Below the pieces are notes generated by a model. The model was not told the origin of the DNA, ran no database searches, and saw nothing but the letters and a program-made list of their open reading frames with translations. The position numbers and the translations under genes were made by a program. A DNA stretch of 64,000 bases from a virus, in IMG/VR virus record IMGVR_UViG_3300045119_000205, positions 1-64,000 of that record; one strand, given 5' to 3'. The stretch's first letter is position 1, and each line of letters begins with the position of its first letter. Positions 1 through 64,000 of this stretch are shown in pieces.

Positions 1-1434
1 CGGATGGAGGACCGCGACCGCGAGGTCTACGAGATCTACTGCGAGCAGGATCTGCTGGGCTACGAGCACAAGATCAACGGCAAAGAGACGGGTTTGGAAT
101 TACCCTACCGCATCACTATAGATGTTTCGTCAAAGAAAATACTCTCGGTAGTCAGGAATTTCGATGAAGATGATCAGGAGCTTCCGGAAGCCCGCGACAA
201 CTTTGTCAAATACATCTTCGTCCCAGGCATGGGGTTTTACGATATCGGACTGTTGCACATCCTGGGCAATACCACGAACGCCATCACTGCTGCTTGGCGA
301 GAGCTTCTTGATGGGGGCATGTATGCGTGTTTCCCAGGATTTCTTATGGCTGACACGGGGGCGCGACAGAACACCAACATCTTTCGAATTCCCCCTGGAG
401 GCGGGGCGCTGGTGAAAACTGGCGGTATGCCCATCGCGCAGGCGATCATGCCGCTGCCGTATAACCAGCAGGGCGCGCCCGCGCTGATGAACCTTGTCGG
501 TGATATCAGTCAGACCGGCATGCGCATTGGCGGCACCAGCGAGCAGCAGGTGGGCGAGGGTAGAGCCGACGCTCCCGTCGGAACTACCCTCGCCATGATC
601 GAGCAGGCCAACAAGCTGATGAGTGCCGTGCATAAGCGCATGCACTCGGCGCAAGCGGAAGAATTTCGCCTGCTGGTGCGCACCTTCAAGGAGCACCCCG
701 ACAGCTTCTGGCAACGCAACAAAAAGCCCGCGTGCAACTGGGACGAGCAAAGCTTCCTGGCCGCGCTGGAGCGTTGCGAACTGACGCCGCAGGCGGACCC
801 CAACACCGCCAGTCATACGCAGCGGCTGATGAAGATCATGGCGCTGAAGCAGTTGCAGCAGGCTTCGCCCATGCTCTACGACCCGTTGGCGATTGATCGG
901 GCTGCCATCACCGCGATTGGGTACAGCAACCCCGATCAGTTCCTGGCGCCGCCCGAGGCGCAGGCCAAGCCGCCGCCGGAACTGGAGCAGGCCCAGGCCA
1001 AGATGAAGGTCGATCAGCAGAACGCCGACAGCAAAAAATTGGAGGCAACATCAAAGGCGCAAGTCGCGCAGGCGACGGCGCAGAAGATACAGGTGGACAC
1101 GCAGGCCAATCCTGGCGGGCTGGCGGGCAAGGGCGGCAAGCAGCAGCAGGTGGACACCGAGGTGGACAAGCTGAACGCGCAGGCCAAGCTGATGGACGCG
1201 CAGAGCCGTCAGCAGCAGGCCGACACCGCGCGCGGCACCACGTTGAGCAACGCGCACGAGAAGAAGGCCGACCGCGCCTCGCGCGAGAAGCTGGAGATGC
1301 TCAACATCGCGCGCGAGGTGCTGCTGCATCCCGAGGCGGCACCCATCGCGCAGGGGCTGGTGGGCAAGGCCGAGAAAGCCACGGGCGAGCCTGCCGCGCC
1401 CGAGGCTGGCGGCGAAGCCGCCTCTGAGCCGTGA
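1..1434 (+). CDS. Portal protein, P22-like, C-terminal part (truncated by window edge)
   Basis: The frame is already open at the first base, so the N-terminus lies outside the window. Portal proteins form the ring at the head vertex through which DNA is packaged and ejected. The segment with FVPGMGFYDIGLLHILGN, then GGMPIAQAIMPLPYN, then APVGTTLAMIEQANK and HKRMHSAQAEEFRLL follows the P22-type portal pattern. The last ~140 residues are Gln/Ala/Lys-rich and probably coiled coil. The stop overlaps the GTG start of the next gene. Its position ahead of scaffold and capsid genes fits. Family recognition is from memory of conserved segments, not a search. Confidence 0.82.
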   Translation, partial: RMEDRDREVYEIYCEQDLLGYEHKINGKETGLELPYRITIDVSSKKILSVVRNFDEDDQELPEARDNFVKYIFVPGMGFYDIGLLHILGNTTNAITAAWRELLDGGMYACFPGFLMADTGARQNTNIFRIPPGGGALVKTGGMPIAQAIMPLPYNQQGAPALMNLVGDISQTGMRIGGTSEQQVGEGRADAPVGTTLAMIEQANKLMSAVHKRMHSAQAEEFRLLVRTFKEHPDSFWQRNKKPACNWDEQSFLAALERCELTPQADPNTASHTQRLMKIMALKQLQQASPMLYDPLAIDRAAITAIGYSNPDQFLAPPEAQAKPPPELEQAQAKMKVDQQNADSKKLEATSKAQVAQATAQKIQVDTQANPGGLAGKGGKQQQVDTEVDKLNAQAKLMDAQSRQQQADTARGTTLSNAHEKKADRASREKLEMLNIAREVLLHPEAAPIAQGLVGKAEKATGEPAAPEAGGEAASEP

Positions 1435-2360
1435 CCAACGCCAGCAAGGCCGTGCGCGGCGCCTTGCTGACGGCGCGGCGCATGGGCCGCGATGTCGGCG
1501 GACAGGTGCAGCCACAAGAAGAAGAGCCACCCGGCGTGGACGTTTACCATGGCTCTCCGCACTATTTCGACCAGTTCGACAGCAGCAAGATCGGCACGGG
1601 CGAGGGCAATCAGGCCTATGGCCACGGGCTGTATTTTGCCGAGCACGAGGGCATCGCGAAGGGTTATCGCGACCGCCTGTCCAAGAAGAGCAAGCCGCAG
1701 ATCGACCTTGGCACCAGCCACGGCCCGCTGCCGCTGGATGAAATCGTCCGGCGGGAAAAGCTGGAGCCGTCAGATCGCTGGACGCTTGACGATTTCATTT
1801 CGGCCGGGGGCGATTGGGACAAGGCGCACCAATACATCGCGGACACCTATCTTCCGCAATACATCGACAAAAACCAGCGCGATGTAAGAGCCATGCGCGA
1901 CCGCTATCCCAAGGCGTCGATCCACAAGCCAGGGCATATGTACCATGTCAGGCTGCATGCCGACCCCGAGCATTTCCTGAATTGGGACAAGCCGTTAAGC
2001 GACCAGCACCCGCATGTGCAGAAGGCGCTGACGCCCGAGAGCCTGGGGCTGCGGATGGCGGGGCCGACCCAGGATTACTACGGCTACATCGGCAAAGACG
2101 GCAGGCTGGTCGGCACCGCCAGCAAGGGCAAGCCGCCCGACGCGTTGTTCTATGGAACGGAGCGGGGCCGGGAGATCTACAAGCTGCTGCACCCCGAGGG
2201 GGCCAAGGCGGCGGCGATGCTTCGCGAGGCGGGCATCCCTGGCGTTCGCTATCTGGACGGCGCCAGCCGGGGCGAGGGTGTGGGTAACCACAACTTCGTG
2301 GTGTTCGATGACAAGACCGCCAAGATCAAGCGCCGCTACGAGCGCGGTGGGGGCGTATAG
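1431..2360 (+). CDS. ADP-ribosyltransferase-like protein (ART-PolyVal type)
   Basis: A 309-aa protein with a GTG start overlapping the portal stop (GTGA). Residues 38-71 read VYHGSPHYFDQFD, then GTGEG, then GHGLYFAE. This matches the start of the ADP-ribosyltransferase domain found in phage polyvalent proteins (PF18760), where the YHG histidine and the GLYF tyrosine belong to the NAD-binding site. The C-terminal stretch (AGIPGVRYLDG... NFVVFDD) is also typical of that fold. It is likely packaged or made with the head and could modify host proteins on entry; that role is inferred. The stop overlaps the GTG start of the next polyvalent gene. Confidence 0.72.
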   Translation: MTNASKAVRGALLTARRMGRDVGGQVQPQEEEPPGVDVYHGSPHYFDQFDSSKIGTGEGNQAYGHGLYFAEHEGIAKGYRDRLSKKSKPQIDLGTSHGPLPLDEIVRREKLEPSDRWTLDDFISAGGDWDKAHQYIADTYLPQYIDKNQRDVRAMRDRYPKASIHKPGHMYHVRLHADPEHFLNWDKPLSDQHPHVQKALTPESLGLRMAGPTQDYYGYIGKDGRLVGTASKGKPPDALFYGTERGREIYKLLHPEGAKAAAMLREAGIPGVRYLDGASRGEGVGNHNFVVFDDKTAKIKRRYERGGGV

Positions 2361-5300
2361 TGAATAAGGTACAGGAAGCGCTGAAAATCGCGCGCAAGCA
2401 CGGCGGCAGCGCGGGCCATGGCGCGAAGGTCAAGCATCAGGCGCCCGACCCGCGCCTGACGGCGGTGGCGCAGGATTACATGCGCCAGACCAACCGGGGC
2501 ACCAGGGGACCGGCGCCCGCCATCGTGCCGCTCAACATCAAGCGCGCCATCATGGCCGCGCGCGATTTTGCCGACATGCCCGACACCTCGCACGACAAGC
2601 TGACGCGGGCGGCCTACTCGGCGCTGGCCCGCGAAACCGCCGACCAGTACCGCGCGCTCAGGGAGGCGGGATATCGGTTTCACTTCTACAACCCCGCCGT
2701 GCATGACCCGTATGCGAAGGGTCCGTCGGCGGCGACCGACGATCTGCGGCAGAACCGCAAGATGGGCGTGTTCCCCAGCGAGGAGGGTTTCGGTTCCGGC
2801 GAGGAGGGCACCGGCTCTGGCGCGCCGACGGATTACGGCAAGCGCCACCCGCTGATGGTGCCGTCTGGTGAGCACTGGGAAGGCAAGCCGGTTTACAACA
2901 ACGACCTGTTTCGCGCCGTGCATGACGCGTTCGGCCACGCCAAGCAGGGCATCGGGTTTCGCGCGCCGGGCGAGGAGAATGCCTATCGGCAGCACGCGCA
3001 GATGTTCACCCCCCTGGCGCGCATGGCGCTGGCGACCGAAACGCGCGGGCAGAATAGCTGGCTGAATTACGGCCCGTTCGGGCAGTTGAACCGCAAGGCG
3101 CGCACCGTGGACGAGCCGACCGCGCCCGAGGACAGGCAGGCGGCGGTGCGGGCCGGGCAGCCGGGGTCGGGCTATCCCGGCACCATTTTTGGCGATCAGA
3201 AGCCGGGCATCCTGCCGGTGCGCTCGATAGTGTCGGGCACCGAGGATTTCCTGCCGCCCGATCACCCTGAGGTGTTGAGCCGGATCGCCCAGCAATATGG
3301 TCGCGGCGAACTGGCGCGGCGCTACGCCGCAGGCGGCAACGTGGTGAAACAGGAAGCGTCGGGCGACGCGATCCGCCGTGCCGCACAGGTGGCGCGCGGC
3401 ATCGGCCGCGAGATCGGCCCGCTGCCGGGACGCTATGCAGCGGGCGGGGAAGTACCATTTACAGACCCTGCGCAGGCCTTGACTGCGCAGCCTGCGGTGG
3501 CGCCTGCCCCTGCCAGCCCTGAAGGGGAGCAGGCGCCACCCAGTGCCCCCGCGCGCGCGTTTCAGCCCTATAGCAACTTGCTGGGCGGCAATAGCGGCGA
3601 GCATCCGGCGCGGATCTCGACCCGCAAGCCCAAGGCCGGGAACGAGGCGGTCACGGGCGATCTGCGCGTGGACACGGAATCGGCCAAGCTGGCCAAGCCG
3701 CTGCGCGAGACGCCCGAGATGACGGCGCATGATTTCAACGTGCGGCAGATGGCGAAATACCCCGGCATGCCCGCGCATCTGCGCAAGAAGAACGCCAAGA
3801 CCGAGGACATCCTCCAGGCCTTCCACAATCTGAGCGAGGGCAATCTGCGGTTTCTGCACGACGCGATGCCGCCGGAAATCCGCGCTCGCGCCAAGCTCTG
3901 GTACAAGGGCGGCAGGCGGATCGTGGACAATTTCGCCAAGCGCTACGACATGCCCGACAGCGCGGTGGCGGGGGTGCTGGCGTCGCTGTCGCCGCAGAAG
4001 GACTGGTACCAGAACGTCAGCCTTGCCGAGCGCGTTTTGGACGCGCTGCATAACCAGCACGACCTCCACTACACCAAGGAGATGGAGGACCACGCCAACC
4101 GCATTTTCTTCGAAGAGCGGCACGAGGGCACGCTGGGCAAGCTGCGCGGCAAGCGGCTGGCGGACATCATGGACCCCGAGCACAAGGCGATGTTCATCCG
4201 CCTGCACGATGAGGCGCACAATCCGCGCTGGCATCGGCTGGTGACGCCCGAGGGCGGGTTTGGCCGGGTGCGCACCAAGAGCGACGCGTCATCGGGCGAC
4301 GAGGACGAGGAAGACGTAAGCACCGTCAGGGACCCGTCGCAGACAAGCTGGGGGTCGCTGGCCGAGATCACCAAGGCGGTGCAGTCGGCGCAATCCGACG
4401 GCAGCAAGCAGGCCTTGTCGGACCTGATGGGCGACAAGCACAAGGTGCGCAATTTCTATAACAACCTGCTGGCGCCGGATAATCCCTACAAAGACATCAC
4501 CATGGACACCCACGCGGTGGCGGCGGGCCTGCTGCGCCCGCTGGGCGGCAGTGCCACCGAGGTGTCGCATAATTTCGGGTCGGGCAGCATGAAGGACCCG
4601 TATCCCGACGCCGTTGCCGACGCCAAGAAGAAGGGGCTGCCGCGCCCCAAGCGCTCCGACTACCCGGTGCCGCTGGCGGCCAAGAACTCGGCCGTCACCG
4701 GCATATCCGGCATGTATCCCTACCACGCCGATGCCGCGCGCAACGTGGCGGCGGACCTGCAAATTCACCCTCGCGAATTGCAGTCGATCACCTGGGAAGG
4801 GGTGCGCGGCCTGTTCACCCCGGAGCAGAAGCGCAGCAAGAAATTTGTCGCGCATATCGACGGGATATGGGATAACGTCACGCATGGGCGGATCACCGCC
4901 GATGAGGCGCGGCAGCAGATCCTGGCCTTCGCCAGGGCAGATCCCGATCCTGAGAAGAATGGAAAACTCAATGACCCAAGCTGGTTCAACCGAAACCGAC
5001 CCGGTGATTCGAATCCTGAAAGAGAATGGGATTCCAGTTACCAGAGAGGAATACCTGAAGGTGGCGCACATGGGGAACCCGCCGCCCTGGCATCCGGAAC
5101 TGGAGGCGGACCTTCCGGAGCATTTACAGGACTGGAAGCTGAGGAAGTGGAGCGCCACGCCCGCGCCCGCGATCTCGGGCGTGCAGTCCGCAAAGCACAT
5201 GGAGCAGCAGGGCGTCGGGACGGGCTACCCGGAACTTACGCCAGAAGAGCAGGAAGAGTGGGAGCGGACGACGTAGATCCGAGCTTCGGCGCTTCAGTAC

Positions 5301-6103
5301 AGGGTATCCACGAGCCTCACCCCGAGGCGCAGAAAGTGTGGGACGCGGCGGGGATCTCTGCCCCCGCGTTCCACGAACTGACACCGGGCGCGCGCAGCGC
5401 CGCCGTGTTCCACGACGCGGTGAACGCGGCCAAGGCGTCCAGCCCCAACGGGGCCGCGCTCACCCCCTACGGACCCGAGCACTTCAAGGACATGAAGTTG
5501 TTCCTGTCGCCCGACAAGGCGACCGGGTTCGCGCTCAAGGGCGACGACATCGTCTCGGTGTTCAATAACAAGAAGCTGGCCAATCACCGCAACGTCGCCA
5601 ATTCCATGCTGGATCTGGCAGTGCAGCAGGGCGGCAGGAAGCTCGACGCGTTCGATACCGTGCTGCCGCACATGTACACGCGCAATCGCTTCCACGCCGT
5701 CTCCAGGCTGCCATGGGATGACGCTGAAACCCCGGCCGGGTGGGACCATGAGGCGTTCAAGCAGTTCAACGGCGGGCGTCCCGACGTGGTTCACATGGTC
5801 TATGACCCCATCAAGCACGATTTCTACAACACCCGCGAGGGCGCCACGGCCCCGGATTACAACGCCGCGCTGAAAATGCAGGGCCAGGGCGTCAAAACGA
5901 TGAAAAAGCGCATCGACAAGCTCAAGATGTTCGATGAAAAGGCGGCCAGAAGGGCCGCGTTGAACGAAAAACGGGCCGAAATGGGACTTCCGCCCGTGGT
6001 GAAGACCAAAAAGAAGGCCGATGGAGGTGCCGTCGGCGCTTCCGGACCCGAAATCGAGCGCGCCTTGGTCGCCGCGCGCTATTACGCGGGCGGCTGGGCG
6101 TGA
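2360..6103 (+). CDS. Large polyvalent protein with C-terminal GNAT-like domain
   Basis: A 1247-aa protein starting at GTG, overlapping the preceding stop. Three parts can be seen. Residues ~60-260 hold a conserved phage segment with VHDAFGHAKQGIGF and TETRGQNSWLNYGPFG. Residues ~450-860 hold a second module with DMPDSAVAGVLASLSPQKDW and SSGDEDEED linkers. Residues ~975-1160 resemble an acetyltransferase-like fold (KLFLSPDKATGFALKGDD... LPHMYTRNRFHAVSRLPWDD). Polyvalent proteins of this kind are injected with phage DNA and act on the host. Residues ~870-972 look like non-selected Arg/Gly-rich sequence, and another frame there encodes a convincing small protein (see 4971-5276). Domain names beyond GNAT-like are uncertain. 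Confidence 0.6.
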   Translation: MNKVQEALKIARKHGGSAGHGAKVKHQAPDPRLTAVAQDYMRQTNRGTRGPAPAIVPLNIKRAIMAARDFADMPDTSHDKLTRAAYSALARETADQYRALREAGYRFHFYNPAVHDPYAKGPSAATDDLRQNRKMGVFPSEEGFGSGEEGTGSGAPTDYGKRHPLMVPSGEHWEGKPVYNNDLFRAVHDAFGHAKQGIGFRAPGEENAYRQHAQMFTPLARMALATETRGQNSWLNYGPFGQLNRKARTVDEPTAPEDRQAAVRAGQPGSGYPGTIFGDQKPGILPVRSIVSGTEDFLPPDHPEVLSRIAQQYGRGELARRYAAGGNVVKQEASGDAIRRAAQVARGIGREIGPLPGRYAAGGEVPFTDPAQALTAQPAVAPAPASPEGEQAPPSAPARAFQPYSNLLGGNSGEHPARISTRKPKAGNEAVTGDLRVDTESAKLAKPLRETPEMTAHDFNVRQMAKYPGMPAHLRKKNAKTEDILQAFHNLSEGNLRFLHDAMPPEIRARAKLWYKGGRRIVDNFAKRYDMPDSAVAGVLASLSPQKDWYQNVSLAERVLDALHNQHDLHYTKEMEDHANRIFFEERHEGTLGKLRGKRLADIMDPEHKAMFIRLHDEAHNPRWHRLVTPEGGFGRVRTKSDASSGDEDEEDVSTVRDPSQTSWGSLAEITKAVQSAQSDGSKQALSDLMGDKHKVRNFYNNLLAPDNPYKDITMDTHAVAAGLLRPLGGSATEVSHNFGSGSMKDPYPDAVADAKKKGLPRPKRSDYPVPLAAKNSAVTGISGMYPYHADAARNVAADLQIHPRELQSITWEGVRGLFTPEQKRSKKFVAHIDGIWDNVTHGRITADEARQQILAFARADPDPEKNGKLNDPSWFNRNRPGDSNPEREWDSSYQRGIPEGGAHGEPAALASGTGGGPSGAFTGLEAEEVERHARARDLGRAVRKAHGAAGRRDGLPGTYARRAGRVGADDVDPSFGASVQGIHEPHPEAQKVWDAAGISAPAFHELTPGARSAAVFHDAVNAAKASSPNGAALTPYGPEHFKDMKLFLSPDKATGFALKGDDIVSVFNNKKLANHRNVANSMLDLAVQQGGRKLDAFDTVLPHMYTRNRFHAVSRLPWDDAETPAGWDHEAFKQFNGGRPDVVHMVYDPIKHDFYNTREGATAPDYNAALKMQGQGVKTMKKRIDKLKMFDEKAARRAALNEKRAEMGLPPVVKTKKKADGGAVGASGPEIERALVAARYYAGGWA
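4971..5276 (+). CDS. Overprinted small phage protein inside the polyvalent gene
   Basis: A 101-aa frame lies wholly inside the 1247-aa gene, in the +1 frame relative to it. It reads as a real acidic protein: DPVIRILKENGIPVTREEYL, then KVAHMGNPPPWHPE, and an acidic tail LTPEEQEEWERTT. This resembles small phage proteins containing ...EYL.LA..GNPP. GGAAAA seven bases before the ATG can serve as ribosome site; an in-frame ATG at 4959 is an alternative start. Over the same bases the large frame is Arg/Gly-rich and low in hydrophobics, as expected of the passive frame. A compensated sequencing frameshift or a programmed +1 shift are the alternatives. Confidence 0.6.
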   Translation: MTQAGSTETDPVIRILKENGIPVTREEYLKVAHMGNPPPWHPELEADLPEHLQDWKLRKWSATPAPAISGVQSAKHMEQQGVGTGYPELTPEEQEEWERTT

Positions 6104-6170
6104 AATCTTGCAAAAACTGCCAAAAACGCGTTGTTTGCGCGGGAAACCCTCCGCGAAGGAGCAAATTCGC

Positions 6171-7403
6171 ATGTCCGCAATGAGCCAGCAGGCGCGTAGC
6201 GCGATGAAAGCCAAGGCGCGCCGTCTTGGTGGCGGCAGTGACGCCAAAGGCATCACCGCGAGCAGTTGGACGCCGTCCGAGCCGCTCAATGCGACCGCGA
6301 AAACCGGCATGCGCCCCTTGTCGCCGCGCCAATACCGCCACGGCGGCATGGTGAAGGTGACGGCGGGGCTGAAAGTGCCGGGACCGGCCACCGCCAAGCA
6401 CGCCGGGCGCATCGCGCGCAAATGCGGCGGTTCCACTGGAGGGGGAGCGGTGACCGCTTACATCAACCGCGATGCCAAAGCGGCTAACGAGGAGCGCGAA
6501 GGCCTCAAGCATGTCGGCGGCATGAAAAGCGGTGGGGCGGCGAAGAAGCAGGATGGCGGCGAGGCGCAGGGCGTCGGGCCGCAGCCGTCGCAGAACGCGG
6601 GGCTGGCCGAGGCCACCCAGCGCTCCGGGGTGCCCGCCAGCCGCATGAGCTTCTCGCCCGTGCAGGCAGGCAAGCTGTCGCCCATGAACAAGGGCGGTGC
6701 CGCCGGGAAAGCGAACGGCGGTGAAACCACGCGCAGCGGCCAGCCCCGTGCGACGATGGACGAGATCCGCGCCCTGTCGCCTGGGAAAACGGGCGCCTTG
6801 ACCCGTGCCTGGAAGGCAAATGCCCCGATAAAAGTGCCGCCCAAGGATATCGCCAAGGCCAAGGGCGGGGCGCTGGCCGACGCCGATTTCAAGAAGGGCG
6901 GCAAGGTCAAGGCCAAGGTGAAGAGCGTCGTGATGGAAGAGCATGACGGGCTGAAGGCGGGCGGCGAAGCCAAATGCGGTGGTGGCCGCATCAAGCGCGC
7001 CTATGGCGGCATGCTGGGCGACAAGCACCACGAAGGCGGCGGCAAGAGCCGCTCTGCCAAGACCAACGTCAACATCATCATCACGCAGGGCAAGCCCGAG
7101 GACGCGGGACTGGCGCCCCCTGGCGGCGGGATGCCGCCGCCGCCACCCAAGATCCAGGGGCCGCCGCCGCCCGGCGCCATGGGTCCGCCACCGGGCGGGC
7201 CGCCGCCGGGCGCGGGCGGGCCACCGCCGATGATGGGACCCCCGCCGGGTGCGGGTGGGCCGCCGGGCGCGGGCGGGCCGCCCATGCCGCCGCCGGGCAT
7301 GATGCGCAAGCGTGGCGGGCGCACCAACCACAAATTCCTCAAGATGGAAGCCGGTGCCGGGAGTGGCGACGGGCGCCTGGAGAAGATCGAGAAATACGGG
7401 TGA
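6171..7403 (+). CDS. Gly/Lys/Pro-rich protein of the head region, unknown function
   Basis: A 410-aa protein. The start at 6171 is chosen because GAAGGAG lies eight bases upstream; the open frame itself extends to 6021. It is very basic and rich in GG-K motifs (MKSGGAAKKQDGG, KKGGKVKAKVKS). It ends in a Pro/Gly tract at residues ~320-380 (repeated PPPGAGGPP). Such low-complexity proteins occur between portal and capsid genes in podovirus-like phages; an internal or DNA-binding virion role is possible but not shown. Confidence 0.6.
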   Translation: MSAMSQQARSAMKAKARRLGGGSDAKGITASSWTPSEPLNATAKTGMRPLSPRQYRHGGMVKVTAGLKVPGPATAKHAGRIARKCGGSTGGGAVTAYINRDAKAANEEREGLKHVGGMKSGGAAKKQDGGEAQGVGPQPSQNAGLAEATQRSGVPASRMSFSPVQAGKLSPMNKGGAAGKANGGETTRSGQPRATMDEIRALSPGKTGALTRAWKANAPIKVPPKDIAKAKGGALADADFKKGGKVKAKVKSVVMEEHDGLKAGGEAKCGGGRIKRAYGGMLGDKHHEGGGKSRSAKTNVNIIITQGKPEDAGLAPPGGGMPPPPPKIQGPPPPGAMGPPPGGPPPGAGGPPPMMGPPPGAGGPPGAGGPPMPPPGMMRKRGGRTNHKFLKMEAGAGSGDGRLEKIEKYG

Positions 7404-7415
7404 CCTGGGGGATGG

Positions 7416-7610
7416 ATGTTTACCACCGGCATCCTGTTTGAGCAGGAACTGCGCAAGGCGCTGGAAGACGAGATCGAGCAGCGCAAAGAGGAGCTTTCGT
7501 GGGGCGGGGCTGGAGTGGATTACCAGCGGGCGACTGGGGTGATTCAGGGCCTCCGCGCCGCCCAGGATATCTGCGACGAGGTCGCCAAGAAGGTAATGCT
7601 TACCCGTTAA
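7416..7610 (+). CDS. Small conserved-looking phage protein, unknown
   Basis: A 64-aa mostly helical protein (LFEQELRKALEDEIEQRKEE ... YQRATGVIQGLRAAQDICDE). It sits 12 bp after the Gly/Lys-rich gene and 11 bp before the GroES-like gene, so it is in the same transcript. The pattern of a short helix pair with a conserved G-x-I-x-G-L-R turn is common among small phage proteins next to head genes. No function can be assigned. Confidence 0.6.
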   Translation: MFTTGILFEQELRKALEDEIEQRKEELSWGGAGVDYQRATGVIQGLRAAQDICDEVAKKVMLTR

Positions 7611-7621
7611 AGGATCAGCCT

Positions 7622-8014
7622 ATGGCGTTTGCCGTTATGAAGCACGACACCGACCCCAAGCTGGAGTTGGTCAAGGCGGTCGGTGACCTGAAGAATATTG
7701 AGATTTTCAACAACCAGATCTTGGTGGCGATCTACATCCGCCCCCAGGCGACCAAGGGCGGCATCCTGCTGGCCGACCAGACCCGCCGCGAGGATTCGGT
7801 CCAGGGCAAGGTCGGGCTGATCCTGAAAAAGGGCGCCTCCGCGTTCGTGGACGCCACCGCGAACTGGTTCACCGGCATCGATATCCGCGTCAACGACTGG
7901 ATCTTCTTTCGCGCCTCCGACGGCTGGTCGCTGACCATTGGCGGCCACCCATGCCGCATTCTGGACGACGTGAACGTCAAAGGCCGTGTGCAACATCCCG
8001 ATTTTGTATGGTGA
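7622..8014 (+). CDS. GroES-like co-chaperonin (Cpn10 fold)
   Basis: A 130-aa protein. Residues 28-70 read IFNNQILVAIYIRPQATKGG, then ILLADQTRREDSVQGKVGLI. This is the Cpn10 pattern of an N-terminal strand, a GGI(L/V)L mobile loop and a following QG-V strand. GroES caps the GroEL cage; phage versions such as T4 gp31 replace the host lid so that large capsid proteins can fold. Placement three genes upstream of the capsid gene supports that role. The loop is longer and more charged than in bacterial GroES. Start: ATG at 7622 after AAAGGATCAGCCT. Confidence 0.75.
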   Translation: MAFAVMKHDTDPKLELVKAVGDLKNIEIFNNQILVAIYIRPQATKGGILLADQTRREDSVQGKVGLILKKGASAFVDATANWFTGIDIRVNDWIFFRASDGWSLTIGGHPCRILDDVNVKGRVQHPDFVW

Positions 8015-8017
8015 TCC

Positions 8018-8908
8018 ATGGCACGTAAACCGAAAGCCGCCGAGGCTGAACTGCCGCTGGAGCCGCCTGTCGAGGCGCCTCCCGAGGGTGCGGTGGACGT
8101 TGTGGTCGAAACGGCGGCGCCCGAGCCTGAAAGGGACGACCTCGCCGCCAGCATCCAGACCCTGAAGGAGCAGCTAGAACGCGAGCGGCAGGCCCGCGTG
8201 GCTGCCGAGAAACGCGCCAATGACGCCGCCATGCGCGAGGTCAGCGCGCTCAATGAAACCGACGACACCAACCTTCAGTTGATCAACAACGCCATCCACA
8301 TGGTCAAGGGCAACACTGATATGCTCAAGGCCGAGTATGCCCAGGCGATGGAAAGTGGTGAATACGCCCGCGCCGCCGATATCCAGCAGGGGCTGGCGGA
8401 TAACGCGGCCAAGATGCTGCAACTGGAAACCGGCAAGGCGGCCGCCGAGCAGCAGCCCAAACGGGCCGCGCCGCCGCCGGTACGTACTGTCACCGACCCG
8501 GTGGAGGACTTCGCGTCGCGCCTGTCACCGCGTTCGGCTGAGTGGGTACGGCGCCATCCGCAATACGCCACCAACGAGAAGCTCTTCAATAAGATGATCG
8601 CCGCCCATAACTACGTCACGGCTGACGGCATCGCGCCTGACAGCGACGAGTATTTCCGCGAGGTGGAGAGCATCCTGCGCATTGCCCCCGCCGAGGAAGA
8701 GGGTGACGCGTCGTCCTATCAGCCGTCGCAGGTGACCCAGCGACGGTCCTCGCCTGCGGCGGCCCCGGTGTCACGCTCATCGCCGGGGGAGCGTAACGTG
8801 ATGCGCCTGAGCGCTGAGGAGCGCGAGATGGCGCAGATGATGAAGATGACTGACGAAGAGTATGCCAAGAACAAGCTGGAACTGAAGCGCGCTGGAAAGC
8901 TGAATTGA
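8018..8908 (+). CDS. Probable capsid scaffolding protein
   Basis: A 296-aa acidic protein. Residues ~45-85 form a clear coiled coil (ASIQTLKEQLERERQARVAA). A central part reads SPRSAEWVRRHPQYATNEKL, and a short basic end LKRAGKLN could contact the coat. Scaffolds guide procapsid assembly and leave before DNA entry. Length, coiled coil, basic C-terminus and location ahead of the major capsid gene all fit, although no unique sequence signature exists. It begins 3 bp after the GroES-like gene. Confidence 0.62.
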   Translation: MARKPKAAEAELPLEPPVEAPPEGAVDVVVETAAPEPERDDLAASIQTLKEQLERERQARVAAEKRANDAAMREVSALNETDDTNLQLINNAIHMVKGNTDMLKAEYAQAMESGEYARAADIQQGLADNAAKMLQLETGKAAAEQQPKRAAPPPVRTVTDPVEDFASRLSPRSAEWVRRHPQYATNEKLFNKMIAAHNYVTADGIAPDSDEYFREVESILRIAPAEEEGDASSYQPSQVTQRRSSPAAAPVSRSSPGERNVMRLSAEEREMAQMMKMTDEEYAKNKLELKRAGKLN

Positions 8909-8916
8909 GGAAGAAG

Positions 8917-9549
8917 ATGCCCGACCCTATCCGTCGCGTGCTCCCGCGTCCGGAGAACTCCCTTCGTCTGGATGCGACCGACGCACCTGTTTCACGTGAA
9001 ACAGACGTGCAGGATGCCGCGCATTCGCAGGGGGATATCCAGAGCCGCCCGCCCTTGCGGAAGCCTGTGCGCGAGGAGAGTCCACGCGAGCGGGCGGCCA
9101 AGCGCGCCGCCGAGTTGCGCAGCCACCAGGGCGTGGATCTGGACTCCGTCAACGAGTTCTATTTTCCGCCCGAGAGCATTCCCGACGGCTGGTCCTATGA
9201 GTGGAAGCGCCACACGCTGATGGGCAAGGAAGATCCGGCCTATCAGGTCGCCCTGGCGCGCGGCGGCTGGGAAGCGGTACCGGCCAGCAGGCATCCGGAG
9301 CAGATGCCCATCGCGGGGGCGCATCAGACCATCACCCGCAAGGGCATGGTGCTGATGGAGCGCCCGATGGAGATCACCGAGGAGGTGCGCAGGCGCGAGC
9401 AGTTAAAGGCGCGCAATCAGGTGCGGGCAAAGGAGGAGCAGCTAGGGGCGACGCCGCCCGGCACCTTTGATCGTACCGGTGATTCCAGGGTTCGCCCCAA
9501 TATCAAGAAGACCTATTCCCCGGTGCAAATCCCGCCCAACAGTGAGTGA
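8917..9549 (+). CDS. Conserved phage head-region protein carrying a parS site in its coding sequence
   Basis: A 210-aa protein. ATG 8917 is preferred to the overlapping TTG at 8905 because GAGG sits six bases upstream of it. The core FYFPPESIPDGWSYEWKRHT, then MGKEDPAYQVALARGGW, is a pattern seen in phage proteins beside scaffold and capsid genes; function unknown. Codons for VSRET (8988-9003) spell a perfect parS palindrome. The same peptide occurs in alphaproteobacterial RsmG proteins whose genes overlap chromosomal parS sites. Confidence 0.65.
   Translation: MPDPIRRVLPRPENSLRLDATDAPVSRETDVQDAAHSQGDIQSRPPLRKPVREESPRERAAKRAAELRSHQGVDLDSVNEFYFPPESIPDGWSYEWKRHTLMGKEDPAYQVALARGGWEAVPASRHPEQMPIAGAHQTITRKGMVLMERPMEITEEVRRREQLKARNQVRAKEEQLGATPPGTFDRTGDSRVRPNIKKTYSPVQIPPNSE
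8988..9003. promoter_or_regulatory. parS-like ParB loading site (perfect 16-bp palindrome)
   Basis: The sequence TGTTTCACGTGAAACA is a perfect palindrome identical to the consensus bacterial chromosomal parS. parS nucleates ParB-CTP clamps and through them ParA and SMC. An exact specified 16-mer is not expected by chance in 64 kb. It lies inside a phage gene, and no ParA or canonical ParB with a helix-turn-helix was seen, so host ParB is the likely reader (inference). Confidence 0.75.
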
Positions 9550-9600
9550 ATGTTTACAAAACTGCACGGTTCGTGCTAGCGGCTAGGCCACGGTTGTTTA

Positions 9601-9619
9601 GCCGCCTCCGGTTGGCGGC
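9601..9619 (+). other. Stem-loop in the leader of the capsid gene cluster
   Basis: GCCGCC, 7-nt loop, GGCGGC lies in the 141-bp gap between two head genes. No T-tract follows (CTCCCCTTTCC), so it is a weak terminator at best and may be a processing or mRNA-stability structure ahead of the highly expressed capsid genes. A GAGGAG ribosome site follows at about 9676. Confidence 0.4.
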
Positions 9620-9690
9620 CTCCCCTTTCCCGGCTCAAGCGTCACCCCGGTGTGTGATGTGCGGCTTCCTCTTCCGAGGAGTGGCATTAC

Positions 9691-10401
9691 ATGCCGAATA
9701 TCAATGCGCCGTTTGGGTTCGCCCAGGTGACGGGGACGGGCGCGTCTCCGACGTTTGAGCAGGTACAACTGGCGATTAACCCGGCTGTCGGCACCAATGC
9801 GCAGATCTTCTGCAATGACCCCGTGGCGCAGCTTGCGACCGGGTTCATCTGCCAGCTTGGCACGCAGGGCACCGCTGGCGTGCCCGCCGCCGGTTCGGGC
9901 AATTTCGTCGGCATGTTCACCGGCTGCAAATACCTTTCGGTCACCCAGAAGCGCATCGTGTGGTCGAACTACTATGCTGGCGCGGGTGATGTGAACACCG
10001 CTGCGGGCGTGGTCGCTTATGTGATCACCGACCCGGCGGCGCAGTATCAGGTGCAGACGGTCAACGCCCTGACCCCCACCACGACCACCAATCCGGTGGT
10101 GCAGGTGAGCGTGGGGATGAATGTCGGCATTGGCTACATGACCGGCACCGGCACCAATACCAACACGCTGGGCAACAACAACGGCAATGTCTTCAGCGGC
10201 ATTTCGACGGCGTATGCCGATCAGAACTCAATCGCCACCACGCCCGGCTTGCCGTTCCGCATCATGGCCATCGCCAACTACAGCGTGGAGGGACCGAATC
10301 TCTGGGGACAGGTCAGCGGCTACGATTACACGTCGCCTTACAACAGGATCGTTGTCGCGATGAACAACACCCTCAACAAGCAGGGAACGACGGGCATCTG
10401 A
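9691..10401 (+). CDS. Virion structural protein, probable head decoration
   Basis: A 236-aa neutral, Gly/Thr/Asn-rich beta-type protein lying directly upstream of the major capsid gene after a strong GAGGAG site. It opens MPNINAPFGFAQVTGTG and has the pattern of repeated short strands (VGMFTGCKYLSVTQ, VVAYVITDPAAQYQV) seen in phage head decoration or head-fibre proteins at this position. The role is inferred from composition and synteny. Confidence 0.55.
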   Translation: MPNINAPFGFAQVTGTGASPTFEQVQLAINPAVGTNAQIFCNDPVAQLATGFICQLGTQGTAGVPAAGSGNFVGMFTGCKYLSVTQKRIVWSNYYAGAGDVNTAAGVVAYVITDPAAQYQVQTVNALTPTTTTNPVVQVSVGMNVGIGYMTGTGTNTNTLGNNNGNVFSGISTAYADQNSIATTPGLPFRIMAIANYSVEGPNLWGQVSGYDYTSPYNRIVVAMNNTLNKQGTTGI

Positions 10402-10425
10402 TCCCGCTGGAAAGGAACTCCTTCA

Positions 10426-11340
10426 ATGGCCGTCAATCTCTCTGCGATCAAAGACCTCCTGCTGCCGGGCCTGCGCGGCATCGAGGGCAAATACGAGATG
10501 ATCCCTTCGCAGTACGACAAGATCTTTACCAAGCACGACAGCAAGATGGCGCTGGAACGCACTGCCGAATTGCGCTTCCTGGGCCTCGCGCAATTGAAGA
10601 CCGAGGGTGGGCAGACCCAGTTCGACAATGGTGCTGGTGAGCGCTACGTCTACAACCAAGAGCACACCGAGATCGGCCTGGGCTATGCGATCACCCGCAA
10701 GGCGGTGGACGACAACCTCTACAAGACGCAGTTCCACCCATCGAACCTTGGGATGATCGAAAGCTTCCAGCAGACCAAGGAAATTTACGGCGCCAACGTG
10801 CTGAACTCGGCGCAGACCTACAACCCGTCGGTCGGCGGTGATGGTGTGGCGCTGTGCAGCCTGACCCATCCCATCGACGGCAACACGGTGGGCAACACGC
10901 CCTCAGTGCAGGCCGACCTCAACGAAGCCTCGCTGCTCACCTCGATGGTTGAGGTGCGCACCAACTTCCGCGATCAGGCGGGGCTGAAGGTGTTTGCCCG
11001 CGCCCGCAAGCTGATTGTACCGCCGCAGCTTGAAGCGGTCGCGATCCGGCTCACGCAGACCGAATTGCGCCCCGGCACGGCAGACAATGACGTTAACGCA
11101 ATAATGTCCACGGCCGGTGGCTTGCCGGAAGGTTTCATGGTCAATGACTTCCTGACTTCGCAGTTCGCATGGTTCCTTTTGACGAATATCGATGGCCTTT
11201 CGTACATGGAACGTGTCAAGTTCGAAACGGACATGCAGGTCGATTTCGTTACAGATAACCTCCTGGTTAAGGGTTATGAGCGTTACAGCTTCAGCTACTA
11301 CAACTGGCGTTCCGTCTACGGAAACTTCCCCACGTCCTAA
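10426..11340 (+). CDS. Major capsid protein (HK97 fold, Mu gpT-like)
   Basis: A 304-aa protein. Supporting stretches are LPGLRGIEGKYEMIP, the E-loop-like FDNGAGERYVYNQEHTEIGL, then YAITRKAVDDN, the spine-helix region and the P-domain strand ARKLIVPPQLEAVA. It ends with SYYNWRSVYGNFPTS. These follow the Mu-type HK97 coat family. GGAAAGGAAC precedes the ATG. Many copies of this protein build the icosahedral shell; the upstream GroES-like and scaffold genes probably serve its folding and assembly. Confidence 0.82.
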   Translation: MAVNLSAIKDLLLPGLRGIEGKYEMIPSQYDKIFTKHDSKMALERTAELRFLGLAQLKTEGGQTQFDNGAGERYVYNQEHTEIGLGYAITRKAVDDNLYKTQFHPSNLGMIESFQQTKEIYGANVLNSAQTYNPSVGGDGVALCSLTHPIDGNTVGNTPSVQADLNEASLLTSMVEVRTNFRDQAGLKVFARARKLIVPPQLEAVAIRLTQTELRPGTADNDVNAIMSTAGGLPEGFMVNDFLTSQFAWFLLTNIDGLSYMERVKFETDMQVDFVTDNLLVKGYERYSFSYYNWRSVYGNFPTS

Positions 11341-11353
11341 GAGGGTCTGAACC

Positions 11354-12268
11354 ATGGCCATCACTGCCCTATCAGGCCCGATGATCGTCTTCGGGCAGGA
11401 CCCCACGGGGTCGAACCCCGACATAGCGCCATCGCTGTTCGCGGGCGGCGTCGGCATTGCCGATACCCGCCCAGCCTATGGCTACATGCCGGGCCAGGGG
11501 TCCGGACAGGCCACTGTCGGCTTCTCGCTCACCACCAGCATCATGACGCTCAACGCCGTGCCAGCGACCATGTCGGCCACCAACATCGCCACGTCCCAAC
11601 TGCCGGTGCTGCAACAGGCCATCGTGCTCACCGCAGGCACGGGCGTCACCGGCAACGTCACCGTCAACAACGCCGGTACCGGCCGCGCCGTGCGGCCGTG
11701 CCTCGCGCTGGATGGCGTGGCGGGGCGGATCTCCTACGGCACGTCAAACACCGTGCAGCTTTGGGACCCGGTGAAATCGCTGGCGCGCAACGTGCGCATC
11801 ACCACGGCGGCGACCGATGTCGCGGTCTACCGGATACTGGGCTTCGACCTCTACGGCTACCCGATGACGGAAAACCTCCAGGCGGCGGGCGCGACGACGG
11901 TCAGCGGCAAGAAAGCCTTCAAATACATCCAGTCGATCACCCCGCTTGGCGCCGGGCCGGTGGGTGCCACGGTCACCGTGGGCACCGGAGACGTGTTCGG
12001 CTTCCCGCTCTACTCCAGCACCTTCTACGGCACCACCATGCCCGCCGACATCTCCATCGCCTGGGCCGGGGCGCAGATCACCTCCACCACCGGCTATCTG
12101 GCGGGTGACGGCACCAATCCGGCCACCTCCACCACCGGAGACGTGCGCGGCACATGGCCGGTGGCGTCGGCATCGGATAACGCCAAGCGGCTGATCCTCT
12201 GGCAAAGCCCGCTGGTGACCAACGCGCTGCTGCCCGGTTCCGGCCTATTCGGCGTCCCCCAGGTCTGA
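11354..12268 (+). CDS. Virion structural protein, unknown position in the particle
   Basis: A 304-aa beta-rich Thr/Ala/Gly protein 13 bp after the capsid gene. It shows repeated strand-like segments (VLTAGTGVTGNVTVNNAG, VYRILGFDLYGYPMTENL) and no catalytic motif. Proteins here are commonly head decoration or minor capsid proteins. The fold is unknown to me; assignment as structural rests on composition and synteny. Confidence 0.5.
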   Translation: MAITALSGPMIVFGQDPTGSNPDIAPSLFAGGVGIADTRPAYGYMPGQGSGQATVGFSLTTSIMTLNAVPATMSATNIATSQLPVLQQAIVLTAGTGVTGNVTVNNAGTGRAVRPCLALDGVAGRISYGTSNTVQLWDPVKSLARNVRITTAATDVAVYRILGFDLYGYPMTENLQAAGATTVSGKKAFKYIQSITPLGAGPVGATVTVGTGDVFGFPLYSSTFYGTTMPADISIAWAGAQITSTTGYLAGDGTNPATSTTGDVRGTWPVASASDNAKRLILWQSPLVTNALLPGSGLFGVPQV

Positions 12269-12282
12269 AAAGGAACCGCGCC

Positions 12283-12549
12283 ATGTTCAAATTCGGCAAG
12301 GGCGGCGACAAGGACGACAAGAAGGGCGCCTTTGGCAAAGGCGGCAAAGGCGACAAGGACGACAAGAAAGGCGCCGATTGCAAGGATGACGACCGCGCCA
12401 AGCGCAAGCTTGGCGGCCGGGTCGGGCCGCTCAAGGGGTCCGCTGCCATGCGCCACATCGATACCACCAAGCGCGGCGGCGGTGGCTGCGACGCCAATCC
12501 GTTCACCTCGGCGCGGCACGGCACGCCCGCGACCGGGCGCCGTGTGTAA
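12283..12549 (+). CDS. Small Lys/Gly/Asp repeat protein
   Basis: An 88-aa highly charged protein. Its first 30 residues contain two near-identical units, KGGDKDDKKGAFGKGG and KGDKDDKKGA, followed by a basic Gly-rich tail. It lies between two structural genes with a GGAACC site before the ATG. Probably disordered; DNA-binding or internal head packing is possible but unproven. Confidence 0.5.
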   Translation: MFKFGKGGDKDDKKGAFGKGGKGDKDDKKGADCKDDDRAKRKLGGRVGPLKGSAAMRHIDTTKRGGGGCDANPFTSARHGTPATGRRV

Positions 12550-12558
12550 CCACGTGAA

Positions 12559-13239
12559 ATGGCCGTCAACTCCTTCCAGGCATCCTTCGGCAGCCTAATC
12601 CTGCACGCGTTCCAACTGGTGGGGCTGCGCCCCACCTCGTTGGTGCAGGAGCACTTCGAAAGCGCCAGGATGGCGGCAAACCTGCTGCTGCTGCACTGGG
12701 CCAATGACGGGGTGAATTTGTGGCGGGTGGATCTGGTCACGGTGCCGCTGATCCAGGGGCAGGCGGTCTATCCGGTCGATTCCGATACCGTCACCATCCT
12801 CGACGCCTATTGCACCACCAACACGGGCGCCCTGATCTCCGACCGGCTCATGCCGTCGGTCAGCCGCAGCGAATATGCCAGCTACCCCAACAAGGAGCGC
12901 CAGGGGTCGCCCACCGTGTTCTGGCATAACCGCCTGTTGGATCAGACCGTGACGTTGTGGCCGGTGCCTGACGGCACGCAGGAGAGCTTCAGCTACTACC
13001 GGCTGGTGCAGAACGAGAGCGTCGCCATGATGAACGGCGTCTCGCCAGAAATCCCGCAGATCTGGTATCCGGCCTTCGTCACCGGTCTGGCGGCGCAACT
13101 GGCGGTGATCTGGTCGCCCGAGAAAATGCCGATCCTCGCCCCCCTGGCTGCGGAAGCCTATCGCAAGGCGGCTGAAACCAACGTGGAACTGGCACAGCAG
13201 TATATTGCCCCTATGATCTCCGGATATTTCAGGAACTAG
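12559..13239 (+). CDS. Head-tail connector, P22 gp4/adaptor-like
   Basis: A 226-aa protein with the layout of podovirus adaptor proteins: an N-terminal helical part (LILHAFQLVGLRP, MAANLLLLHWANDGVNLW), a strand-rich middle (QGQAVYPVDSDTVTILDAYC, LLDQTVTLWPVPDG) and C-terminal helices (IWYPAFVTGLAAQLAVI). Such proteins dock under the portal and start the short tail. A second protein of similar design lies at 30963-31742. Confidence 0.65.
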   Translation: MAVNSFQASFGSLILHAFQLVGLRPTSLVQEHFESARMAANLLLLHWANDGVNLWRVDLVTVPLIQGQAVYPVDSDTVTILDAYCTTNTGALISDRLMPSVSRSEYASYPNKERQGSPTVFWHNRLLDQTVTLWPVPDGTQESFSYYRLVQNESVAMMNGVSPEIPQIWYPAFVTGLAAQLAVIWSPEKMPILAPLAAEAYRKAAETNVELAQQYIAPMISGYFRN

Positions 13240-13247
13240 GGGGTGCC

Positions 13248-13949
13248 ATGGCCTGGGCGAGCCGTCTGGGGCGGGCGAGGGTATCAGCCAAGAACCCGCA
13301 GGCGGCTGGCGTCTGTGACCGCTGCGGCTTCATCTGGACCCACAACACCATGCGGTTTCAGCATGAGTGGCGCGGTATCGCATTGCTGAACACGCGCATG
13401 CTGGTCTGCCGCCGTTGCGAGGACGAGCCGCAACAGCAATTGCGCGCCATCATCCTGCCCGCCGATCCGCCGCCGATCATGAATGCCAGGGTCAATACCT
13501 GGGACGAGTTCGTCCCCACCGTGCGCGCGCCCTCGGTGCCGCCAGTGATCGACCCGCGTACCGGCATGCCGCTGCCGGTGGATTTCTCCCGGCAGGCGGA
13601 AGACGGGCAGAGCCGTGGGACGCAGCCGACCGGCCCCGCCGGGGTGCCGACCAACCCGGCGGCAGGGCGGATCTCCAGCAGCGGCCTGGAGCGCTGGGCG
13701 ATCATGCCCGGCGTGCCGGGGATCACCGCATCGGGGCGGAAGCTGCCGGTGCTGTCGATCATGTCGGTCGGCTCGTCGGTGATCACCGTCACCTGTTCCG
13801 CCCCGCACGGGCTGCGGTTCAACGATCAGGTTTCGGTCGAGGGACTGACCGACAACGAAGCCACCGGGTTCTATTCGGTCAGCCCGACAACGGCGACAGC
13901 GTTCACCTACATGACCAACACGCCGCGTCCGATGGGGTCGCTGCTATGA
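13248..13949 (+). CDS. Zinc-ribbon head/tail-region protein, unknown
   Basis: A 233-aa protein. Cysteines 23, 26, 54 and 57 (CDRCGF ... CRRCED) form a likely zinc ribbon, which I recognise from phage proteins next to adaptor genes. The C-terminal ~70 residues form a beta domain (VGSSVITVTCSAPHGL) similar to segments in tail hub proteins. The stop overlaps the next start (ATGA). Function unknown; a structural role is likely. Confidence 0.55.
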   Translation: MAWASRLGRARVSAKNPQAAGVCDRCGFIWTHNTMRFQHEWRGIALLNTRMLVCRRCEDEPQQQLRAIILPADPPPIMNARVNTWDEFVPTVRAPSVPPVIDPRTGMPLPVDFSRQAEDGQSRGTQPTGPAGVPTNPAAGRISSSGLERWAIMPGVPGITASGRKLPVLSIMSVGSSVITVTCSAPHGLRFNDQVSVEGLTDNEATGFYSVSPTTATAFTYMTNTPRPMGSLL

Positions 13950-14683
13950 GCGACGATCCGGTTTGGCGCGCCCAGGTCGGGCTGCCGCGCGGGTTCCGGC
14001 AGGTGCCCCAGACCGGGATCGGCACCTACAGCCTGACCATCCAGCTTACGGTGCTGCCGCCGCTGGTCGCCACCCCCAACCCGATCTATGGCGCGGGCAC
14101 CCTTGGCTTGGCGCCTGCCAGCGTGGACAACACCTATCTGGCCCCGATGCTGGCGCAGGGCCTGAAGGGGAGCCTGTCCAGCACGCCCGCGCAGCCAGAG
14201 GATCTCTCTGTCGGGCAGGTGACCACCCTGCTGGGCGGCCCGTTCCTGACAGCAGCCACTGGCAGCGTTGATAACATCAACCTGTCGCTCGCGCCCGCGC
14301 TGACGCTGAAAGGCAACAACACGGCCACAACGGGGCCGGTGTTGGACCTGACCACGGCGCAGACCAACACGCTGCTGGGCGGCCCGTTCCTGGCTTTGAC
14401 CGGGGGCACCATCAATGGAACGGTCACGATAAGCCCGACGCTCACCGTCCCCTCGGGCGGAACCCTGGTGGTGAACGCGGGAGGCACGCTGACGGCGGCC
14501 GGGGTGATCAACGCGACGGGCACCCTGACGACATCGGGCACCACCAACATGACCGGGCCGGTGAACGTCTCGGGCACCCTGACCACCTCGTCGCGGGTGG
14601 TGCTGACGGGCCTGCCGACCAGTGCGGCCGGGCTGGTCGCCGGGCAGCTTTGGCGCAACGGCACCGTGATAAATATCGTGTAG
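13946..14683 (+). CDS. Short tail fibre-like protein
   Basis: A 245-aa protein with an ATGA start. A Thr/Gly-rich beta-helix-like body reads LTISPTLTVPSGGTLVVNAG-type repeats. It shares PNPIYGAGTLGLAPASVDNT and a following LAPM segment with the next large fibre, so the two probably use the same attachment or oligomerisation module. The end LVAGQLWRNGTVINIV is a common phage fibre ending. Confidence 0.55.
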   Translation: MSDDPVWRAQVGLPRGFRQVPQTGIGTYSLTIQLTVLPPLVATPNPIYGAGTLGLAPASVDNTYLAPMLAQGLKGSLSSTPAQPEDLSVGQVTTLLGGPFLTAATGSVDNINLSLAPALTLKGNNTATTGPVLDLTTAQTNTLLGGPFLALTGGTINGTVTISPTLTVPSGGTLVVNAGGTLTAAGVINATGTLTTSGTTNMTGPVNVSGTLTTSSRVVLTGLPTSAAGLVAGQLWRNGTVINIV

Positions 14684-14693
14684 GAAGGGCGGC

Positions 14694-15287
14694 ATGAGCG
14701 AAAGCTTTATGGTTCATCCGCTGCTTCTGAGCAGCGACCCGGTGGAGGATATGGAAGCGTCCACCAAGCGTTATTCCGACGCGCAGGATGCGCTGGTGCG
14801 CGACTACGCCGATGCGCAGGATGTGGCACAGGCGACCGGCATCACCGACGGTAGCGACGCGCAGCCGGGCGAGATCGGTGAATATATCGTTGTCGATAAC
14901 ATGGTCGGCGTCACACCCCCGGCCAACGTCCCCATGCAGGTGTGCGCCATCGCTTTGCCGCCAGGGTGCTGGGAGGTCTGGGGCACGTGCGACTTCACCA
15001 TCGCTGCTATCGGTGCTGATCCCCAGGTGGTGCCGGTGCAGCCAAACCAATTGGGTTCCAGCATCAGCGTCACCACTGACTCCCTGCCGACCGACGAAGA
15101 ACTGATCCTGGGCACGGGGGTGATGAACCTGATTTATTCACCGCTCGCCGCCGGGCAGCGGCAGGTGCTGATCACCGGCCAATGCCGCAGCAATTCCACC
15201 GATCCGGTCACGCTGTATCTGGTGGCCGCCGTGGGGTCGGCCAATGCGACGGTGAAGGGCTATGTCAGCGCGCGGCGTGTGCGATGA
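14694..15287 (+). CDS. Fibre-associated protein, unknown fold
   Basis: A 197-aa protein between two fibre genes. The first 60 residues are helical ([20 protein letters not shown]), resembling a trimeric coiled-coil stalk. The rest is a beta domain ([16 protein letters not shown] ... [16 protein letters not shown]) of the kind seen at fibre tips. The stop overlaps the next start (ATGA). Confidence 0.5.
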
Positions 15288-17962
15288 CCCATATCACCAT
15301 TCCCCTGCTGCCCATGGCGGTTGCCCTTACCGGCAGCGAGCAGATGGAACTGGTGCAGAGCGGCACCAGCATGCGCGTCTCGGCGCGGCAGGTGGCGGCC
15401 CTGGCGCTGCCCTATTCGGGCACGCTCACCACGCTGACAGCGATCTCTCCGATCACCGCGTCCCCCAACCCGATCATCAACGAGGGCACGCTGGGCTTGG
15501 CGGCAGGGAGTGTGGACAACACCTATCTGGCGCCGATGGCCGGGCGCACCATCAAGGGCAACGACGATACCCTGGTGCTGCCCGCGCGGGACATGTCGGT
15601 GCAGGACACGATGGCCCTGCTGGACGCGGCGCCGCTCAACTCGCCGCAGTTCTACAATTTCCCGTCCGCGCCGACACCCCCGCCAGGGGATGTCTCAACC
15701 CGGCTGGCTACCACGGCCTTCGTGGACGCGATCCCGCGCGGCGGCACGGTAACCAGCGTTGACGTGACGGGCGGCACCACGGGCCTGACCACGAGCGGCG
15801 GCCCGATCACCACCAGCGGCAGCATCGCGCTGGGCGGCATCCTGTCCATTTCCAGCGGCGGCACCGGGCAGAACACCTCGACCGGCGCGTTCAACGCGCT
15901 CTCTCCGATCACCAGCCAGGGCGACCTGATTGTCGGCGCGGGGCTGAATTTCGCCGCGCGGCTGCCCATCGGCACCAACGGGCAGGTGCTGCAATCGAAC
16001 GGCAGCACGGCGACCTGGGCGGCGGCTCCGTCTACCGTGGCGCCCTACAACACCAACCCCGCCATGAACGGCGCCGCCGCGCCGGGCGTGTCGCTGCTGT
16101 ATTCACGCGGCGACCACGTTCACCCGAGTGATTCCACCAAGCTGTCTTCGGTTGTTGGCGTCGGCGGCATCAGCGTCAGCAACGGCAACACCATTACCAA
16201 CACTGGTGTTCTTTCCATTGATACCGCAGCGGGCGCTTTCGCTCTCGGCGCCGGGCTGGTGCGGAACACGCAGACGCTGGCGGTGAAACCCGCCACGACA
16301 CTGGCGCTGGGCGGGGTGATCGCTGGCTCGGGAATTACGATTGACGCTGCTGGCGTGATCACCACGGCCTCTGTCGGCATCATTCCCAGCGGCACAAATC
16401 CGGTGATGGACAGTGTCGCCAACCCCGGCACGCTCGCGACCTATTCACGCGGGGATCATATTCACCCCAGCGACACCAGCCGTTACGCGGCAACCAACCC
16501 GGCAGGCTACATAACCTCTGCCAGCATTCCCGCGTCACTGCCGCCATCGGGCGCCGCAGGCGGGGATCTGACGGGTACCTATCCCGCACCGACGTTGGTG
16601 AACACCACCGTGGCGCCGGGCAGCTATACCAACACGTCACTCACCGTGGACGCGAAAGGCAGGATCACGACTGCCAGCAGCGGCTCCGCATCAACAGGCA
16701 CCGTGCAGAGCGTCAGCTTCACGGGCGGCATCATCACGGTCGCAACCCCGACGACAACGCCCGCGATGACGGTCGCGGGCACGCAGGGCGGCATACCGTA
16801 TTTCAGCGGCGCATCCACGTGGGCGACGACGGCCCAGATGGCGCAAAACAACCTTATGGTTGGCGGCGGTAATTTCGCGCCAACAACCATGCCCTACTAC
16901 AGGGTGGACGGGTCTGGCGGAATGACGCTGGGCCAGACCACCGGCCCCGGCGGTGTTCTTACCCTTTGGGGGTCGGCCAGCGGATCGGTCGCGATCAAGA
17001 GCCTGGGCGCCGTCACCACCTACAATTTCAATCTGCCGGTGTCCGCTGGCACTGCTGGTCAGGCGCTCACATCGCAGGCGGGTGGCGCCAATTCGATGAC
17101 GTGGGCCGATGTACCGCAGGGGACGGTGCAAAGCATCACCGCAGCGGGCGTGCTGACCGGCGGGGTGATTACCAACACCGGTACAATCAGGCTGGACGTT
17201 GGCTCTGGCATCACCAACAACGCTGGCACAATCAGCAACAGTGGCGTGCTGTCGGTCGATGGCGCGAATGGCGCGCTGTCTCTCGGCGCCGGGCTGGTGC
17301 GGAACACACAGACGCTGGCGGTGAAGCCCGCCACCTCGCTCGCCTTGGGCGGGGTGATCGCGGGCACCGGCATCACCGTCGATGTCAACGGGGTGATCAG
17401 CACCGCAGGCGGTACCGGCGGCAGCGCCTCGATCACCGTGAGCGACACGCCGCCCGCGCTGACCAACGGGGCAATGTGGTTCGATAGCGTATCAACCCAG
17501 CTCTACATCGGCTATGCCGATCCCAACTCGACGCAGTGGGTAACCGCCAACAACGCCAATGCCGGGGGTCCCATCGGGTTCGGCCAGCTACCCGTCAGCG
17601 TGCAGCAACTGCCGGTCAGCTTCCCGTTCGCGGGCAAGCCTGCGGGGTTGGTCAATGTGCCGATGGCGTTTGCCGTCACCGTTCCCGCAGCGCTCGCGGG
17701 CAGCGTGGTTTACTATACGACCCTGCCGACCGCGACAACGGGCAGCCCTGTGATCTTCACCCTGAACAAAATCTCGGGCATCACCACCATCGTCCTGGGC
17801 ACGATTTCTATCGGACTGAGCGGCACGTCGCATACTTATTGCGCCCTGGCCGGTGCGGGTGGCTCGTTGGCGGTAGGTGATGTGTTGCAGATCGTCGCGC
17901 CCTCGACACAGGACGGAACTCTTGCTGATATCGGAATAACAATCATGGCAGCGAGGACGTAG
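15284..17962 (+). CDS. Large tail fibre protein
   Basis: An 892-aa protein; start taken at the ATGA overlap with the previous gene. The N-terminal part repeats the [16 protein letters not shown] module of the protein at 13946. The body is beta-helix repeats. A ~50-aa block ([18 protein letters not shown]-type) occurs twice, 1038 bp apart, and a segment with [13 protein letters not shown] is shared with the fibre at 22322. The C-terminal ~130 residues form a small beta domain ending [10 protein letters not shown], closely related to the end of the protein at 25362. Trimeric receptor-binding fibre by composition and context. Confidence 0.65.
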
Positions 17963-17964
17963 AT

Positions 17965-18366
17965 ATGACTTTGCAATATGGCGTGGCGGTGCGAAATGCG
18001 CAGGCGACGTGTCTCCAGACGACGCCCGCCACGTCGTCGCCATGCAACCTGAAGATCTGGGCGGCAACCACTACGCCAGCCAATTGTGGCGCGCCCGACA
18101 CCGGGGCCAGCAATGTGACGCTTGCCACGATCCCCTTGCCAGCGACGTTCCTGACCGCGTCGGCGGGCGTCACGACGCTGGCGGGATCGTGGACGGTGGC
18201 GGCGTCCACCAGTGGGACCGCGCTCTATTTCAGGATCTACGACAACGGCGGAACCTGCCACATCCAGGGCAGTTGCGTGACCGACCTCGTGCTCAACAAC
18301 ACGTCCATCACTGCTGGGCAGACCGTTACGGTGAACACGTTTGGCGTCACCGTCAGCAATGCTTGA
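17965..18366 (+). CDS. Small fibre-region structural protein
   Basis: A 133-aa beta-rich protein (SWTVAASTSGTALYFRIYDN) with five cysteines (C16, C27, C61, plus a CHIQGSC pair near residue 99). It starts 2 bp after the fibre stop and is probably co-translated. The fold resembles a small immunoglobulin-like sandwich. Function unknown; possibly a fibre tip or decoration. Confidence 0.5.
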   Translation: MTLQYGVAVRNAQATCLQTTPATSSPCNLKIWAATTTPANCGAPDTGASNVTLATIPLPATFLTASAGVTTLAGSWTVAASTSGTALYFRIYDNGGTCHIQGSCVTDLVLNNTSITAGQTVTVNTFGVTVSNA

Positions 18367-18392
18367 TGTACGTTTGCTAGCAGGAACGTCAC

Positions 18393-21300
18393 ATGGCATT
18401 CCTGCTGATCACCTCGTCGCCGGGCGCCAACCAGAGCATCAACCTTCCGGCTGACTGGAACCCTGCCAGCAATACCGTTGAGTGCATCGGGGCCGGGGCG
18501 CGCGGCGCCCACGGCTCTGGCACGACTGCGGGCGGCGGCGGCGGTGGCGGCGGTGCCTACACCAAGGTCGTCAACATCTCGCTTGCCGCCAACACCGCCG
18601 TCACGGTGCGGGTCGGCGCAGCCAGCGGCACTGATGGCGGCGCGGGCGGTGATACGTGGTTCAATGACACGGTCTTTCCCACCACCGGCACCAACAAGGC
18701 CGGGGCCAAGGGCGGCGCGGCATTAGGCTCGGCAACCGCCACGGCGGGCGGTGTCGGCGGTGCAGCCTCGGCAGGCTACCCGACCAGCGGCACCGGGCTG
18801 ATCCGCAACGATGGCGGCACGGGCGGCCTGGGCGTCCTGAACACGACGCCGGGCGGGGGTGGCGGCGCGGGTGGCTCAACCGGCGCTGGCGTCGTCGGCA
18901 ACGCGGGTAACGCGGGTAGCAATCCTCGGCAAGGCGGCGCAGGCAGTGCCGGTGCGGGTGGCGCGGGCGGCGTCGGCACCAACTCGGCCTCGCCCGGTGC
19001 GGCAGGTGGCGCAGGCACAAATCTGTCGGGCGGCGTTGGTGCTGGCGGTGGCGGCGGCGGAAGCAGCGCCTCGCCTAGCACGGGCGGTGCGGGCGGCCTG
19101 TATGGCGGCGGTGGTGCGGGCGGCGGGCGCAACAACGGTGCAGGCGGCGCCGGGGCGCAGGGCCTCATCATCCTGTTCTGGAACCCGGTCACCATCGGCA
19201 ACCTCACTGTCACTGAGGCTGTTGATACGATATTGGCTGGCGGGAGTGTCCCTTACGTCGGCAACCTCACTCAGACGGAAGCTGCCGACACCATCTCCTC
19301 GACCGGTACTGTGGCAACCCCCGGCGGGGCGCCGGTCAACGTCGCGGCTTCGGCCAATGGCGGAACGGCAGCGGCGTCGTCCACCGTTAATGCCAGCTTC
19401 CCCGCCAGCAACTGCATCTCCGGATCGCGCGACAGCACCAAGAACGGCGGCTGGGGTAATGGCGGCGGCTGGAACGACGGAACGCAGAACATCTGGCCCG
19501 ACACGTTCGATGTCACTTTCAACGCGACCTACCAGATCAACGAGATCGATGTCATCACGCTGAAGGACCAATACACCGTCCCTGGCGTGCCCACGCTCAC
19601 CGACACCTTCAACAGCTACGGCATCATCGATTTTCTGGTGCAGTACTGGGACGGCAGCAGCTTCCAGACCATCGCCACGGTCACCGCCAACAACAACGTC
19701 TGGCGACAGTTCCTCTTCACGCCGATATCGACCAACCAGATCCGCATCACCATCAACATGGGCGGGCAGGGCTACTCGCGGCTGGTCGAGATCGAGGCAT
19801 GGACGGCGGGCGACGTTGGCACCGACATCACCGGCACCCTGACCCGCACAGAGGCGCCCGACACTATCATTGCCGATGCGACGAATTTTGGTCCGGTTGC
19901 GGATATCTATCTCGTCACGTCCTATACGCCGCCTTACGACCGCAACGATTACGACGGCGGCGTCGGGATGGTCTTCCGGCCCGACCACAGTCAGACCTAC
20001 AACAAGATCGGGCTTCAAAAGCACGCCGGGAATACCGGCAATCACACGGCCTATCTTTACGACTACGACAGCGCCGTCCCCAAGACGCTGCTGCGTTCCG
20101 CCACGATTGACCTGACCGCAGGCACGGTGGGGAATTTCTACTACGCTGACATCGCGCCGTTCACGGTCAGCCCCACCACGCAATACGCCATAATGACTGA
20201 CGTGGTGAACCTCGGGCAGGTGTGGGGCGAGCACGGTCCCACCGTCCTGACCAACGGCGCCTATGCCGTCTATGCCGCGTGCGACGTGGCGCGCACCTCG
20301 TGGGGCGTCAACGGTTCCGGCGAGCAATTCGCGGGCGTGGATCTGGCGTATGTGGCGCCCCCTACGGGGACCACCGGCAACCTGACGCAGACGGAAGCTG
20401 CCGACACCATCATCGCTGGCGGCAAGGTCGATATCAGCGGCGCGCTGACGCGGACGGAGGCTGCCGATACCATCATTGCCGGGGCCAAGGTCGATGTTGT
20501 TGGCACGCTGACGCAGACGGAGGCGCCGGATACCATCATCGCAAGCGGCGGCCCGCTTGTTTACGGCAACCTGACCCAAACCGAGATCCTCGATACCATC
20601 AGCGCTGGCGCCAAGGTCGATGTCGGTGGCGCGCTGACGCGGACGGAAGCGCCCGATACCATCGTCGCTGGGGCGAAGGTCGATGTCGGTGGCGTGCTCA
20701 CGCAGACGGAAGCCCCCGACACAATCATCTCTGCTGGCAAGGTCGATGTTGTCGGCGCGCTGACGCGCACGGAAGCTCCCGACACGATTTCTTCGGGCGG
20801 TACGGTTACCGGCGGCGCCGCGCCATGGACCCCGGCTGACCTGGGCACCGATTTGTGGGTGTGGCTGGATGCTTCTGACGTGGCCACAATCACGGTTACC
20901 GGCAGCGGCGTGTCGCAGTGGCTCGACAAATCGAGCTATGGTCGGCACGTCTTTCAAGAAAATGATGGCAACCGCCCAGCCTATGTGACCGGCAAGGTCC
21001 AGCTATATGACCAGAAGGGGCTGCACCCCAACCCGCCGCCGTTCTATCCCGGCTCCGGCTACGACTACATTCTCGTCGGCAAAGCCCTTGGCACGGGGAC
21101 ATATCATACGCTGCTTCTGACCGGCAGCAGCCAAAACATCTCCTTCTTGGTCGAGCCATCGAATATGGTCGGCGTCTGGTCAAATAGCTTTTTTCAAATA
21201 AATGGGCTGACATGGACGCCAGGAACAGACGCACTGTTCTACGGTTCAGTATCGCCGTCATCGACTGCGGCGATGTCCAAGAACGGTGGCCCGCTGGCGT

Positions 21301-22325
21301 CGTCCGTTACTACATTTTATGACTCAACGCTGTCTTCCCTCGGCACGGTCAGCTATCCGCAGGGCTTTGGCGATCTCTACGAACTGATCTTTGTGCCGTT
21401 CACTTCGTCGGCCGACACGCGGCAGAAGCTGGAAGGCTATGTCGCGTGGAAGTGGAGCCTCGCCGGGCTGCTGCCTAGCGATCATCCCTACAAAGCCGCG
21501 CCGCCTACCGCCGGTCCTACCGGAACCACCGGCACGCTGAATGTCACTGAAGCTCCCGACACCATCATCTCGGCCGGGTCGGTTCCCTATGTCGGGGCAC
21601 TGACGCAGACAGAAGCCCCGGACACAATCGTCTCGGGCGGCAAGGTCGATGTCGGCGGGGTGCTGTCGGCAACAGAAGCTCCGGACACCATCAGCGCTGG
21701 CGGCACTGTTACCGGCGGCGCGCTGCCCCCTTATTTCAACGCAGCAAAGACCGGCCCAAGCATTACATTGCAGAATAACAACCTGACCGCGATCAGACTT
21801 GCCTCATCGGGCACCTATGACAACACCTATACAACAACGACATCGGGCGCATCAAAAGTCTACGTCGAGATACGCGCGGACACCTTAATCGATGTGGGCA
21901 GGAATGCGCTGGGCTTAGGATTGGACACGGGGCCGATCCTCGCCTCGTGGATCGGGGATACCGCTTCCGCTTTCGGCTGGTATGGCGATGGCACGGTTTA
22001 CAACGCCGCAGCGCTCGTCAGCGCTGCGCCAACCTATGCGGCCGGTCACTGGCTTGGCATCGCGCTGGATCGCCTGGGGCAGACCGTGCAGTTCAAGAAC
22101 ATCACCACTGCCAGCGCGTGGTCTGCTGCAATCAACGTCGCCTCTTTCGGTGTCGGTGATGTTGCCGTTCGCGCGACGCTTCAGAGCCAGAACCAGTCTT
22201 ACACAGTCAATTTCAAAGGAACTTTTCTGGGGGCGCCCCCGGCGTCGGGTTATGCTCGATGGGACGGAACGGCGATTGATGCCAGCGCGGCGGTTGCGCA
22301 GGCGAGAGTGGTGGTGATGGCATGA
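18393..22325 (+). CDS. Giant mosaic adhesin: Gly-rich domain, 21-aa repeats, lectin-like modules
   Basis: A 1310-aa protein. Residues 1-265 are a Gly-rich domain (up to eight consecutive Gly) similar to those in the protein at 26032. Residues ~310-470 look like a discoidin/F5-8C-type carbohydrate-binding module ([13 protein letters not shown] ... RLVEIEAW). Thirteen copies of a ~21-aa repeat, G-x-LTxTEAPDTIxAGG-x-V, separate the modules. Residues ~810-1050 form a LamG-like domain (LWVWLDASD ... [14 protein letters not shown]) and another beta module ends the protein. It is probably a host-surface glycan adhesin. Sequence shows modules only; binding targets are unknown. Confidence 0.65.
20382..20822 (+). 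repeat. Seven tandem 63-bp repeats encoding the TEAPDTI unit
   Basis: Anchor CTGAC/CTCAC motifs fall at 20382, 20445, 20508, 20571, 20634, 20697 and 20760, exactly 63 bp (21 codons) apart. Further single units lie near 19200, 19265, 19840, 21535, 21600 and 21660. The repeats act as linkers between lectin-like modules and could expand or contract by recombination. Confidence 0.85.
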
Positions 22326-24586
22326 GCTACGATTTTCCCAGCCCGCCGACGGGCATCGGGCAGGTAGTCATCGGCGCGAATGGCGCGTCCTACATCTGGG
22401 ACGGCACCAAGTGGGCCTCCAATGTCCCCGTCTCAGCGGGTGGCGGCGGCACGCCGAGTGACGCCAACCCGGCCATGAACGGCACGGCGGCGCCGGGATC
22501 TTCGCTGCTGTATTCGCGCGGTGACCACGTTCATCCGGTCGATACCAGCCGCTACGCCGCCAGCAACCCATCCGGCTATCAGACGGCGGCGCAGGTGACG
22601 ACCTCGCTGGGTCCCTATGCGCTGACATCCTCCGTGCCGGTTGCCTCCAGCACCACGCCTCTTATGGATGGCGCGGCGGCCATTGGTAGCGGAACCACAT
22701 GGGCCAAAGCAGACCATGTGCATCCTGTCGATACCAGCCGCTACGCCGCCAGCAATCCAGCGGGTTACATAACATCCGCGAGCATCCCTGGCTCGCTGCC
22801 CCCGTCGGGCGCGGCAAGCGGCGACCTGACAGGTACCTATCCCGCGCCGACGCTGGTGACCACTGCGGTGGGGCCGGGCAGCTACACCTACACCGCGCTC
22901 ACCGTGGACGCGAAGGGCAGGCTGACGGCCGCCAGCAGCGGCGCAGCACCCCCTGCGGTGAACACTGTGACCACCCCGCTTATGGATGGCACCGCTGCCA
23001 TCGGCACGTTAACCACGTATGCGCGTCCTGATCATATTCATCCAGTTGACACCTCGCGGTATGCAGCAACCAACCCAGCGGGCTACATAACCGCCGCGAG
23101 CATTCCGGCGTCGCTGCCGCCATCAGGCGCTGCAACCGGGGATCTGACCGGCACTTATCCCGCGCCGACACTGGTGACCACCACCGTTGCCCCAGGCAGC
23201 TATACCTACACCGCGCTCACTGTCGATACGAAAGGCAGGTTGACCGCTGCCAGCAGTGGTGTAGCGCCCCCTGCGGTGAACACCGTCACCACGCCGCTGA
23301 TGGATGGCGTTGCCAACATTGGCACGCTAACCACATATGCGCGCCCCGATCACATTCATCCAGTTGACACCTCGCGCTATGCTGCCAGCAACCCGTCGGG
23401 TTACATAACCGCCGCAAGCATTCCGGCGTCGCTGCCGCCCTCGGGTACTGCAAGCGGAGATCTGACCGGCACCTATCCCGCGCCGACATTGGTGACCACC
23501 GCCGTGGCAGCAGGCAGCTATACCTACACCACGCTCACTGTGGACGCGAAAGGCAGGCTGACGGCCGCCAGCAGCGGCGTAGCACCACCTGCGGTGAACA
23601 CCGTCACCACCCCGCTCATGGATGGCGTTGCCAACATTGGCACGCTAACCACGTACGCGCGTCCTGATCACATTCATCCAGTTGACACCTCGCGGTATGC
23701 CGCGACCAACCCGGCTGGGTACATAACTGCCGCGAGCATTCCCGCCTCATTGCCGCCATCAGGCACGGCAAGCGGCGACCTGACGGGCACCTATCCCGCG
23801 CCGACACTGGCGACCACTGCGGTAGCTGCGGGCGACTATACCCACACGTCACTCACTGTGGATGCGAAAGGCAGGATCACGGCTGCCAGCAGTGGTACCG
23901 TGACGACCGGCACCGTGCAGAATGTCAGCTTCACTGGCGGCTTGATTTCGGTTGCAACACCGACCACGACGCCAGCGCTGACGGTTGCTGGCACGTCTGG
24001 CGGTATACCCTATTTTAGCAGTGCGACCGGGTGGGCCACGACGAATGCGCTGGGCGTCAACCGGCTGGTAATGGGCGGCGGCGCTGGCGGCACTGGCCCG
24101 AAAACGTCCAACGCGATCAGTTCCGATGGCGCCGCTTCAATCATTGTCGGCCAGCTTGGTGTGAGCGATGGCGGCTATGTGGTGAACACTGCTAATGGCG
24201 GTATTGCCACAATCAAGAGCGCAACACCAAATATCTATAATTTCAACTTGCCGGATACCGCAGGCACAGCCGGTCAATTTCTCACGTCGGGAGGCGGCAC
24301 CACCGCTCCGATGACGTGGAGCGCCCCGCCTATCGGCGGCGCCATCGTCAGCGACACGCCGCCCGCGTTCGCTTCGGGAACGCTGTGGTGGGACAGTGTG
24401 GGCGGGCAGATGTATATCGGGTTTTCCGATGCTAATTCGAACCAATGGGTGCCTGCCACGGCCCCTGCGCCGCGAGGCCCGACAGGGGCGACCGGGGCGG
24501 CCGGGCAATGGACCCAGATGACGCAGGCCGCCTATACGGCGCTGGGGGTTAAAGACCCCACCCTGCTTTATGTGATTATCGGCTGA
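22322..24586 (+). CDS. Tail fibre with four 106-aa repeats and collagen-like end
   Basis: A 754-aa protein. The N-terminus ([20 protein letters not shown] ... WDGTKWASN) matches that of the protein at 25362. Then come four repeats, each with [31 protein letters not shown] and [15 protein letters not shown], typical of trimeric fibre shafts. The C-terminus has [10 protein letters not shown], a short collagen-like stretch, and a tip. ATGA overlap upstream and TGATG overlap downstream place it in the fibre operon. Confidence 0.65.
22640..23896 (+). repeat. Four direct repeats of 318 bp inside the fibre gene
   Basis: The anchor motif CATCCNGTNGA recurs with equivalent bases at 22726, 23044, 23362 and 23680, exactly 318 bp apart. 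Copies are highly similar over most of their length, so unequal crossing-over could change fibre length in 106-residue steps. A diverged copy of part of the unit lies in the fibre at 15284-17962 (near 16430-16690). Confidence 0.85.
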
Positions 24587-25362
24587 TGGCGCTCATCAAT
24601 GTCGCTAACAAAATCTACCTTGGCAGCACGGCGGTAAGCGCCGTCTATGCGGGCACGGTCAAGGTATGGCCGGTCGATCCCACCAGCATCGCCGGGCTGA
24701 CGGTGTGGCTCGACGCTTCGCAGCTTGGGCTGGCGAATGGCGCGGCGGTTTCGCCATGGCCTGACCGGTCGGGGCTGGGCAATAACGGCGCCATCGTCGG
24801 AACGCCGCCGCCGACAGTGCGGACCAACGCGCTCAACGGCAGGCCGGTAGTGCGGCTTACCGCCAATCAGGGGGTGGTGCGCGGCAATACCTCACTGCTA
24901 TCAAGCGGCCTGCCGAATCCAGGCAACAATTTCACCGTCATCTACGTGGCGCGCTGGGTCGGACCCGTCGCTGGGCGCATCCTTAGTGCCATGTATCCGC
25001 CGACGAATTGCTTGGTCGGCTTTCACAATGTCGGGCTTGATTCGTTTTACGACAACGGGTGGATCGGCAGCTACGTCGGTGGCTACTCCCTGCCGTCGCC
25101 GTGGATGAAGTATGGCTACACCGGGAACCACAACGGCACCGTTTATACCGGAACGGCATACAAAAACGGTCTGGTGTTCGGCGTCAAGACAACGGCCAGC
25201 GACGGGTTCCAGGCGACATATGGCCTGTCTGGGGACAATGCGAGCGATGGCACGGAATCCAGCGACGCGGAGGTTGCCGAGTTTGTAATGTATAACCGCG
25301 CATTGACCGGTGCGGAGCGCATCACGGTCGAGACTTACCTCAGCAACAAGTGGGGTGTGTGA
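24586..25362 (+). CDS. LamG/concanavalin-like lectin protein of the fibre locus
   Basis: A 258-aa protein. After a ~35-aa leader, a LamG-like domain runs to the end: IAGLTVWLDASQLGLANG, then PWPDRSG, then EFVMYNRALTGAERITVETY and LSNKWGV. This is the usual pattern of laminin-G/ConA-like modules in phage and secreted bacterial proteins that bind glycans. The ATG overlaps the upstream TGA. Likely a fibre tip or accessory receptor binder. Confidence 0.6.
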   Translation: MALINVANKIYLGSTAVSAVYAGTVKVWPVDPTSIAGLTVWLDASQLGLANGAAVSPWPDRSGLGNNGAIVGTPPPTVRTNALNGRPVVRLTANQGVVRGNTSLLSSGLPNPGNNFTVIYVARWVGPVAGRILSAMYPPTNCLVGFHNVGLDSFYDNGWIGSYVGGYSLPSPWMKYGYTGNHNGTVYTGTAYKNGLVFGVKTTASDGFQATYGLSGDNASDGTESSDAEVAEFVMYNRALTGAERITVETYLSNKWGV

Positions 25363-25817
25363 TGGCGCTGGACTTCCCAAATTCCCCAGCCAACGGCCAA
25401 ACCTACGTGGTGGGTGGGGTAACTTGGACCTGGGACGGAACGAAGTGGATCGCTTCCAATGCCGCCACCGCGCCGACCGCGATGCCGTTCTTTGTTCCGG
25501 GGAAGCCTGTTGCCGGGGCCAAGTATCACATGGCCATGCCGTGGGTGCTTACCGTTCCGGTCGGGCTGGTGGGAAGCGTGCTCTTCACCAGCACGGCCGC
25601 GACGGGTTCTCCCGTGTTCACCGTCAATAAGGTTAGCGGTGGCACCACCACGGCGCTGGGCACGATAACGGTAACGGCGGGTTCCGCGACCGGGCTGACG
25701 CTGGGGGGCGCTGGGGGCGCGCTGGCGATAGGCGACGCATTGCAACTGGTGGCGCCGGGGACCCAGGATCTTACCCTGGCCGACATTTCCATCACCATAC
25801 TGGGGGCGAGAGCATGA
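25362..25817 (+). CDS. Small fibre-tip-like protein
   Basis: A 151-aa protein; ATG overlaps the previous TGA. The first 30 residues (FPNSPANGQTYVVGGVTWTW) are a fibre N-terminal motif also seen in the protein at 22322. The remainder (LVGSVLFTSTAATGSPVFTV ... TLADISITILGARA) is homologous to the C-terminal domain of the fibre at 15284. It looks like a compact fibre with shaft removed. Confidence 0.55.
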   Translation: MALDFPNSPANGQTYVVGGVTWTWDGTKWIASNAATAPTAMPFFVPGKPVAGAKYHMAMPWVLTVPVGLVGSVLFTSTAATGSPVFTVNKVSGGTTTALGTITVTAGSATGLTLGGAGGALAIGDALQLVAPGTQDLTLADISITILGARA

Positions 25818-26035
25818 GTGAATGGATCGGCGTTATCAGAAGCCTGAACACCGGCATGATCCTCGCCGTGATCAATCCCAACGACGACAGTGAACTGGAC
25901 AACCCGCGCCTGTTGCTCATGCAGGGCACTGGCGAGCCGCTAATGATGGTGAAGGTGCCAAGAGGCGACTACATGGGCGCATTGTCGATGGATCAGGTGG
26001 CAGAGATTGTCGAACGGCTCACGAGCGCGCTGTGA
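25814..26035 (+). CDS. Small unknown protein of the fibre operon
   Basis: A 73-aa protein with mixed strands and a final helix (VPRGDYMGALSMDQVAEIVE). ATGA overlap with the previous gene and GTGA overlap with the next gene show tight translational coupling. It may be a fibre assembly chaperone or adaptor; there is no sequence evidence for either. Confidence 0.5.
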   Translation: MSEWIGVIRSLNTGMILAVINPNDDSELDNPRLLLMQGTGEPLMMVKVPRGDYMGALSMDQVAEIVERLTSAL

Positions 26036-27639
26036 CCCAGATATTCTTGATGACGACTGGGGTTCGCTTGGTTCAATCGTTTCCGGACCCTGGCAACTGG
26101 AACCCGGTGAATAAGGTCGAGTGCCTTGGCAGTGGCGGCGGCGGTTCGAATGGGCGGGGGGCGAATCAGGCCGCCGCAAGTGGCGGTGGTGGCGGCGGCT
26201 ATGCGTACGCCAATAATATGACACTGACCTTTCCTGTATTTTTCGCGGTGGAGTATAAAAGTTCCGGCGGTAATCCGCTGGCGCCGTCCGGTACCGCAAC
26301 CAACTTCAACGTAAATTCATACTTCGCAACAACTGCGGCTGGTTGTGTTTCCGCAGCCTCTGCCACGACCGGAGTGACCCCGGCACCAATCCTCCTTTCA
26401 AGGGACGCGGTAGTTGAACCTTTTATAATAGGGACCGGTGGAAATGCCGTGTTCCCCGCTGGCTTTGCGGGCGGGGCTGGTGGCGGTGGCAGTACCGCTG
26501 GCAACAATGCTGATCGTGGTGGCGCGGGCGGCGGCGCTGGGGGGCCTTCCGGGGCAGGGTCGGCTGGCGGGAACGGAACGACAACCACGTTTGCAGCGGG
26601 TGGCGCGGCCAATGGCGGGCTTGTTCCAGGGGCCACAACTGCCGGTGCGGCGGGCAATAGCAGAACGATATGGGGTCCATCATTTGGCGTCGGTTCTGGC
26701 GGCGCTTCGTCCAATGATGTCAGCACGGCTGGCGGGGCGGGGGGCGCATATGGTGGTGGCGGTTCCGGAGGGTTCGGCGGCGCCACCGCAGGCCTCGGCG
26801 GCGCGGGCACTGATGGCCTGATCGTCCTCACCTATTCGCCTTACATCAAAGGCCAGACCCAAGTGTTCATCTTCAAGGGCACGGCCACGTTCGCTGATCC
26901 TGGCAATTGGAACTCGGTGAACAAGATTGAATGCATAGGAAGCGGTGGCTTCGGTTCGGCGTCGTATTTCGCTCCACTCGCAGGCGAGTTGGATACGCCA
27001 ACGCCACTAGCAGCACAGAACACAGGTAAGGGTGGTGGCGCTGGCGCCTATGCTGTTGGAACAAACCTTGCGGTGACGTTCCCTGTTACCGTTTTTGTGT
27101 CCCCAGGCGGTCAACAAACCAGCCCAAACTCCATTTTTACTTACTGGAAGGGAACAGCCGCAGTTGCGGGCAACGTATATGCGGCTGCTGGCACGAGCGG
27201 TGTAGGCCAAAATGGTGGCGGCAACGCGGGCACTAGCTTCTATCCATCAGGCTTTGCTGGCGGTGACGGCAATTGGACGAATATTAACATAGGCACGCCG
27301 GGCAACGGCGGCGGTGGTGCAGGAGGACCAAATGGTGCAGGCACAAGTCCCACTGGACAGCTAGGCGGCGCTAGTGATGGCGGCAATGTGCCGGGTGGTT
27401 CATTTGCGGGGGCGCCTGGAAATTCAGGCGCGCAGTGGGGGAATTACGGCACAGGAGGCGGTGGTGCTGGTGGTATAGCGTTGGGCAGTGGTGGTGCTGG
27501 CGGAAACTATGGTGGTGGTGGCGGCAGTAGCGGTGGCAACACGCCATACACGGGCGGCGCAGGCGGCGATGGGCTGCTGATCGTCACCTACGTGCCCTAC
27601 ATCCCTCCGCTCGCCATACAGGTAGCAATGCTGGCATAG
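26032..27639 (+). CDS. Tandem Gly-rich adhesin-like protein
   Basis: A 535-aa protein with GTG start. It is two copies of one ~265-aa domain: each begins with DPGNWN.VNK.EC.GSGG and ends GGAGxDGLxVxTYxPYI. The loops are glycine-rich (GGGGGSSGG-type). The same domain opens the giant adhesin at 18393. Gly-rich loops resemble the polyglycine-sandwich tips of T4-like gp38 adhesins by analogy; receptor binding is inferred. Confidence 0.55.
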   Translation: MTQIFLMTTGVRLVQSFPDPGNWNPVNKVECLGSGGGGSNGRGANQAAASGGGGGGYAYANNMTLTFPVFFAVEYKSSGGNPLAPSGTATNFNVNSYFATTAAGCVSAASATTGVTPAPILLSRDAVVEPFIIGTGGNAVFPAGFAGGAGGGGSTAGNNADRGGAGGGAGGPSGAGSAGGNGTTTTFAAGGAANGGLVPGATTAGAAGNSRTIWGPSFGVGSGGASSNDVSTAGGAGGAYGGGGSGGFGGATAGLGGAGTDGLIVLTYSPYIKGQTQVFIFKGTATFADPGNWNSVNKIECIGSGGFGSASYFAPLAGELDTPTPLAAQNTGKGGGAGAYAVGTNLAVTFPVTVFVSPGGQQTSPNSIFTYWKGTAAVAGNVYAAAGTSGVGQNGGGNAGTSFYPSGFAGGDGNWTNINIGTPGNGGGGAGGPNGAGTSPTGQLGGASDGGNVPGGSFAGAPGNSGAQWGNYGTGGGGAGGIALGSGGAGGNYGGGGGSSGGNTPYTGGAGGDGLLIVTYVPYIPPLAIQVAMLA

Positions 27640-27648
27640 GAGAATGTC

Positions 27649-27846
27649 ATGATATCGCTGTTGGTATACATACTTATACTATGTTTGATATTCGGCGTTA
27701 TCTATTACGTGATAACTCTATTGCCACTACCGCCGCCATTTGCACTAATAGTTCAGGTGGTGATGGCTCTTATATTAGTATTGATCCTGATAGACATGCT
27801 AATGGGCGGCCGCTTCGTGGGAATGGCGCCACTAAGGCTGCAATGA
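27649..27846 (+). CDS. Small membrane protein, holin candidate
   Basis: A 65-aa protein with two hydrophobic segments (residues ~3-24 and ~29-52), separated by PLPPP. AGGAGAATGTC lies before the ATG. It sits just upstream of the lysis genes. Codon use is more AT-rich than neighbours (ATA and CTA codons). Two-helix small membrane proteins next to endolysins are often holins, which make membrane holes that release endolysin. The stop overlaps the next start (ATGA). Confidence 0.55.
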   Translation: MISLLVYILILCLIFGVIYYVITLLPLPPPFALIVQVVMALILVLILIDMLMGGRFVGMAPLRLQ

Positions 27847-27941
27847 TGGACTGGGTCATCGGCTTCCTATTCGGCGGCCTGATCGGGGTCGGGGTGTTCC
27901 TCGTCTGCATGCGCGCTATCCTGCGGGTGCCCTGGCCGTGA
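27843..27941 (+). CDS. Tiny single-helix membrane protein
   Basis: A 32-aa peptide, MMDWVIGFLFGGLIGVGVFL followed by VCMRAILRVPWP, translationally coupled by ATGA to the previous membrane protein. One transmembrane helix with a basic C-terminus. It could assist or antagonise the holin. The antisense RHH gene overlaps its last two thirds. Confidence 0.5.
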   Translation: MMDWVIGFLFGGLIGVGVFLVCMRAILRVPWP

Positions 27942-28070
27942 CAGGCCGAGTTCCAGCAATTCGCGAATGGCGGCGGCGCGGCTCACTAGCCGACGGCTAT
28001 GCCAAAACTCGTCTATGCGCCCCGCCAGATCCGTTGTTATCCGTATGGGCATCGTCACAAATATATTCAT
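27867..28070 (-). CDS. Ribbon-helix-helix (CopG/Arc-type) regulator, antisense in the lysis region
   Basis: A 67-aa protein. Residues 5-43 fit the ribbon-helix-helix pattern: a strand VTMPIRITTDL, helix RIDEFWHSRR, then VSRAAAIRELLELGL. The ribosome site AAAGGA lies eight bases before the ATG, inside the loop of a 6-bp hairpin. It is the only convincing gene in 27942-28121, and the sole minus-strand gene in the structural half. RHH dimers bind short operators; the target is unknown. An in-frame ATG at 28097 lacks a ribosome site. Confidence 0.62.
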   Translation of the reverse strand: MNIFVTMPIRITTDLAGRIDEFWHSRRLVSRAAAIRELLELGLSRPGHPQDSAHADEEHPDPDQAAE

Positions 28071-28095
28071 GGCACCGATCCTTTGCACTGGTGCC
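28071..28095 (-). promoter_or_regulatory. Hairpin presenting the RHH gene ribosome site
   Basis: In the minus-strand RNA, GGCACC and GGUGCC pair around a 13-nt loop, AGUGCAAAGGAUC, which holds the ribosome site. It ends directly at the start codon. At DNA level it is also a 6-bp inverted repeat of a kind RHH proteins may bind for autoregulation. Confidence 0.4.
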
Positions 28096-28121
28096 ATCAA
28101 TAGCACGTTCTCGGTTGTGAT

Positions 28122-28466
28122 GTGGCAGAGGATCAGCCCAAGCGGCCAAGCTGGTTGACCATCGGCGTGCTGGGCGCCGCCGTCTCCGTCGGCCTCTACG
28201 TGTTCATTATCGGCGCCGAGATCGGCACGATGCGCCAGCAAGCGGTCACCCACGAGCTTCGCCTGACCGCGCTCGAAACCCACGGCTCTGGGCCGGTACA
28301 GACCGCCAATGCCAAGGTGGATGCGGTGATCGCACGGGCCGACCGCATCCTTGAAGGCCTGCTTCAGATGCAGCAGAAGATGGCCGACCTCTCGGCAACC
28401 CAGCAGACCCAAGGGGTTCTGCTGACCCGGCTGCAACAAGATCTCAACAGGGAAAAGAACCCATGA
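28122..28466 (+). CDS. Membrane-anchored coiled-coil protein, spanin/holin-like
   Basis: A 114-aa protein from a GTG start. A single membrane helix at residues ~11-32 (WLTIGVLGAAVSVGLYVFII) is followed by a long periplasmic-type coiled coil (RADRILEGLLQMQQKMADLS). Overlap ATGA with the endolysin. This matches inner-membrane spanin or accessory lysis proteins that act on the envelope after holin triggering. No outer-membrane lipoprotein partner was recognised. Confidence 0.5.
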   Translation: MAEDQPKRPSWLTIGVLGAAVSVGLYVFIIGAEIGTMRQQAVTHELRLTALETHGSGPVQTANAKVDAVIARADRILEGLLQMQQKMADLSATQQTQGVLLTRLQQDLNREKNP

Positions 28467-29167
28467 GCACCGATGTCTTGGACCTCAGCCACCACAATGG
28501 CGTCGAATCGTTCGCCGCGATTCGCAAGGCCGGGATTCTCGGGGTTATCCACAAGGCCACCGAGTCGGATGACTACGAGGACCCGACCTATAGCCAGCGT
28601 CGCGTCGATGCCCGGCACGCCGGGCTGCTGTGGGGTGCCTACCATTTTCTGCGTCCTGGCGACATGCACGCGCAGGCCCAGCACTTCCTGAAGACCGCCA
28701 CGCCCGGCACCGATGATCTGATGTGCGCCGACCACGAGGACACGGGCGTCAGCCTGGACGACCTACACGAGTTCCTGGCCGCGATCTGGACGCTGACCAA
28801 ACGCCGCGCGGTGATCTACTCGGGCCATGTCCTGAAGGAGCAGGTGGGCGACGCCGATATCCCCTGGCTCAAAGAGCACCAGCTATGGGTGGCGCAATAC
28901 ACCAGCGCGCCGCAGCCGGATTGGCCCAAGCAGATCTGGCCCCGGTATTTCCTCTGGCAGTACACCGACATGGGCAAGGCGCCGGGGGTTTCGGGTAACG
29001 TCGATTGCAACCGCGCCGGGGTGGATGATCACCATTTGCGGGCGCAGTGGGCAGGCGCCAAGCCGGAAGCTCCCGCCATCCCGATGCCGGGGCCTGAGCA
29101 CGTGGTGAAGATCACCATCGCCTCCCCGCCGGGGGTGCATATCATCGTGGAGAAGGTGATCGCTTAG
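28463..29167 (+). CDS. Endolysin, GH25 muramidase
   Basis: A 234-aa protein. VLDLSHHNG at residues 5-13, HKATES at 30-35, WGAYHFLRP at 57-65 and CADHEDTG at 88-95 are GH25 lysozyme landmarks, with D7, D90 and E92 as likely catalytic acids. GH25 enzymes cleave the MurNAc-GlcNAc bond of peptidoglycan. There is no signal peptide, so release needs a holin. The last ~35 residues form a short Pro-rich strand-like tail. Starts in ATGA overlap with the membrane coiled-coil gene. Confidence 0.88.
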   Translation: MSTDVLDLSHHNGVESFAAIRKAGILGVIHKATESDDYEDPTYSQRRVDARHAGLLWGAYHFLRPGDMHAQAQHFLKTATPGTDDLMCADHEDTGVSLDDLHEFLAAIWTLTKRRAVIYSGHVLKEQVGDADIPWLKEHQLWVAQYTSAPQPDWPKQIWPRYFLWQYTDMGKAPGVSGNVDCNRAGVDDHHLRAQWAGAKPEAPAIPMPGPEHVVKITIASPPGVHIIVEKVIA

Positions 29168-29283
29168 TCAGGAAACTTTACATCGCCACCAAAGCGAACG
29201 AGTTTTTGGCGGATTTCAGCCGTGGCCTCACGCTTGCATACGTGACGTTGCCGCCGCGTGGCGGTGTAAAGAAAGGGACCACA

Positions 29284-30012
29284 ATGCGAACGCACTATCT
29301 CATCATTGGGGCACTGGCAACGGCAGCCGCCGCCATTGCTTCGTTTCCTGCTCACGCTACGCTTCAGGTAGCTGCCGATTTCGGCGGCACCACCTTCCTG
29401 TGCGTGGACAACACGGCCTGCGACACCAGCCTGACTACGGGCGTGATCCAGATCGCCAACCAAACCATCGGTGGGATCACCGTCAATGGGTCGGTGCAGA
29501 CCTCGGTGGGCACGCCCGCCAATCCCAACCCGCAGGACATCCTGAACACGTCCTCGCTGAACCTGATCAACGTGGCGGGCATCCCGGTCAGCTACATCGT
29601 GACGATCTCCGACACGGACTTCGCTGGCCCGGTCAACCAGTTCTCGGCGACCACTTCCGGGGTGTGGCAGACCGCAGTCGGTTCGATAGCGACGACCAAG
29701 CTGTGGGCCGACGCGGCCAACGCGCAGGGCGCCAGCGCCATCAACGACACCCCCGGCACGCTCTTGGATAATTTCACCAGCACTGCCCTGCTCTCGGCTG
29801 ATAGCTACTCACACAACGCCAGCGGCGCGTTCGTTGCTGGCGCTGCGTTCTCCATCACGGAACAGGTCAGCGGCTCGCTGGCGGCGGGTGGCCAGCTTGT
29901 CAACCGTGGCCAGACCGCCATTCTCGAAAACGTCCCTGAGCCTGCCTCCATGCTCATCCTGGGCGCCGGTCTGGTCGGCCTGGGCGCGGCCTACCGTCGG
30001 CGGCAGGTATGA
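29284..30012 (+). CDS. Secreted PEP-CTERM protein 1
   Basis: A 242-aa protein; ATG 29284 follows AAAGGGACC. It has a Sec signal peptide (MRTHYLIIGALATAAAAIAS, predicted cut after AHA at residue ~25), a Thr/Asn-rich beta body (LINVAGIPVSYIVTISDTDF), and a C-terminal tail of VPEPASM, a hydrophobic helix and YRRRQV at residues 217-242. That tail is the PEP-CTERM signal, which exosortase cuts in biofilm-forming Gram-negatives. Its function is unknown; surface or matrix export by the host machinery is inferred. Such cargo is unexpected in a phage. Confidence 0.82.
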   Translation: MRTHYLIIGALATAAAAIASFPAHATLQVAADFGGTTFLCVDNTACDTSLTTGVIQIANQTIGGITVNGSVQTSVGTPANPNPQDILNTSSLNLINVAGIPVSYIVTISDTDFAGPVNQFSATTSGVWQTAVGSIATTKLWADAANAQGASAINDTPGTLLDNFTSTALLSADSYSHNASGAFVAGAAFSITEQVSGSLAAGGQLVNRGQTAILENVPEPASMLILGAGLVGLGAAYRRRQV

Positions 30013-30728
30013 GAAACTACCTTGTCGCAGGGGTGATGGCGGTGGCGATTGCCGCCTTCGCCCAGGTTGCTCCCGCCCATGCCATCGTACTGACTTCCGA
30101 TGGCATCACCTACGCGCTCGAAATGGGGGCGACAACCAATGGCGGTCTGACCCAGCAATTCGCCCTGGTCATTACCGGCGAGAACTCGATCACTGATCCG
30201 TTCGGCGGGCGCACCGGCATCAACTCGTTCGCGCTCAACGATTTCGGCGGCACATCGGTATCGGGTGTGATGGAAGGCACGCTGATCAACGGCGTCATCA
30301 GCCTTGCACCAAACACTGACTATACCTTCGTCCCCGGCGGGCTGGCCTCGGCGGGCTGCGATGGGACCGGCAATTTCTTCTGCTTCGACAACGGCCTGAT
30401 CCCGCCCATTCCGGCTGGCCCACTGATCACCGGACCCGTCGTCTTCGTCTTCGACGTGACGCTCCAGGCGGGCGGAAGCTGGGCGAACTACGCGACCAGC
30501 CAGCCGCACTTCAAGATCGACTGGGTCGGCGATCAGTCCAGCATCAACGCGCAGGGCAAGCTGGTGTCCGGCTATGACCTCGTCTCGTTGGAAATCGGGG
30601 TGGGGACGACCTGTCCAGACTGCGTGATCAATCCGGTGATCATCGACACGCCGGAACCCGCCTCGATGGCGTTGCTGGGGGTGGGGCTGGTCGGCCTGAC
30701 CGCTCTGCGTCGCCGCCGTGTGGTTTAG
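30009..30728 (+). CDS. Secreted PEP-CTERM protein 2
   Basis: A 239-aa protein, ATGA-coupled to PEP-CTERM protein 1. Signal peptide MRNYLVAGVMAVAIAAFA with cut after AHA at residue ~25. The body reads YALEMGATTNGGLTQQFALV ... DVTLQAGGSWANYATSQPHF, with cysteine pairs C114/C122 and TTCPDC. The tail TPEPASMALLGVGLVGLTAL plus RRRRVV (residues 214-239) is a full PEP-CTERM signal. It is unlike protein 1 in the body, so this is a functional pair, not a recent duplication. No exosortase gene was seen in the window; the host must supply it. Confidence 0.82.
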   Translation: MRNYLVAGVMAVAIAAFAQVAPAHAIVLTSDGITYALEMGATTNGGLTQQFALVITGENSITDPFGGRTGINSFALNDFGGTSVSGVMEGTLINGVISLAPNTDYTFVPGGLASAGCDGTGNFFCFDNGLIPPIPAGPLITGPVVFVFDVTLQAGGSWANYATSQPHFKIDWVGDQSSINAQGKLVSGYDLVSLEIGVGTTCPDCVINPVIIDTPEPASMALLGVGLVGLTALRRRRVV

Positions 30729-30801
30729 CATAGGCACATTGGTAGGCTTCTTGGTGGGCGTCGGGGCCACGATCACCGCTGCGACGCTCTACTATCGATG
30801 A
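30718..30801 (+). CDS. Tiny membrane peptide A
   Basis: A 27-aa peptide from GTG (MWFSIGTLVGFLVGVGATIT, then AATLYYR). It overlaps the end of PEP-CTERM protein 2 by 11 bp and is coupled by ATGA to the next tiny gene. One transmembrane helix with no charged residue before its final Arg. Too short for family assignment. Confidence 0.42.
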   Translation: MWFSIGTLVGFLVGVGATITAATLYYR

Positions 30802-30890
30802 TAGAAACTATATTCCTGATACTAATAGGTGCAGCCATTGTCGCCGGGCTAACCATCATGTTTCGGATCTGGCACGGCGATTTCGACTGA
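30798..30890 (+). CDS. Tiny membrane peptide B
   Basis: A 30-aa peptide, METIFLILIGA-type helix (starting MIETIFLILIGAAIVAGLTI) and a charged end MFRIWHGDFD. ATGA overlap with peptide A and position just before a strong terminator suggest both are the last genes of the lysis/cargo transcript. May act with the PEP-CTERM proteins or as lysis modulators; unproven. Confidence 0.45.
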   Translation: MIETIFLILIGAAIVAGLTIMFRIWHGDFD

Positions 30891-30907
30891 CCTTTGCGTG
30901 ACTATGA

Positions 30908-30946
30908 TGTGGGATGGTAGCCTAATGGGCTGCCGTCCCACATTTT
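30908..30946 (+). terminator. Strong rho-independent terminator after the lysis/cargo block
   Basis: TGTGGGATGGTAGCC (30908-30922) pairs with GGCTGCCGTCCCACA (30928-30942), two G-T pairs included, around loop TAATG, and TTTT follows. It separates the lysis/PEP-CTERM block from the adaptor and tail-hub genes, so those need their own promoter or antitermination. Confidence 0.85.
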
Positions 30947-30962
30947 ATGGCGGACCCCGGCC

Positions 30963-31742
30963 ATGCCAGCGCCCTTCGCGTCCGCCCTGACCTACAACCT
31001 CTACGTCACCCAGGTTGCAACCATGACGGTTGTCAACGTGCAGACGGTGAATGGCGTGGTGGTGGGCGTTGACGACGCCTTCAACAATCTCATCCCGCAG
31101 ATGCTGAACTACGCGGAACTGCGCATTCAGCGCGACCTCGACCTGACCCAGGCGCAGGTGACGGGGATCGCCTATTCGCTCACGACCGGCAGCCCGATGC
31201 TGGATATCCCGCTGGAAGATTTCATCGTGATCCAGACCATCGGGGTGGACGTGAACGGCCTGCGGATGCCGCTGATGCCGGTGACCAGAGAGTTCCTGCA
31301 AAATGTCTACCCGATGGGATCGGTCCCCGGCGCGCCACTGTATTTCGCCATCACCGGGGGCGACCCGGCGACATCGGGAAACACCACCAGGGGGCTGCTA
31401 TTCGGGCCGCCACCGGATATGGACTACCCGGTCTATATCGGCGGCACGCGGCGCATGGACACGCTCTACGAGAAGGCCACGCCCGCCCTGGCGGCCACGG
31501 CGACCACCTTCATCTCCAGCCAGTTGCCGGATCTGCTGCTGCAAGCGTCGATGATCTACATATCGCAATACCAGCGCAATTTCGGCGCGGCGTCGAACGA
31601 TCCGCAGATGGGACCGACCTACGAGGCGCAGTACCAGAACCTGCTGCGCATGGCCATGCTGGAGGAGGCCCGCAAGCGGTTCCAGGCGGCGGCATGGACC
31701 TCGCAGCCACCTGCCCCCGCCGCCAGCCCGACGCGGGGCTAG
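30963..31742 (+). CDS. Head-tail adaptor-like protein, second copy type
   Basis: A 259-aa protein. Features are an N-terminal helix region (DDAFNNLIPQMLNYAELRIQ followed by RDLDL), strand modules (LPLMPVTREFLQNVYP-like; PLYFAITGGDPATSG; DYPVYIGGTRRMDTL) and C-terminal helices (ASMIYISQYQRNFGA). This is the gp4/adaptor layout of podoviruses. ATG 31023 (MTVVNVQTVNG) is a possible alternative start; neither has a strong ribosome site. It stands 17 kb from the other adaptor-like gene, directly before the tail hub gene. Confidence 0.6.
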   Translation: MPAPFASALTYNLYVTQVATMTVVNVQTVNGVVVGVDDAFNNLIPQMLNYAELRIQRDLDLTQAQVTGIAYSLTTGSPMLDIPLEDFIVIQTIGVDVNGLRMPLMPVTREFLQNVYPMGSVPGAPLYFAITGGDPATSGNTTRGLLFGPPPDMDYPVYIGGTRRMDTLYEKATPALAATATTFISSQLPDLLLQASMIYISQYQRNFGAASNDPQMGPTYEAQYQNLLRMAMLEEARKRFQAAAWTSQPPAPAASPTRG

Positions 31743-31745
31743 GCG

Positions 31746-34070
31746 ATGCCCCATGCCTCCCTGAAGATCCTGCCGCTCGACACCAACGCCACCCCAACCC
31801 TTGGCGAAGCCGCCATCACCGACTGCAACCTCATCCGCTACGTGCCGGATGGGAAGTTCGTGCTGGTGCAGAAGCTGGGCGGCTGGCGGCGGTTCTGGCC
31901 GACCCCGTTCGAAACCATCCCGCGCGCGCTGTGGCCCTGGCAGGATCTGAACAACAACCAGCATCTAGCCGTCGGTTGCGCGCCGACCGCGACCCTGTCG
32001 GGGGTGCTGCAATCCATCGATTTCACCACCAGAACCGGGGCGAGTTCCCAGAACAACGTCACGCCGCATGAAGTCATCGACAATGTGCCGGTGAATTTCG
32101 CCACGGTGACGGGAAGCAATGTCGTCAACGTGGTTGACGCGCTCACCAACGTGACTGACTACGATTCAGTGTTTATCGCCACGCCCGTCAGCATCGGCGG
32201 CTTGGTGCTGTTCGGATTTTATCAATGCCATAATCTACTGAGCAGCACGGCATTTGACATCTGGGCATACGACATACTGGGCAACCCGGCCTATGCGACC
32301 TCCACGGTTCCCCATGTCGGCGGCGCGGTGCCGCTGTTCACGACGACAATCGCTTCGAACACCATAACCGTCACACTCGCGAACCACGGCTACGTCATCG
32401 GGTCGGAGTTCGTCGTGCTGATCCCGGTGGTGTTCAATGGGGTCACCATCATCGGCCACTACCCCGTCATATCGGTGGTGGACGTAAACAGTTTCACCAT
32501 CCTGTCCAACACGCTGGCGACCGCGTCGGGCGCCGTGTCGATGAACAACGGCAAGGTGAACCTGACGTTCTACATGGGCGCGGGCGCGGTCCCTGGCGGG
32601 TCGGGTTACGGGTTTGGCGGCTACGGGACTGGTGGCTACGGCACCGGCACCGGCATCGTTCCGGTGCAGGGCTACCCGATCTACGCGGAAGACTGGAGCC
32701 TGGATAACTGGGGCGAGATCCTGATCTCGTGCCCGGTGGTGCCGTTCTTCGTCAACCTGAAGATAACCGGCGCCACCGGCACTGGCGCCGCCGTCACGGT
32801 CACGTTCACGCCCGCCTACACCGCGCCGGTCGGCAACGTGATTCAGATCTACAGCATGAACCCCAGCACCTATAACGGCACCTACTACATCACCGCCTCA
32901 TCGCCGGGATCGGTGACGTTTGCCAGCACGGTAAACGCCACCTTCGTTTCGGGCGGGTCAGCCAACACCACCCGGCTGGCATCAAGCCCGATTTTCGCCT
33001 GGGACCCGAGTGGCGGCGAGCCGTTCTCCACCGTGATCTGGCAGGGGCCAGCGTCGAACGATGGCTGCTTCGTGGCCATGCCGCAGCGGCAGATTGTCGC
33101 CTGGGGGTCGAGCTTCACCGGCTACCCTGACCCGCTGCTACTCCGCTGGTGCGATGTCGAGGACTATACCGAGTGGGTGGCCAAGACCACCAATCAGGCC
33201 GGGTCCTATCGCCTTCCCAAGGGATCGAAGATCGTCAGCGCCCTCCAGGGGCCGCAGCAGGGGCTGGTCTGGACCGACCTGGGGATCTGGTCGATGCAGT
33301 ATATCGGCCAGCCCTTCGTCTATTCGTTCAACGAGCTTGCCTCTGGCTGCGGCCTGATCGGCAGGCGCGCGGCGGGCACCCTGAACGGTGTGGTTTACTG
33401 GATGTCGCAGACCCAGTTCTACATGCTGGGCGGCGGTGGCGTTCAGGTCATGCCGTGCCCGATCTGGGACGTGATCTTTCAGGACATGGATATCTTTTCG
33501 TCCGACAAGATCCGTTTTGCCGCCAATTCGCAGTTCAACGAGATCGCGTGGTACTTCCCCGAGGACGAGGTCCACGAAGTCAGTCGCTACGTCAAATACA
33601 ACACCGTGATCCAGCAATGGGATTTCGGCACGCTGGGCAGGAGCGCCTGGACGAACCAGAGCATTTTCGGCCCGCCCATCGGCGCCGACCCGGTGACGCG
33701 GCTGCTGTATCAGCACGAGACGGCGCTCGATGACGACGGCAAGGCGATGCCGTCATACTTCCAGACCGGTTTCTTCGTGATCAATGAAGCCGACATGAAA
33801 ACCTTCATCGATCAGGTCTGGCCGGATGCGAAATGGGGCGGCTACGACAAGACCCCGGCGGCCACGGTGAACCTGACGTTCTTTGTCAGCGATTATGCCG
33901 GGCAGACGCCGGTACAATACGGGCCATACCCGATGACCAAGACCACGACATTCGTCTCGCCCCGGTTCCGGGGGCGGCTGGTGTCGATCTACCTGGGGAG
34001 CACTGACGTAGGATCGTGGTGGCGTATCGGAAACCTGCGGTATCGATACATGCCGGATGGGAAGTTCTGA
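31746..34070 (+). CDS. Tail hub / packaged-DNA stabilisation protein (P22 gp10-like)
   Basis: A 774-aa beta-rich protein. The segment from ~residue 460, with LRWCDVEDYTEWVAKTTNQA, then LPKGSKIVSALQGPQQGLVW, TDLGIWSMQYIG and GLIGRRAAGTLNGVVYWMSQ, follows the gp10/tubular hub pattern seen in many podoviruses. The N-terminus LIRYVPDGKFVLVQKLGGW is typical too. It forms the lower tail tube closing the head. It follows the adaptor gene by 3 bp. Confidence 0.72.
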   Translation: MPHASLKILPLDTNATPTLGEAAITDCNLIRYVPDGKFVLVQKLGGWRRFWPTPFETIPRALWPWQDLNNNQHLAVGCAPTATLSGVLQSIDFTTRTGASSQNNVTPHEVIDNVPVNFATVTGSNVVNVVDALTNVTDYDSVFIATPVSIGGLVLFGFYQCHNLLSSTAFDIWAYDILGNPAYATSTVPHVGGAVPLFTTTIASNTITVTLANHGYVIGSEFVVLIPVVFNGVTIIGHYPVISVVDVNSFTILSNTLATASGAVSMNNGKVNLTFYMGAGAVPGGSGYGFGGYGTGGYGTGTGIVPVQGYPIYAEDWSLDNWGEILISCPVVPFFVNLKITGATGTGAAVTVTFTPAYTAPVGNVIQIYSMNPSTYNGTYYITASSPGSVTFASTVNATFVSGGSANTTRLASSPIFAWDPSGGEPFSTVIWQGPASNDGCFVAMPQRQIVAWGSSFTGYPDPLLLRWCDVEDYTEWVAKTTNQAGSYRLPKGSKIVSALQGPQQGLVWTDLGIWSMQYIGQPFVYSFNELASGCGLIGRRAAGTLNGVVYWMSQTQFYMLGGGGVQVMPCPIWDVIFQDMDIFSSDKIRFAANSQFNEIAWYFPEDEVHEVSRYVKYNTVIQQWDFGTLGRSAWTNQSIFGPPIGADPVTRLLYQHETALDDDGKAMPSYFQTGFFVINEADMKTFIDQVWPDAKWGGYDKTPAATVNLTFFVSDYAGQTPVQYGPYPMTKTTTFVSPRFRGRLVSIYLGSTDVGSWWRIGNLRYRYMPDGKF

Positions 34071-34429
34071 TGTCCACGTCCATGACGGATGTCCTGACCA
34101 CCCACAAGAACGTGGTCACCGCGCTGAACGGCTCTATCACCATGGCGCTCAATCTGGCGGGCAGCAGCGTCGCACCCGGCCTGAAGGCGCAGACCCTGGT
34201 GTCGGCGGCGCCTGGGCGCGTGGTGACCATCAGCGTGGTCATTCTGGGCACCACCACCGGCAGCATCTGGGATGCCAATTCGTTTGTATCAGCCACGCCC
34301 GCGCGGCTCATCATGACCATCCCCATGGCGGTCGGGGTCTACAAGCTCGACATGCCGGTGGCGTATGGGATCGTGGTCACGCCCGGCACCGGCATGACGG
34401 TCGCCATCTCCTACTCGACGGTGCTGTGA
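34070..34429 (+). CDS. Small virion-region protein, unknown
   Basis: A 119-aa beta-rich protein. TGATG overlaps join it to the hub gene upstream and the next gene downstream. Pattern MALNLAGSSVAPGL ... VVTISVVILGTTTGSIW ... IPMAVGVYKLDMPV suggests a small beta-sandwich. Probably a minor tail protein. Confidence 0.5.
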   Translation: MSTSMTDVLTTHKNVVTALNGSITMALNLAGSSVAPGLKAQTLVSAAPGRVVTISVVILGTTTGSIWDANSFVSATPARLIMTIPMAVGVYKLDMPVAYGIVVTPGTGMTVAISYSTVL

Positions 34430-35205
34430 TGCCGCTCGAAAAAGGGAAGAGCCAGGAAGTCATCAGCAGCAACATCTCCGAGATGATCCATGCCGGTCAT
34501 CCGCGCAAGCAGGCCATCGCGGCGGCCTTGAGCACGGCGCGCGCGGTGCGCGCGGTGCGCGCGCGGGGCGGCCGGGACCCAAAGCTGGTGCGCGAGCCGG
34601 GCGTCCCCGGCATGGCTCCGACGGGGCCAAACCTGCTCACGCTGGGGCGCGAGCCGCGCGAGCCGCGTGAACCCAAGCTCCCCAAGCTGGCCAAGGCGGC
34701 GGGCAATACGATCAGCACCCATGTGGGACCGATCCACAGCGGTGTGGCGGGGCGTACCGATCACCTGCCCATGCACGTCCCCCACGGCTCCTACGTGCTG
34801 CCAGCGGACATCGTCAGCGGCCTGGGCGAGGGCAATACGGTCAACGGCTTCAAGCAGGTGAAACGGATCTTTGGCGGTCTGCCCTACAACAAAGGCAGCG
34901 TCCCCTACGGCGGCACGGCAGCGGCTTACGGCCAGGGTGCGGCGCCCTACGCGCAGGCTTCCACGGCACCGTATGGTGGTGATTTGCCGGGAAGTGAATC
35001 GACCGGCGGACGGGTGAAGGACGAGGGAATGCCGGTGCCCATCATCGCCGCAGGCGGCGAATACGTGCTGCATCCCGGCGAGGTCGAGGCGGCGGGCGAC
35101 GGCGACCGCGACATGGGGCATCGTGTGCTGGACGAGTTTGTTAAGCGTTTCCGCGCAAAAACGGTTAAGACGCTGAGAAATCTGCCGGGACCCAAACGTG
35201 ATTGA
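34429..35205 (+). CDS. Virion-region protein with VISxNI motif, unknown
   Basis: A 258-aa protein. Its first 40 residues, PLEKGKSQEVISSNISEMIH then AGHPRKQAIAAALSTAR, are a motif common in phage proteins near tail genes. A basic linker (EPREPREPKLPKLAK) follows. The second half holds HVPHGSYVLPADIVSGLGEG and IIAAGGEYVLHPGEV, repeated in many phage internal proteins. Role unknown; perhaps internal virion or maturation. Confidence 0.55.
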   Translation: MPLEKGKSQEVISSNISEMIHAGHPRKQAIAAALSTARAVRAVRARGGRDPKLVREPGVPGMAPTGPNLLTLGREPREPREPKLPKLAKAAGNTISTHVGPIHSGVAGRTDHLPMHVPHGSYVLPADIVSGLGEGNTVNGFKQVKRIFGGLPYNKGSVPYGGTAAAYGQGAAPYAQASTAPYGGDLPGSESTGGRVKDEGMPVPIIAAGGEYVLHPGEVEAAGDGDRDMGHRVLDEFVKRFRAKTVKTLRNLPGPKRD

Positions 35206-35713
35206 ACCGTTCCCACTCGTTCATGCGCTGCGCGTCAGGGTTGGCACGCCCGAGGATGTTGATGGCGTGATGGCCATGGCGCTGAAGGCATCAGCCGAGA
35301 ACAGCTTCGTGCAGCCATTGCCCGAGCGCCTGCTGGAGGAGATCTATCCGCCGCTATGCCTGGATCGTGGCATTGTCGGTATCATTGGCGGCATCGATGA
35401 TCCTTATCAGGGCGCTATCGTTCTGCGCATTGGTAAGATGTGGTACAGTAATGAAGATGTGCTAGAGGAAAAGGCGGTGTTCGTGGACCCGGTGTATCGC
35501 GCCGCCAAGGGCGGAAGGGCGCGCCTGTTCTGCGAGTTCGCCAAGCGCGCGGCACTGGAAATGAACCTGCCACTGCTGATCGGCGTGCTGTCCAACGACC
35601 GCACCGAGGCGAAGGTACGTCTATACGAGCGCCAGTTCGGCAAGCCCGCCGGGGCGTTTTTTCTCTGGAACGCCATGACGGCGTCGGCCAAGGCGGCACA
35701 AAATGGGCGGTAA
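35198..35713 (+). CDS. GNAT-family acetyltransferase
   Basis: A 171-aa protein from GTG, overlapping the previous gene by 8 bp. The motif EEKAVFVDPVYRAAKGGRAR, then LFCEFAKRAALEMNLPLLIG, gives the GNAT strand, acetyl-CoA-binding turn and helix. It lies immediately before the large internal virion protein gene, a common phage location. Substrate unknown; host or virion protein acetylation is possible. Confidence 0.7.
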   Translation: MIEPFPLVHALRVRVGTPEDVDGVMAMALKASAENSFVQPLPERLLEEIYPPLCLDRGIVGIIGGIDDPYQGAIVLRIGKMWYSNEDVLEEKAVFVDPVYRAAKGGRARLFCEFAKRAALEMNLPLLIGVLSNDRTEAKVRLYERQFGKPAGAFFLWNAMTASAKAAQNGR

Positions 35714-38700
35714 GAACACCAGTTCCTCCTCGACTATTTCGATCCCACCGGAGGTAATGGCTCGTTACAACTCCGTTAATGCCACGGCAGAGAACGCGGC
35801 CAAGACGCCGTTCCAGGCCTATTCGCAAGATCCGAATGCATTCGTTGCCGGTCTGACCGGAACGCAGCAGGCGGGCATGAACAACACCAACGCCTATGCC
35901 GGGGCGGCGCAGCCCTATTTTGGCGCGGCGACGAATACGTTGAATCAGGCGCAGCAGAGCGCCACGCCCTGGATTGGCGCGTCAGGCAGCACCTTGGGCG
36001 GCGCTTACGGGCAGGCGCAGGGGCTGAACAGTCAGGCGGTGGGGCAATACTACAACGCCGCCAACAGCGCGCAGCCCTGGCTCTCGGCGGAAGGCGCCGG
36101 GTATCAGGGGGCGCAGCAGACCGGGTCAGCCTACAATCAAGCGGCCACCCAGGCCGTGCAGGGCGGGCTGGCGGCGGCCACGCCGTTCACCATGGCGGGC
36201 GCTCAGGCGGTCGATCCGGGGGCGCTGAACACCAACCAATACATGTCGCCCTACATGGGCAACGTGGTGAACTCGCTGCTGAACGCGCAGCAGATGCAGA
36301 ACGCGCAGCAGCAATCGGGGCTGAAGGGGGACGCCATCAAGGCGGGCGCCTTTGGCGGCGACCGATCCGGCATCGCGCAGGCCAATCTTGGCTATACGCA
36401 GAACATGGCGAACCAGCAGCAACTGTCCAATGTGTTGCAGTCTGGCTACACCCAGGCACAGAACACGGCAGCGCAGCAACAGGGGCAGCAGCTTGCCGCG
36501 TCGCAGGCCAACCGCGCCGCGATGGCGAACACCGGCCAGCAGCTTTATTCGCAGATGACCGGCACCGGGCAGCAACTCGCCAATATCGGCAATCAGGCAT
36601 ACACCCAAGGCGCCCAGACGGCGCAGGGCTACGGCAATGTCGGCACCCAGACGGCGGGGCTGTACAACCAGCTTGCGCAAGGCCTGGGCACCACGGCACA
36701 GCAGGGCTTCCAGCAGGGCGCCACCACGGCGCAGCAGCAGGCGGCGCTGGGCCAGCAGATCTATGGCATGGGCGCCAACACCTCGCAGCAACTGGCCGCG
36801 CTGGGCACGGGCGCGCAGACGGCGGGATTGCAGGGCGCCCAGGCGCAGATGGCGGCCGGGCAGGTGGAGCAGCAGACCAATCAGGCCGGGAAATCGGCGC
36901 TCTACAACCAATACCTGCAAGAGCAGGCCTACCCGTTCCAGACCGCGCAGTTCCTCGCCAACATCGCGGAGGGCACGGGCGCGCTGTCGGGTTCCACCAC
37001 GCAGGGATCGACCTCCGCGCCGTTCTTCTCCGATGAGCGGCTGAAGGAAGACATCGAGCCGATTGGCAAGATGTTCGACGGCACCAACGTCATCAAGTTC
37101 CGTTACAAGGGCGACCCCAACACGCATATCGGCCTGTCGGCGCAGGAGGTCGAGCATCGCCAGCCGCAGGCGGTCGGCCTGTCGGGCGGGTTCAAGACGG
37201 TCGATTACGACGAGGCAACCAAGCACGCGGCCGCACGCGGGCATTTTGCCGATGGCGGCATGCCGGGCTGGCCCGCCGATGCGGGGCTGTCCCCCGCGAA
37301 CTACACCAGTGGGGTAGACAAAGCCTTCGCCACCCTGCCCGCGTCGCCGGGGCCGGTCAGCGGCGGCATGACCCCCCTGACTACCAGCATGCCTTCCGTC
37401 CCCCAGCCTACCGTCTCCCAGCCCGCCGATTTCAGCAATCTGGTGACCTCCCGGCCGGTTAATGCGAGCCTGCCGAGCATCTCTACCCTGACGGCGTTGC
37501 CAGCAGGCATGCGCGCACCCAAGGCGGTGCGCCCCGAGGACCCGGCCCCGGCCGCGAAGGCGCCTGAAGCGGCACCTGCGCCGCCGCCAAATTTGGATGC
37601 GCACGACAACTGGACCGGTGGCGAGGGCGGTGGCGGCAATGGCGGCGGCCAGCGCTACATGGGCGGGCTGGTGCGCGCCAGTGGCGGCCAAGCGGAAGCC
37701 GCCGACCCCCACGACTACCCCATCATGAAGGGCTGGCAGACTGGCCTGTATACCGGCAAGCGTGGCTATGTACCGATTGACGGCGCGCCGCCAGCGCGCA
37801 AGCTGCTGACGGCGGATCTGCCCAAGGCGCAGGACCCCGGTAAGGACACGCGCGAGGGCGTGGGCACCGCCAACGACCTCACCAAGCTCTACAAGAGCGG
37901 CAAGGACATCTGGGACGAGAAGGGCAAGGACCGGGCGCCCAACATTATTGGCGCCACCACCACGCCGGGGGCATCCACCACGCCCGCGCCGGGCTTGGCG
38001 CCACCGCCGCCCGCCACGCCGTCCACGCCAGCGGTTGGAGGGGCGCCGACTGCGGACCCTAGCCTTTGGGACCAAGCGAGCGGTTGGGTCAGCGACAAGT
38101 ACCACGACATGTTTGGCTACGCGCGCGGCGGGCTGGCCGAGGGCGGATACATGGATCAGCCCGGCATTGACGATCTGACCGACGGCGAGCGGAAGGCCCT
38201 GCTGGGGGCGCCCCCTGCCCCCGCAGCAGATCCGGGGGTTTTCGGCACCATCATGGGCATGCTGCCCGCCACCGGCTCCAGCGCCCGCAAGGCTCATGGC
38301 GGCCGCACCGGGCTGGCGGGCGGTGGCATGCCTTACGGCATCGATGATGGCGGCTACATGGGGCAGTCGGGAGTAACCGACGACAAGCATAAGACGCCGC
38401 ACACCTTGCAGGTGGCGCCACTGCCCGCACAGCCATCTGGCGGGGGTGCCGGATCGACTCTCAGCACCGCCAACAGCGCGGTGAACCTGGGGAAGACCGG
38501 CAAGGACATCTACAATTCAGAATGGTTTGGCAAGAATATCCTGGGAAAGACGACACCCAGCACCCCGGCCGCAGACGCGCCGGTAGCACCCGGCAGTGCG
38601 GCGCCCACCACGCCGGTCACATCGGAGCCGCTGGCCGCGCCACAAGGCGGCCTGGGGGGCGCTTCACCCCCCATGAACGCCGCACCGCTGCCCACGCCGC

Positions 38701-41498
38701 CGGAATATGTCCCGCCCCCGGTCGCGGAGGCTGGCGAAGTGCCGGGCGGGCTGGCGGGTGGGGCGCCTGCTGCCGCAGCGCCCGCGAGCGGGGCGGCTGG
38801 CAGCGCTGCGGCGTCGGCGGCAGGTGATGCCGCTGCGGCGGGCGCCACCGAGGCGGCCACGGCGGCAGCCACGACGGCAGGCACCGAGGCTGCGGCTGCG
38901 GCGGCTGCGGAGGCTGCGGCGGCGGCTGCGGCGGGATCTGCCACGGCGGCGGAAGTGGCGCCATTGCTTATCGCGCTGGTGAAGAGCGGCGGCTTCATTA
39001 AGGCCCGCAGGCGGCGCGCGCGGCGCGAGGGTGGCGGACTTTATGATCCTGACGCGGCAGACCCAACTGATGAGTTTTCTCTGCCGCAGGGCGAAAATCG
39101 CCCGCCGCTTCCAGAGGCAGTGCCCCCGACCGATGAGTTTTCCTTGCCGCAGCGGGTAAGAGCGGCCGCCAGCAAGCCCGATTACGATATCAACCCGTGG
39201 GAACCCACGACGGATTTGAGCCACGCCACGCTGATGGAGGGCGCTACCACCCCGCTGCCCAAGTCTGAAGCGCAGATGAAGGGCCTGGGGGAAGCCCGTT
39301 TCCCGAGGCCGCGTGACGCCGCGCCGCTGAACCAAGACGAGCTTGAATACCAGTCCCGGTATCGCGAATTGCCGCCCGCGATTCAATCGGCATCGGAGCC
39401 ATACCCCGACAAGGGCAGCCCGAAAGGCGTGCCGCCGACAACGCTGCAAATGTGGCGGTCGGAGATCCCCCGCGATACGGACCCGTTGTGGAAAGCATGG
39501 CTGCAAAGAGTGCGCAACGAGCTTAACCCCCCGGAAAAGGGCGAGATACCCCCGCCGACGAACACGGGGTCGCCGGGGCGCCCGACAGTCACGACCCCGC
39601 CGCCCGTGGCTACTACGGAGCGCCCGGCGTCTAGCAGAACCGACATTACGGTCAAGCCGCAGACGCATCCCGCCGAAACCACAGGCGCTACCACGCCAGC
39701 GTCCCGTGGCGCGCCTGCCGCGCCCAAGCCGGGGCTGGCGGGCAATGACAACGTGGCGGACCTCTTGAACGAGCGCAGCCTGCAAGCGGAGCGTGCCGGG
39801 CTGGGCTACACGCCGGTTGGTGCCGGGTTCGACTACGCCAAGGGTGCGCCCTCCATCACCACGCCCGGCCTGGGCGGCGGTACGGCGGTCGCGTCGAATA
39901 CCTGGGGGCATCCCACGACACCGGGCGCCACGGTCGATGGGCAGCCCGCCTTCGCCATGGGCAGCAACACTTCCCAGAGCGCCCCGGTGCCTCCCGTGGA
40001 TCAGCGCGTGGGGCGTATCACCACGGCGGACGGGTTCTCGCCGCAGGCACCCGCCCCTGCCCCACAGGCGCCTCCTGCGGCGCCCGCATCACCGCCTGGG
40101 GGACTGGCGCCGCCTCCCGCGTCACAGGCACCTGCTGCGGCACCTGCTGCGGCTCCCGCGCGGGGGTTGGCACCGCCTGCTCAGGCACCCGCACAGGCGC
40201 CGCAGGAGCAGGGCGGGGGCAACGAACGGCCGGGCTGGATCAGCCGCAATCAGGATTGGCTGATGCCGCTGCTCACCGGGCTTGGCACCATGGCGTCCTC
40301 GCCCAGCAGGTATCTGGGCAGCGCCGTCCTGCAAGGCATCGGCGGGGCCGCTGGCGCCTATGAGAACGTGCAGGGACAGATGCAGGAGCGCGCCGCGCAG
40401 GCGGCCAAGACGCAGGCGCAGGAACAACAGACGCTCCAGAAATCGGTCTTCCAACTGCCTAATGGCGAGTATGGGGTGTCAGTCATCGACCCCACCAACA
40501 ACCGGCAGAGGCTTATCTCGCTGCGCGATTGGAAGGCCAACACCAGCGGCTTCATTCTGACGGGGGAAAGGCCACCTCCCGGCAGCGACCTGACCATCAC
40601 GCCGGTTGCGGCCCCTGGCGTGCCGCCCGTGGGCACTCCTGGCGCGGCGGCGGCGATCCCCAACAGCTTCAAGCCGCCGCAAGGCATGCCGCTATCCACT
40701 GGCGTGAACTACAGTTCGCGAGCGGATGGATATGCCGATCTGGATCGGGGCGCATGGGAAGACTCCCCAAACAAAGAGGGGATGGTCAGGGCATCCAGCG
40801 CGAAATATGGCTCACTGATGGCTGACGCCGACGTGGCGCGTGGAACGCGGGCGACGATCATGCCGCTTATCAGCACCATCGCGGCAGCCCCGCATGATGA
40901 AAATTTGTTTGTAAGAGCATTGAATGCGCCCGGCGCGTTAAAATCGCTCCGCACTGGTGTTTTGGAAAAACTGAACACCGGAGCCAGGATAATCGACCCC
41001 AGCACCAACGTGTATTTCGGGGAAGGTGACAGTCAGGCGCAGATAAGCGAAAAGCTGGCGACATTGCGCGCCGCTGCGGGTGCGACCGATGCCGGGCAGC
41101 GCAGCTTTGCCAGCATGAACGCGCTCGCTCACGCATTTCCCACCCCCGGCATGAATCCCAAGGCGGCAACTGAACTCGCAGCCCAGGCTATTGTTTACAA
41201 TCAGCGAGCGCTCGACTTGCAGGAATTTGCATCAAAGTACGGGCAGAGAAGCCAGCAGCAATTCGGGCAGCATTTCGACCGGGCCTTTGACGAAGAAAAC
41301 TCGCCGCAACGCTATATGCGCGATGTCGAGATTCTCAGGAACGCCATGCTCGATCCCGATTTCGCCAAGGGGTGGCAAAAGATTCAGGCGGGACACGCCA
41401 ACGCCGCGCAGATCACCCGATATTTCGACAACATGCTTGGAGTGAAAGAGGGGCAGCCTTCCTACAACATGGGCCGGTATTTCGTGGGGGGACGGTGA
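35703..41498 (+). CDS. Giant internal virion protein with S74-like chaperone domain in the middle
   Basis: A 1931-aa protein. Residues 1-430 are Gln/Ala/Gly-rich and helical (NTLNQAQQSATPWIGASG-like). Residues ~443-505, SDERLKEDIEPIGKMFDG, then THIGLSAQEVEHRQPQAVGL, form an S74/endosialidase-type intramolecular chaperone domain. Residues ~510-1180 are Pro/Gly/Ala-rich with a long poly-Ala stretch (38760-38960). The C-terminal ~520 residues are helical (WISRNQDWLMPLLTGLGTMA). Such giants are stored in the head and ejected to form a DNA channel, as with T7 gp15/gp16 by analogy. Confidence 0.62.
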   Translation: MGGKNTSSSSTISIPPEVMARYNSVNATAENAAKTPFQAYSQDPNAFVAGLTGTQQAGMNNTNAYAGAAQPYFGAATNTLNQAQQSATPWIGASGSTLGGAYGQAQGLNSQAVGQYYNAANSAQPWLSAEGAGYQGAQQTGSAYNQAATQAVQGGLAAATPFTMAGAQAVDPGALNTNQYMSPYMGNVVNSLLNAQQMQNAQQQSGLKGDAIKAGAFGGDRSGIAQANLGYTQNMANQQQLSNVLQSGYTQAQNTAAQQQGQQLAASQANRAAMANTGQQLYSQMTGTGQQLANIGNQAYTQGAQTAQGYGNVGTQTAGLYNQLAQGLGTTAQQGFQQGATTAQQQAALGQQIYGMGANTSQQLAALGTGAQTAGLQGAQAQMAAGQVEQQTNQAGKSALYNQYLQEQAYPFQTAQFLANIAEGTGALSGSTTQGSTSAPFFSDERLKEDIEPIGKMFDGTNVIKFRYKGDPNTHIGLSAQEVEHRQPQAVGLSGGFKTVDYDEATKHAAARGHFADGGMPGWPADAGLSPANYTSGVDKAFATLPASPGPVSGGMTPLTTSMPSVPQPTVSQPADFSNLVTSRPVNASLPSISTLTALPAGMRAPKAVRPEDPAPAAKAPEAAPAPPPNLDAHDNWTGGEGGGGNGGGQRYMGGLVRASGGQAEAADPHDYPIMKGWQTGLYTGKRGYVPIDGAPPARKLLTADLPKAQDPGKDTREGVGTANDLTKLYKSGKDIWDEKGKDRAPNIIGATTTPGASTTPAPGLAPPPPATPSTPAVGGAPTADPSLWDQASGWVSDKYHDMFGYARGGLAEGGYMDQPGIDDLTDGERKALLGAPPAPAADPGVFGTIMGMLPATGSSARKAHGGRTGLAGGGMPYGIDDGGYMGQSGVTDDKHKTPHTLQVAPLPAQPSGGGAGSTLSTANSAVNLGKTGKDIYNSEWFGKNILGKTTPSTPAADAPVAPGSAAPTTPVTSEPLAAPQGGLGGASPPMNAAPLPTPPEYVPPPVAEAGEVPGGLAGGAPAAAAPASGAAGSAAASAAGDAAAAGATEAATAAATTAGTEAAAAAAAEAAAAAAAGSATAAEVAPLLIALVKSGGFIKARRRRARREGGGLYDPDAADPTDEFSLPQGENRPPLPEAVPPTDEFSLPQRVRAAASKPDYDINPWEPTTDLSHATLMEGATTPLPKSEAQMKGLGEARFPRPRDAAPLNQDELEYQSRYRELPPAIQSASEPYPDKGSPKGVPPTTLQMWRSEIPRDTDPLWKAWLQRVRNELNPPEKGEIPPPTNTGSPGRPTVTTPPPVATTERPASSRTDITVKPQTHPAETTGATTPASRGAPAAPKPGLAGNDNVADLLNERSLQAERAGLGYTPVGAGFDYAKGAPSITTPGLGGGTAVASNTWGHPTTPGATVDGQPAFAMGSNTSQSAPVPPVDQRVGRITTADGFSPQAPAPAPQAPPAAPASPPGGLAPPPASQAPAAAPAAAPARGLAPPAQAPAQAPQEQGGGNERPGWISRNQDWLMPLLTGLGTMASSPSRYLGSAVLQGIGGAAGAYENVQGQMQERAAQAAKTQAQEQQTLQKSVFQLPNGEYGVSVIDPTNNRQRLISLRDWKANTSGFILTGERPPPGSDLTITPVAAPGVPPVGTPGAAAAIPNSFKPPQGMPLSTGVNYSSRADGYADLDRGAWEDSPNKEGMVRASSAKYGSLMADADVARGTRATIMPLISTIAAAPHDENLFVRALNAPGALKSLRTGVLEKLNTGARIIDPSTNVYFGEGDSQAQISEKLATLRAAAGATDAGQRSFASMNALAHAFPTPGMNPKAATELAAQAIVYNQRALDLQEFASKYGQRSQQQFGQHFDRAFDEENSPQRYMRDVEILRNAMLDPDFAKGWQKIQAGHANAAQITRYFDNMLGVKEGQPSYNMGRYFVGGR

Positions 41499-41501
41499 CC
41501 C

Positions 41502-44500
41502 ATGGCAGACGATGATCCTTTTGCTGACGCCTATCCCCCCGACCGGCAACCGCCACCTGCTGCGGCGCCTGCCGCCGCGCCTGCGGTAGCGGAACAACCC
41601 GCGCGGCAGGGCGCTGCCGCCATTCCATCCACGTGGGGTGGGCCGACGACGGACACCCCGCCGCCTGTGGCGACCGAGGCCCCGGACCCTTTCGCTGACG
41701 CATATCCGCCAGGGCGCGGCCCCCCTGGCGCGGAGCGGCCACCAGCAGAGCCGCCGAAATCCAACGTGCCGCCCGCGCAGAAGCCCACCGCCGAGAAACC
41801 GGCGCCGCAGACGCAGCCGGGCTACAAGCCAACGGTGCCGGTGACCGATGACATGTCAACCGGCGACAAACTGTGGGCGGCGGTACATAACGCGCCCCAC
41901 AGCCTGATGGACGCAGGCATGGGCGTGGCCGGGGCGGTGCTGCATCCCATCGATACCGCGAAGGGCATCTGGTCCTTTGGCCAGGGGCTGGTCGCCCTGG
42001 TGGATCAATACAACGGCAATAAGCTCACCCCCGAGCAGGAGAAAGCGCTAGAGCCAGTCAAGGCTTTCGGGAACGAGCTACTGGATAAATACAACGGCGA
42101 CCCCAACCACATGCTGTCGGCTTTCGCCAACAACCCGGCATCGGTCCTGATGGACGTGGCATCCGTCGCCAGCGCTGGCGAGTTAGGGCTGCTCAAGATC
42201 CCCGGCCTCGCCAGGATACCCGGCGCGGTCACGGCAGGGCGGACGCTGGGCGCCGTGGCGCGCGTGACCGACCCGTTCACCGCGCCCGTGGCGGCAGCCA
42301 AGGGGGTGCTGGGCGCCGTCGGCGTGGTCAATCGGGAAGCCGTCCCGGCAAGCCAGTTCCTGGGCCGCAACGGCAGGCTGACACAGGAAGCGGATACCGC
42401 CATCCGCAACGCGTCTAACGGGGCGGTGACGGCTGCCGACATTTCGGACCCCGCCGCCGCTGCGGCGATATTCGCGCGCGAGGGCAAGATATCTCCGGAG
42501 AGCGCGCGCACCGTCATCATGCAGTCCGCGCACCCCGACGTGGCGCCTTCGTTGCCCATCGTGGAGGGCAAGCTAAAAGACCCCACCATGTACAATCAGC
42601 TTCAGCGGGTCATGGAGAACAACGAGAAGCTGTTCAGCAGGGGGGTGGAAGACGTTGCGGGCGGATCGGCCCCCGAGCATGCCATGCTTGGCCGGGCCTT
42701 GGACGACGCGGCGACGCAAAGCCACAACGCGGTGCAGGCCAGATACGATCAGGTAGCGGCCATGGGGCACAGCTTGGCCCCCGGCGCGCTGTCCATACAT
42801 TTCCCCTCCAACACGGTACTGCCCGCCATCAGGACGAAGCTGGAGCAGGGCAATTTCCTGACCGCAGGCGCCAGGGACCCATATATGGCGATGCGAACCG
42901 GCGCCTACCCGAGGACGGCTGAAGCCATCGACATCATCTCTAGGGGAATGCGAACCGGCGCCACGGCCGCCGGTAACGTGCCGCTGCGGGTGACCGAGCG
43001 CGTGCGCGGGCAACTGAACGATCTGTTCCACACCGCTACTGGCTCCGACCGGGCCGGGCTGCGGGCGGTGATCGACGGTTTTGACGAGACGGTAACGAAC
43101 GCCGTTCGTGATCCCAATATGCTGCTGAACCGTACTGGCGCGAGAGCGAACCCCGCCGATGGCCCTGGTCTGGTGCAGATAATGACGGACGCCCGCGCCG
43201 CGAACAAGGCGCACATGGACACCTTTGCGCCCACCAGCAGGACCACCACCCAGCAGGGCGTACAGATCGGCAACCACACCGGCCAGCTATTCAAGGCGCA
43301 GACGCCCACCGGCTCCAGGCTGCGCACGCCGTCAGCCGACGACACGATCTATGCGGCGACCGGCGCGGGAATGAATAAGAATTTGCTGGACACCAATAAG
43401 GGCGCGGCACTTTACGACAAGCTGAAAACAGCCTTGCAAGCGGGTGATCCGGCGGGCGCTGCGGCGCGCGTGCGGGATCTGAATACCAATATCAGGCAGA
43501 GCCTCGCGAAGCTGTCGCCCCAGGATTTTGCCGAGCATATGAAGCCCAACAAGCTGGCGTCCAAGGTATTCACGAACGAGGAGTTGTCGAAGCTTCGCCT
43601 GATCAATACGAGCCGTGGGTACCAGACCGCATTTACCAAGAAGCCAATCCCGCCCGTTAAGAAGCCTTCGCTATTCAACGCTCTGAACGAGCCGCTACAG
43701 CGCCGGATCATAGGAGGCCTGATAGGCCATGCCATGGCGCCTGGGGTGGGCGGACTGATTACAGGCGCTGCCGCCGAGGGTCTAGCGGAGCATGCGCTTG
43801 TAAAAAGGCATGACTACAACAAGCTGTCTCGCATCCTGCGTGAGAAGGGCGCGACCCCGCCACTGGGTCAAGGATGGTTGGCGCGCGGTTTAAAAGGGGC
43901 GGTCGGAGCGCCGCTCAACTATCGCCGCCCTCTGTTGCAGGCGAACAAGGTCGGCAACGCGATGGGCGCCTATGGGGCGCCAGCCCAGGCGGCAGGCACG
44001 CAGGCGGGCGGCGATGTCGCGCCGATCCTGGCGACAATCAAAGCGCGTGAGAGTGCCGGGGAGAAAAACCCCTACACGGCGGTGAACCGGAGCGGCAAAA
44101 GCAGCGCGTCGGGTGCGTATCAATTCACCGACCGCACGTGGTACGACAAGACCCATCAATACGGTATCGGCACGCAGTACGCGCGCGCCGCGCATGCGCC
44201 GCCTGCGGTGCAGGACAAGGTGGCCGAGCTATACACCAGGGAGTTGCTGCAACAGGCGCATGGTGATGTCTCCAAGATCCCGCTGGCGTGGTTCACCGGC
44301 AACATGGCGGGCCAGTTCGGCCCTGGCGGGGCCGAGGCCAATCCCGGCATGTCGCCCTCGCGCTACCAGCAGCTTTGGCTAGCGGAATACGCCAAGCACG
44401 CCAAAGGCACCCGCACGGCCGCGACGGGCGGGCGGATCGAGCGCGCGGCCGGTGGTGGCGTCAAAGGCAAGACGCACGAGCAGCTTGTGCGACGCCTGAT

Positions 44501-44612
44501 GGGGATGGCGGACACGGCGCGGCGCGAGGTCAACAAGAGCACCAAGCCCCTGCTGGACATGCATGACAACGCGGTGGCGCATGCGTTAGCTGTGGCCAAC
44601 CGAGCGATTTAG
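41502..44612 (+). CDS. Internal virion protein with SLT lytic transglycosylase domain
   Basis: A 1036-aa protein 3 bp after the previous giant. Residues 1-110 are Pro/Ala-rich with a repeated DPFADAYPP motif. A long helical body follows. Residues ~840-945 hold a lysozyme-like domain: TIKARESAGEKNPYTAVNRS, then GASGAYQFTDRTWYD-type sequence, with the Glu of ARES as likely catalytic acid. It would locally open peptidoglycan during DNA entry. The basic C-terminus (RRLMGMADTARREVNKSTK) may bind DNA. Confidence 0.72.
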   Translation: MADDDPFADAYPPDRQPPPAAAPAAAPAVAEQPARQGAAAIPSTWGGPTTDTPPPVATEAPDPFADAYPPGRGPPGAERPPAEPPKSNVPPAQKPTAEKPAPQTQPGYKPTVPVTDDMSTGDKLWAAVHNAPHSLMDAGMGVAGAVLHPIDTAKGIWSFGQGLVALVDQYNGNKLTPEQEKALEPVKAFGNELLDKYNGDPNHMLSAFANNPASVLMDVASVASAGELGLLKIPGLARIPGAVTAGRTLGAVARVTDPFTAPVAAAKGVLGAVGVVNREAVPASQFLGRNGRLTQEADTAIRNASNGAVTAADISDPAAAAAIFAREGKISPESARTVIMQSAHPDVAPSLPIVEGKLKDPTMYNQLQRVMENNEKLFSRGVEDVAGGSAPEHAMLGRALDDAATQSHNAVQARYDQVAAMGHSLAPGALSIHFPSNTVLPAIRTKLEQGNFLTAGARDPYMAMRTGAYPRTAEAIDIISRGMRTGATAAGNVPLRVTERVRGQLNDLFHTATGSDRAGLRAVIDGFDETVTNAVRDPNMLLNRTGARANPADGPGLVQIMTDARAANKAHMDTFAPTSRTTTQQGVQIGNHTGQLFKAQTPTGSRLRTPSADDTIYAATGAGMNKNLLDTNKGAALYDKLKTALQAGDPAGAAARVRDLNTNIRQSLAKLSPQDFAEHMKPNKLASKVFTNEELSKLRLINTSRGYQTAFTKKPIPPVKKPSLFNALNEPLQRRIIGGLIGHAMAPGVGGLITGAAAEGLAEHALVKRHDYNKLSRILREKGATPPLGQGWLARGLKGAVGAPLNYRRPLLQANKVGNAMGAYGAPAQAAGTQAGGDVAPILATIKARESAGEKNPYTAVNRSGKSSASGAYQFTDRTWYDKTHQYGIGTQYARAAHAPPAVQDKVAELYTRELLQQAHGDVSKIPLAWFTGNMAGQFGPGGAEANPGMSPSRYQQLWLAEYAKHAKGTRTAATGGRIERAAGGGVKGKTHEQLVRRLMGMADTARREVNKSTKPLLDMHDNAVAHALAVANRAI

Positions 44613-44620
44613 GAGCGGCC

Positions 44621-46441
44621 ATGGTCAGCACATTCAGCACCAACAAGGGTATCGAATCTCCCGGCCATGGTGATCAGGTCGATAGCTGGGATTCACCGGT
44701 CAACAAGAACTGGGCGATCCTCGACAAGGCGCTGGGCGGCCAGACAACGCTGAACGTCACCGGCCTGTCGGGCAACATCACGCTCACCCTGGCGCAATAC
44801 CAGTCGCCCTATATCGCCATCATCGGCACGCTGTCGGCCGACGTGACCTATGTCCTCCCGGCGGGCGTGGGCGGGCTGTGGGTGATCGCCAACACCAGCA
44901 CCGGCACCTTCGTGCTGACCATCGCCAGCGGCGGCGGCGGCGCCAGCACAATCCTGCGCGCCAACGTGCGCACCCAGATCCTGTCGGACGGCGTCAGCGC
45001 GGTGACCTCCACCAACACGGGCGTTCCCTCCGGACCCAACGGATCGGTGCAATACAGCGTCAACGGGTTCTTCACCGGCAGTTCGGCCCTGACCACCAAC
45101 GGCGCCGGGCTGACGGCCACCGGTCCCATCACCACCACAAGCTCGATCACGGCGGCAAGCATCTCCACCACGGGCGCGGTATCGACCGGCGCACTGACGG
45201 CCAGCAGCCTGCATGTGACCGGCGGGTCGCAACTTGATAGCGGTGCTACCGTTGGCAACACCGCAACAGGCGAAGTCGATCTGCTGTTCCGCACCAGCTA
45301 TGGGATCGTTTACCCTTACGCGACATCGGGGGGCGTCTGGGGCGTTTACGATCCCCAGGTTCCGCGCTCGCGGTTCACCACCGATACAGCCGGGAACATG
45401 AGCGTTTCCGGAAATGTCAGTGCTGCCAATGTTTATGGCTCCACGACCACGCAGGGCGTGAATATCATCGGGCTGACCAACTCGTTCTTCTCTTACAACA
45501 GCAATTCTTCGTATTACGCAACGTCATCGGGCGACTGGGACTATGTGTTCCATAGCTCCGATGGCTGGCGCAGCCAGTACCAGAAATCGACCGGCTCGTT
45601 CCTGTGGGTGAACTACGCTGGCACCACCAACTTTTCCATCGATGGGGGCGGCAACACCAACACGCGCGGCGGCGCCAACATCACCGGCAACATCTACACG
45701 CCCAACACCCTGACGGCAGGCTATGTGCATAGCACCGGGAATATCGGTGTAGACGGTCAGATGACTTCCAACACCGTATATACCAACTACATCCAAAGCT
45801 GGGGCGCCATTCATGCCAGCGGCGACATGCTGTGCAACTACTTCCATTGCACCGGCACCTCGCAGACTGACGGCGATCTCAACACCAGCGGCAGTGTCAA
45901 CGTCAACGGCAACATCAATCTGAATGGCTCCATCGGTGTGAATGGCAACATGAGCACCAATAACAGCCTGTGGGTCTACGGCACGCTTTTCCTGCCCAAC
46001 GCGCAGGACGGCAAGCTGTATGGCGGTGGCGGCGGTCTGGTGATTGGCTGCGCGGGCTGGCCGTATGTCGTCACCAACGCGGGCTGGGCCTGGGATTACG
46101 GCGGGTGGCTGGTGAACTCGTCCAGGGAGAGCAAGCGGGATCTGGTGCCGATCTCGGGCGCGCTGGCGCTGACGCTGGCGATCACCGGCTACAGTTTCAC
46201 CGACGTTATAAACCAAGATCGCCGGATGGGGGTGGTGGCCGAGGAGGTCGAGGCCGTGATGCCGCAGGTGGTGCGCCGGATCGACCTTGAAGACGGGCAT
46301 GGCCCGCGCGTCGGCGTGGACTACGGGTCCATGGTTGGCGCGCTGTTCCCCCAGGTGACCAAGGAGTTGGTGGCGCTGATCACCGAGCAATCGAACCGGA
46401 TCGCGGCGCTGGAAGCGCGGCTGCACGAGAAGGGGCTGTAA
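44621..46441 (+). CDS. Tail fibre with C-terminal S74 self-cleaving chaperone
   Basis: A 606-aa protein after GGAGCGGCC. The N-terminal part (GIESPGHGDQVDSWDSPVNK) is a fibre attachment motif. The shaft is Asn/Gly/Ser-rich (NTSGSVNVNGNINLNGSIGV). The last ~110 residues, NSSRESKRDLVPISGAL, then RRMGVVAEEVEAVMPQ and a final coiled coil, match the S74 intramolecular chaperone, which trimerises the fibre and then cuts itself off at the Ser. It is the last gene of the structural block. Confidence 0.78.
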   Translation: MVSTFSTNKGIESPGHGDQVDSWDSPVNKNWAILDKALGGQTTLNVTGLSGNITLTLAQYQSPYIAIIGTLSADVTYVLPAGVGGLWVIANTSTGTFVLTIASGGGGASTILRANVRTQILSDGVSAVTSTNTGVPSGPNGSVQYSVNGFFTGSSALTTNGAGLTATGPITTTSSITAASISTTGAVSTGALTASSLHVTGGSQLDSGATVGNTATGEVDLLFRTSYGIVYPYATSGGVWGVYDPQVPRSRFTTDTAGNMSVSGNVSAANVYGSTTTQGVNIIGLTNSFFSYNSNSSYYATSSGDWDYVFHSSDGWRSQYQKSTGSFLWVNYAGTTNFSIDGGGNTNTRGGANITGNIYTPNTLTAGYVHSTGNIGVDGQMTSNTVYTNYIQSWGAIHASGDMLCNYFHCTGTSQTDGDLNTSGSVNVNGNINLNGSIGVNGNMSTNNSLWVYGTLFLPNAQDGKLYGGGGGLVIGCAGWPYVVTNAGWAWDYGGWLVNSSRESKRDLVPISGALALTLAITGYSFTDVINQDRRMGVVAEEVEAVMPQVVRRIDLEDGHGPRVGVDYGSMVGALFPQVTKELVALITEQSNRIAALEARLHEKGL

Positions 46442-46447
46442 AGAAAA

Positions 46448-46470
46448 TGGCGGGGGATGGTCCCCCGCCA
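46448..46470 (-). terminator. Convergent terminator between structural and early blocks
   Basis: TGGCGGGGGA and TCCCCCGCCA form a 10-bp stem with a 3-nt loop. Read on the minus strand it is followed by TTTTCTTT, a proper T-tract, so it ends the minus-strand operon. Read on the plus strand the stem lacks a T-run but may still slow transcription from the fibre gene. Confidence 0.82.
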
Positions 46471-46507
46471 AGTTGAGCATCATGGTGTCAAGCGAGCGCC
46501 ACCCTAA

Positions 46508-47182
46508 TCAGCCAAAGTCATTATCGTCAACGGCCGCCATAGCTGGCGCAGGAGCCGCGTGAACCGGCGGGGGCGGAACACGGGTGCTGCCGGTCACCGG
46601 AGGCGCTGCGGGGCGCACTACGGGCGCCTGTGGCACCCATGCCTTGAACTCCGTAGGTACATTGGCCCAGCCGACGATGTCGAAGGTCGGCGCGTAGTTA
46701 GTGGACGTGCCCTGGCGGTTTTGGGTTACCATCACGGTCGGCTCGCCCAGGACCACGACAGGCACTTTGCCGGGATGGTTCTGGCGCTCTTCCAGCCATT
46801 TGTTGTGCAGCACGTTCAGGCCGCTCACCAGCGCCTTGGCGTTGCCGGAAAGCTCACGCAGATCGCCACCGCAATCCTTGTGCAGTTTCACCTTGATGCG
46901 GAAGCCACGGCGATGGTCGGGGCTGGGCTGTTCCGGAAACACCATGTTCTCGCTCCACGGTGCCCACGCCGCGTCAGGCGCCACGCCCGCCGCGAACTTA
47001 ACGTATCCGACATCGATATGCTCCATGTCGAACACGGCCTTGAAGTGACGCGTGATCTCGGTCGGCACGTTGTTGCCGCTCTCGTCGCGGTCGATGCGCG
47101 ACATGCGGCCAGAGCGGCTGTCGAACTTCACGATATCCATGAACTGCTCGTTGCTACGAGGTTCGTCTTTCCACAAAGCCAT
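46508..47182 (-). CDS. Single-stranded DNA-binding protein (phage type)
   Basis: A 224-aa protein. N-terminal ~165 residues form a beta-rich OB-like core (VKFDSRSGRMSRIDRDESG, RGFRIKVKLHKDCGGDLREL, PTVMVTQNRQGTSTNYAPTF). A Pro/Ala-rich flexible linker follows and the acidic end DDNDFG resembles the acidic SSB tip that recruits partner proteins. It probably coats ssDNA in replication and recombination with the downstream-oriented nuclease genes. Last gene of the minus-strand operon. Confidence 0.68.
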   Translation of the reverse strand: MALWKDEPRSNEQFMDIVKFDSRSGRMSRIDRDESGNNVPTEITRHFKAVFDMEHIDVGYVKFAAGVAPDAAWAPWSENMVFPEQPSPDHRRGFRIKVKLHKDCGGDLRELSGNAKALVSGLNVLHNKWLEERQNHPGKVPVVVLGEPTVMVTQNRQGTSTNYAPTFDIVGWANVPTEFKAWVPQAPVVRPAAPPVTGSTRVPPPPVHAAPAPAMAAVDDNDFG

Positions 47183-47249
47183 TTTCAGTCTCCATCACTG
47201 CGGCTATCTGGCCAGCCGCTTGCCTGCCCGCCAACGCGGGATGCCGTCA

Positions 47250-47999
47250 CTAGAGTCCCCACACCTCGAAAGCCATCTGCCTCGTGGCGGGTTCATTGAA
47301 ATAGAAGCTGTCCACGTCTGGCACCAGCAGGGCCGCCAGTTCGTGGGGATCTTGGGAAACCCCCAGGAAACGCTCGATGGTGCGGGCGATGTTCACCAGC
47401 GCGTCGAGGTGTTCCTGGGGATTTTCCAGGCGGTACGTCGCCGCCTTCTTGGGGGTGACGTAGGTCAGCCTTGGGTCCAGTTCGCCCTTCAGCCCGGCCC
47501 AGTAGAGCGCCACCTGCCGCGCGTGGGGGTTTTTCACCTTGTTGGGCATGGCGTGAGTGGTTTTGATGTCGGTCAGCACCCGGTGATCGAACCAAGCGGC
47601 GTCGTAATAGCCGATTACCGGCACCGACAATCCGTCGAAGCTCAATGAGATCAGGCCCTGCGTGCTGCCCGGCTTACCGTAGGGGGCAAGCTCGATCAGC
47701 CCCTGGCGCACCATGTCGGAGATGCCATCGCGCTCGCGGTCCAGCCTGGGATCGCTTGACAGGGCGGTCTTGCCAGCGAAGTGCTGGAGCGCCTCCCTGC
47801 TGGCCGCCTTGGGGTCGCCAGGGTGCTCCAGGCCGTAGAGGATACCCGCCTCGACCGCGCTGCCACGGTGCGCGGCAGCACCCACAGGGCCGGTCTTCTT
47901 GAGCACCTTCTCCATCAGCCACAGCGCCGGGGCGGCGGCAAACAGGTTGCACGACGATGGGCTGAGATGTTCCAGGCCGTAATGGTCGAACACGCTCAT
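47250..47999 (-). CDS. PD-(D/E)XK exonuclease
   Basis: A 249-aa protein; ATG overlaps the upstream stop (ATGA). Catalytic pattern: HRG at 44-46 with E50, D133 in VIGYYDAAWF, LTDIKTTHA with D144 and K146, and Q162/Y166 in RQVALYWAG. This is the RecB/lambda-type nuclease fold (PDDEXK). With the SSB-like gene it would form a recombination or end-processing module; no annealing protein such as Beta/RecT was recognised. Confidence 0.78.
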   Translation of the reverse strand: MSVFDHYGLEHLSPSSCNLFAAAPALWLMEKVLKKTGPVGAAAHRGSAVEAGILYGLEHPGDPKAASREALQHFAGKTALSSDPRLDRERDGISDMVRQGLIELAPYGKPGSTQGLISLSFDGLSVPVIGYYDAAWFDHRVLTDIKTTHAMPNKVKNPHARQVALYWAGLKGELDPRLTYVTPKKAATYRLENPQEHLDALVNIARTIERFLGVSQDPHELAALLVPDVDSFYFNEPATRQMAFEVWGL

Positions 48000-48295
48000 C
48001 GGCTGGCCATGTCGAGCAGGGTCGGGCCGGTCGGCCGGTAGTTGCCGCGCATGGCGCGCGAGATCGCGGTGACGCAGGAATCGGCACCGACCTGACCGAC
48101 GCCGGGCAGCAGCAGAACCTCGCTCCACGGCAATTGTGCGATGTCGCCAAGCGTCAGATCGTCTCCGTAATACTCACGAAGAATGCGCTTCATCGCGGGT
48201 TTTATGTTAACATCGTCAACCAAAACTGACGCCCATGGCGGGGCGGCAACCGATTGATTGCGGCGGGTAGTCGGCTTGGCTTTGTTAACTTTCAT
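47996..48295 (-). CDS. Helix-hairpin-helix DNA-binding protein
   Basis: A 99-aa protein. The segment LGDIAQLPWSEVLLLPGVGQ, then VGADSCVTAI, holds a helix-hairpin-helix with the LPGVG hairpin, a non-specific DNA backbone contact. ATG at 48295 is preferred; an in-frame ATG at 48313 adds six residues. Coupled by ATGA to the exonuclease, it may help that enzyme engage DNA. Confidence 0.62.
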   Translation of the reverse strand: MKVNKAKPTTRRNQSVAAPPWASVLVDDVNIKPAMKRILREYYGDDLTLGDIAQLPWSEVLLLPGVGQVGADSCVTAISRAMRGNYRPTGPTLLDMASR

Positions 48296-48313
48296 GTCGG
48301 AAAATATGCACAA

Positions 48314-48493
48314 ATGTTTTCAGAACGCAAGTGTGATTGCGGGCAGGTTGCGATGGCGTTTTCCCCTGGTCGCGCGCCCTTGACCGGGCCGGGCGGGATC
48401 GTGCTCGACAAGGGCGAAGCGCCACGAGCATTCTGCCTGCGGTGCGCCGCGAGGCGGGGATGGCTGCGCTGCGACACCGAAAGCGCCACCTAG
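48314..48493 (+). CDS. Small Cys-rich protein, possible zinc finger
   Basis: A 59-aa protein with C7, C9, C41, C44 and C53 (KCDCGQ ... FCLRCAARRGW), likely binding one zinc. It is divergent from the HhH gene, only 18 bp from its start. An in-frame upstream ATG at 48254 would overlap that gene. No clear ribosome site, so the start is uncertain. Confidence 0.42.
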   Translation: MFSERKCDCGQVAMAFSPGRAPLTGPGGIVLDKGEAPRAFCLRCAARRGWLRCDTESAT

Positions 48494-48518
48494 CGATACC
48501 AGCCGCTAGGCTCCGCGT

Positions 48519-48542
48519 GGGGCAGGGGGTAACCTCTGCCCC
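48519..48542 (+). other. Stem-loop upstream of the VRR-NUC gene
   Basis: GGGGCAG pairs with CTGCCCC around a 10-nt loop containing GGTAACC. A third GGGGCAG follows at about 48555. There is no T-tract. Probably a leader structure of the nuclease gene. Confidence 0.35.
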
Positions 48543-48563
48543 ATGTGATTCACGGGGCAGACC

Positions 48564-49067
48564 ATGGAGCAGCCTGAGCACCGGTTGCAGATCGCCTGTG
48601 CCACCCATCTGAGGCACATCCTGTCGCCCAACATTTTCTGGACCGCGCGCGACCTCGCCACGTCCAGGGCGAGCGAGGGCGAGAAGAAGAAGGCGATGGG
48701 GTGCAAGCCGGGCCTGAGCGACATCGAGATCTGGATGGTCGGCCCGAGGCGCCGCCTGCACCTTGAACTGAAGGTGGCCAAGAGCCGGGTGTCGGCGCTG
48801 GGCAAACTGAGCGACACGCAGCGCGCCATGATCCCGGTGATCGAGGCCTATGGCGAGGCGTTCGACGTGGTGTGGAGCGTGGCCAGCCTGGAGGAGGCGC
48901 TGACGCGTCATGGGGTGCCGTGGCGGCAGCAGGCGATGTTTCCCACCGCCGAGCAGCGCGACATCTCGCTGGCCACCACACCGGGCCGGAAATGGCGCAC
49001 GTTCAAGCGCCCGTCGGCGGCCAAGATCCGCAAGGTAAGGGCGATACGGCAGCACACCATGTTTTAG
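48564..49067 (+). CDS. VRR-NUC family nuclease
   Basis: A 167-aa protein. KPGLSDIEIWMVG (D53) and LHLELKVAKS (E68, K70), followed by LSDTQRAMIPVIEAYGEAFD, fit the VRR-NUC PD-(D/E)XK nucleases, which act on branched or structured DNA in phages. It is plus-strand within an otherwise minus-strand region and its stop overlaps the convergent gene by 4 bp. May resolve junctions for packaging. Confidence 0.75.
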   Translation: MEQPEHRLQIACATHLRHILSPNIFWTARDLATSRASEGEKKKAMGCKPGLSDIEIWMVGPRRRLHLELKVAKSRVSALGKLSDTQRAMIPVIEAYGEAFDVVWSVASLEEALTRHGVPWRQQAMFPTAEQRDISLATTPGRKWRTFKRPSAAKIRKVRAIRQHTMF

Positions 49068-49384
49068 GTGCGCCGGTACTTGTGCGTCTTGCGGCCGTGC
49101 GACTTGACGCCGGTCATGCTCACGATTGTCGGCAGCCGCATCAGCAGGCCGCGTGTCACCGCGCCATTCCAGCAGGCGCCCCAGGCGTTGTGGTGGGTTG
49201 GGCGCGCTCCGGTCCAATCCTTGCGGATATCCTCGCACTGCCCTTCCCAGCCTTTCGGCAAGGCCCTGATGGCGTGGAAAAAATCGTACTTGAACTCAGG
49301 GTTGTTGCCCGAAACGAGCGCGATACCCTTGTCGCGTTCCGCGCGGCTTTGTTCTAGGTCGAACTTGCCCTGGTCGTCGTCCAT
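49064..49384 (-). CDS. Conserved phage protein, unknown
   Basis: A 106-aa protein; ATG overlaps the upstream TGA (GTGATG), with AAGGACC before it. Core: FKYDFFHAIRALPKGWEGQC, then THHNAWGACWNGAVTRGLLM, then TGVKSHGRKTHKYRRT, a basic end. His/Trp-rich middle suggests a compact fold; no function assigned. Confidence 0.55.
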   Translation of the reverse strand: MDDDQGKFDLEQSRAERDKGIALVSGNNPEFKYDFFHAIRALPKGWEGQCEDIRKDWTGARPTHHNAWGACWNGAVTRGLLMRLPTIVSMTGVKSHGRKTHKYRRT

Positions 49385-49602
49385 CACACGTGGTCCTTTC
49401 TATTGGCGGCTTCGTAAAGCGTGAGTGCGGCGGTGGCGATGGCCCGCGCCTCTTCAAAGGTCGGGCAGTCACCCTCGATGTACCTGAACGCCCCCACCAT
49501 GAGATCCTCAAGGCTGGTGAGCTTGGTACGCTTGCGGTCGCGGTAGTTCTTCTGCCGCTGCGCCGAGGTCATTGCCGTCGCGCCCTTCCTGCGCCCCACC
49601 AT
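49384..49602 (-). CDS. Small basic N-terminus protein, unknown
   Basis: A 72-aa protein, TGATG-coupled to the gene upstream. N-terminus is very basic (AQRQKNYRDRKRTK), like a bZIP-style or DNA-contact segment, followed by a helical acidic part (TFEEARAIATAALTLYEAAN). An internal ATG at 49572 is possible. Unknown function. Confidence 0.5.
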   Translation of the reverse strand: MVGRRKGATAMTSAQRQKNYRDRKRTKLTSLEDLMVGAFRYIEGDCPTFEEARAIATAALTLYEAANRKDHV

Positions 49603-49844
49603 CAGCGTCGGTCGCCGTCACGCTGGGCGCGCAAGACCGTCCAGATCAGGATGGCGTCCAGCACGTTGTTGCCGCGCAGTGTGGGGATGGTGGCCAGGAA
49701 GCCTGCGATATCACCCGTGACCGATCCATCGGCCTGGAGCGAGACGGTGATGCCCTGGAGCGTGACGTGCAGGGGGAACATCAGCGGTTCTCCATTACCG
49801 GCGGGCAAGCCGTCCTGGGTGATCGTGTTGTCGGTATTGCTCAT
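49602..49844 (-). CDS. Small unknown protein
   Basis: An 80-aa protein with a strand-rich centre (FPLHVTLQGITVSLQADGSV) and a C-terminal helix (NVLDAILIWTVLRAQRDG). ATGA overlap upstream and TGATG overlap downstream tie it into the minus-strand operon. No recognisable family. Confidence 0.5.
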   Translation of the reverse strand: MSNTDNTITQDGLPAGNGEPLMFPLHVTLQGITVSLQADGSVTGDIAGFLATIPTLRGNNVLDAILIWTVLRAQRDGDRR

Positions 49845-50062
49845 GACGGGTCGTTCTCTCCATTAAGCAGCAACCGGGAAACATGCAGGTAGCTCAGGAC
49901 GTGCAGCGGCGGCACGCGGCTGCCATCGATCCAGCGGCGCACCGTGCGGGGGTTGCAGTGTACCAGGGCGGCCAATTGCCCGGTCGTCCACCCCAGCGCC
50001 GCCAGCGCCTCGCGAACCTCGCAAGCGCTGGCGATCTGCGGATCTGGCGGGGTATTGGTCAC
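49841..50062 (-). CDS. Small helix-turn-helix DNA-binding protein 1
   Basis: A 73-aa protein from GTG. Residues ~17-48, LAALGWTTGQLAALVHCNPR then TVRRWIDGSRVP, are a Cro/CI-type helix-turn-helix with the W.DG.R end seen in small phage and plasmid regulators. It is a candidate reader of the TGTTGAC-N5-GTCAGCA operators, along with the related protein at 51814. That link is untested. Confidence 0.65.
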   Translation of the reverse strand: MTNTPPDPQIASACEVREALAALGWTTGQLAALVHCNPRTVRRWIDGSRVPPLHVLSYLHVSRLLLNGENDPS

Positions 50063-50238
50063 GGCGCCTCCCTGATTTCGCGCAGGTGCCAGATGCGCTG
50101 CGCGGTTTCGATTGCGGTTTCCTCCGGGTCATAGACGTGGACGAACTCGCCCAGTGTGGCGGGGGCATAGCCCAGGTCCACCAGCACCTTGTTGCAGGCA
50201 CGCCATGCGCGCTGCCGGGTGACTTCTAGAAGTGCCAT
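50059..50238 (-). CDS. Small unknown protein
   Basis: A 59-aa protein (MALLEVTRQRAWRACNKVLV, then DLGYAPATLGEFVHVYDPEE, ending WHLREIREAP). TGATG overlap with the gene upstream and GTGA overlap with the HTH gene downstream show it is a real operon member. Mainly helical, unknown family. Confidence 0.5.
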   Translation of the reverse strand: MALLEVTRQRAWRACNKVLVDLGYAPATLGEFVHVYDPEETAIETAQRIWHLREIREAP

Positions 50239-50516
50239 CAGATTATGGTCCCGTCCTTGAACATGCCGCTGAACTCATACAGGGCGTGGCGGAACTCGTA
50301 GCGCGACTGCCCGTAACGGGGCAGCTTGGGTACCGGCATGCCCTTGGCCTTCAGTCCGGCCGCGAACAGGCGGCCGCGCTCGTAATTCCACGAGATGTGG
50401 GATGTCAGCTTCTCATCCATGGGCCGCCCGAGGGTGGCGTCGGCCACCCCCTGCTTGAACTCGGTGGAGCGCATGATGCCGAAATAGGTGACGCGGCGCG
50501 TCTTGATCTGGCTCAT
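50238..50516 (-). CDS. Conserved-looking small phage protein, unknown
   Basis: A 92-aa protein. MRSTEFKQGVADATLGRPMD, then WNYERGRLFAAGLKAKG and YGQSRYEFRHALYEFSGMF. The YERGRLFA motif is familiar from short phage early proteins of unknown role. ATGA overlap upstream, TGATG overlap downstream. Confidence 0.52.
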   Translation of the reverse strand: MSQIKTRRVTYFGIMRSTEFKQGVADATLGRPMDEKLTSHISWNYERGRLFAAGLKAKGMPVPKLPRYGQSRYEFRHALYEFSGMFKDGTII

Positions 50517-50776
50517 GGCTGCACACTCTCGGCCAGGGCCGTTAGCTCTTCCCCCACCTTAAAGAGCGCCAGCAGGCGCTCATTGTGCTCGTTGGAGGCG
50601 CGGATGAAGCCCGCGCTGGGGTCGGCCAGGGTCTGGTAATCGCGGCCATGCGGCGCGGCCTTGGCCAGGATCTCCATGGCGGCTTCGACGCCGCGCAGGG
50701 CGGCGAGGTACTGGTTGAACAAAGCGTCGCGGCTGGTGCCGTTCCAATTGACCAGGGGTAGCTGGATCTCACGCAT
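50513..50776 (-). CDS. Small helical protein, unknown
   Basis: An 87-aa protein. ATG 50776 is chosen because GAGGGAAACC lies just upstream; the frame is open to 50827. Helices ALFNQYLAALRGVEAAMEIL and HNERLLALFKVGEELTALAE suggest a helical bundle. ATGA-coupled to the next gene. Confidence 0.5.
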   Translation of the reverse strand: MREIQLPLVNWNGTSRDALFNQYLAALRGVEAAMEILAKAAPHGRDYQTLADPSAGFIRASNEHNERLLALFKVGEELTALAESVQP

Positions 50777-50849
50777 ATCGGGTTTCCCTCGAAACGGGGC
50801 GGACACCATGCCCGCCCCTCGCCTCACATAACGTCACGCATGCTGGGTG

Positions 50850-51743
50850 TCAATCGACATCCGGCAGATCCAGGGTGTGCGGCCATTCGAACGGCGGCAG
50901 TTTCCGGTTGCCCTTGATCCACACGTTCCAGGCCAGGGTGACGTAGGCCGCCTCTTTGAAGGCCCGGTCCTGAATGATCTTGGGACCGTTAATGCACATC
51001 CAGTTGCGCAATTTCAGGATCAGCGCGCCTTCCTGCATGCCGCCGCCGTGCGACAGGTGATCCCAGAAATCCGGCAGTTTCTGGAGGTGTTTGGTGTGCT
51101 TCTCGATCCAGTAATAGGCCAGCACCCCGGCCGAGCGGGTGATCACCCGGTGATGGTAGATGCGGTCGCCCGCCTTCAGGGCGGTGTCGATGTTCTCGTT
51201 GGCCATCGCCTTCACCTTGGCGATCACCAGCACCGAGGGGTGCGAGCGGGTGCGCAGTTCGGCGCGCAGCATGTGGCGGGCCAGCGAGGTGCGGGTGTTG
51301 GCGTGGTTATAGCCGTGGGTGCTCACGGAATCGGCGGGGGTCCTGATCTTGGGCACGTCGATGACTTCGAACTCTTCCGGCTCGCAGCCAAACCAACAGG
51401 TCATCGCCACCGGGATACCGGCCTGGATGATGGCGAGAAGGCGGTGCTGGCCATTGATCAGCACCCCGTCATAGGAGAACCCGATGGCCTCAATTGACAG
51501 CCGCCATTTGCCGTCGGTGATGAGGTCGCGGTAGCGGTCTACAGTCAGGGACTGCACGGGACGGTTATGGGTGTTCAGCCCGAGGATGAGCAGCGCCATT
51601 TCGGGGGTGATCACGGCGATGTCGGAGAACCGGTTGTCCACGCCGAGTTCCAGGCAGGCCTGGAGCCACGCGGGGTCGGCTATCTGGTAAACCGGCTTGA
51701 TGCGGGGTGCGACGGCCCCTATGTTCGCGGTGTCTTTCGGCAT
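50850..51743 (-). CDS. ParB-like (sulfiredoxin/ParB N-domain) protein
   Basis: A 297-aa protein; ATG 51743 has AAGGACC upstream (an in-frame ATG at 51824 would overlap the neighbour). Residues ~60-115, RPVQSLTVDRYRDLITDGKW, then YDGVLINGQHRLLAIIQAGI, are the ParB/sulfiredoxin-like nuclease domain with NGQHRL in place of the GERR of partition ParB. The C-terminal ~180 residues are helical with no obvious helix-turn-helix, so it is not a canonical parS binder. Related phage proteins are common and mostly uncharacterised. Confidence 0.7.
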   Translation of the reverse strand: MPKDTANIGAVAPRIKPVYQIADPAWLQACLELGVDNRFSDIAVITPEMALLILGLNTHNRPVQSLTVDRYRDLITDGKWRLSIEAIGFSYDGVLINGQHRLLAIIQAGIPVAMTCWFGCEPEEFEVIDVPKIRTPADSVSTHGYNHANTRTSLARHMLRAELRTRSHPSVLVIAKVKAMANENIDTALKAGDRIYHHRVITRSAGVLAYYWIEKHTKHLQKLPDFWDHLSHGGGMQEGALILKLRNWMCINGPKIIQDRAFKEAAYVTLAWNVWIKGNRKLPPFEWPHTLDLPDVD

Positions 51744-51813
51744 CGGTTGGTCCTTGTGCTGGGGGAGACAGGCGCCCGGCGGTAGCGATGCCGCCGGGTG
51801 TTCCTTTTTGGGG

Positions 51814-52020
51814 TCATACATCACAGAGTTCCCGCTCTGGCGGTTCGACCAGGGCGCCCCGCAAGCGGGCGCGTATCCAGTCCTCTATCGGCTCAGGCAC
51901 CCTGGCGGTGCCATCCAGCCAGCGCGCGACCCCCTGGCGCTTGTAGCCGCAGGCGCGGGCCAGGATGGCGGGGGTCCAGTGCAGCATGTCGATTGCGTTG
52001 CGCAGTTCCTTGGGGGTCAT
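51814..52020 (-). CDS. Small helix-turn-helix DNA-binding protein 2
   Basis: A 68-aa protein. Residues ~5-42, ELRNAIDMLHWTPAILARAC, then GYKRQGVARWLDGTARVP, form a helix-turn-helix like that of the protein at 49841, with RWLDG matching RWIDG. The two are likely distant paralogues. Placed third in the operon after the operator-bearing minus promoter, it is a plausible autoregulator. Confidence 0.65.
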   Translation of the reverse strand: MTPKELRNAIDMLHWTPAILARACGYKRQGVARWLDGTARVPEPIEDWIRARLRGALVEPPERELCDV

Positions 52021-52224
52021 TCATTCGTTCTCCACTTCAAAGTAGATGCGGCCAGTGCCCTGGCAGCGTTGGCATGTCATCATGTCGCCCTCGCGATAAA
52101 TACCGTGATCGTTCTCGCCGTAGGTATCGACCGGGCCGCAGATCCCGGCGGTGCCGTCACCGGCACAGTCGGGGCAGCGTAGGCGGAACCACGTCGTGCG
52201 GTAGCGCATCGCGTGGTAGATCAT
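52021..52224 (-). CDS. DnaJ-type zinc finger small protein
   Basis: A 67-aa protein after an excellent GGAGGAG site. C17-x2-C20-x-G-x-G and C51QRCQGTG58 are two halves of a DnaJ cysteine-rich zinc finger (CxxCxGxG). Stand-alone copies occur in phages and may bind unfolded proteins or nucleic acid. ATGA overlap with the upstream gene. Confidence 0.62.
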   Translation of the reverse strand: MIYHAMRYRTTWFRLRCPDCAGDGTAGICGPVDTYGENDHGIYREGDMMTCQRCQGTGRIYFEVENE

Positions 52225-52442
52225 GGCGTCTCCTCCACGGTGGGTGGCGGGGTCTTGCGGCAGAAGGCGCGGGCGGTGTTCAGCGAGAAGAAACCGTGCA
52301 GTGCCAGCAGGTATCCATCGCTGTTCCATACCGTTGCCTCATAGGCATATTTCTCGCTGAACGAGTTCGGCCGTTTCTTAATGATCCAGCCGTTGACTAG
52401 GTATTCCGGCAGTTTCTTGGTGCGGTGTCTAATGCCCGCCAT
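52221..52442 (-). CDS. First gene of minus-strand early operon, unknown
   Basis: A 73-aa protein; ATG 52442 has GAGGA nine bases upstream (frame is open to 52493). Basic N-terminus (MAGIRHRTKKLPEYLVNGWI) and a small beta part (YEATVWNSDGYLLALHGFFS). It follows the operator-bearing minus promoter by ~30 bp. Function unknown. Confidence 0.52.
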   Translation of the reverse strand: MAGIRHRTKKLPEYLVNGWIIKKRPNSFSEKYAYEATVWNSDGYLLALHGFFSLNTARAFCRKTPPPTVEETP

Positions 52443-52472
52443 GCGGTGGTCCTCGTGTTGTTGCGGGAACAC

Positions 52473-52503
52473 AAGGTAGGGACCTGCGGACAAACCGTCA
52501 ACT
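52473..52503 (-). promoter_or_regulatory. Early promoter P1 (minus) with operator variant
   Basis: On the minus strand: -35 TTGACG, 17-bp spacer, -10 TACCTT. The operator variant AGTTGAC-GGTTT-GTCCGCA covers the -35 and spacer. It drives the minus-strand operon from 52442 and faces P2, so one regulator could govern both. Confidence 0.65.
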
Positions 52504-52540
52504 GCTTTGCAAAATTATTTTCAGATCCGCCCCGGCAGCC

Positions 52541-52571
52541 TGTTGACAGACTGTCAGCAGACGCATATGTG
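52541..52571 (+). promoter_or_regulatory. Early promoter P2 with TGTTGAC-N5-GTCAGCA operator
   Basis: -35 TTGACA at 52543, 17-bp spacer, -10 TATGTG at 52566. The inverted repeat TGTTGAC-AGACT-GTCAGCA overlaps the -35. A leader with a GGGCG/CGCCC hairpin and CACAAGGACC precedes the ATG at 52610. Confidence 0.75.
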
Positions 52572-52609
52572 GGGCGCGGGCAATCACGCCCAGCACAAGG
52601 ACCGATCCC

Positions 52610-52852
52610 ATGACTTTCGCTGAGATGACCGCATTGCTTGCGGTTCACGGCGCCCGCGCGGTGCCGATGTTCCACCCCGACACGGCGGCCCCCGCCGGGT
52701 TCATGCTGCACGGCCCGCGCGGCAACAAGAAGTGCGTCTTCGTCACCGACGCGGGCTGGGTTGACGGCTTTAGCGTCAAGCTCTGGTGCGACGGCATAGC
52801 GTATGGCGACAAGCGCGCGGCCGAGAAGCGCGCCAAGCAGGTGCGGTCATGA
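52610..52852 (+). CDS. Small early protein, unknown
   Basis: An 80-aa protein (MTFAEMTALLAVHGARAVPM; GNKKCVFVTDAGWVDGFSVK; basic helix RAAEKRAKQVRS). First gene of the P2 operon, with AAGGACC before the ATG. The stop overlaps the next start. Unknown function; the N-terminus resembles that of the protein at 61671 (MTYAEFKAL). Confidence 0.52.
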   Translation: MTFAEMTALLAVHGARAVPMFHPDTAAPAGFMLHGPRGNKKCVFVTDAGWVDGFSVKLWCDGIAYGDKRAAEKRAKQVRS

Positions 52853-53046
52853 GGGTCACCAACCTTGAAGACCGGTGGAACGCGCGCCGCAGGCCGGTCG
52901 CGCTCACCAATAATGACCGCAGGTTCGGCGCCGACCGGCTGCGCTACGAGGCGCACCTCGCTTACCTCAACGGCCGCGCCGCGCGTGCCAAGGAACTGAA
53001 CCGCAAGGCCGATCTGCTCGACCGCGAAACCCGGAAGGGGAACTGA
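52849..53046 (+). CDS. Small basic early protein, unknown
   Basis: A 65-aa Arg-rich protein (NARRRPVALTNNDRRFGADR; helical AYLNGRAARAKELNRKADLL), ATGA-coupled to the previous gene. Likely nucleic-acid binding by charge alone; no family recognised. Confidence 0.5.
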   Translation: MRVTNLEDRWNARRRPVALTNNDRRFGADRLRYEAHLAYLNGRAARAKELNRKADLLDRETRKGN

Positions 53047-53048
53047 CC

Positions 53049-53300
53049 GTGAAGCTCACCAAGCTCGACATGGCGCGGGTGATCGTCACCGCGCTCTACA
53101 ATCGCCCGGCGCTGGTGCCCGAGACGAACCCGGAAGCCATACGCCGCGCCCAGAAGGGCACGGTCGCCAGCCTCGCCAAGCAGCACGCTCTGGCGCTCGC
53201 CGCCATCGCGTCGGCCCGGCCCTATGAACCCACACAGGCCGACATCGACGCCTACATCGCGCGTCTTGCCGCGCAAGACCTCGCAGAAGGGATTGAATAG
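53049..53300 (+). CDS. Small helical early protein, unknown
   Basis: An 83-aa protein from GTG, 2 bp after the previous stop. Helical throughout (LDMARVIVTALYNRPALVPE; ADIDAYIARLAAQDLAEGIE). No recognisable motif. Confidence 0.48.
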   Translation: MKLTKLDMARVIVTALYNRPALVPETNPEAIRRAQKGTVASLAKQHALALAAIASARPYEPTQADIDAYIARLAAQDLAEGIE

Positions 53301-53302
53301 CC

Positions 53303-53560
53303 ATGAACGATCTCAACGCCCGCGAGGAGCTTCTCGCCGCTGCCGGGGGGCTGGCGTTCCAGCACGAGGATCTCAGCTTTGGCCTGAAGAATGCCGAGGA
53401 CGGCATCAAGCTGTGGCGCGCCTGGACGAAAGACGAGAACCTGCCCGAGTTCTGCGATGAGGCCGACAGCGAGGACGAGGCGACCGAGTTCCTCGCCATC
53501 GTCAAGAAGGTGCTGGGCTACAACCCCTGGCAGCGCGCGCATTCGCCAGGGGTGAAGTGA
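53303..53560 (+). CDS. Small acidic early protein, unknown
   Basis: An 85-aa acidic protein (GLKNAEDGIKLWRAWTKDEN; CDEADSEDEATEFLAIVKKV). Starts 2 bp after the previous stop and is TGATG-coupled to the next. Acidity and small size would suit a DNA mimic or protein-binding inhibitor; that is speculative. Confidence 0.5.
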   Translation: MNDLNAREELLAAAGGLAFQHEDLSFGLKNAEDGIKLWRAWTKDENLPEFCDEADSEDEATEFLAIVKKVLGYNPWQRAHSPGVK

Positions 53561-53817
53561 TGATCCGCGTCAAGGTGAAAGGCAGCACGGCGCAAGGGAT
53601 ACGCGATTACGACGTGGCTCTGGCCGAGAACGGGGCGCACATTGTGCGCACCGTCACCAAGCGCAAATCGCTGCAATACGGTTTCGCCTACGCCCCCGGC
53701 CACGAATACAGCTACCGCACCATCAAGCCGCACAGTGCCATCTGGCGCCGTGCGGTGCGGGCCGCGTGGCTGCTGATGATGGACGAGGGCAAGTTCTCTG
53801 TGGGGAATTGGCCATGA
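53560..53817 (+). CDS. Small basic beta protein, unknown
   Basis: An 85-aa protein (RVKVKGSTAQGIRDYDVALA; GHEYSYRTIKPHSAIWRRAV). ATG overlaps the upstream TGA; a GTG lies 3 bases earlier. Basic pI and strands suggest nucleic-acid contact, but no family is recognised. Coupled by ATGA to the following gene. Confidence 0.48.
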   Translation: MIRVKVKGSTAQGIRDYDVALAENGAHIVRTVTKRKSLQYGFAYAPGHEYSYRTIKPHSAIWRRAVRAAWLLMMDEGKFSVGNWP

Positions 53818-54047
53818 GCCGCGCGCCTGTGCGTTTCAGGGCGAGGTACATTCGGGTGAATCCCAGCCTGGGGAAGGCGTCCAGCGAAATGCATATCTAC
53901 ATCACCGGCTTGCCCGAGATCGCCACGGCCGACGCAGAGATCAGGCGTGGCGGGAATATCGCGCGGCTGATCGAAGCGACCCTGAACTGCGCGTTCGTCG
54001 CGTTCGCCAAGCCGAGAAAAGTGGAAAAATCCTCAACTTCCTGTTGA
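53814..54047 (+). CDS. Small early protein, unknown
   Basis: A 77-aa protein, ATGA-coupled. It reads RFRARYIRVNPSLGKASSEM and EIATADAEIRRGGNIARLIE. Its last codons run into the P3 operator (54042), so the coding end and the regulatory site share bases. Unknown function. Confidence 0.48.
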   Translation: MSRAPVRFRARYIRVNPSLGKASSEMHIYITGLPEIATADAEIRRGGNIARLIEATLNCAFVAFAKPRKVEKSSTSC

Positions 54048-54072
54048 CGGGTGGTCAGCAAGACCTTACTTA
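54042..54072 (+). promoter_or_regulatory. Early promoter P3 (helicase) with operator
   Basis: -35 TTGACG at 54044, 17-bp spacer, -10 TACTTA at 54067. Operator TGTTGAC-GGGTG-GTCAGCA. Leader GGGCAATCGCGCCC, then AGATAAGGATCG before the ATG at 54118. Same architecture as P2. Confidence 0.75.
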
Positions 54073-54117
54073 GGGGGCAGGGCAATCGCGCCCACCCCTG
54101 AGATAAGGATCGACCCC

Positions 54118-55662
54118 ATGGCCTTCACTCCCTCCATCCAGCAGGCAGTATTCCTCGACTGGATCTCCAACGGCACCGGCTCCTGCGTTCTGGAAGCGGT
54201 CGCTGGCGCGGGCAAGACCACCACCCTGATCGAAGCGATCTCCCGCACGGGCGGCGGCGTGGCCTTCCTGGCCTACAACAAGAAAATTGCCGACGAGATC
54301 AAGGGCAAGCTGGCGCAGCGCGGGATCGACTGGAAGACCGCCGATGCCGGTACCATCCACTCTTTCGGTTTCCGCGCCTACCGCAAGGCTTTCCCCGACG
54401 TGAAGGTGGACGGCAACAAGCTGGCCGATTTGGCCGCCGTGCTGCTCAACAACGACAAGCACCCGCTGATCGCCCCTCTGGTGAAGCTGGTATCGCTGGC
54501 CAAGCAGCGCGCTCTGGGCGTGCTGGGCAGCATCGATGACAAGAGCCTGTGGTTCGACATCATCTCGCACTTCGACGTGCTGGCCAGCGAAGATCTGGAC
54601 GACGACGCCACCGAGCGCTTCGTGGACGCGGGCATCGCCCTGCTGCGCTCCAGCAACAGCGTCACCGACATCGTGGACTTCGATGACATGGTGTACCTGC
54701 CGCTGGTGAAGAAGGTTCGCTTCTGGCGCAACAAGTGGGTTTTCGTGGACGAGGCGCAGGACACCAACCCGGCCCGCCGCGCCCTGGTTCGCGCCCTGCT
54801 GGCCCCCGGCGGCCGCGTCGTCGCGGTCGGTGACCGTCACCAAGCCATCTACGGTTTCACTGGCGCCGACAGCGACAGCCTGGATCTGATCGCGCAGGAT
54901 TTCGACTGCTGCCGCCTGCCGCTGACCACCACCTACCGCTGCCCCCAGGCCATCGTGGCGTTCGCCCAGCAGTGGGTGAGCCATATCGAAGCGCACGAGA
55001 GCGCGCCGCTTGGGTCCGTCACCAGCCTGCCCCTGTCGGCTCTGCTGGGGCGCAACGACCTCAATGGCGACAGCGCCATCCTGTGCCGCAACACCAAGCC
55101 GCTCGTGGAACTCGCGTTCAAGCTCATCCGCGCCAAGGTGGCGTGCAAGGTAGAGGGTCGCGACATCGGCCTGGGCCTGATCAAGCTGGCCACCAAGTGG
55201 AAGAACGCCGTCACCCTGCACGGCCTGGAAGTGAAGCTGGCCGACTGGTCGAACCGCGAGATCACCAAGGCGCTGGCGAAGAAGAACGAAACCCGCGCGC
55301 AGTCGGTGGAGGATCAGGTCGCGACCCTTCAGGTGATCATCGATCAGTGCCGCGCCGAGCGCCGCGACAGCGTCGCCGCCGTGGTGGACGCCATCAACGA
55401 GATCTTCGCCAACGACGTGTCGGGGATCTTGGTGCTCTCCACCATCCACAAGTCCAAGGGCCGCGAGTGGAACACGGTGTTCTGGTTGGACCGCGCCGGT
55501 ACCTGCCCCAGCAAATACGCCCGTCAGGCGTGGCAGCAGGAGCAGGAAATCAACCTGCAATACGTCGCCGCCACCCGCGCCAAGAGGTCCCTCGTGGACC
55601 TCTACGCGGCGCCTGAAGGCGGCCAGGAGTTCGCCCGCGAGAACGAGGAGGCGGGGATCTGA
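54118..55662 (+). CDS. SF1 DNA helicase, UvrD/Rep-like
   Basis: A 514-aa protein. Walker A AGAGKTTT (29-36), motif Ia AYNKKIADEI, Walker B VFVDEAQDTNP (D211-E212), motif III VGDRHQAIYGFTGAD, motif IV TTYRCPQ and motifs V/VI STIHKSKGREW and YVAATRAKRSL are all present. It is shorter than cellular UvrD (~720 aa), lacking most accessory 2B sequence. It unwinds DNA 3'-5' in this family and probably serves phage replication or recombination. Sole gene behind P3. Confidence 0.87.
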   Translation: MAFTPSIQQAVFLDWISNGTGSCVLEAVAGAGKTTTLIEAISRTGGGVAFLAYNKKIADEIKGKLAQRGIDWKTADAGTIHSFGFRAYRKAFPDVKVDGNKLADLAAVLLNNDKHPLIAPLVKLVSLAKQRALGVLGSIDDKSLWFDIISHFDVLASEDLDDDATERFVDAGIALLRSSNSVTDIVDFDDMVYLPLVKKVRFWRNKWVFVDEAQDTNPARRALVRALLAPGGRVVAVGDRHQAIYGFTGADSDSLDLIAQDFDCCRLPLTTTYRCPQAIVAFAQQWVSHIEAHESAPLGSVTSLPLSALLGRNDLNGDSAILCRNTKPLVELAFKLIRAKVACKVEGRDIGLGLIKLATKWKNAVTLHGLEVKLADWSNREITKALAKKNETRAQSVEDQVATLQVIIDQCRAERRDSVAAVVDAINEIFANDVSGILVLSTIHKSKGREWNTVFWLDRAGTCPSKYARQAWQQEQEINLQYVAATRAKRSLVDLYAAPEGGQEFARENEEAGI

Positions 55663-55679
55663 ACCCTGTCAATGGGGGC

Positions 55680-55706
55680 CTGGGGGGGCACATTTCTGTC
55701 CCCCAG
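55680..55706 (+). terminator. Possible terminator after the helicase gene
   Basis: CTGGGGG pairs with CCCCCAG around a 13-nt loop, 17 bp after the helicase stop. A T-rich run is absent (TGTTCTCC follows), so termination may be partial. Confidence 0.45.
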
Positions 55707-55750
55707 TGTTCTCCTGATGTTCCCGGAACAAAGCGAAAGCGGCGTTTAAT

Positions 55751-55917
55751 CCGCGATTATCCGACCGAGTTTCGGTCAAACCCGCGAAATCCGCGAAATT
55801 CGCCGCGAAAACGCGCAAATACGCCGCCAAATTAGCGCGGCGGGTTTCTTTCGGCAGATTTCCGCCGTTTTAAATCCGCCAAAACCGCTTGGTCTAACCG
55901 CGCGTAATTTCGCGGAG
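55751..55917. repeat. Helically phased CCGCGAAAT-like repeats in a gene-free region
   Basis: The 277-bp gap before P4 has no gene. It contains CCGCGATTAT, CCGCGAAAT, CCGCGAAATT, GCCGCGAAAA, ACGCGCAAAT and CGCCGCCAAATT, several of them 9-11 bp apart (55782-55832), and a reversed copy TAATTTCGCGG at about 55905. The region is AT-richer than its surroundings. Regular helical spacing suggests bending or cooperative protein binding. Confidence 0.5.
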
Positions 55918-55939
55918 GTTTCGGGATTGACATCGTGCC

Positions 55940-55970
55940 TGTTGACAGCCTGTCAGCAAACCCCTACACA
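55940..55970 (+). promoter_or_regulatory. Early promoter P4 with operator
   Basis: -35 TTGACA at 55942, 17-bp spacer, -10 TACACA at 55965. Operator TGTTGAC-AGCCT-GTCAGCA. A leader hairpin GCCAGGGC/GCCCGGC (55977-55997) precedes the ATG at 56018. Confidence 0.72.
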
Positions 55971-56017
55971 AGCCTTGCCAGGGCGCTCCTGCCCGGCACG
56001 CAATGAGGATCTCTCCC

Positions 56018-56368
56018 ATGGCCATCGTCACCCACCTCGACACCACCGGCTACGCCCCCGTCGATGAGCGCTGGTGCGCTTACAACGACGTGACCTTCGA
56101 AGGCCCCGGCAGCCTGATCGGCAAGGGCGCCACCGAGGACGCGGCCATCGCGGATCTGGAACAGCAGGAGGAGGACGCGGACGAGGCGGCCGCCCTGGCC
56201 GCTGACGCCGCCTGCGACGTGTGCAACGGAACCGGCTGGCTCACGGTGCGCAGCACCTTCCCGTGCGCCTATGTCTGCGCGGGCGAGCCGCCCGAGGACG
56301 CCAAGGGCGTGACCGGCTGGCCCTGCTCCGACTGCCACAGCTTCCACCGCGCGAAGGGCCGGTCTTAA
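56018..56368 (+). CDS. Small acidic Cys-pair protein, unknown
   Basis: A 116-aa protein; ATG 56018 (GAGGATCTCTCCC upstream) is preferred over ATG 56003. C66/C69 (CDVCNGTGW) and C103/C106 (CSDCHSF) could bind zinc, and CxxCxGxG is DnaJ-like. The middle is acidic helix (LEQQEEDADEAAALAADAA). Single gene behind P4; unknown role. Confidence 0.55.
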   Translation: MAIVTHLDTTGYAPVDERWCAYNDVTFEGPGSLIGKGATEDAAIADLEQQEEDADEAAALAADAACDVCNGTGWLTVRSTFPCAYVCAGEPPEDAKGVTGWPCSDCHSFHRAKGRS

Positions 56369-56397
56369 AATAAAAATTCACTTTTCTTCGTCGTCCC

Positions 56398-56428
56398 TGT
56401 TGACCAGCGGTCAGCAGGGGCTTATCTC
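56398..56428 (+). promoter_or_regulatory. Early promoter P5 with operator
   Basis: -35 TTGACC at 56400, 17-bp spacer, -10 TATCTC at 56423. Operator TGTTGAC-CAGCG-GTCAGCA. Its inner arms TGACC/GGTCA pair perfectly, although the other sites use TGACA/TGTCA, which is a covarying change. Leader hairpin GCCGAGGGC/GCCCCGGC at 56436-56457. Confidence 0.75.
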
Positions 56429-56478
56429 TCTTCTTGCCGAGGGCATCCCGCCCCGGCGTCAAAACGGGAAACCGGATC

Positions 56479-56751
56479 ATGAGCCTCTCCAACACCTCTC
56501 CCCTCGTCGCCGCCTACATCGCCGCCAAGGCCGCCGAGGAAGTCGCTGCTGCCGCCGTGAAGGCCGCCCGCGACGCCATCGTCGCCACCGGCCTGGACCT
56601 GATCCAGGGCGAGCACGCCGACATCGTCGTCAGCCTCACCGAGCGCGTCGCGGTCGATACCGCCGCCTGCAAGAAGCTCCTGGGCGACGCCACCCCCACC
56701 AAATCCTCCGACGTGACCACCCTGCGCATCAAGGTGAAGGTCGCGGCGTAA
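56479..56751 (+). CDS. Small Ala-rich early protein, unknown
   Basis: A 90-aa protein. N-terminal helix of alanines (YIAAKAAEEVAAAAVKAARD) and a strand-rich end (HADIVVSLTERVAVDTAACK; TTLRIKVKVAA). First gene behind P5. No family recognised. Confidence 0.52.
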   Translation: MSLSNTSPLVAAYIAAKAAEEVAAAAVKAARDAIVATGLDLIQGEHADIVVSLTERVAVDTAACKKLLGDATPTKSSDVTTLRIKVKVAA

Positions 56752-56758
56752 GCCTACG

Positions 56759-56777
56759 GGCGCCCCGGTGGGGCGCC
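56759..56777 (+). other. Intercistronic hairpin, 8-bp stem, 3-nt loop
   Basis: GGCGCCCC-GGT-GGGGCGCC lies 7 bp after a stop codon. It is followed by a second leader-type hairpin (56786-56807), then CATCAAGGACC and the next ATG. No T-tract. One of several such hairpins in this region. Confidence 0.6.
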
Positions 56778-56827
56778 TACCCCCTGCCGAGGGCGTTCCG
56801 CCCCGGCGAGCATCAAGGACCCCTGCC

Positions 56828-57109
56828 ATGAACTCCGTTCTTCACCTCACCCCGATCTCCCCCTACTGCCCCCACCGCGTGGACGTGGACGGCGATGTCG
56901 AGTTTGGCGAGGTCGCGCTGCACGACCTCGTCTCCGAGGAGGATCTCCCCGGCCTGCGCACCGTGCTGGTGTATTCGGCCGCCGAGGCGCTGCTGATCGG
57001 GCGGGCGCTGGTCGCCGCCGCCGAGGCGGTGCTGAAGGCCAAGCGCAACGCGGCGGACGAGGCCAGCCTCGACGCCGACGCGGCGTTCCTCGTGGCGCTG
57101 GGCGCATGA
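56828..57109 (+). CDS. Small early protein, unknown
   Basis: A 93-aa acidic protein (YCPHRVDVDGDVEFGEVALH; helix AEALLIGRALVAAAEAVLKA), AAGGACC site upstream. The stop overlaps the next start (ATGA). No recognisable family. Confidence 0.5.
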   Translation: MNSVLHLTPISPYCPHRVDVDGDVEFGEVALHDLVSEEDLPGLRTVLVYSAAEALLIGRALVAAAEAVLKAKRNAADEASLDADAAFLVALGA

Positions 57110-57438
57110 GCGCGTCCCCCCGGAGCGCCCCCCGCCAGGGTGGGCGCCTGCGGTCGTCAGGGGCGCTCCACGAGCGCCTCGACAGCGTCACCCGCGTGCT
57201 CGATCACTACCGTGCCGTGCTGGCCTGGGAGCTTCAGGAATTGCTGGAGCTACAGGCCAGCGGACCCTCGCCCCGGCACGCCGCCAAGTGGGGGCACGCG
57301 CGGGCCTGGGAGATCCGCTGCAACACCATCAGCCGTCGTGAGGGCGACATCTCCACGATCCGCCAGCGCATCGAGGCCATCGAGATCCAGCAGCACACGC
57401 TGGTGATCGCCACCAACGAAATCGAGGGAGGGGCCTGA
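57106..57438 (+). CDS. Small helical coiled-coil protein, unknown
   Basis: A 110-aa protein. Basic disordered N-terminus, then long helices (RVLDHYRAVLAWELQELLEL; GDISTIRQRIEAIEIQQHTL). ATGA start and TGATG-coupled downstream gene. Unknown role. Confidence 0.5.
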   Translation: MSASPRSAPRQGGRLRSSGALHERLDSVTRVLDHYRAVLAWELQELLELQASGPSPRHAAKWGHARAWEIRCNTISRREGDISTIRQRIEAIEIQQHTLVIATNEIEGGA

Positions 57439-57629
57439 TGACCCTCTCCGCGCTGGTCAATGCGGGCGTCATCGGCCTGCTGGTGGCCTATGTTTCCGCC
57501 GTGTTCATCCCGCCCCGCTACGTCACCCTGGCCACGTTCCTGCTGATCTGGAGCTTGGTGTCGCTGTGCCTGTACCGGGTCGGTCTGGGCGCCATGTTCG
57601 ACGCCCTGGCGGGCGAAGGGGGACCGTGA
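57438..57629 (+). CDS. Small two-helix membrane protein
   Basis: A 63-aa protein with membrane segments at ~7-25 (NAGVIGLLVAYVSAVFI) and ~30-48 (LATFLLIWSLVSLCLY). TGATG overlaps on both sides. It sits among early genes, so it may alter the host envelope or block superinfection, rather than lysis; unproven. Confidence 0.52.
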   Translation: MTLSALVNAGVIGLLVAYVSAVFIPPRYVTLATFLLIWSLVSLCLYRVGLGAMFDALAGEGGP

Positions 57630-57931
57630 TGGCACCGCATGCCGACATGATTTTCCGGGTGACCGGCGGCGCCGTCGAGGCCGAGAACATCTGGTCCTGC
57701 GGGCAGCGCGTGCCCCCCGGCGAGGAGTTCTGGGACGAGGAGTATTGCCAGTGGTTCCAGTGGGCCGACACCAGCGGCGAGTTCGCCGCGTGCCACGAGG
57801 GCTGGTACTTTCAGTGGCGCTGCCGCATCGATGATTATGACATCCTGGGCGAGCCTATCGGTCCCCTGCACGGTCCCTACGCCACCCGTGGCGAGGCCGA
57901 GAGCGCGCTGCAAGCCAAGGGGGTGGTGTGA
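57629..57931 (+). CDS. Small Trp-rich acidic protein, unknown
   Basis: A 100-aa protein rich in Trp, Glu and Asp (EEFWDEEYCQWFQWADTSGE; EGWYFQWRCRIDDYDILGEP) with three cysteines. TGATG overlaps on both sides. The composition would suit a protein-binding inhibitor; no family recognised. Confidence 0.5.
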   Translation: MAPHADMIFRVTGGAVEAENIWSCGQRVPPGEEFWDEEYCQWFQWADTSGEFAACHEGWYFQWRCRIDDYDILGEPIGPLHGPYATRGEAESALQAKGVV

Positions 57932-58134
57932 TGCTGCACCTGATCGCCTTCGGCATTGGCGTGGTGTTCTTCATCACCTGCGGGCTGTGCGCGGTCTACC
58001 TCGTGCTGGAGGCGATCATCCCGCCGCTGTATCGCGTCCTCGCTCCGGTGTTCAACGCACTCCAGGGGTTCATGGCGTTGGCCATCCTCATCCTGATCTT
58101 CTGGCACTTGGTCTGGACGAGGTGGTACCCGTAG
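57931..58134 (+). CDS. Small two-helix membrane protein
   Basis: A 67-aa protein (LIAFGIGVVFFITCGLCAVY; FMALAILILIFWHLVW). ATG overlaps the upstream TGA. Last gene of the P5 transcript before a hairpin. Second early membrane protein in the same operon. Confidence 0.5.
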   Translation: MLHLIAFGIGVVFFITCGLCAVYLVLEAIIPPLYRVLAPVFNALQGFMALAILILIFWHLVWTRWYP

Positions 58135-58232
58135 CGCCTGCCAATCGTCACGAGACACCAGGGATGGTGTGATCACGAGGCGGCTTGCCACCGTCACAGA
58201 ACCGTCGCAGGCTTGCTGCCTTCAACGGGGAA

Positions 58233-58257
58233 GGGCCGGGTTTCGCAGACCCGGCCC
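58233..58257 (+). terminator. Stem-loop between the early operon and the replication gene
   Basis: GGGCCGGGT-TTCGCAG-ACCCGGCCC, a 9-bp perfect stem. CCTATCC follows instead of a T-run, so it may be a weak terminator or a leader structure of the replication gene. Confidence 0.5.
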
Positions 58258-58298
58258 CCTATCCGCACCGACTACGACGAGGAACACCGTCGCAATGG

Positions 58299-58307
58299 TT
58301 ATCCACA
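58299..58307 (+). promoter_or_regulatory. DnaA-box match upstream of the replication gene
   Basis: TTATCCACA is an exact match to the strict bacterial DnaA box. One exact copy could occur by chance in a window this size, but this one lies 28 bp before the likely start of the replication protein. Confidence 0.4.
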
Positions 58308-58326
58308 GATTAGTACCGGCCACGCT

Positions 58327-60552
58327 ATGGCGCAACCAGCGTCACTGCGGCGTGACATGGTTGTCATGAACGGCGCGGACGAGAGCCATGGTTTCGATGA
58401 GCCTGTGGCGCCCGCGCCACTGCCCATCGATCTCCCCAGCATCGCTGAGGCCACGCTGACCCGCGAGAGGCTGTGGGACGCGGGGTTCAGGCCGGTGGCG
58501 GTGCGCAACCCCGTCAGGGGCGACGAGAAGAGCGGCAAGGCGCCGCTGGGCAATGGCTGGAGAGCTTCAGCGCTGCAAGATCCCCCGTTCGTGGCGACAT
58601 GCCCTGCGGTCGCTCACGCGTTGAATACGGGGATACTTTGTGACGGACTGCGCGCCGTCGATATCGACGTGGACAACGTCGTGATGGCGTCACAGGTGCA
58701 TGGCGCTGCGGTGCATACGCTGGGCGAAGCGCCCGCGCGCTACCGCGCCACCGGACCCCGCGTGCTGCTGTTGTACCGCGCCGCCGAGGGCGCACCCGGC
58801 AAGGTCGTGCTGCCCACCCCCAACGGCAAAGTGGAGGTGCTGGGCGCGGGCCAGCAGTTCGTGGCATTCGGCGCGCATCATACCGGGGCGGAACTGAACT
58901 GGCATCCCGAGGCGCCCGGCGACATCGCGGCCAGCGGCCTGACCATGGTCACCGAGGAACAGGTACATGCGTTCCTCGTGGAGGCGGCGGTGATCCTGGG
59001 CGCGGCGGCCGTGCCCGCCGCGCGCAAGGCTACCCGTTTACCTAAGCAGCCCGCGCCCGCGTCTAAGGTCAACGGGGGCGGTCTGGCCGCCGCCCTGGCC
59101 GACACCATCAGCGATGGCCGCGAGGAGTACATGCTGCGCTGGATCTGGGGGCGCGTGCTGGACTGGTACCGCGCCTGCCCGATCCCGCCGACTAATGTGG
59201 AAAGCGAGAGCGCCTGCGCCGACGCGTTCCTCGCCTGGGTCGAGCACGTGGACAGCCGCATTCCAGGGGCGCACGCGGCCAAGGCCGAGCGGCTTGAACA
59301 GGAAGGGCGCGGGTGGTCGGAGTTCCAGCGCAAGTGGCACTACGCCATGGCGCAGTGGGACGCCAAGGTCGCGGACGAGGCGGGCAAGCCCAGGCCGCAG
59401 CAGGCGCCACCACCACCTCCTGCGGACGGTGCGGACGATGAGGACGATTGGGGACCCTCGCCATCTGGCAATCCCTACCCCGGCACGAAGGCGCCAGGGC
59501 CGCGCCCGCTGCTTACCGCCGCCGAGTTCGCGGCGACGTTCCAGCGGCCGGATTACATCGTGGACGGTATCATCCAGCGCGGCAGGCTGATCGCGCTCAC
59601 CAGCGCCACCGGACATGGCAAGACCGCCGTCGCGTTATGCCTGGGAATGCATATCGCCACCGGGCGCAACCTGGGGTCCCTGGAGGTCGAGCCGGGCGAA
59701 GTGATCTTCCTGGCGGGCGAGAACCCGGACGATCTGTGCGGCCGCTTCCATGCGGCGGCGAAGCACTACGGGGTGCCGTTCGATCAGATGCATATCAGCG
59801 TGATGCCGGGAAACTTTCCTATGGCGCCGGGTGATGCGAGCGCGCTGCGGCAGCAGATCGATGACAGGCCAGCCATAGCCAGTCTAACGCCCAGGCCGTT
59901 GTCGCTGATCGTAGTGGACACCAGCGCGGCATATTTCCCTGGCGAGGACGAGAACCACAACGTGCAGATGGGCAGTTGGGCCAGGACGCTGCGCACGCTG
60001 ACGCAGTGCCGGGGCAACCCGGCCGTGCTGGTGCTGTGCCATCCGACCAAGAACGCCAGCCGCGAGAGCCTGCTGCCGCGCGGTGGCGGGGCGTTCATGG
60101 CCGAGATCGACGCCAACCTCACGCTGTGGTCGGAGGCGCAGGGCGAGAGCACGCGGCTGCATTGGGGTGGCAAGATCCGGGGTGCCGATTTCTCGCCGGT
60201 CAGCTTCGCGCTGGTGCAGGTGAAGCTGACCGAGCTTTGCGATCACAAGGGGCGCCCGTTCGTCAGCATCGTGGCCACGCTACAGAGCGATGCCGAGGCT
60301 GACCGGGTCGATGCGGCTGCTGTGTCGGACGAGAACACGGTGCTGGTGTGGCTGCACCGCTACCCCGGCATCAACCTGCGCGACATCGCCATGAACGCCG
60401 GGTGGACGAACGAGCAGGGCCAGCCGCTGCTGGGAAAGGTGCAGCGGTTGCTCAAGACGCTAGGGCAGGAAAAGCTCGCCAAGGTTCATCGCAAGAAGTG
60501 GATGATCACGCCGCAGGGCATGAACGAGATCGGCGTCAGCGATGACCCGTGA
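58327..60552 (+). CDS. Primase-polymerase / RepA-like helicase replication protein
   Basis: About 741 aa; the start is uncertain (frame open from 58213; other ATGs at 58357 and 58366; no strong ribosome site). N-terminal primase-polymerase signs: GLRAVDIDVDN with the acidic pair, ATGPRVLLLYRA, and EVLGAGQQFVAFGAHHTGA. Then a RepA/AAA_25 ATPase: Walker A SATGHGKTAVAL (~425-436), Walker B LIVVDTSAAYF (~527-537) and HPTKNASRESLLPRGGGAF. The end (INLRDIAMNAGWTNEQ) looks like a winged helix. It combines primer synthesis and unwinding, as in plasmid-like replicons. Iterons follow directly. Confidence 0.8.
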   Translation: MAQPASLRRDMVVMNGADESHGFDEPVAPAPLPIDLPSIAEATLTRERLWDAGFRPVAVRNPVRGDEKSGKAPLGNGWRASALQDPPFVATCPAVAHALNTGILCDGLRAVDIDVDNVVMASQVHGAAVHTLGEAPARYRATGPRVLLLYRAAEGAPGKVVLPTPNGKVEVLGAGQQFVAFGAHHTGAELNWHPEAPGDIAASGLTMVTEEQVHAFLVEAAVILGAAAVPAARKATRLPKQPAPASKVNGGGLAAALADTISDGREEYMLRWIWGRVLDWYRACPIPPTNVESESACADAFLAWVEHVDSRIPGAHAAKAERLEQEGRGWSEFQRKWHYAMAQWDAKVADEAGKPRPQQAPPPPPADGADDEDDWGPSPSGNPYPGTKAPGPRPLLTAAEFAATFQRPDYIVDGIIQRGRLIALTSATGHGKTAVALCLGMHIATGRNLGSLEVEPGEVIFLAGENPDDLCGRFHAAAKHYGVPFDQMHISVMPGNFPMAPGDASALRQQIDDRPAIASLTPRPLSLIVVDTSAAYFPGEDENHNVQMGSWARTLRTLTQCRGNPAVLVLCHPTKNASRESLLPRGGGAFMAEIDANLTLWSEAQGESTRLHWGGKIRGADFSPVSFALVQVKLTELCDHKGRPFVSIVATLQSDAEADRVDAAAVSDENTVLVWLHRYPGINLRDIAMNAGWTNEQGQPLLGKVQRLLKTLGQEKLAKVHRKKWMITPQGMNEIGVSDDP

Positions 60553-60582
60553 TCAAAGCGTGAACAAATTCAGGATCATTCC

Positions 60583-60787
60583 TGTATCGGAGCGCGATAC
60601 AGCGGGGGGGTCCTGTATCGCGATACGATACAGCGATACGGTGCGATACTGTCATGAAAAAAACGACCATCAAACCCCCGGAAATCTGCGGCTGTATCGC
60701 GATACAGACTTTCGATACAGCCCCCAAGGGAAGCCGCCTTGTATCGGCTTCCTATTCTTGGGGGTCCCCACGCGATACAGCGATACG
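60583..60787. repeat. Iteron cluster, candidate replication origin
   Basis: TGTATCG or its complement CGATACA occurs nine times exactly (60583, 60595, 60614, 60626, 60693, 60700, 60713, 60740, 60773) and four more times with one change (60621, 60634, 60644, 60781) in 205 bp. Some are fused head-to-head into TGTATCGCGATACA. An A-rich stretch (ATGAAAAAAACGACC) lies between the two halves. Position right after the primase-helicase gene fits an iteron origin bound by that protein. The short frames across it look like by-products of the repeats. Confidence 0.72.
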
Positions 60788-60816
60788 CCGACCAACCCCG
60801 CACAAGGACCGCCGAC

Positions 60817-61359
60817 ATGACCGACAACAACCCCTCCTGGCTGCACGACCACCTCGCTGGCCGCGCCATCCTCGACGGCCTGGATCACCGCGCCCATGAG
60901 CTTGAGATGGCGTGGGGGATCGGGCGCCTGCGCCTGCTGGTGGCCGAGGATCTGCGCCTGCGCTTCGACCGCCAGGGCGAGAAGCTCGACCACGCGGTGC
61001 GCGACGGCAGCCTGGATGAACTGCGCCATGAGGCGAAGCGCATGCTGGCGGGCTGGAACGCGCTGAACACGGCGGCCCTGGAAGCTGGGCATAAACACCT
61101 GTCACCGGACGTGTGGGAGGTGATCAGCCCCGATGGCGAGGTGATCGCCATCACCCGCACCACCCCCGAGGCAGCCCTGCACAGCCGCCAGAACCGCGCC
61201 ATGGCGGTCTACAGCCTGGAGGAGGTCGGCAGGCTGCTGGGGCACTACAGCGCCACTGTGGGGCTGCTGAAGACCACATGGCCGGGCGCCATGGTCACCG
61301 CCGCCGACCGCAGCACCCTGTCGGCCAAGCTGGGCCGCGCGGATGATATCCCGTTCTAA
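60817..61359 (+). CDS. Protein next to the iterons, unknown
   Basis: A 180-aa mostly helical protein after CACAAGGACC. It reads HLAGRAILDGLDHRAHELEM, then AGHKHLSPDVWEVISPDG and VYSLEEVGRLLGHYSATVGL. No catalytic motif is seen. Its place directly behind the iteron cluster suggests a replication accessory role, but that is context only. Confidence 0.55.
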   Translation: MTDNNPSWLHDHLAGRAILDGLDHRAHELEMAWGIGRLRLLVAEDLRLRFDRQGEKLDHAVRDGSLDELRHEAKRMLAGWNALNTAALEAGHKHLSPDVWEVISPDGEVIAITRTTPEAALHSRQNRAMAVYSLEEVGRLLGHYSATVGLLKTTWPGAMVTAADRSTLSAKLGRADDIPF

Positions 61360-61384
61360 AACCGCTGTGGATGCCCGTAGGACG

Positions 61385-61404
61385 GCGCCAGGGCGCCCTG
61401 GCGC
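61385..61404. other. Perfect 20-bp palindrome
   Basis: GCGCCAGGGC followed by its exact complement GCCCTGGCGC, 25 bp after a stop codon, inside a larger GGATGC/GCATCC inverted repeat. As RNA it would form a stem without a proper loop; as DNA it is a possible dimer-binding or recombination site. No T-tract. Confidence 0.5.
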
Positions 61405-61515
61405 ATCCACGCACCCCCCAGGAGCCAAAACCCGCCTGCGGGCATCCTGGGGCATTCTGCGGGGTGATGGTCAGGAAGGCCAGCAATAGGTCAGCAATCG
61501 ATTATTGGCCCGCCT

Positions 61516-61588
61516 CGCGCGCGCACGCGCCCTGGCCACGCGCGCACGCGCGCCCCCTGGCCGCGCACACGCGCACGTGATGCGCGCG
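61516..61588. other. Alternating CG/CA tracts (Z-DNA-prone) in a gene-free region
   Basis: The 311-bp gap 61360-61670 has no gene. It contains three strictly alternating purine-pyrimidine tracts of 15-17 bp (61516-61530, 61537-61553, 61562-61578), separated by CCTGGCC-like spacers. They lie just upstream of P6. Confidence 0.5.
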
Positions 61589-61601
61589 AGGCCAGCGGGT
61601 C

Positions 61602-61632
61602 TGTTGACAGTTTGTCAGCAGGCTCGTATCTA
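61602..61632 (+). promoter_or_regulatory. Early promoter P6 with operator
   Basis: -35 TTGACA at 61604, 17-bp spacer, -10 TATCTA at 61627. Operator TGTTGAC-AGTTT-GTCAGCA. Leader CGGCA/TGCCG hairpin, then GAAAGGACC and ATG 61671. Its 19-bp operator is identical to that of P7. Confidence 0.8.
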
Positions 61633-61670
61633 CGGGGCACCGGCACGGTATGCCGCGAAAGGACCAGACC

Positions 61671-61832
61671 ATGACCTACGCTGAATTTAAGGCCCTGGAA
61701 GACGCGCTGGAGGCGGCCTACCGCTCGCTGCTCTGCAATGTCGATCCTCGCCACGAGCGCGAACTGCACGCGGCCTACATCGCCGCCAGCGACGCCTACG
61801 ACATCGCCTGCGACGAGTTCCAAGAAGCCTGA
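61671..61832 (+). CDS. Small helical early protein, unknown
   Basis: A 53-aa protein (MTYAEFKALEDALEAAYRSL ... ASDAYDIACDEFQEA). ATG 61671 has AAAGGACC upstream. Looks like a two-helix hairpin; unknown function. Confidence 0.55.
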   Translation: MTYAEFKALEDALEAAYRSLLCNVDPRHERELHAAYIAASDAYDIACDEFQEA

Positions 61833-61843
61833 TCACTAACAAC

Positions 61844-61863
61844 GCGGGGGCACAGGCCCCCGC
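61844..61863 (+). other. Intercistronic hairpin, 8-bp stem, 4-nt loop
   Basis: GCGGGGGC-ACAG-GCCCCCGC lies 11 bp after the previous stop and is followed by CAATCAAGGACC and the next ATG. Same design as those at 56759, 62884 and 63428. Confidence 0.6.
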
Positions 61864-61886
61864 CCCCAATCAAGGACCATTTTCCT

Positions 61887-62021
61887 ATGTATATCTGGGT
61901 CGATATCGAAGATCTCACCAAGCTCGCCAAGCTCTGCGCGCAGTTCGTGCGCGAGGGGCTGACGTTCGAAGTCAGCGAAAAAGGGCACCGCTGGCTCATC
62001 GAACTCACCGGAGGTTTCTGA
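61887..62021 (+). CDS. Very small early protein, unknown
   Basis: A 44-aa protein (MYIWVDIEDLTKLAKLCAQF, then VREGLTFEVSEKGHRWLIEL). CAAGGACC precedes the ATG and the next ATG follows by 2 bp. Compact alpha/beta pattern; no family assigned. Confidence 0.5.
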   Translation: MYIWVDIEDLTKLAKLCAQFVREGLTFEVSEKGHRWLIELTGGF

Positions 62022-62023
62022 CC

Positions 62024-62236
62024 ATGGACGGATACGCCATCACCATCGCCTGGATCGAAGGCGCCAACCACGTCAAGGTCGTGCAGCTTGACTACGCGCA
62101 AGGCGAGGAGAACCTCGCCCGCGCCGCCTACCGCGCCGCCTGCGCCAACCCCAACGCCATCTCCGCGACCCTGGAAGGGCCGGGCGGCATCATCCTGGCG
62201 GAATACGAAGCGGCGCAAACCGCGCTGGAGGTCTGA
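62024..62236 (+). CDS. Small early protein, unknown
   Basis: A 70-aa alpha/beta protein (MDGYAITIAWIEGANHVKVV; AAYRAACANPNAISATLEGP), with GGAGG before the ATG. Probably co-translated with its neighbours; function unknown. Confidence 0.5.
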   Translation: MDGYAITIAWIEGANHVKVVQLDYAQGEENLARAAYRAACANPNAISATLEGPGGIILAEYEAAQTALEV

Positions 62237-62239
62237 GCC

Positions 62240-62428
62240 ATGGAGCCGATCTACCGCATCGAGAAACTCACTCTGACCCATCACCACGCGGTCTATCGCG
62301 TGGTCAGTGGAAAGGGGCGCCTCTACCAGCAATGGGGCACATTCCACACCCGCGAGGAGGCCGAGGCATGCGCCCGCGAGCGGCTCCTGAACGAGGTGCT
62401 GGCGGGGAGGGATCACAGCGACGAATAG
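62240..62428 (+). CDS. Small early protein, unknown
   Basis: A 62-aa protein (IYRIEKLTLTHHHAVYRVVS; TFHTREEAEACARERLLNEV). Strand-strand-helix pattern resembling short phage proteins of the WGTFxTxEEA type. GGAGG at 62229. Last gene of the P6 transcript. Confidence 0.52.
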   Translation: MEPIYRIEKLTLTHHHAVYRVVSGKGRLYQQWGTFHTREEAEACARERLLNEVLAGRDHSDE

Positions 62429-62459
62429 CGTAACGTCACGCGCCTGTGACCTGGGGGTC

Positions 62460-62490
62460 TGTTGACAGTTTGTCAGCAGGCCCTTATCTA
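62460..62490 (+). promoter_or_regulatory. Early promoter P7 with operator
   Basis: -35 TTGACA at 62462, 17-bp spacer, -10 TATCTA at 62485. Operator TGTTGAC-AGTTT-GTCAGCA, identical to that of P6. CGCGAAAGGACC precedes the GTG at 62530. Confidence 0.8.
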
Positions 62491-62529
62491 CGTCGTCACC
62501 GGCACCCCCGCCGCGAAAGGACCAAGCTC

Positions 62530-62877
62530 GTGATCTCCACCAACCTCATCGCCCGCCGCGTCGCCCCAGGCGTCCCCGTGTGGAACCTGATTGCCGACCG
62601 CGCCGAAATCGGCATCCTCTCCAACCTGCCCCGCGAAAAGGCCGCCTGCATCACCGCAAACTACCACGGCCAGCGCCTCGATTTCCGCGCCTCCTCCACC
62701 GAGGTCGTGCTCGCCGCCCTGCGCTGCGCCATCGACGCACTCGACTACATCGCGGCCGAGGAAGCCGCCCACGAAGACATCGAGGACGAGGACGGCGAGA
62801 TCGCCCGCATCCGTCACGAAGAGAACCTCAACGACGCCTGGGCGCAACGTCACGCTCACGAAGACCCCTGGTACTGA
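62530..62877 (+). CDS. Small acidic early protein, unknown
   Basis: A 115-aa protein from GTG (AAAGGACC upstream). N-terminal strands (VWNLIADRAEIGILSNLPRE; YHGQRLDFRASSTEVVLAAL) and a strongly acidic helix (AAEEAAHEDIEDEDGEIARI). Function unknown; no catalytic motif. Confidence 0.55.
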   Translation: MISTNLIARRVAPGVPVWNLIADRAEIGILSNLPREKAACITANYHGQRLDFRASSTEVVLAALRCAIDALDYIAAEEAAHEDIEDEDGEIARIRHEENLNDAWAQRHAHEDPWY

Positions 62878-62883
62878 AACCCT

Positions 62884-62905
62884 GGCGCCCCCTCACGGGG
62901 GCGCC
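62884..62905 (+). other. Intercistronic hairpin, 9-bp stem, TCAC loop
   Basis: GGCGCCCCC-TCAC-GGGGGCGCC, 6 bp after a stop codon, then CATCAAGGACC and ATG 62930. No T-tract. Same family as the other intercistronic hairpins. Confidence 0.62.
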
Positions 62906-62929
62906 TACCCCGCATCAAGGACCCCAGAC

Positions 62930-63421
62930 ATGACCCCCAAATACCCCACCCACTGCCAGATCTGCGCCCGCTCCATCTGCGCCGCCACCGGGCAGATCGC
63001 GCACCATGGCTACAAGCGCCCCGGACGCGGCTGGCAGACCGCCTCGTGCTTTGGCGCCCGCTACCAGCCCTATGAGGTCGCCTGCGACGCCATCCCGCAC
63101 GCCATCGAAGCCATCGACCGGTTCGTGGTGCGCACCCAGTCGCGCATCGAAGACCTCCTCGAAAACCCACCCCTGGAAATCGTGGAATACGGCCACGGCT
63201 ACCGCTCACGCGAAATCCGCTACCGGCTCCAGCGCCCCGAGGATTTCGATACCTCCGCGCCCTCCCCAGGCTGCTACAGCCCAGGCGGCCGCGATCACTA
63301 TCACTGCAACTTCCAGGGACAGGTGAAATCCCTGCGCCGCGATATCGAGAGCGCCAACGATGAGCGCCTGTTCCTCGTGCAGCGATTGCGAGACTGGAAA
63401 CCGGCACAGGAAGCCGCGTAA
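62930..63421 (+). CDS. Cys/His-rich conserved phage protein, unknown
   Basis: A 163-aa protein. C9, C12, C17, H25, H26 and C40 (CQICARSIC ... IAHHGYKRPGRGWQTASC) form a likely metal site; I recognise this IAHHGY-RPG-GWQ-ASC block from phage and prophage proteins of unknown role. The C-terminal half is helical (QVKSLRRDIESANDERLFLV). AAGGACC before the ATG. Confidence 0.6.
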   Translation: MTPKYPTHCQICARSICAATGQIAHHGYKRPGRGWQTASCFGARYQPYEVACDAIPHAIEAIDRFVVRTQSRIEDLLENPPLEIVEYGHGYRSREIRYRLQRPEDFDTSAPSPGCYSPGGRDHYHCNFQGQVKSLRRDIESANDERLFLVQRLRDWKPAQEAA

Positions 63422-63427
63422 TGTCAC

Positions 63428-63449
63428 AGGGGCGCCGCAAGGCGCCCCT
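63428..63449 (+). other. Hairpin with GCAA tetraloop before the terminase gene
   Basis: AGGGGCGCC-GCAA-GGCGCCCCT, a perfect 9-bp stem with a GNRA-type loop, 6 bp after a stop and 19 bp before the next ATG. It marks the border between early genes and the packaging genes. There is no T-tract, so it may allow read-through. Confidence 0.6.
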
Positions 63450-63468
63450 CACGCGTTAAAGGGCCAGC

Positions 63469-64000
63469 ATGGCTGACTTCGAAAATACCCACGTGGTCAA
63501 GCGCGAGCGAGCCAATAATGGCGCGCTCAGAACCGCTGTGCAGCCAAAGCTGGACGTTCTGAAGCAACAGCACAAACGTGTTGGACCGCCTATGAGGTTC
63601 GATGAAAGGACCTTTCAGAGCGTCCTAGAATTAGTTGCAATGGGCGGAATGATCTCGCAGATATGCGACGGAAAACCGCCATTTCCAACGTACGCGAGTT
63701 GGTACAGATGGCTCGCGGGTTCGCCCGAATTGCGAGATCGCTACGCACGCGCGCGCCATCTGGCTGTGGAACGATACGCTGATGAGATCATTTTGATTGC
63801 AGACGGCAAGCTGCCTGTAGGTGATATCGATGAGCCAACAAACCCGCAGCGCGACAGGCTGCGGATCGACGCGCGGCGATGGGTGATGGGCAAGCTCAAC
63901 CCGGCCTTCTGGGGTGACAAGACGGCGCCGCCCGCGCCGCCTGATGAGGCGGACGAGCGCACCATCATCGACGTGCGCAGCCTGGACCCGGCCACGCGCA
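63469..64000 (+). CDS. Small terminase subunit-like protein, 3' truncated by window edge
   Basis: 177 residues are visible after AAAGGGCC. Residues ~45-100, LELVAMGGMISQICDGKPPF, then YASWYRWLAGSPELRDRYAR and ARHLAVERYADEIILIAD, follow the helix-turn-helix pattern of small terminase subunits, which recognise phage DNA for packaging. Composition is less GC-biased in the first 300 bp. The large terminase presumably follows outside the window and leads into the portal gene at position 1. Confidence 0.7.
   Translation, partial: MADFENTHVVKRERANNGALRTAVQPKLDVLKQQHKRVGPPMRFDERTFQSVLELVAMGGMISQICDGKPPFPTYASWYRWLAGSPELRDRYARARHLAVERYADEIILIADGKLPVGDIDEPTNPQRDRLRIDARRWVMGKLNPAFWGDKTAPPAPPDEADERTIIDVRSLDPATR

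Follow-up and report, generated by a model that had tools for sequence, protein, structure and literature searches.

A palindromic operator over the -35 box of seven predicted phage promoters and a candidate HTH protein for their joint repression

Described systems and how this locus compares

The promoters that Aca proteins autorepress carry inverted repeats within their core, through which the repression acts (PMC9410906, PMC8434428). In SIRV2-type rudiviruses with Aca8, many early operons share a promoter and flanking regulatory sequence, and a single small HTH protein is thought to shut them down; the motifs differ in other viruses (PMC11065993). In the temperate cluster A mycobacteriophages one repressor acts at many genome sites, the consensus of which differs between related phages (PMC6550527), and these stoperators are asymmetric, number 20-30 per genome, block elongation and lie mostly away from promoters (PMC6550527, PMC4351075). 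Corndog (cluster O) phages carry more than 30 copies of a 17-bp palindrome of unknown role (TGTTCGG-N3-CCGAACA), a third of them inside genes and most away from promoters (PMC4351075).

The DNA analysed here (the window) is a stretch of 64,000 nucleotides, positions 1 to 64,000 of the viral record IMGVR_UViG_3300045119_000205, and it carries seven operators at predicted promoters, one of them covering the -35 box of the promoter for the leftward operon that encodes a 68-aa HTH protein. As with Aca2, Aca10 and Aca1, a small phage HTH protein is found together with inverted repeats placed within strong core promoters (-35 to -10), among them the one ahead of its own operon, and the burst followed by auto-repression that we propose below would be that of the Aca autorepressors, which the predicted fold matches at Z 7-10. 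What defines an Aca protein, however, is that its operon also contains an acr gene, and the action of these proteins is known mainly for that operon, whereas here the site is common to seven promoters, sequence similarity is under family level and no anti-CRISPR gene was recognised among the proteins scanned, acr genes being too diverse for one to be excluded. The SIRV2-type regulon is alike in its sites shared across operons and its one small HTH protein, but those promoters are archaeal BRE/TATA promoters, while here the -35 is itself one half-site of a palindrome.

An analogy with stoperators had been drawn in the original prediction, but this is not a stoperator system, because every site is a palindrome and stands at a promoter: the arms are inverted repeats (6/7 bases complementary) rather than an asymmetric site oriented with transcription, and all seven lie in promoter register. 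One repressor for many sites, with a consensus that differs between related phages, would be common to cluster A and this phage, but here there are seven sites and no integrase was found. Phage_integrase, Resolvase and AAA_31 had no match in G000 or in the relatives G001, G003 and G004, and the S24 peptidase domain of CI/LexA-type repressors (PF00717) had none either, although S24-less repressors exist; the integrase or partition genes and the S24 peptidase expected with a CI-type lysogeny repressor were thus not found in a record that is possibly incomplete. The Corndog palindromes are also repeated, in phages that lack an integrase and encode several DNA-binding proteins, and their position mostly away from promoters (PMC4351075), together with the ParB-like annotation of homologues of one protein of the leftward operon (50850), would be in keeping with sites that have an iteron- or parS-like role in replication, partition or packaging and stand at promoters by chance. 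We consider this extremely unlikely, as each of the seven keeps an exact register with its promoter and no AAA_31 (ParA) match was present in the record.

Operator sites and promoter geometry

Six exact copies of TGTTGAC-N5-GTCAGCA were found on the + strand, each with a TTGAC -35, a 17-bp spacer and a TA-type -10, exactly as had been predicted. The first (TGTTGAC-AGACT-GTCAGCA, 52541-52559; -35 TTGACA 52543-52548, -10 TATGTG 52566-52571) lies 5' of a gene at 52610-52852, and the second (TGTTGAC-GGGTG-GTCAGCA, 54042-54060; -10 TACTTA 54067-54072) is followed by a UvrD-type helicase as the first gene behind its promoter (54118-55662, +; Pfam PF00580, E 8e-23). The sites at 55940-55958 (TGTTGAC-AGCCT-GTCAGCA; -10 TACACA 55965-55970) and 56398-56416 (TGTTGAC-CAGCG-GTCAGCA; -10 TATCTC 56423-56428) precede genes at 56018-56368 and 56479-56751 respectively, and the rightward region that separates the 56398 promoter from the one at 61602 holds a Prim-Pol/AAA primase-helicase gene (58357-60552, +; Pfam PF09250, PF13481). 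The last two sites share the sequence TGTTGAC-AGTTT-GTCAGCA, one at 61602-61620 (-10 TATCTA 61627-61632) 5' of a gene at 61671-61832 and the other at 62460-62478 (-10 TATCTA 62485-62490) 5' of a gene at 62530-62877, towards the terminase genes; the latter is kept in the close relatives L016 and L007. A seventh, diverged site predicted on the minus strand is also real (AGTTGAC-GGTTT-GTCCGCA, 52485-52503, -) and covers the -35 of a leftward promoter with a 17-bp spacer, but the coordinate first given for it, 52473, is the end of its -10 (TACCTT, 52473-52478).

All seven sites therefore have the -35 (TTGACN), the TA-type -10 (TANNNN) and the spacing (16-18 bp) of a sigma-70 promoter and are predicted to be such, with a -35 of TTGAC, a spacer of exactly 17 bp and, at six of them, a -10 that lacks the final T. 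The six exact sites are all intergenic, with the TGA that ends the preceding gene falling within the left arm at 54042. Leader hairpins were seen downstream of each promoter, with folding z-scores of only -0.7 to -1.7, and so they are not claimed to be functional. Use of the palindrome as a bidirectional promoter was rejected, as, read on the reverse strand, the window sites give CTGAC and lack a TA 17 bp away (for example at 52541).

The centre of the operator is approximately 16 bp 5' of the -10, near -28, so that the -35 is covered, and the half-sites are about one helical turn apart, one including the -35 and the other in the spacer. An operator centred near -28 is in the position of a repressor, not of a class I or class II activator; classical activators bind upstream of the -35, and MerR-type activators that bind in the spacer require spacers of 19-20 bp, where all of these are 17 bp. 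It is hence quite improbable that the protein at these sites activates or times the promoters rather than repressing them, even though a site common to non-structural promoters could be expected for a phage middle-promoter activator and six of the seven -10 boxes lack their final T; the operon of the candidate protein carries the site as well, which suits negative feedback.

Dimer recognition had been argued from a change at 56398 that is matched in the opposite arm, and this symmetry (operator positions 8 and 12) holds in five of the seven window sites, two of which (61602 and 62460) are duplicated cassettes, but it fails at 54042 and 52485 and is seen at only three of five homologous sites in the relative, making it a weak argument.

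When 60 dinucleotide shuffles of the genome were searched for any 7+7 gapped palindrome, the commonest one reached a maximum of 2 copies, compared to 6 in the real genome. A genome-wide scan, proposed with the original prediction, gave exact copies only at the six promoters and none elsewhere in the whole 68,461-bp record, near-matches inside genes having no promoter, and a control scan of the record with the reversed pattern gave 0 matches. The record holds 8 matches to TTGAC-N17-TA, of which seven have the site; the one without it (50853, -) runs over the 3' end of a gene. In viral contigs the exact pattern gave, besides the close relatives L007 and L016, single matches in otherwise unrelated contigs at about chance level, and a literature search for the operator motif itself found nothing. 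From the operator through the ribosome-binding site, the cassettes at 61602 and 62460 are nearly identical, and the relative has just one of them, as might be expected if the repeats were copies of a duplicated promoter cassette with an incidental palindrome and no regulator. This is very unlikely for the set, as per-column information shows that the N5, the flanks and the -10 have diverged between copies while both arms are fixed, and sigma-70 requires no fixed sequence in the spacer, which is where the right arm lies.

Concerted operator change and the candidate regulator

Relatives were found with the UvrD-type helicase gene as query, and early-region blocks of one of these (L025/G001) are mostly 71-89% identical to those of the window in nucleotide sequence. 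As predicted for homologous positions, five of the operators recur there: those at 52485, 52541, 54042, 56398 and 61602 have counterparts at G1 62039(-), 62096, 63150, 64976 and 4304 respectively, while the 55940 site has a weak counterpart (G1 64921) whose homology is doubtful. Across the five homologous pairs identity is 97% in the left arm, 40% in the N5 spacer and 66% in the right arm; position 17 is G here and A in the relative in all five, and position 19 is A here and G in the relative in four. Comparison of the aligned sites thus indicates that the right-arm change separating the two related phages was a concerted one, and a set of sites changing together points to one cognate protein. 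That one regulator serves all these promoters, as originally suggested, gains ground to this extent: the arms are kept between copies and between phages, have changed in concert and sit at the position expected for a repressor.

A host transcription factor could in principle bind the palindrome, phage promoters being plugged into a host regulon, as the promoters are of host sigma-70 type and the phage origin of the binding protein is itself a prediction. We judge this to be quite unlikely given that the operators shift in concert between the two relatives and that the helicase promoter of more distant relatives has palindromes of a different sequence, as private phage regulators would lead one to expect, although the shifts are not conclusive because the hosts may differ. 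By inspection, the relative G004 has three copies of TTGAC[C/T]-G[C/T]AGAA[A/G]AAATTTCTGC, which fill the spacer, and in G003 a recurrent palindrome is weakly present in two copies. The idea of a family-wide rule, with a recurrent palindrome particular to each helicase relative, was dropped after a blind test on 38 loci with random-window controls, which gave it no general support.

Three candidate regulators had been named, and comparison with the relative singles out one, HTH 51814, a single-domain protein of 68 aa (51814-52020, -; phrog_4779, E 1.6e-4), as the best candidate: its gene belongs to the operon that the seventh site precedes, and its recognition helix has changed along with the operators. 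It is 60% identical to its G001 counterpart, compared to 86-91% for the two genes upstream, and in the recognition helix (28-36 in the model) and its N-cap the differences are K27T, G30A, V31A and A32D, with R28, Q29 and R33 kept. This co-change is a single, correlational event, from the one divergent relative found with the whole regulon, and 25 of 63 residues differ in all, spread over the whole length beyond the helix. The protein scores under the Pfam gathering cut-offs and had no match among named phages, but its AF2 model (pLDDT 91) has a predicted fold resembling Aca2 (Z 9.7), Aca10 (9.1), Aca1 (7.4) and the MqsA/HigA-type autorepressors (MqsA 8.4, HigA2 8.2), with Foldseek E-values >0.03 and a Z of 9.7 being only moderate for a small helical domain. 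The Aca fold is common to antitoxins and is therefore weak evidence for Aca membership.

The cognate protein could instead be one of two others from the same leftward operon, both predicted or annotated as DNA-binding, which we regard as unlikely but a serious alternative. The second small HTH protein (73 aa, 49841-50062, -) matches HTH families better than HTH 51814 does (Pfam HTH_23, E 1.8e-6), but its recognition helix, NPRTVRRW, is identical in the relative despite the different operators. The weaker alternative, a 324-aa protein (50850-51824, -; phrog_5931) with distant homologues annotated as DNA-binding or ParB-like, is fast-evolving (56% identical to that of the relative) and in this equals HTH 51814, but it has no HTH in Pfam and its AF2 model is unusable (pLDDT 33). 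The third protein originally named, an RHH protein at 27867, was found to be unsupported, having no Pfam match and lying antisense to rightward ORFs.

We therefore favour HTH 51814, and the seven sites are probably the operators of one dimeric phage-encoded HTH protein, most likely this one, repressing all seven promoters including its own. On entry, host RNA polymerase would fire the strong TTGAC-N17-TA promoters, and HTH 51814, as a product of the leftward operon, whose promoter has the 52485 site, would accumulate until its dimer bound the two half-sites; polymerase would then be occluded at the seven promoters, its own included, because the half-sites include the -35 itself and lie in the spacer. 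The outcome would be a burst of expression and then a joint shut-down of the non-structural operons.

The -35 as half-site in Nitunavirus phages

The switch-off of early genes in virulent phages is, to our knowledge, known for few systems. The sequence defines every part of the putative switch described here (seven operators, their promoters and the 68-aa candidate repressor), which could be rebuilt on a plasmid, and the related phage offers a natural operator and helix variant pair with which to study a change of specificity that affects an entire regulon at one time.

A scan with the motif of the relative, not that of the window, brought up the Nitunavirus Bacillus phages (Grass, phiNIT1 and BSP38), which have GTTGAC-N5-GTCAAY over the -35 at 20-25 promoters with a 17-bp spacer. 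These are unrelated virulent Herelleviridae of Firmicutes, and their right arm is GTCAAY, not GTCAGCA, so the common layout is most likely convergent. We tentatively suggest that this may be a recurrent design of virulent phages, arising independently in an alphaproteobacterial-type phage group and in the Bacillus Nitunavirus, in which the -35 is a repressor half-site (TTGAC-N5-GTCAA or a variant) and the operators shift together with the helix of a small autoregulated HTH repressor, giving each lineage a private early-shut-off regulon. With the -35 hexamer as half-site a promoter could not easily lose repression without losing strength, and the same layout in unrelated phages suggests that tying the operator to the -35 box may be a general trick. 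One of the Nitunavirus sites lies directly 5' of Grass_62, which is annotated as a "transcriptional repressor"; unlike HTH 51814, the Nitunavirus repressor is of the HTH_3 type and matches the HTH profile only marginally (E 0.01).

Probable operators over the -35 box

A scan of the whole 68,461-bp virus record (the window being its bases 1-64,000) recovered six exact TGTTGAC-N5-GTCAGCA sites where they had been predicted (52541, 54042, 55940, 56398, 61602 and 62460, plus strand) and none elsewhere, and a seventh, diverged site (52485-52503, minus strand) emerged when two mismatches were permitted. At all seven the -35 box is TTGAC, the spacer is exactly 17 bp and the -10 box begins TA. Shuffled genomes gave at most two copies of any such palindrome, compared to the six of this real 7+7 gapped palindrome. 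Operator-less TTGAC-N16..18-TA matches (n=5) were close to the background measured at other distances. An operator-less, promoter-like TTGACA-N17-TA match was also seen at 50853 (minus strand), overlapping the 3' end of the gene at 50850, and is kept at 60407 (minus strand) in the related phage G001.

Conservation of the left arm alone could be explained by its -35 role, but the right arm, inside the spacer, is fixed in 6 of the 7 copies although sigma-70 requires no fixed sequence there, and so the sites are most likely operators. Together the two arms form an inverted repeat in which about 10 bp, or one helical turn, separates TTGAC from its mirror, as expected of a dimer. The operator is centred near -28, covering the -35 box and half of the spacer; this is the place of a repressor and not of a classical activator, and the spacer is 17 bp compared to the 19-20 bp of MerR-type promoters. 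The observation is genuine, and the core of the original prediction, that one regulator acts at all these promoters, is well supported at sequence level; the proposed analogy to stoperators did not hold, and the RHH protein (27867) was rejected as a candidate regulator. We infer both the early timing and the repression.

Concerted change and the candidate regulator

The 62460 site is kept in the close relatives L016 and L007, with one N5 base different in L007. The more distantly related G001 (the 66,753-bp record behind L025), whose early-region matching blocks are mostly 71-89% identical in nucleotides to the window phage, has five homologous operator sites at syntenic positions, where identity is 97% in the left arm, 40% in N5 and 66% in the right arm, with 70% in the -10 box and 75% in the leader. 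From the window phage to G001, G17 is replaced by A in 5/5 sites and A19 by G in 4/5, the G001 right arm being mostly GTCAAC(G/A) compared to GTCAGCA. Sites changing together in this way imply one recognising protein, itself altered. G001 lacks the gene block that lies between 61602 and 62460, and has no equivalent of the 62460 site; in the window this small-gene block is flanked by two near-duplicate promoter-leader cassettes (61602-61671 and 62460-62530), compared to one cassette in G001. Small-gene modules seem to move together with their own operator-promoter.

Two small HTH proteins, both proposed originally as regulators, are encoded in the leftward operon that the 52485 site precedes, along with a 324-aa protein (50850-51824, minus strand) with homologues annotated as ParB-like. 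The HTH protein at 51814-52020 has 60% identity to its G001 counterpart, and the two genes upstream of it 86-91%. In its AlphaFold model (pLDDT 91) the recognition helix is residues 28-36; here and at the N-cap it differs from G001 by K27T, G30A, V31A and A32D, with R28, Q29 and R33 kept, so its helix changed as the operators did. The recognition helix of the protein at 49841 (NPRTVRRW) is unchanged. If the protein is required to change wherever the operators do, a premise drawn from one phage pair, then 51814 is the better candidate. Model comparison gave small repressors and antitoxins as its best structural matches (Aca2, Aca10, MqsA, HigA2 and Aca1), and the targets of Aca proteins are inverted repeats within the promoters of their own genes (PMC9410906, PMC8434428). 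The system would be classed as a phage repressor regulon; in its working it comes closest to Aca-type autorepression distributed across many operons, an arrangement that has been proposed for SIRV2 (PMC11065993).

The window is 64% G+C. The best protein relatives include phages of Bradyrhizobium, Dinoroseobacter and Brevundimonas for the helicase and of Roseobacter, Paracoccus and Rhizobium for the terminase, making an alphaproteobacterial host likely. Tyrosine or serine integrases, S24 repressors and the ParA family gave no match in this record, whose completeness is uncertain, and three relatives; a lysogeny repressor is not indicated by these gene contents, and virulent growth with early shut-off is the better fit.

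Similar layouts in other phages

In phages with 61-67% helicase identity, other palindromes lie between -35 and -10 at the helicase promoter, each phage having copies of its own (three in G004, two in G003, one in G002). The pattern did not generalise in a blind test across the full set of helicase relatives, and the statement is therefore restricted to these three. Three promoters of the related phage G004 (L031), at 35416, 37088 and 38342 (minus strand), share TTGAC and, after it, the palindrome G(C/T)AGAA(A/G)AAATTTCTGC, which occupies exactly the 17-bp spacer; these probably form an operator set distinct from that of the window.

Nitunavirus phages of Bacillus subtilis (Grass, phiNIT1 and BSP38; L133, L139, L141, L146, L152, L159 and L162) surfaced while matches of the G001 motif were being checked. 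With one mismatch permitted, each genome has 20-25 forward-strand copies of GTTGAC-N5-GTCAAYA, placed in the same way on promoters with a 17-bp spacer, and none of the reversed pattern; no copies occur in SPO1. The motif (GTTGAC-N5-GTCAAY) sits over the -35 box of 20-25 promoters per genome, with many copies in the terminal-repeat region, and within the initial 7.2 kb of Grass the majority of strong promoters carry it. One copy with a single mismatch stands well apart from the rest, immediately upstream of the gene for Grass_62, an HTH_3 protein annotated as a transcriptional repressor, which presumably binds the motif sites. Judged from these genomes, an unrelated phage lineage also has this layout, with the operator on -35 and a repressor gene behind its own copy. 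Common descent is not indicated, and convergence is natural because any dimer for which the -35 box is one half-site will necessarily yield this palindrome. Three features make the window system a variant worth testing: each promoter uses its -35 box as a half-site, the operators shifted in concert, and the layout recurs in Nitunavirus.

Other repeats and leader hairpins

The 127-kb virus record L033 has a repeated TTGCTTGAATGCAAA (1438, 9093, 9927 and others), often upstream of genes, which looks like another phage-wide operator. Short G+C-rich hairpins (GGGC...GCCC type) with modest folding z-scores lie between promoter and start codon in several operons of the window (52572-52609, 54073-54117, 55971-56017 and 56429-56478) and once without a promoter (56780-56828), and similar hairpins follow the helicase promoter in both G003 and G004. 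The gap that separates the primase-helicase gene from the gene after it (60580-60800) holds a dense array of many CGATACAG / CTGTATCG copies, possibly a replication origin or iterons.
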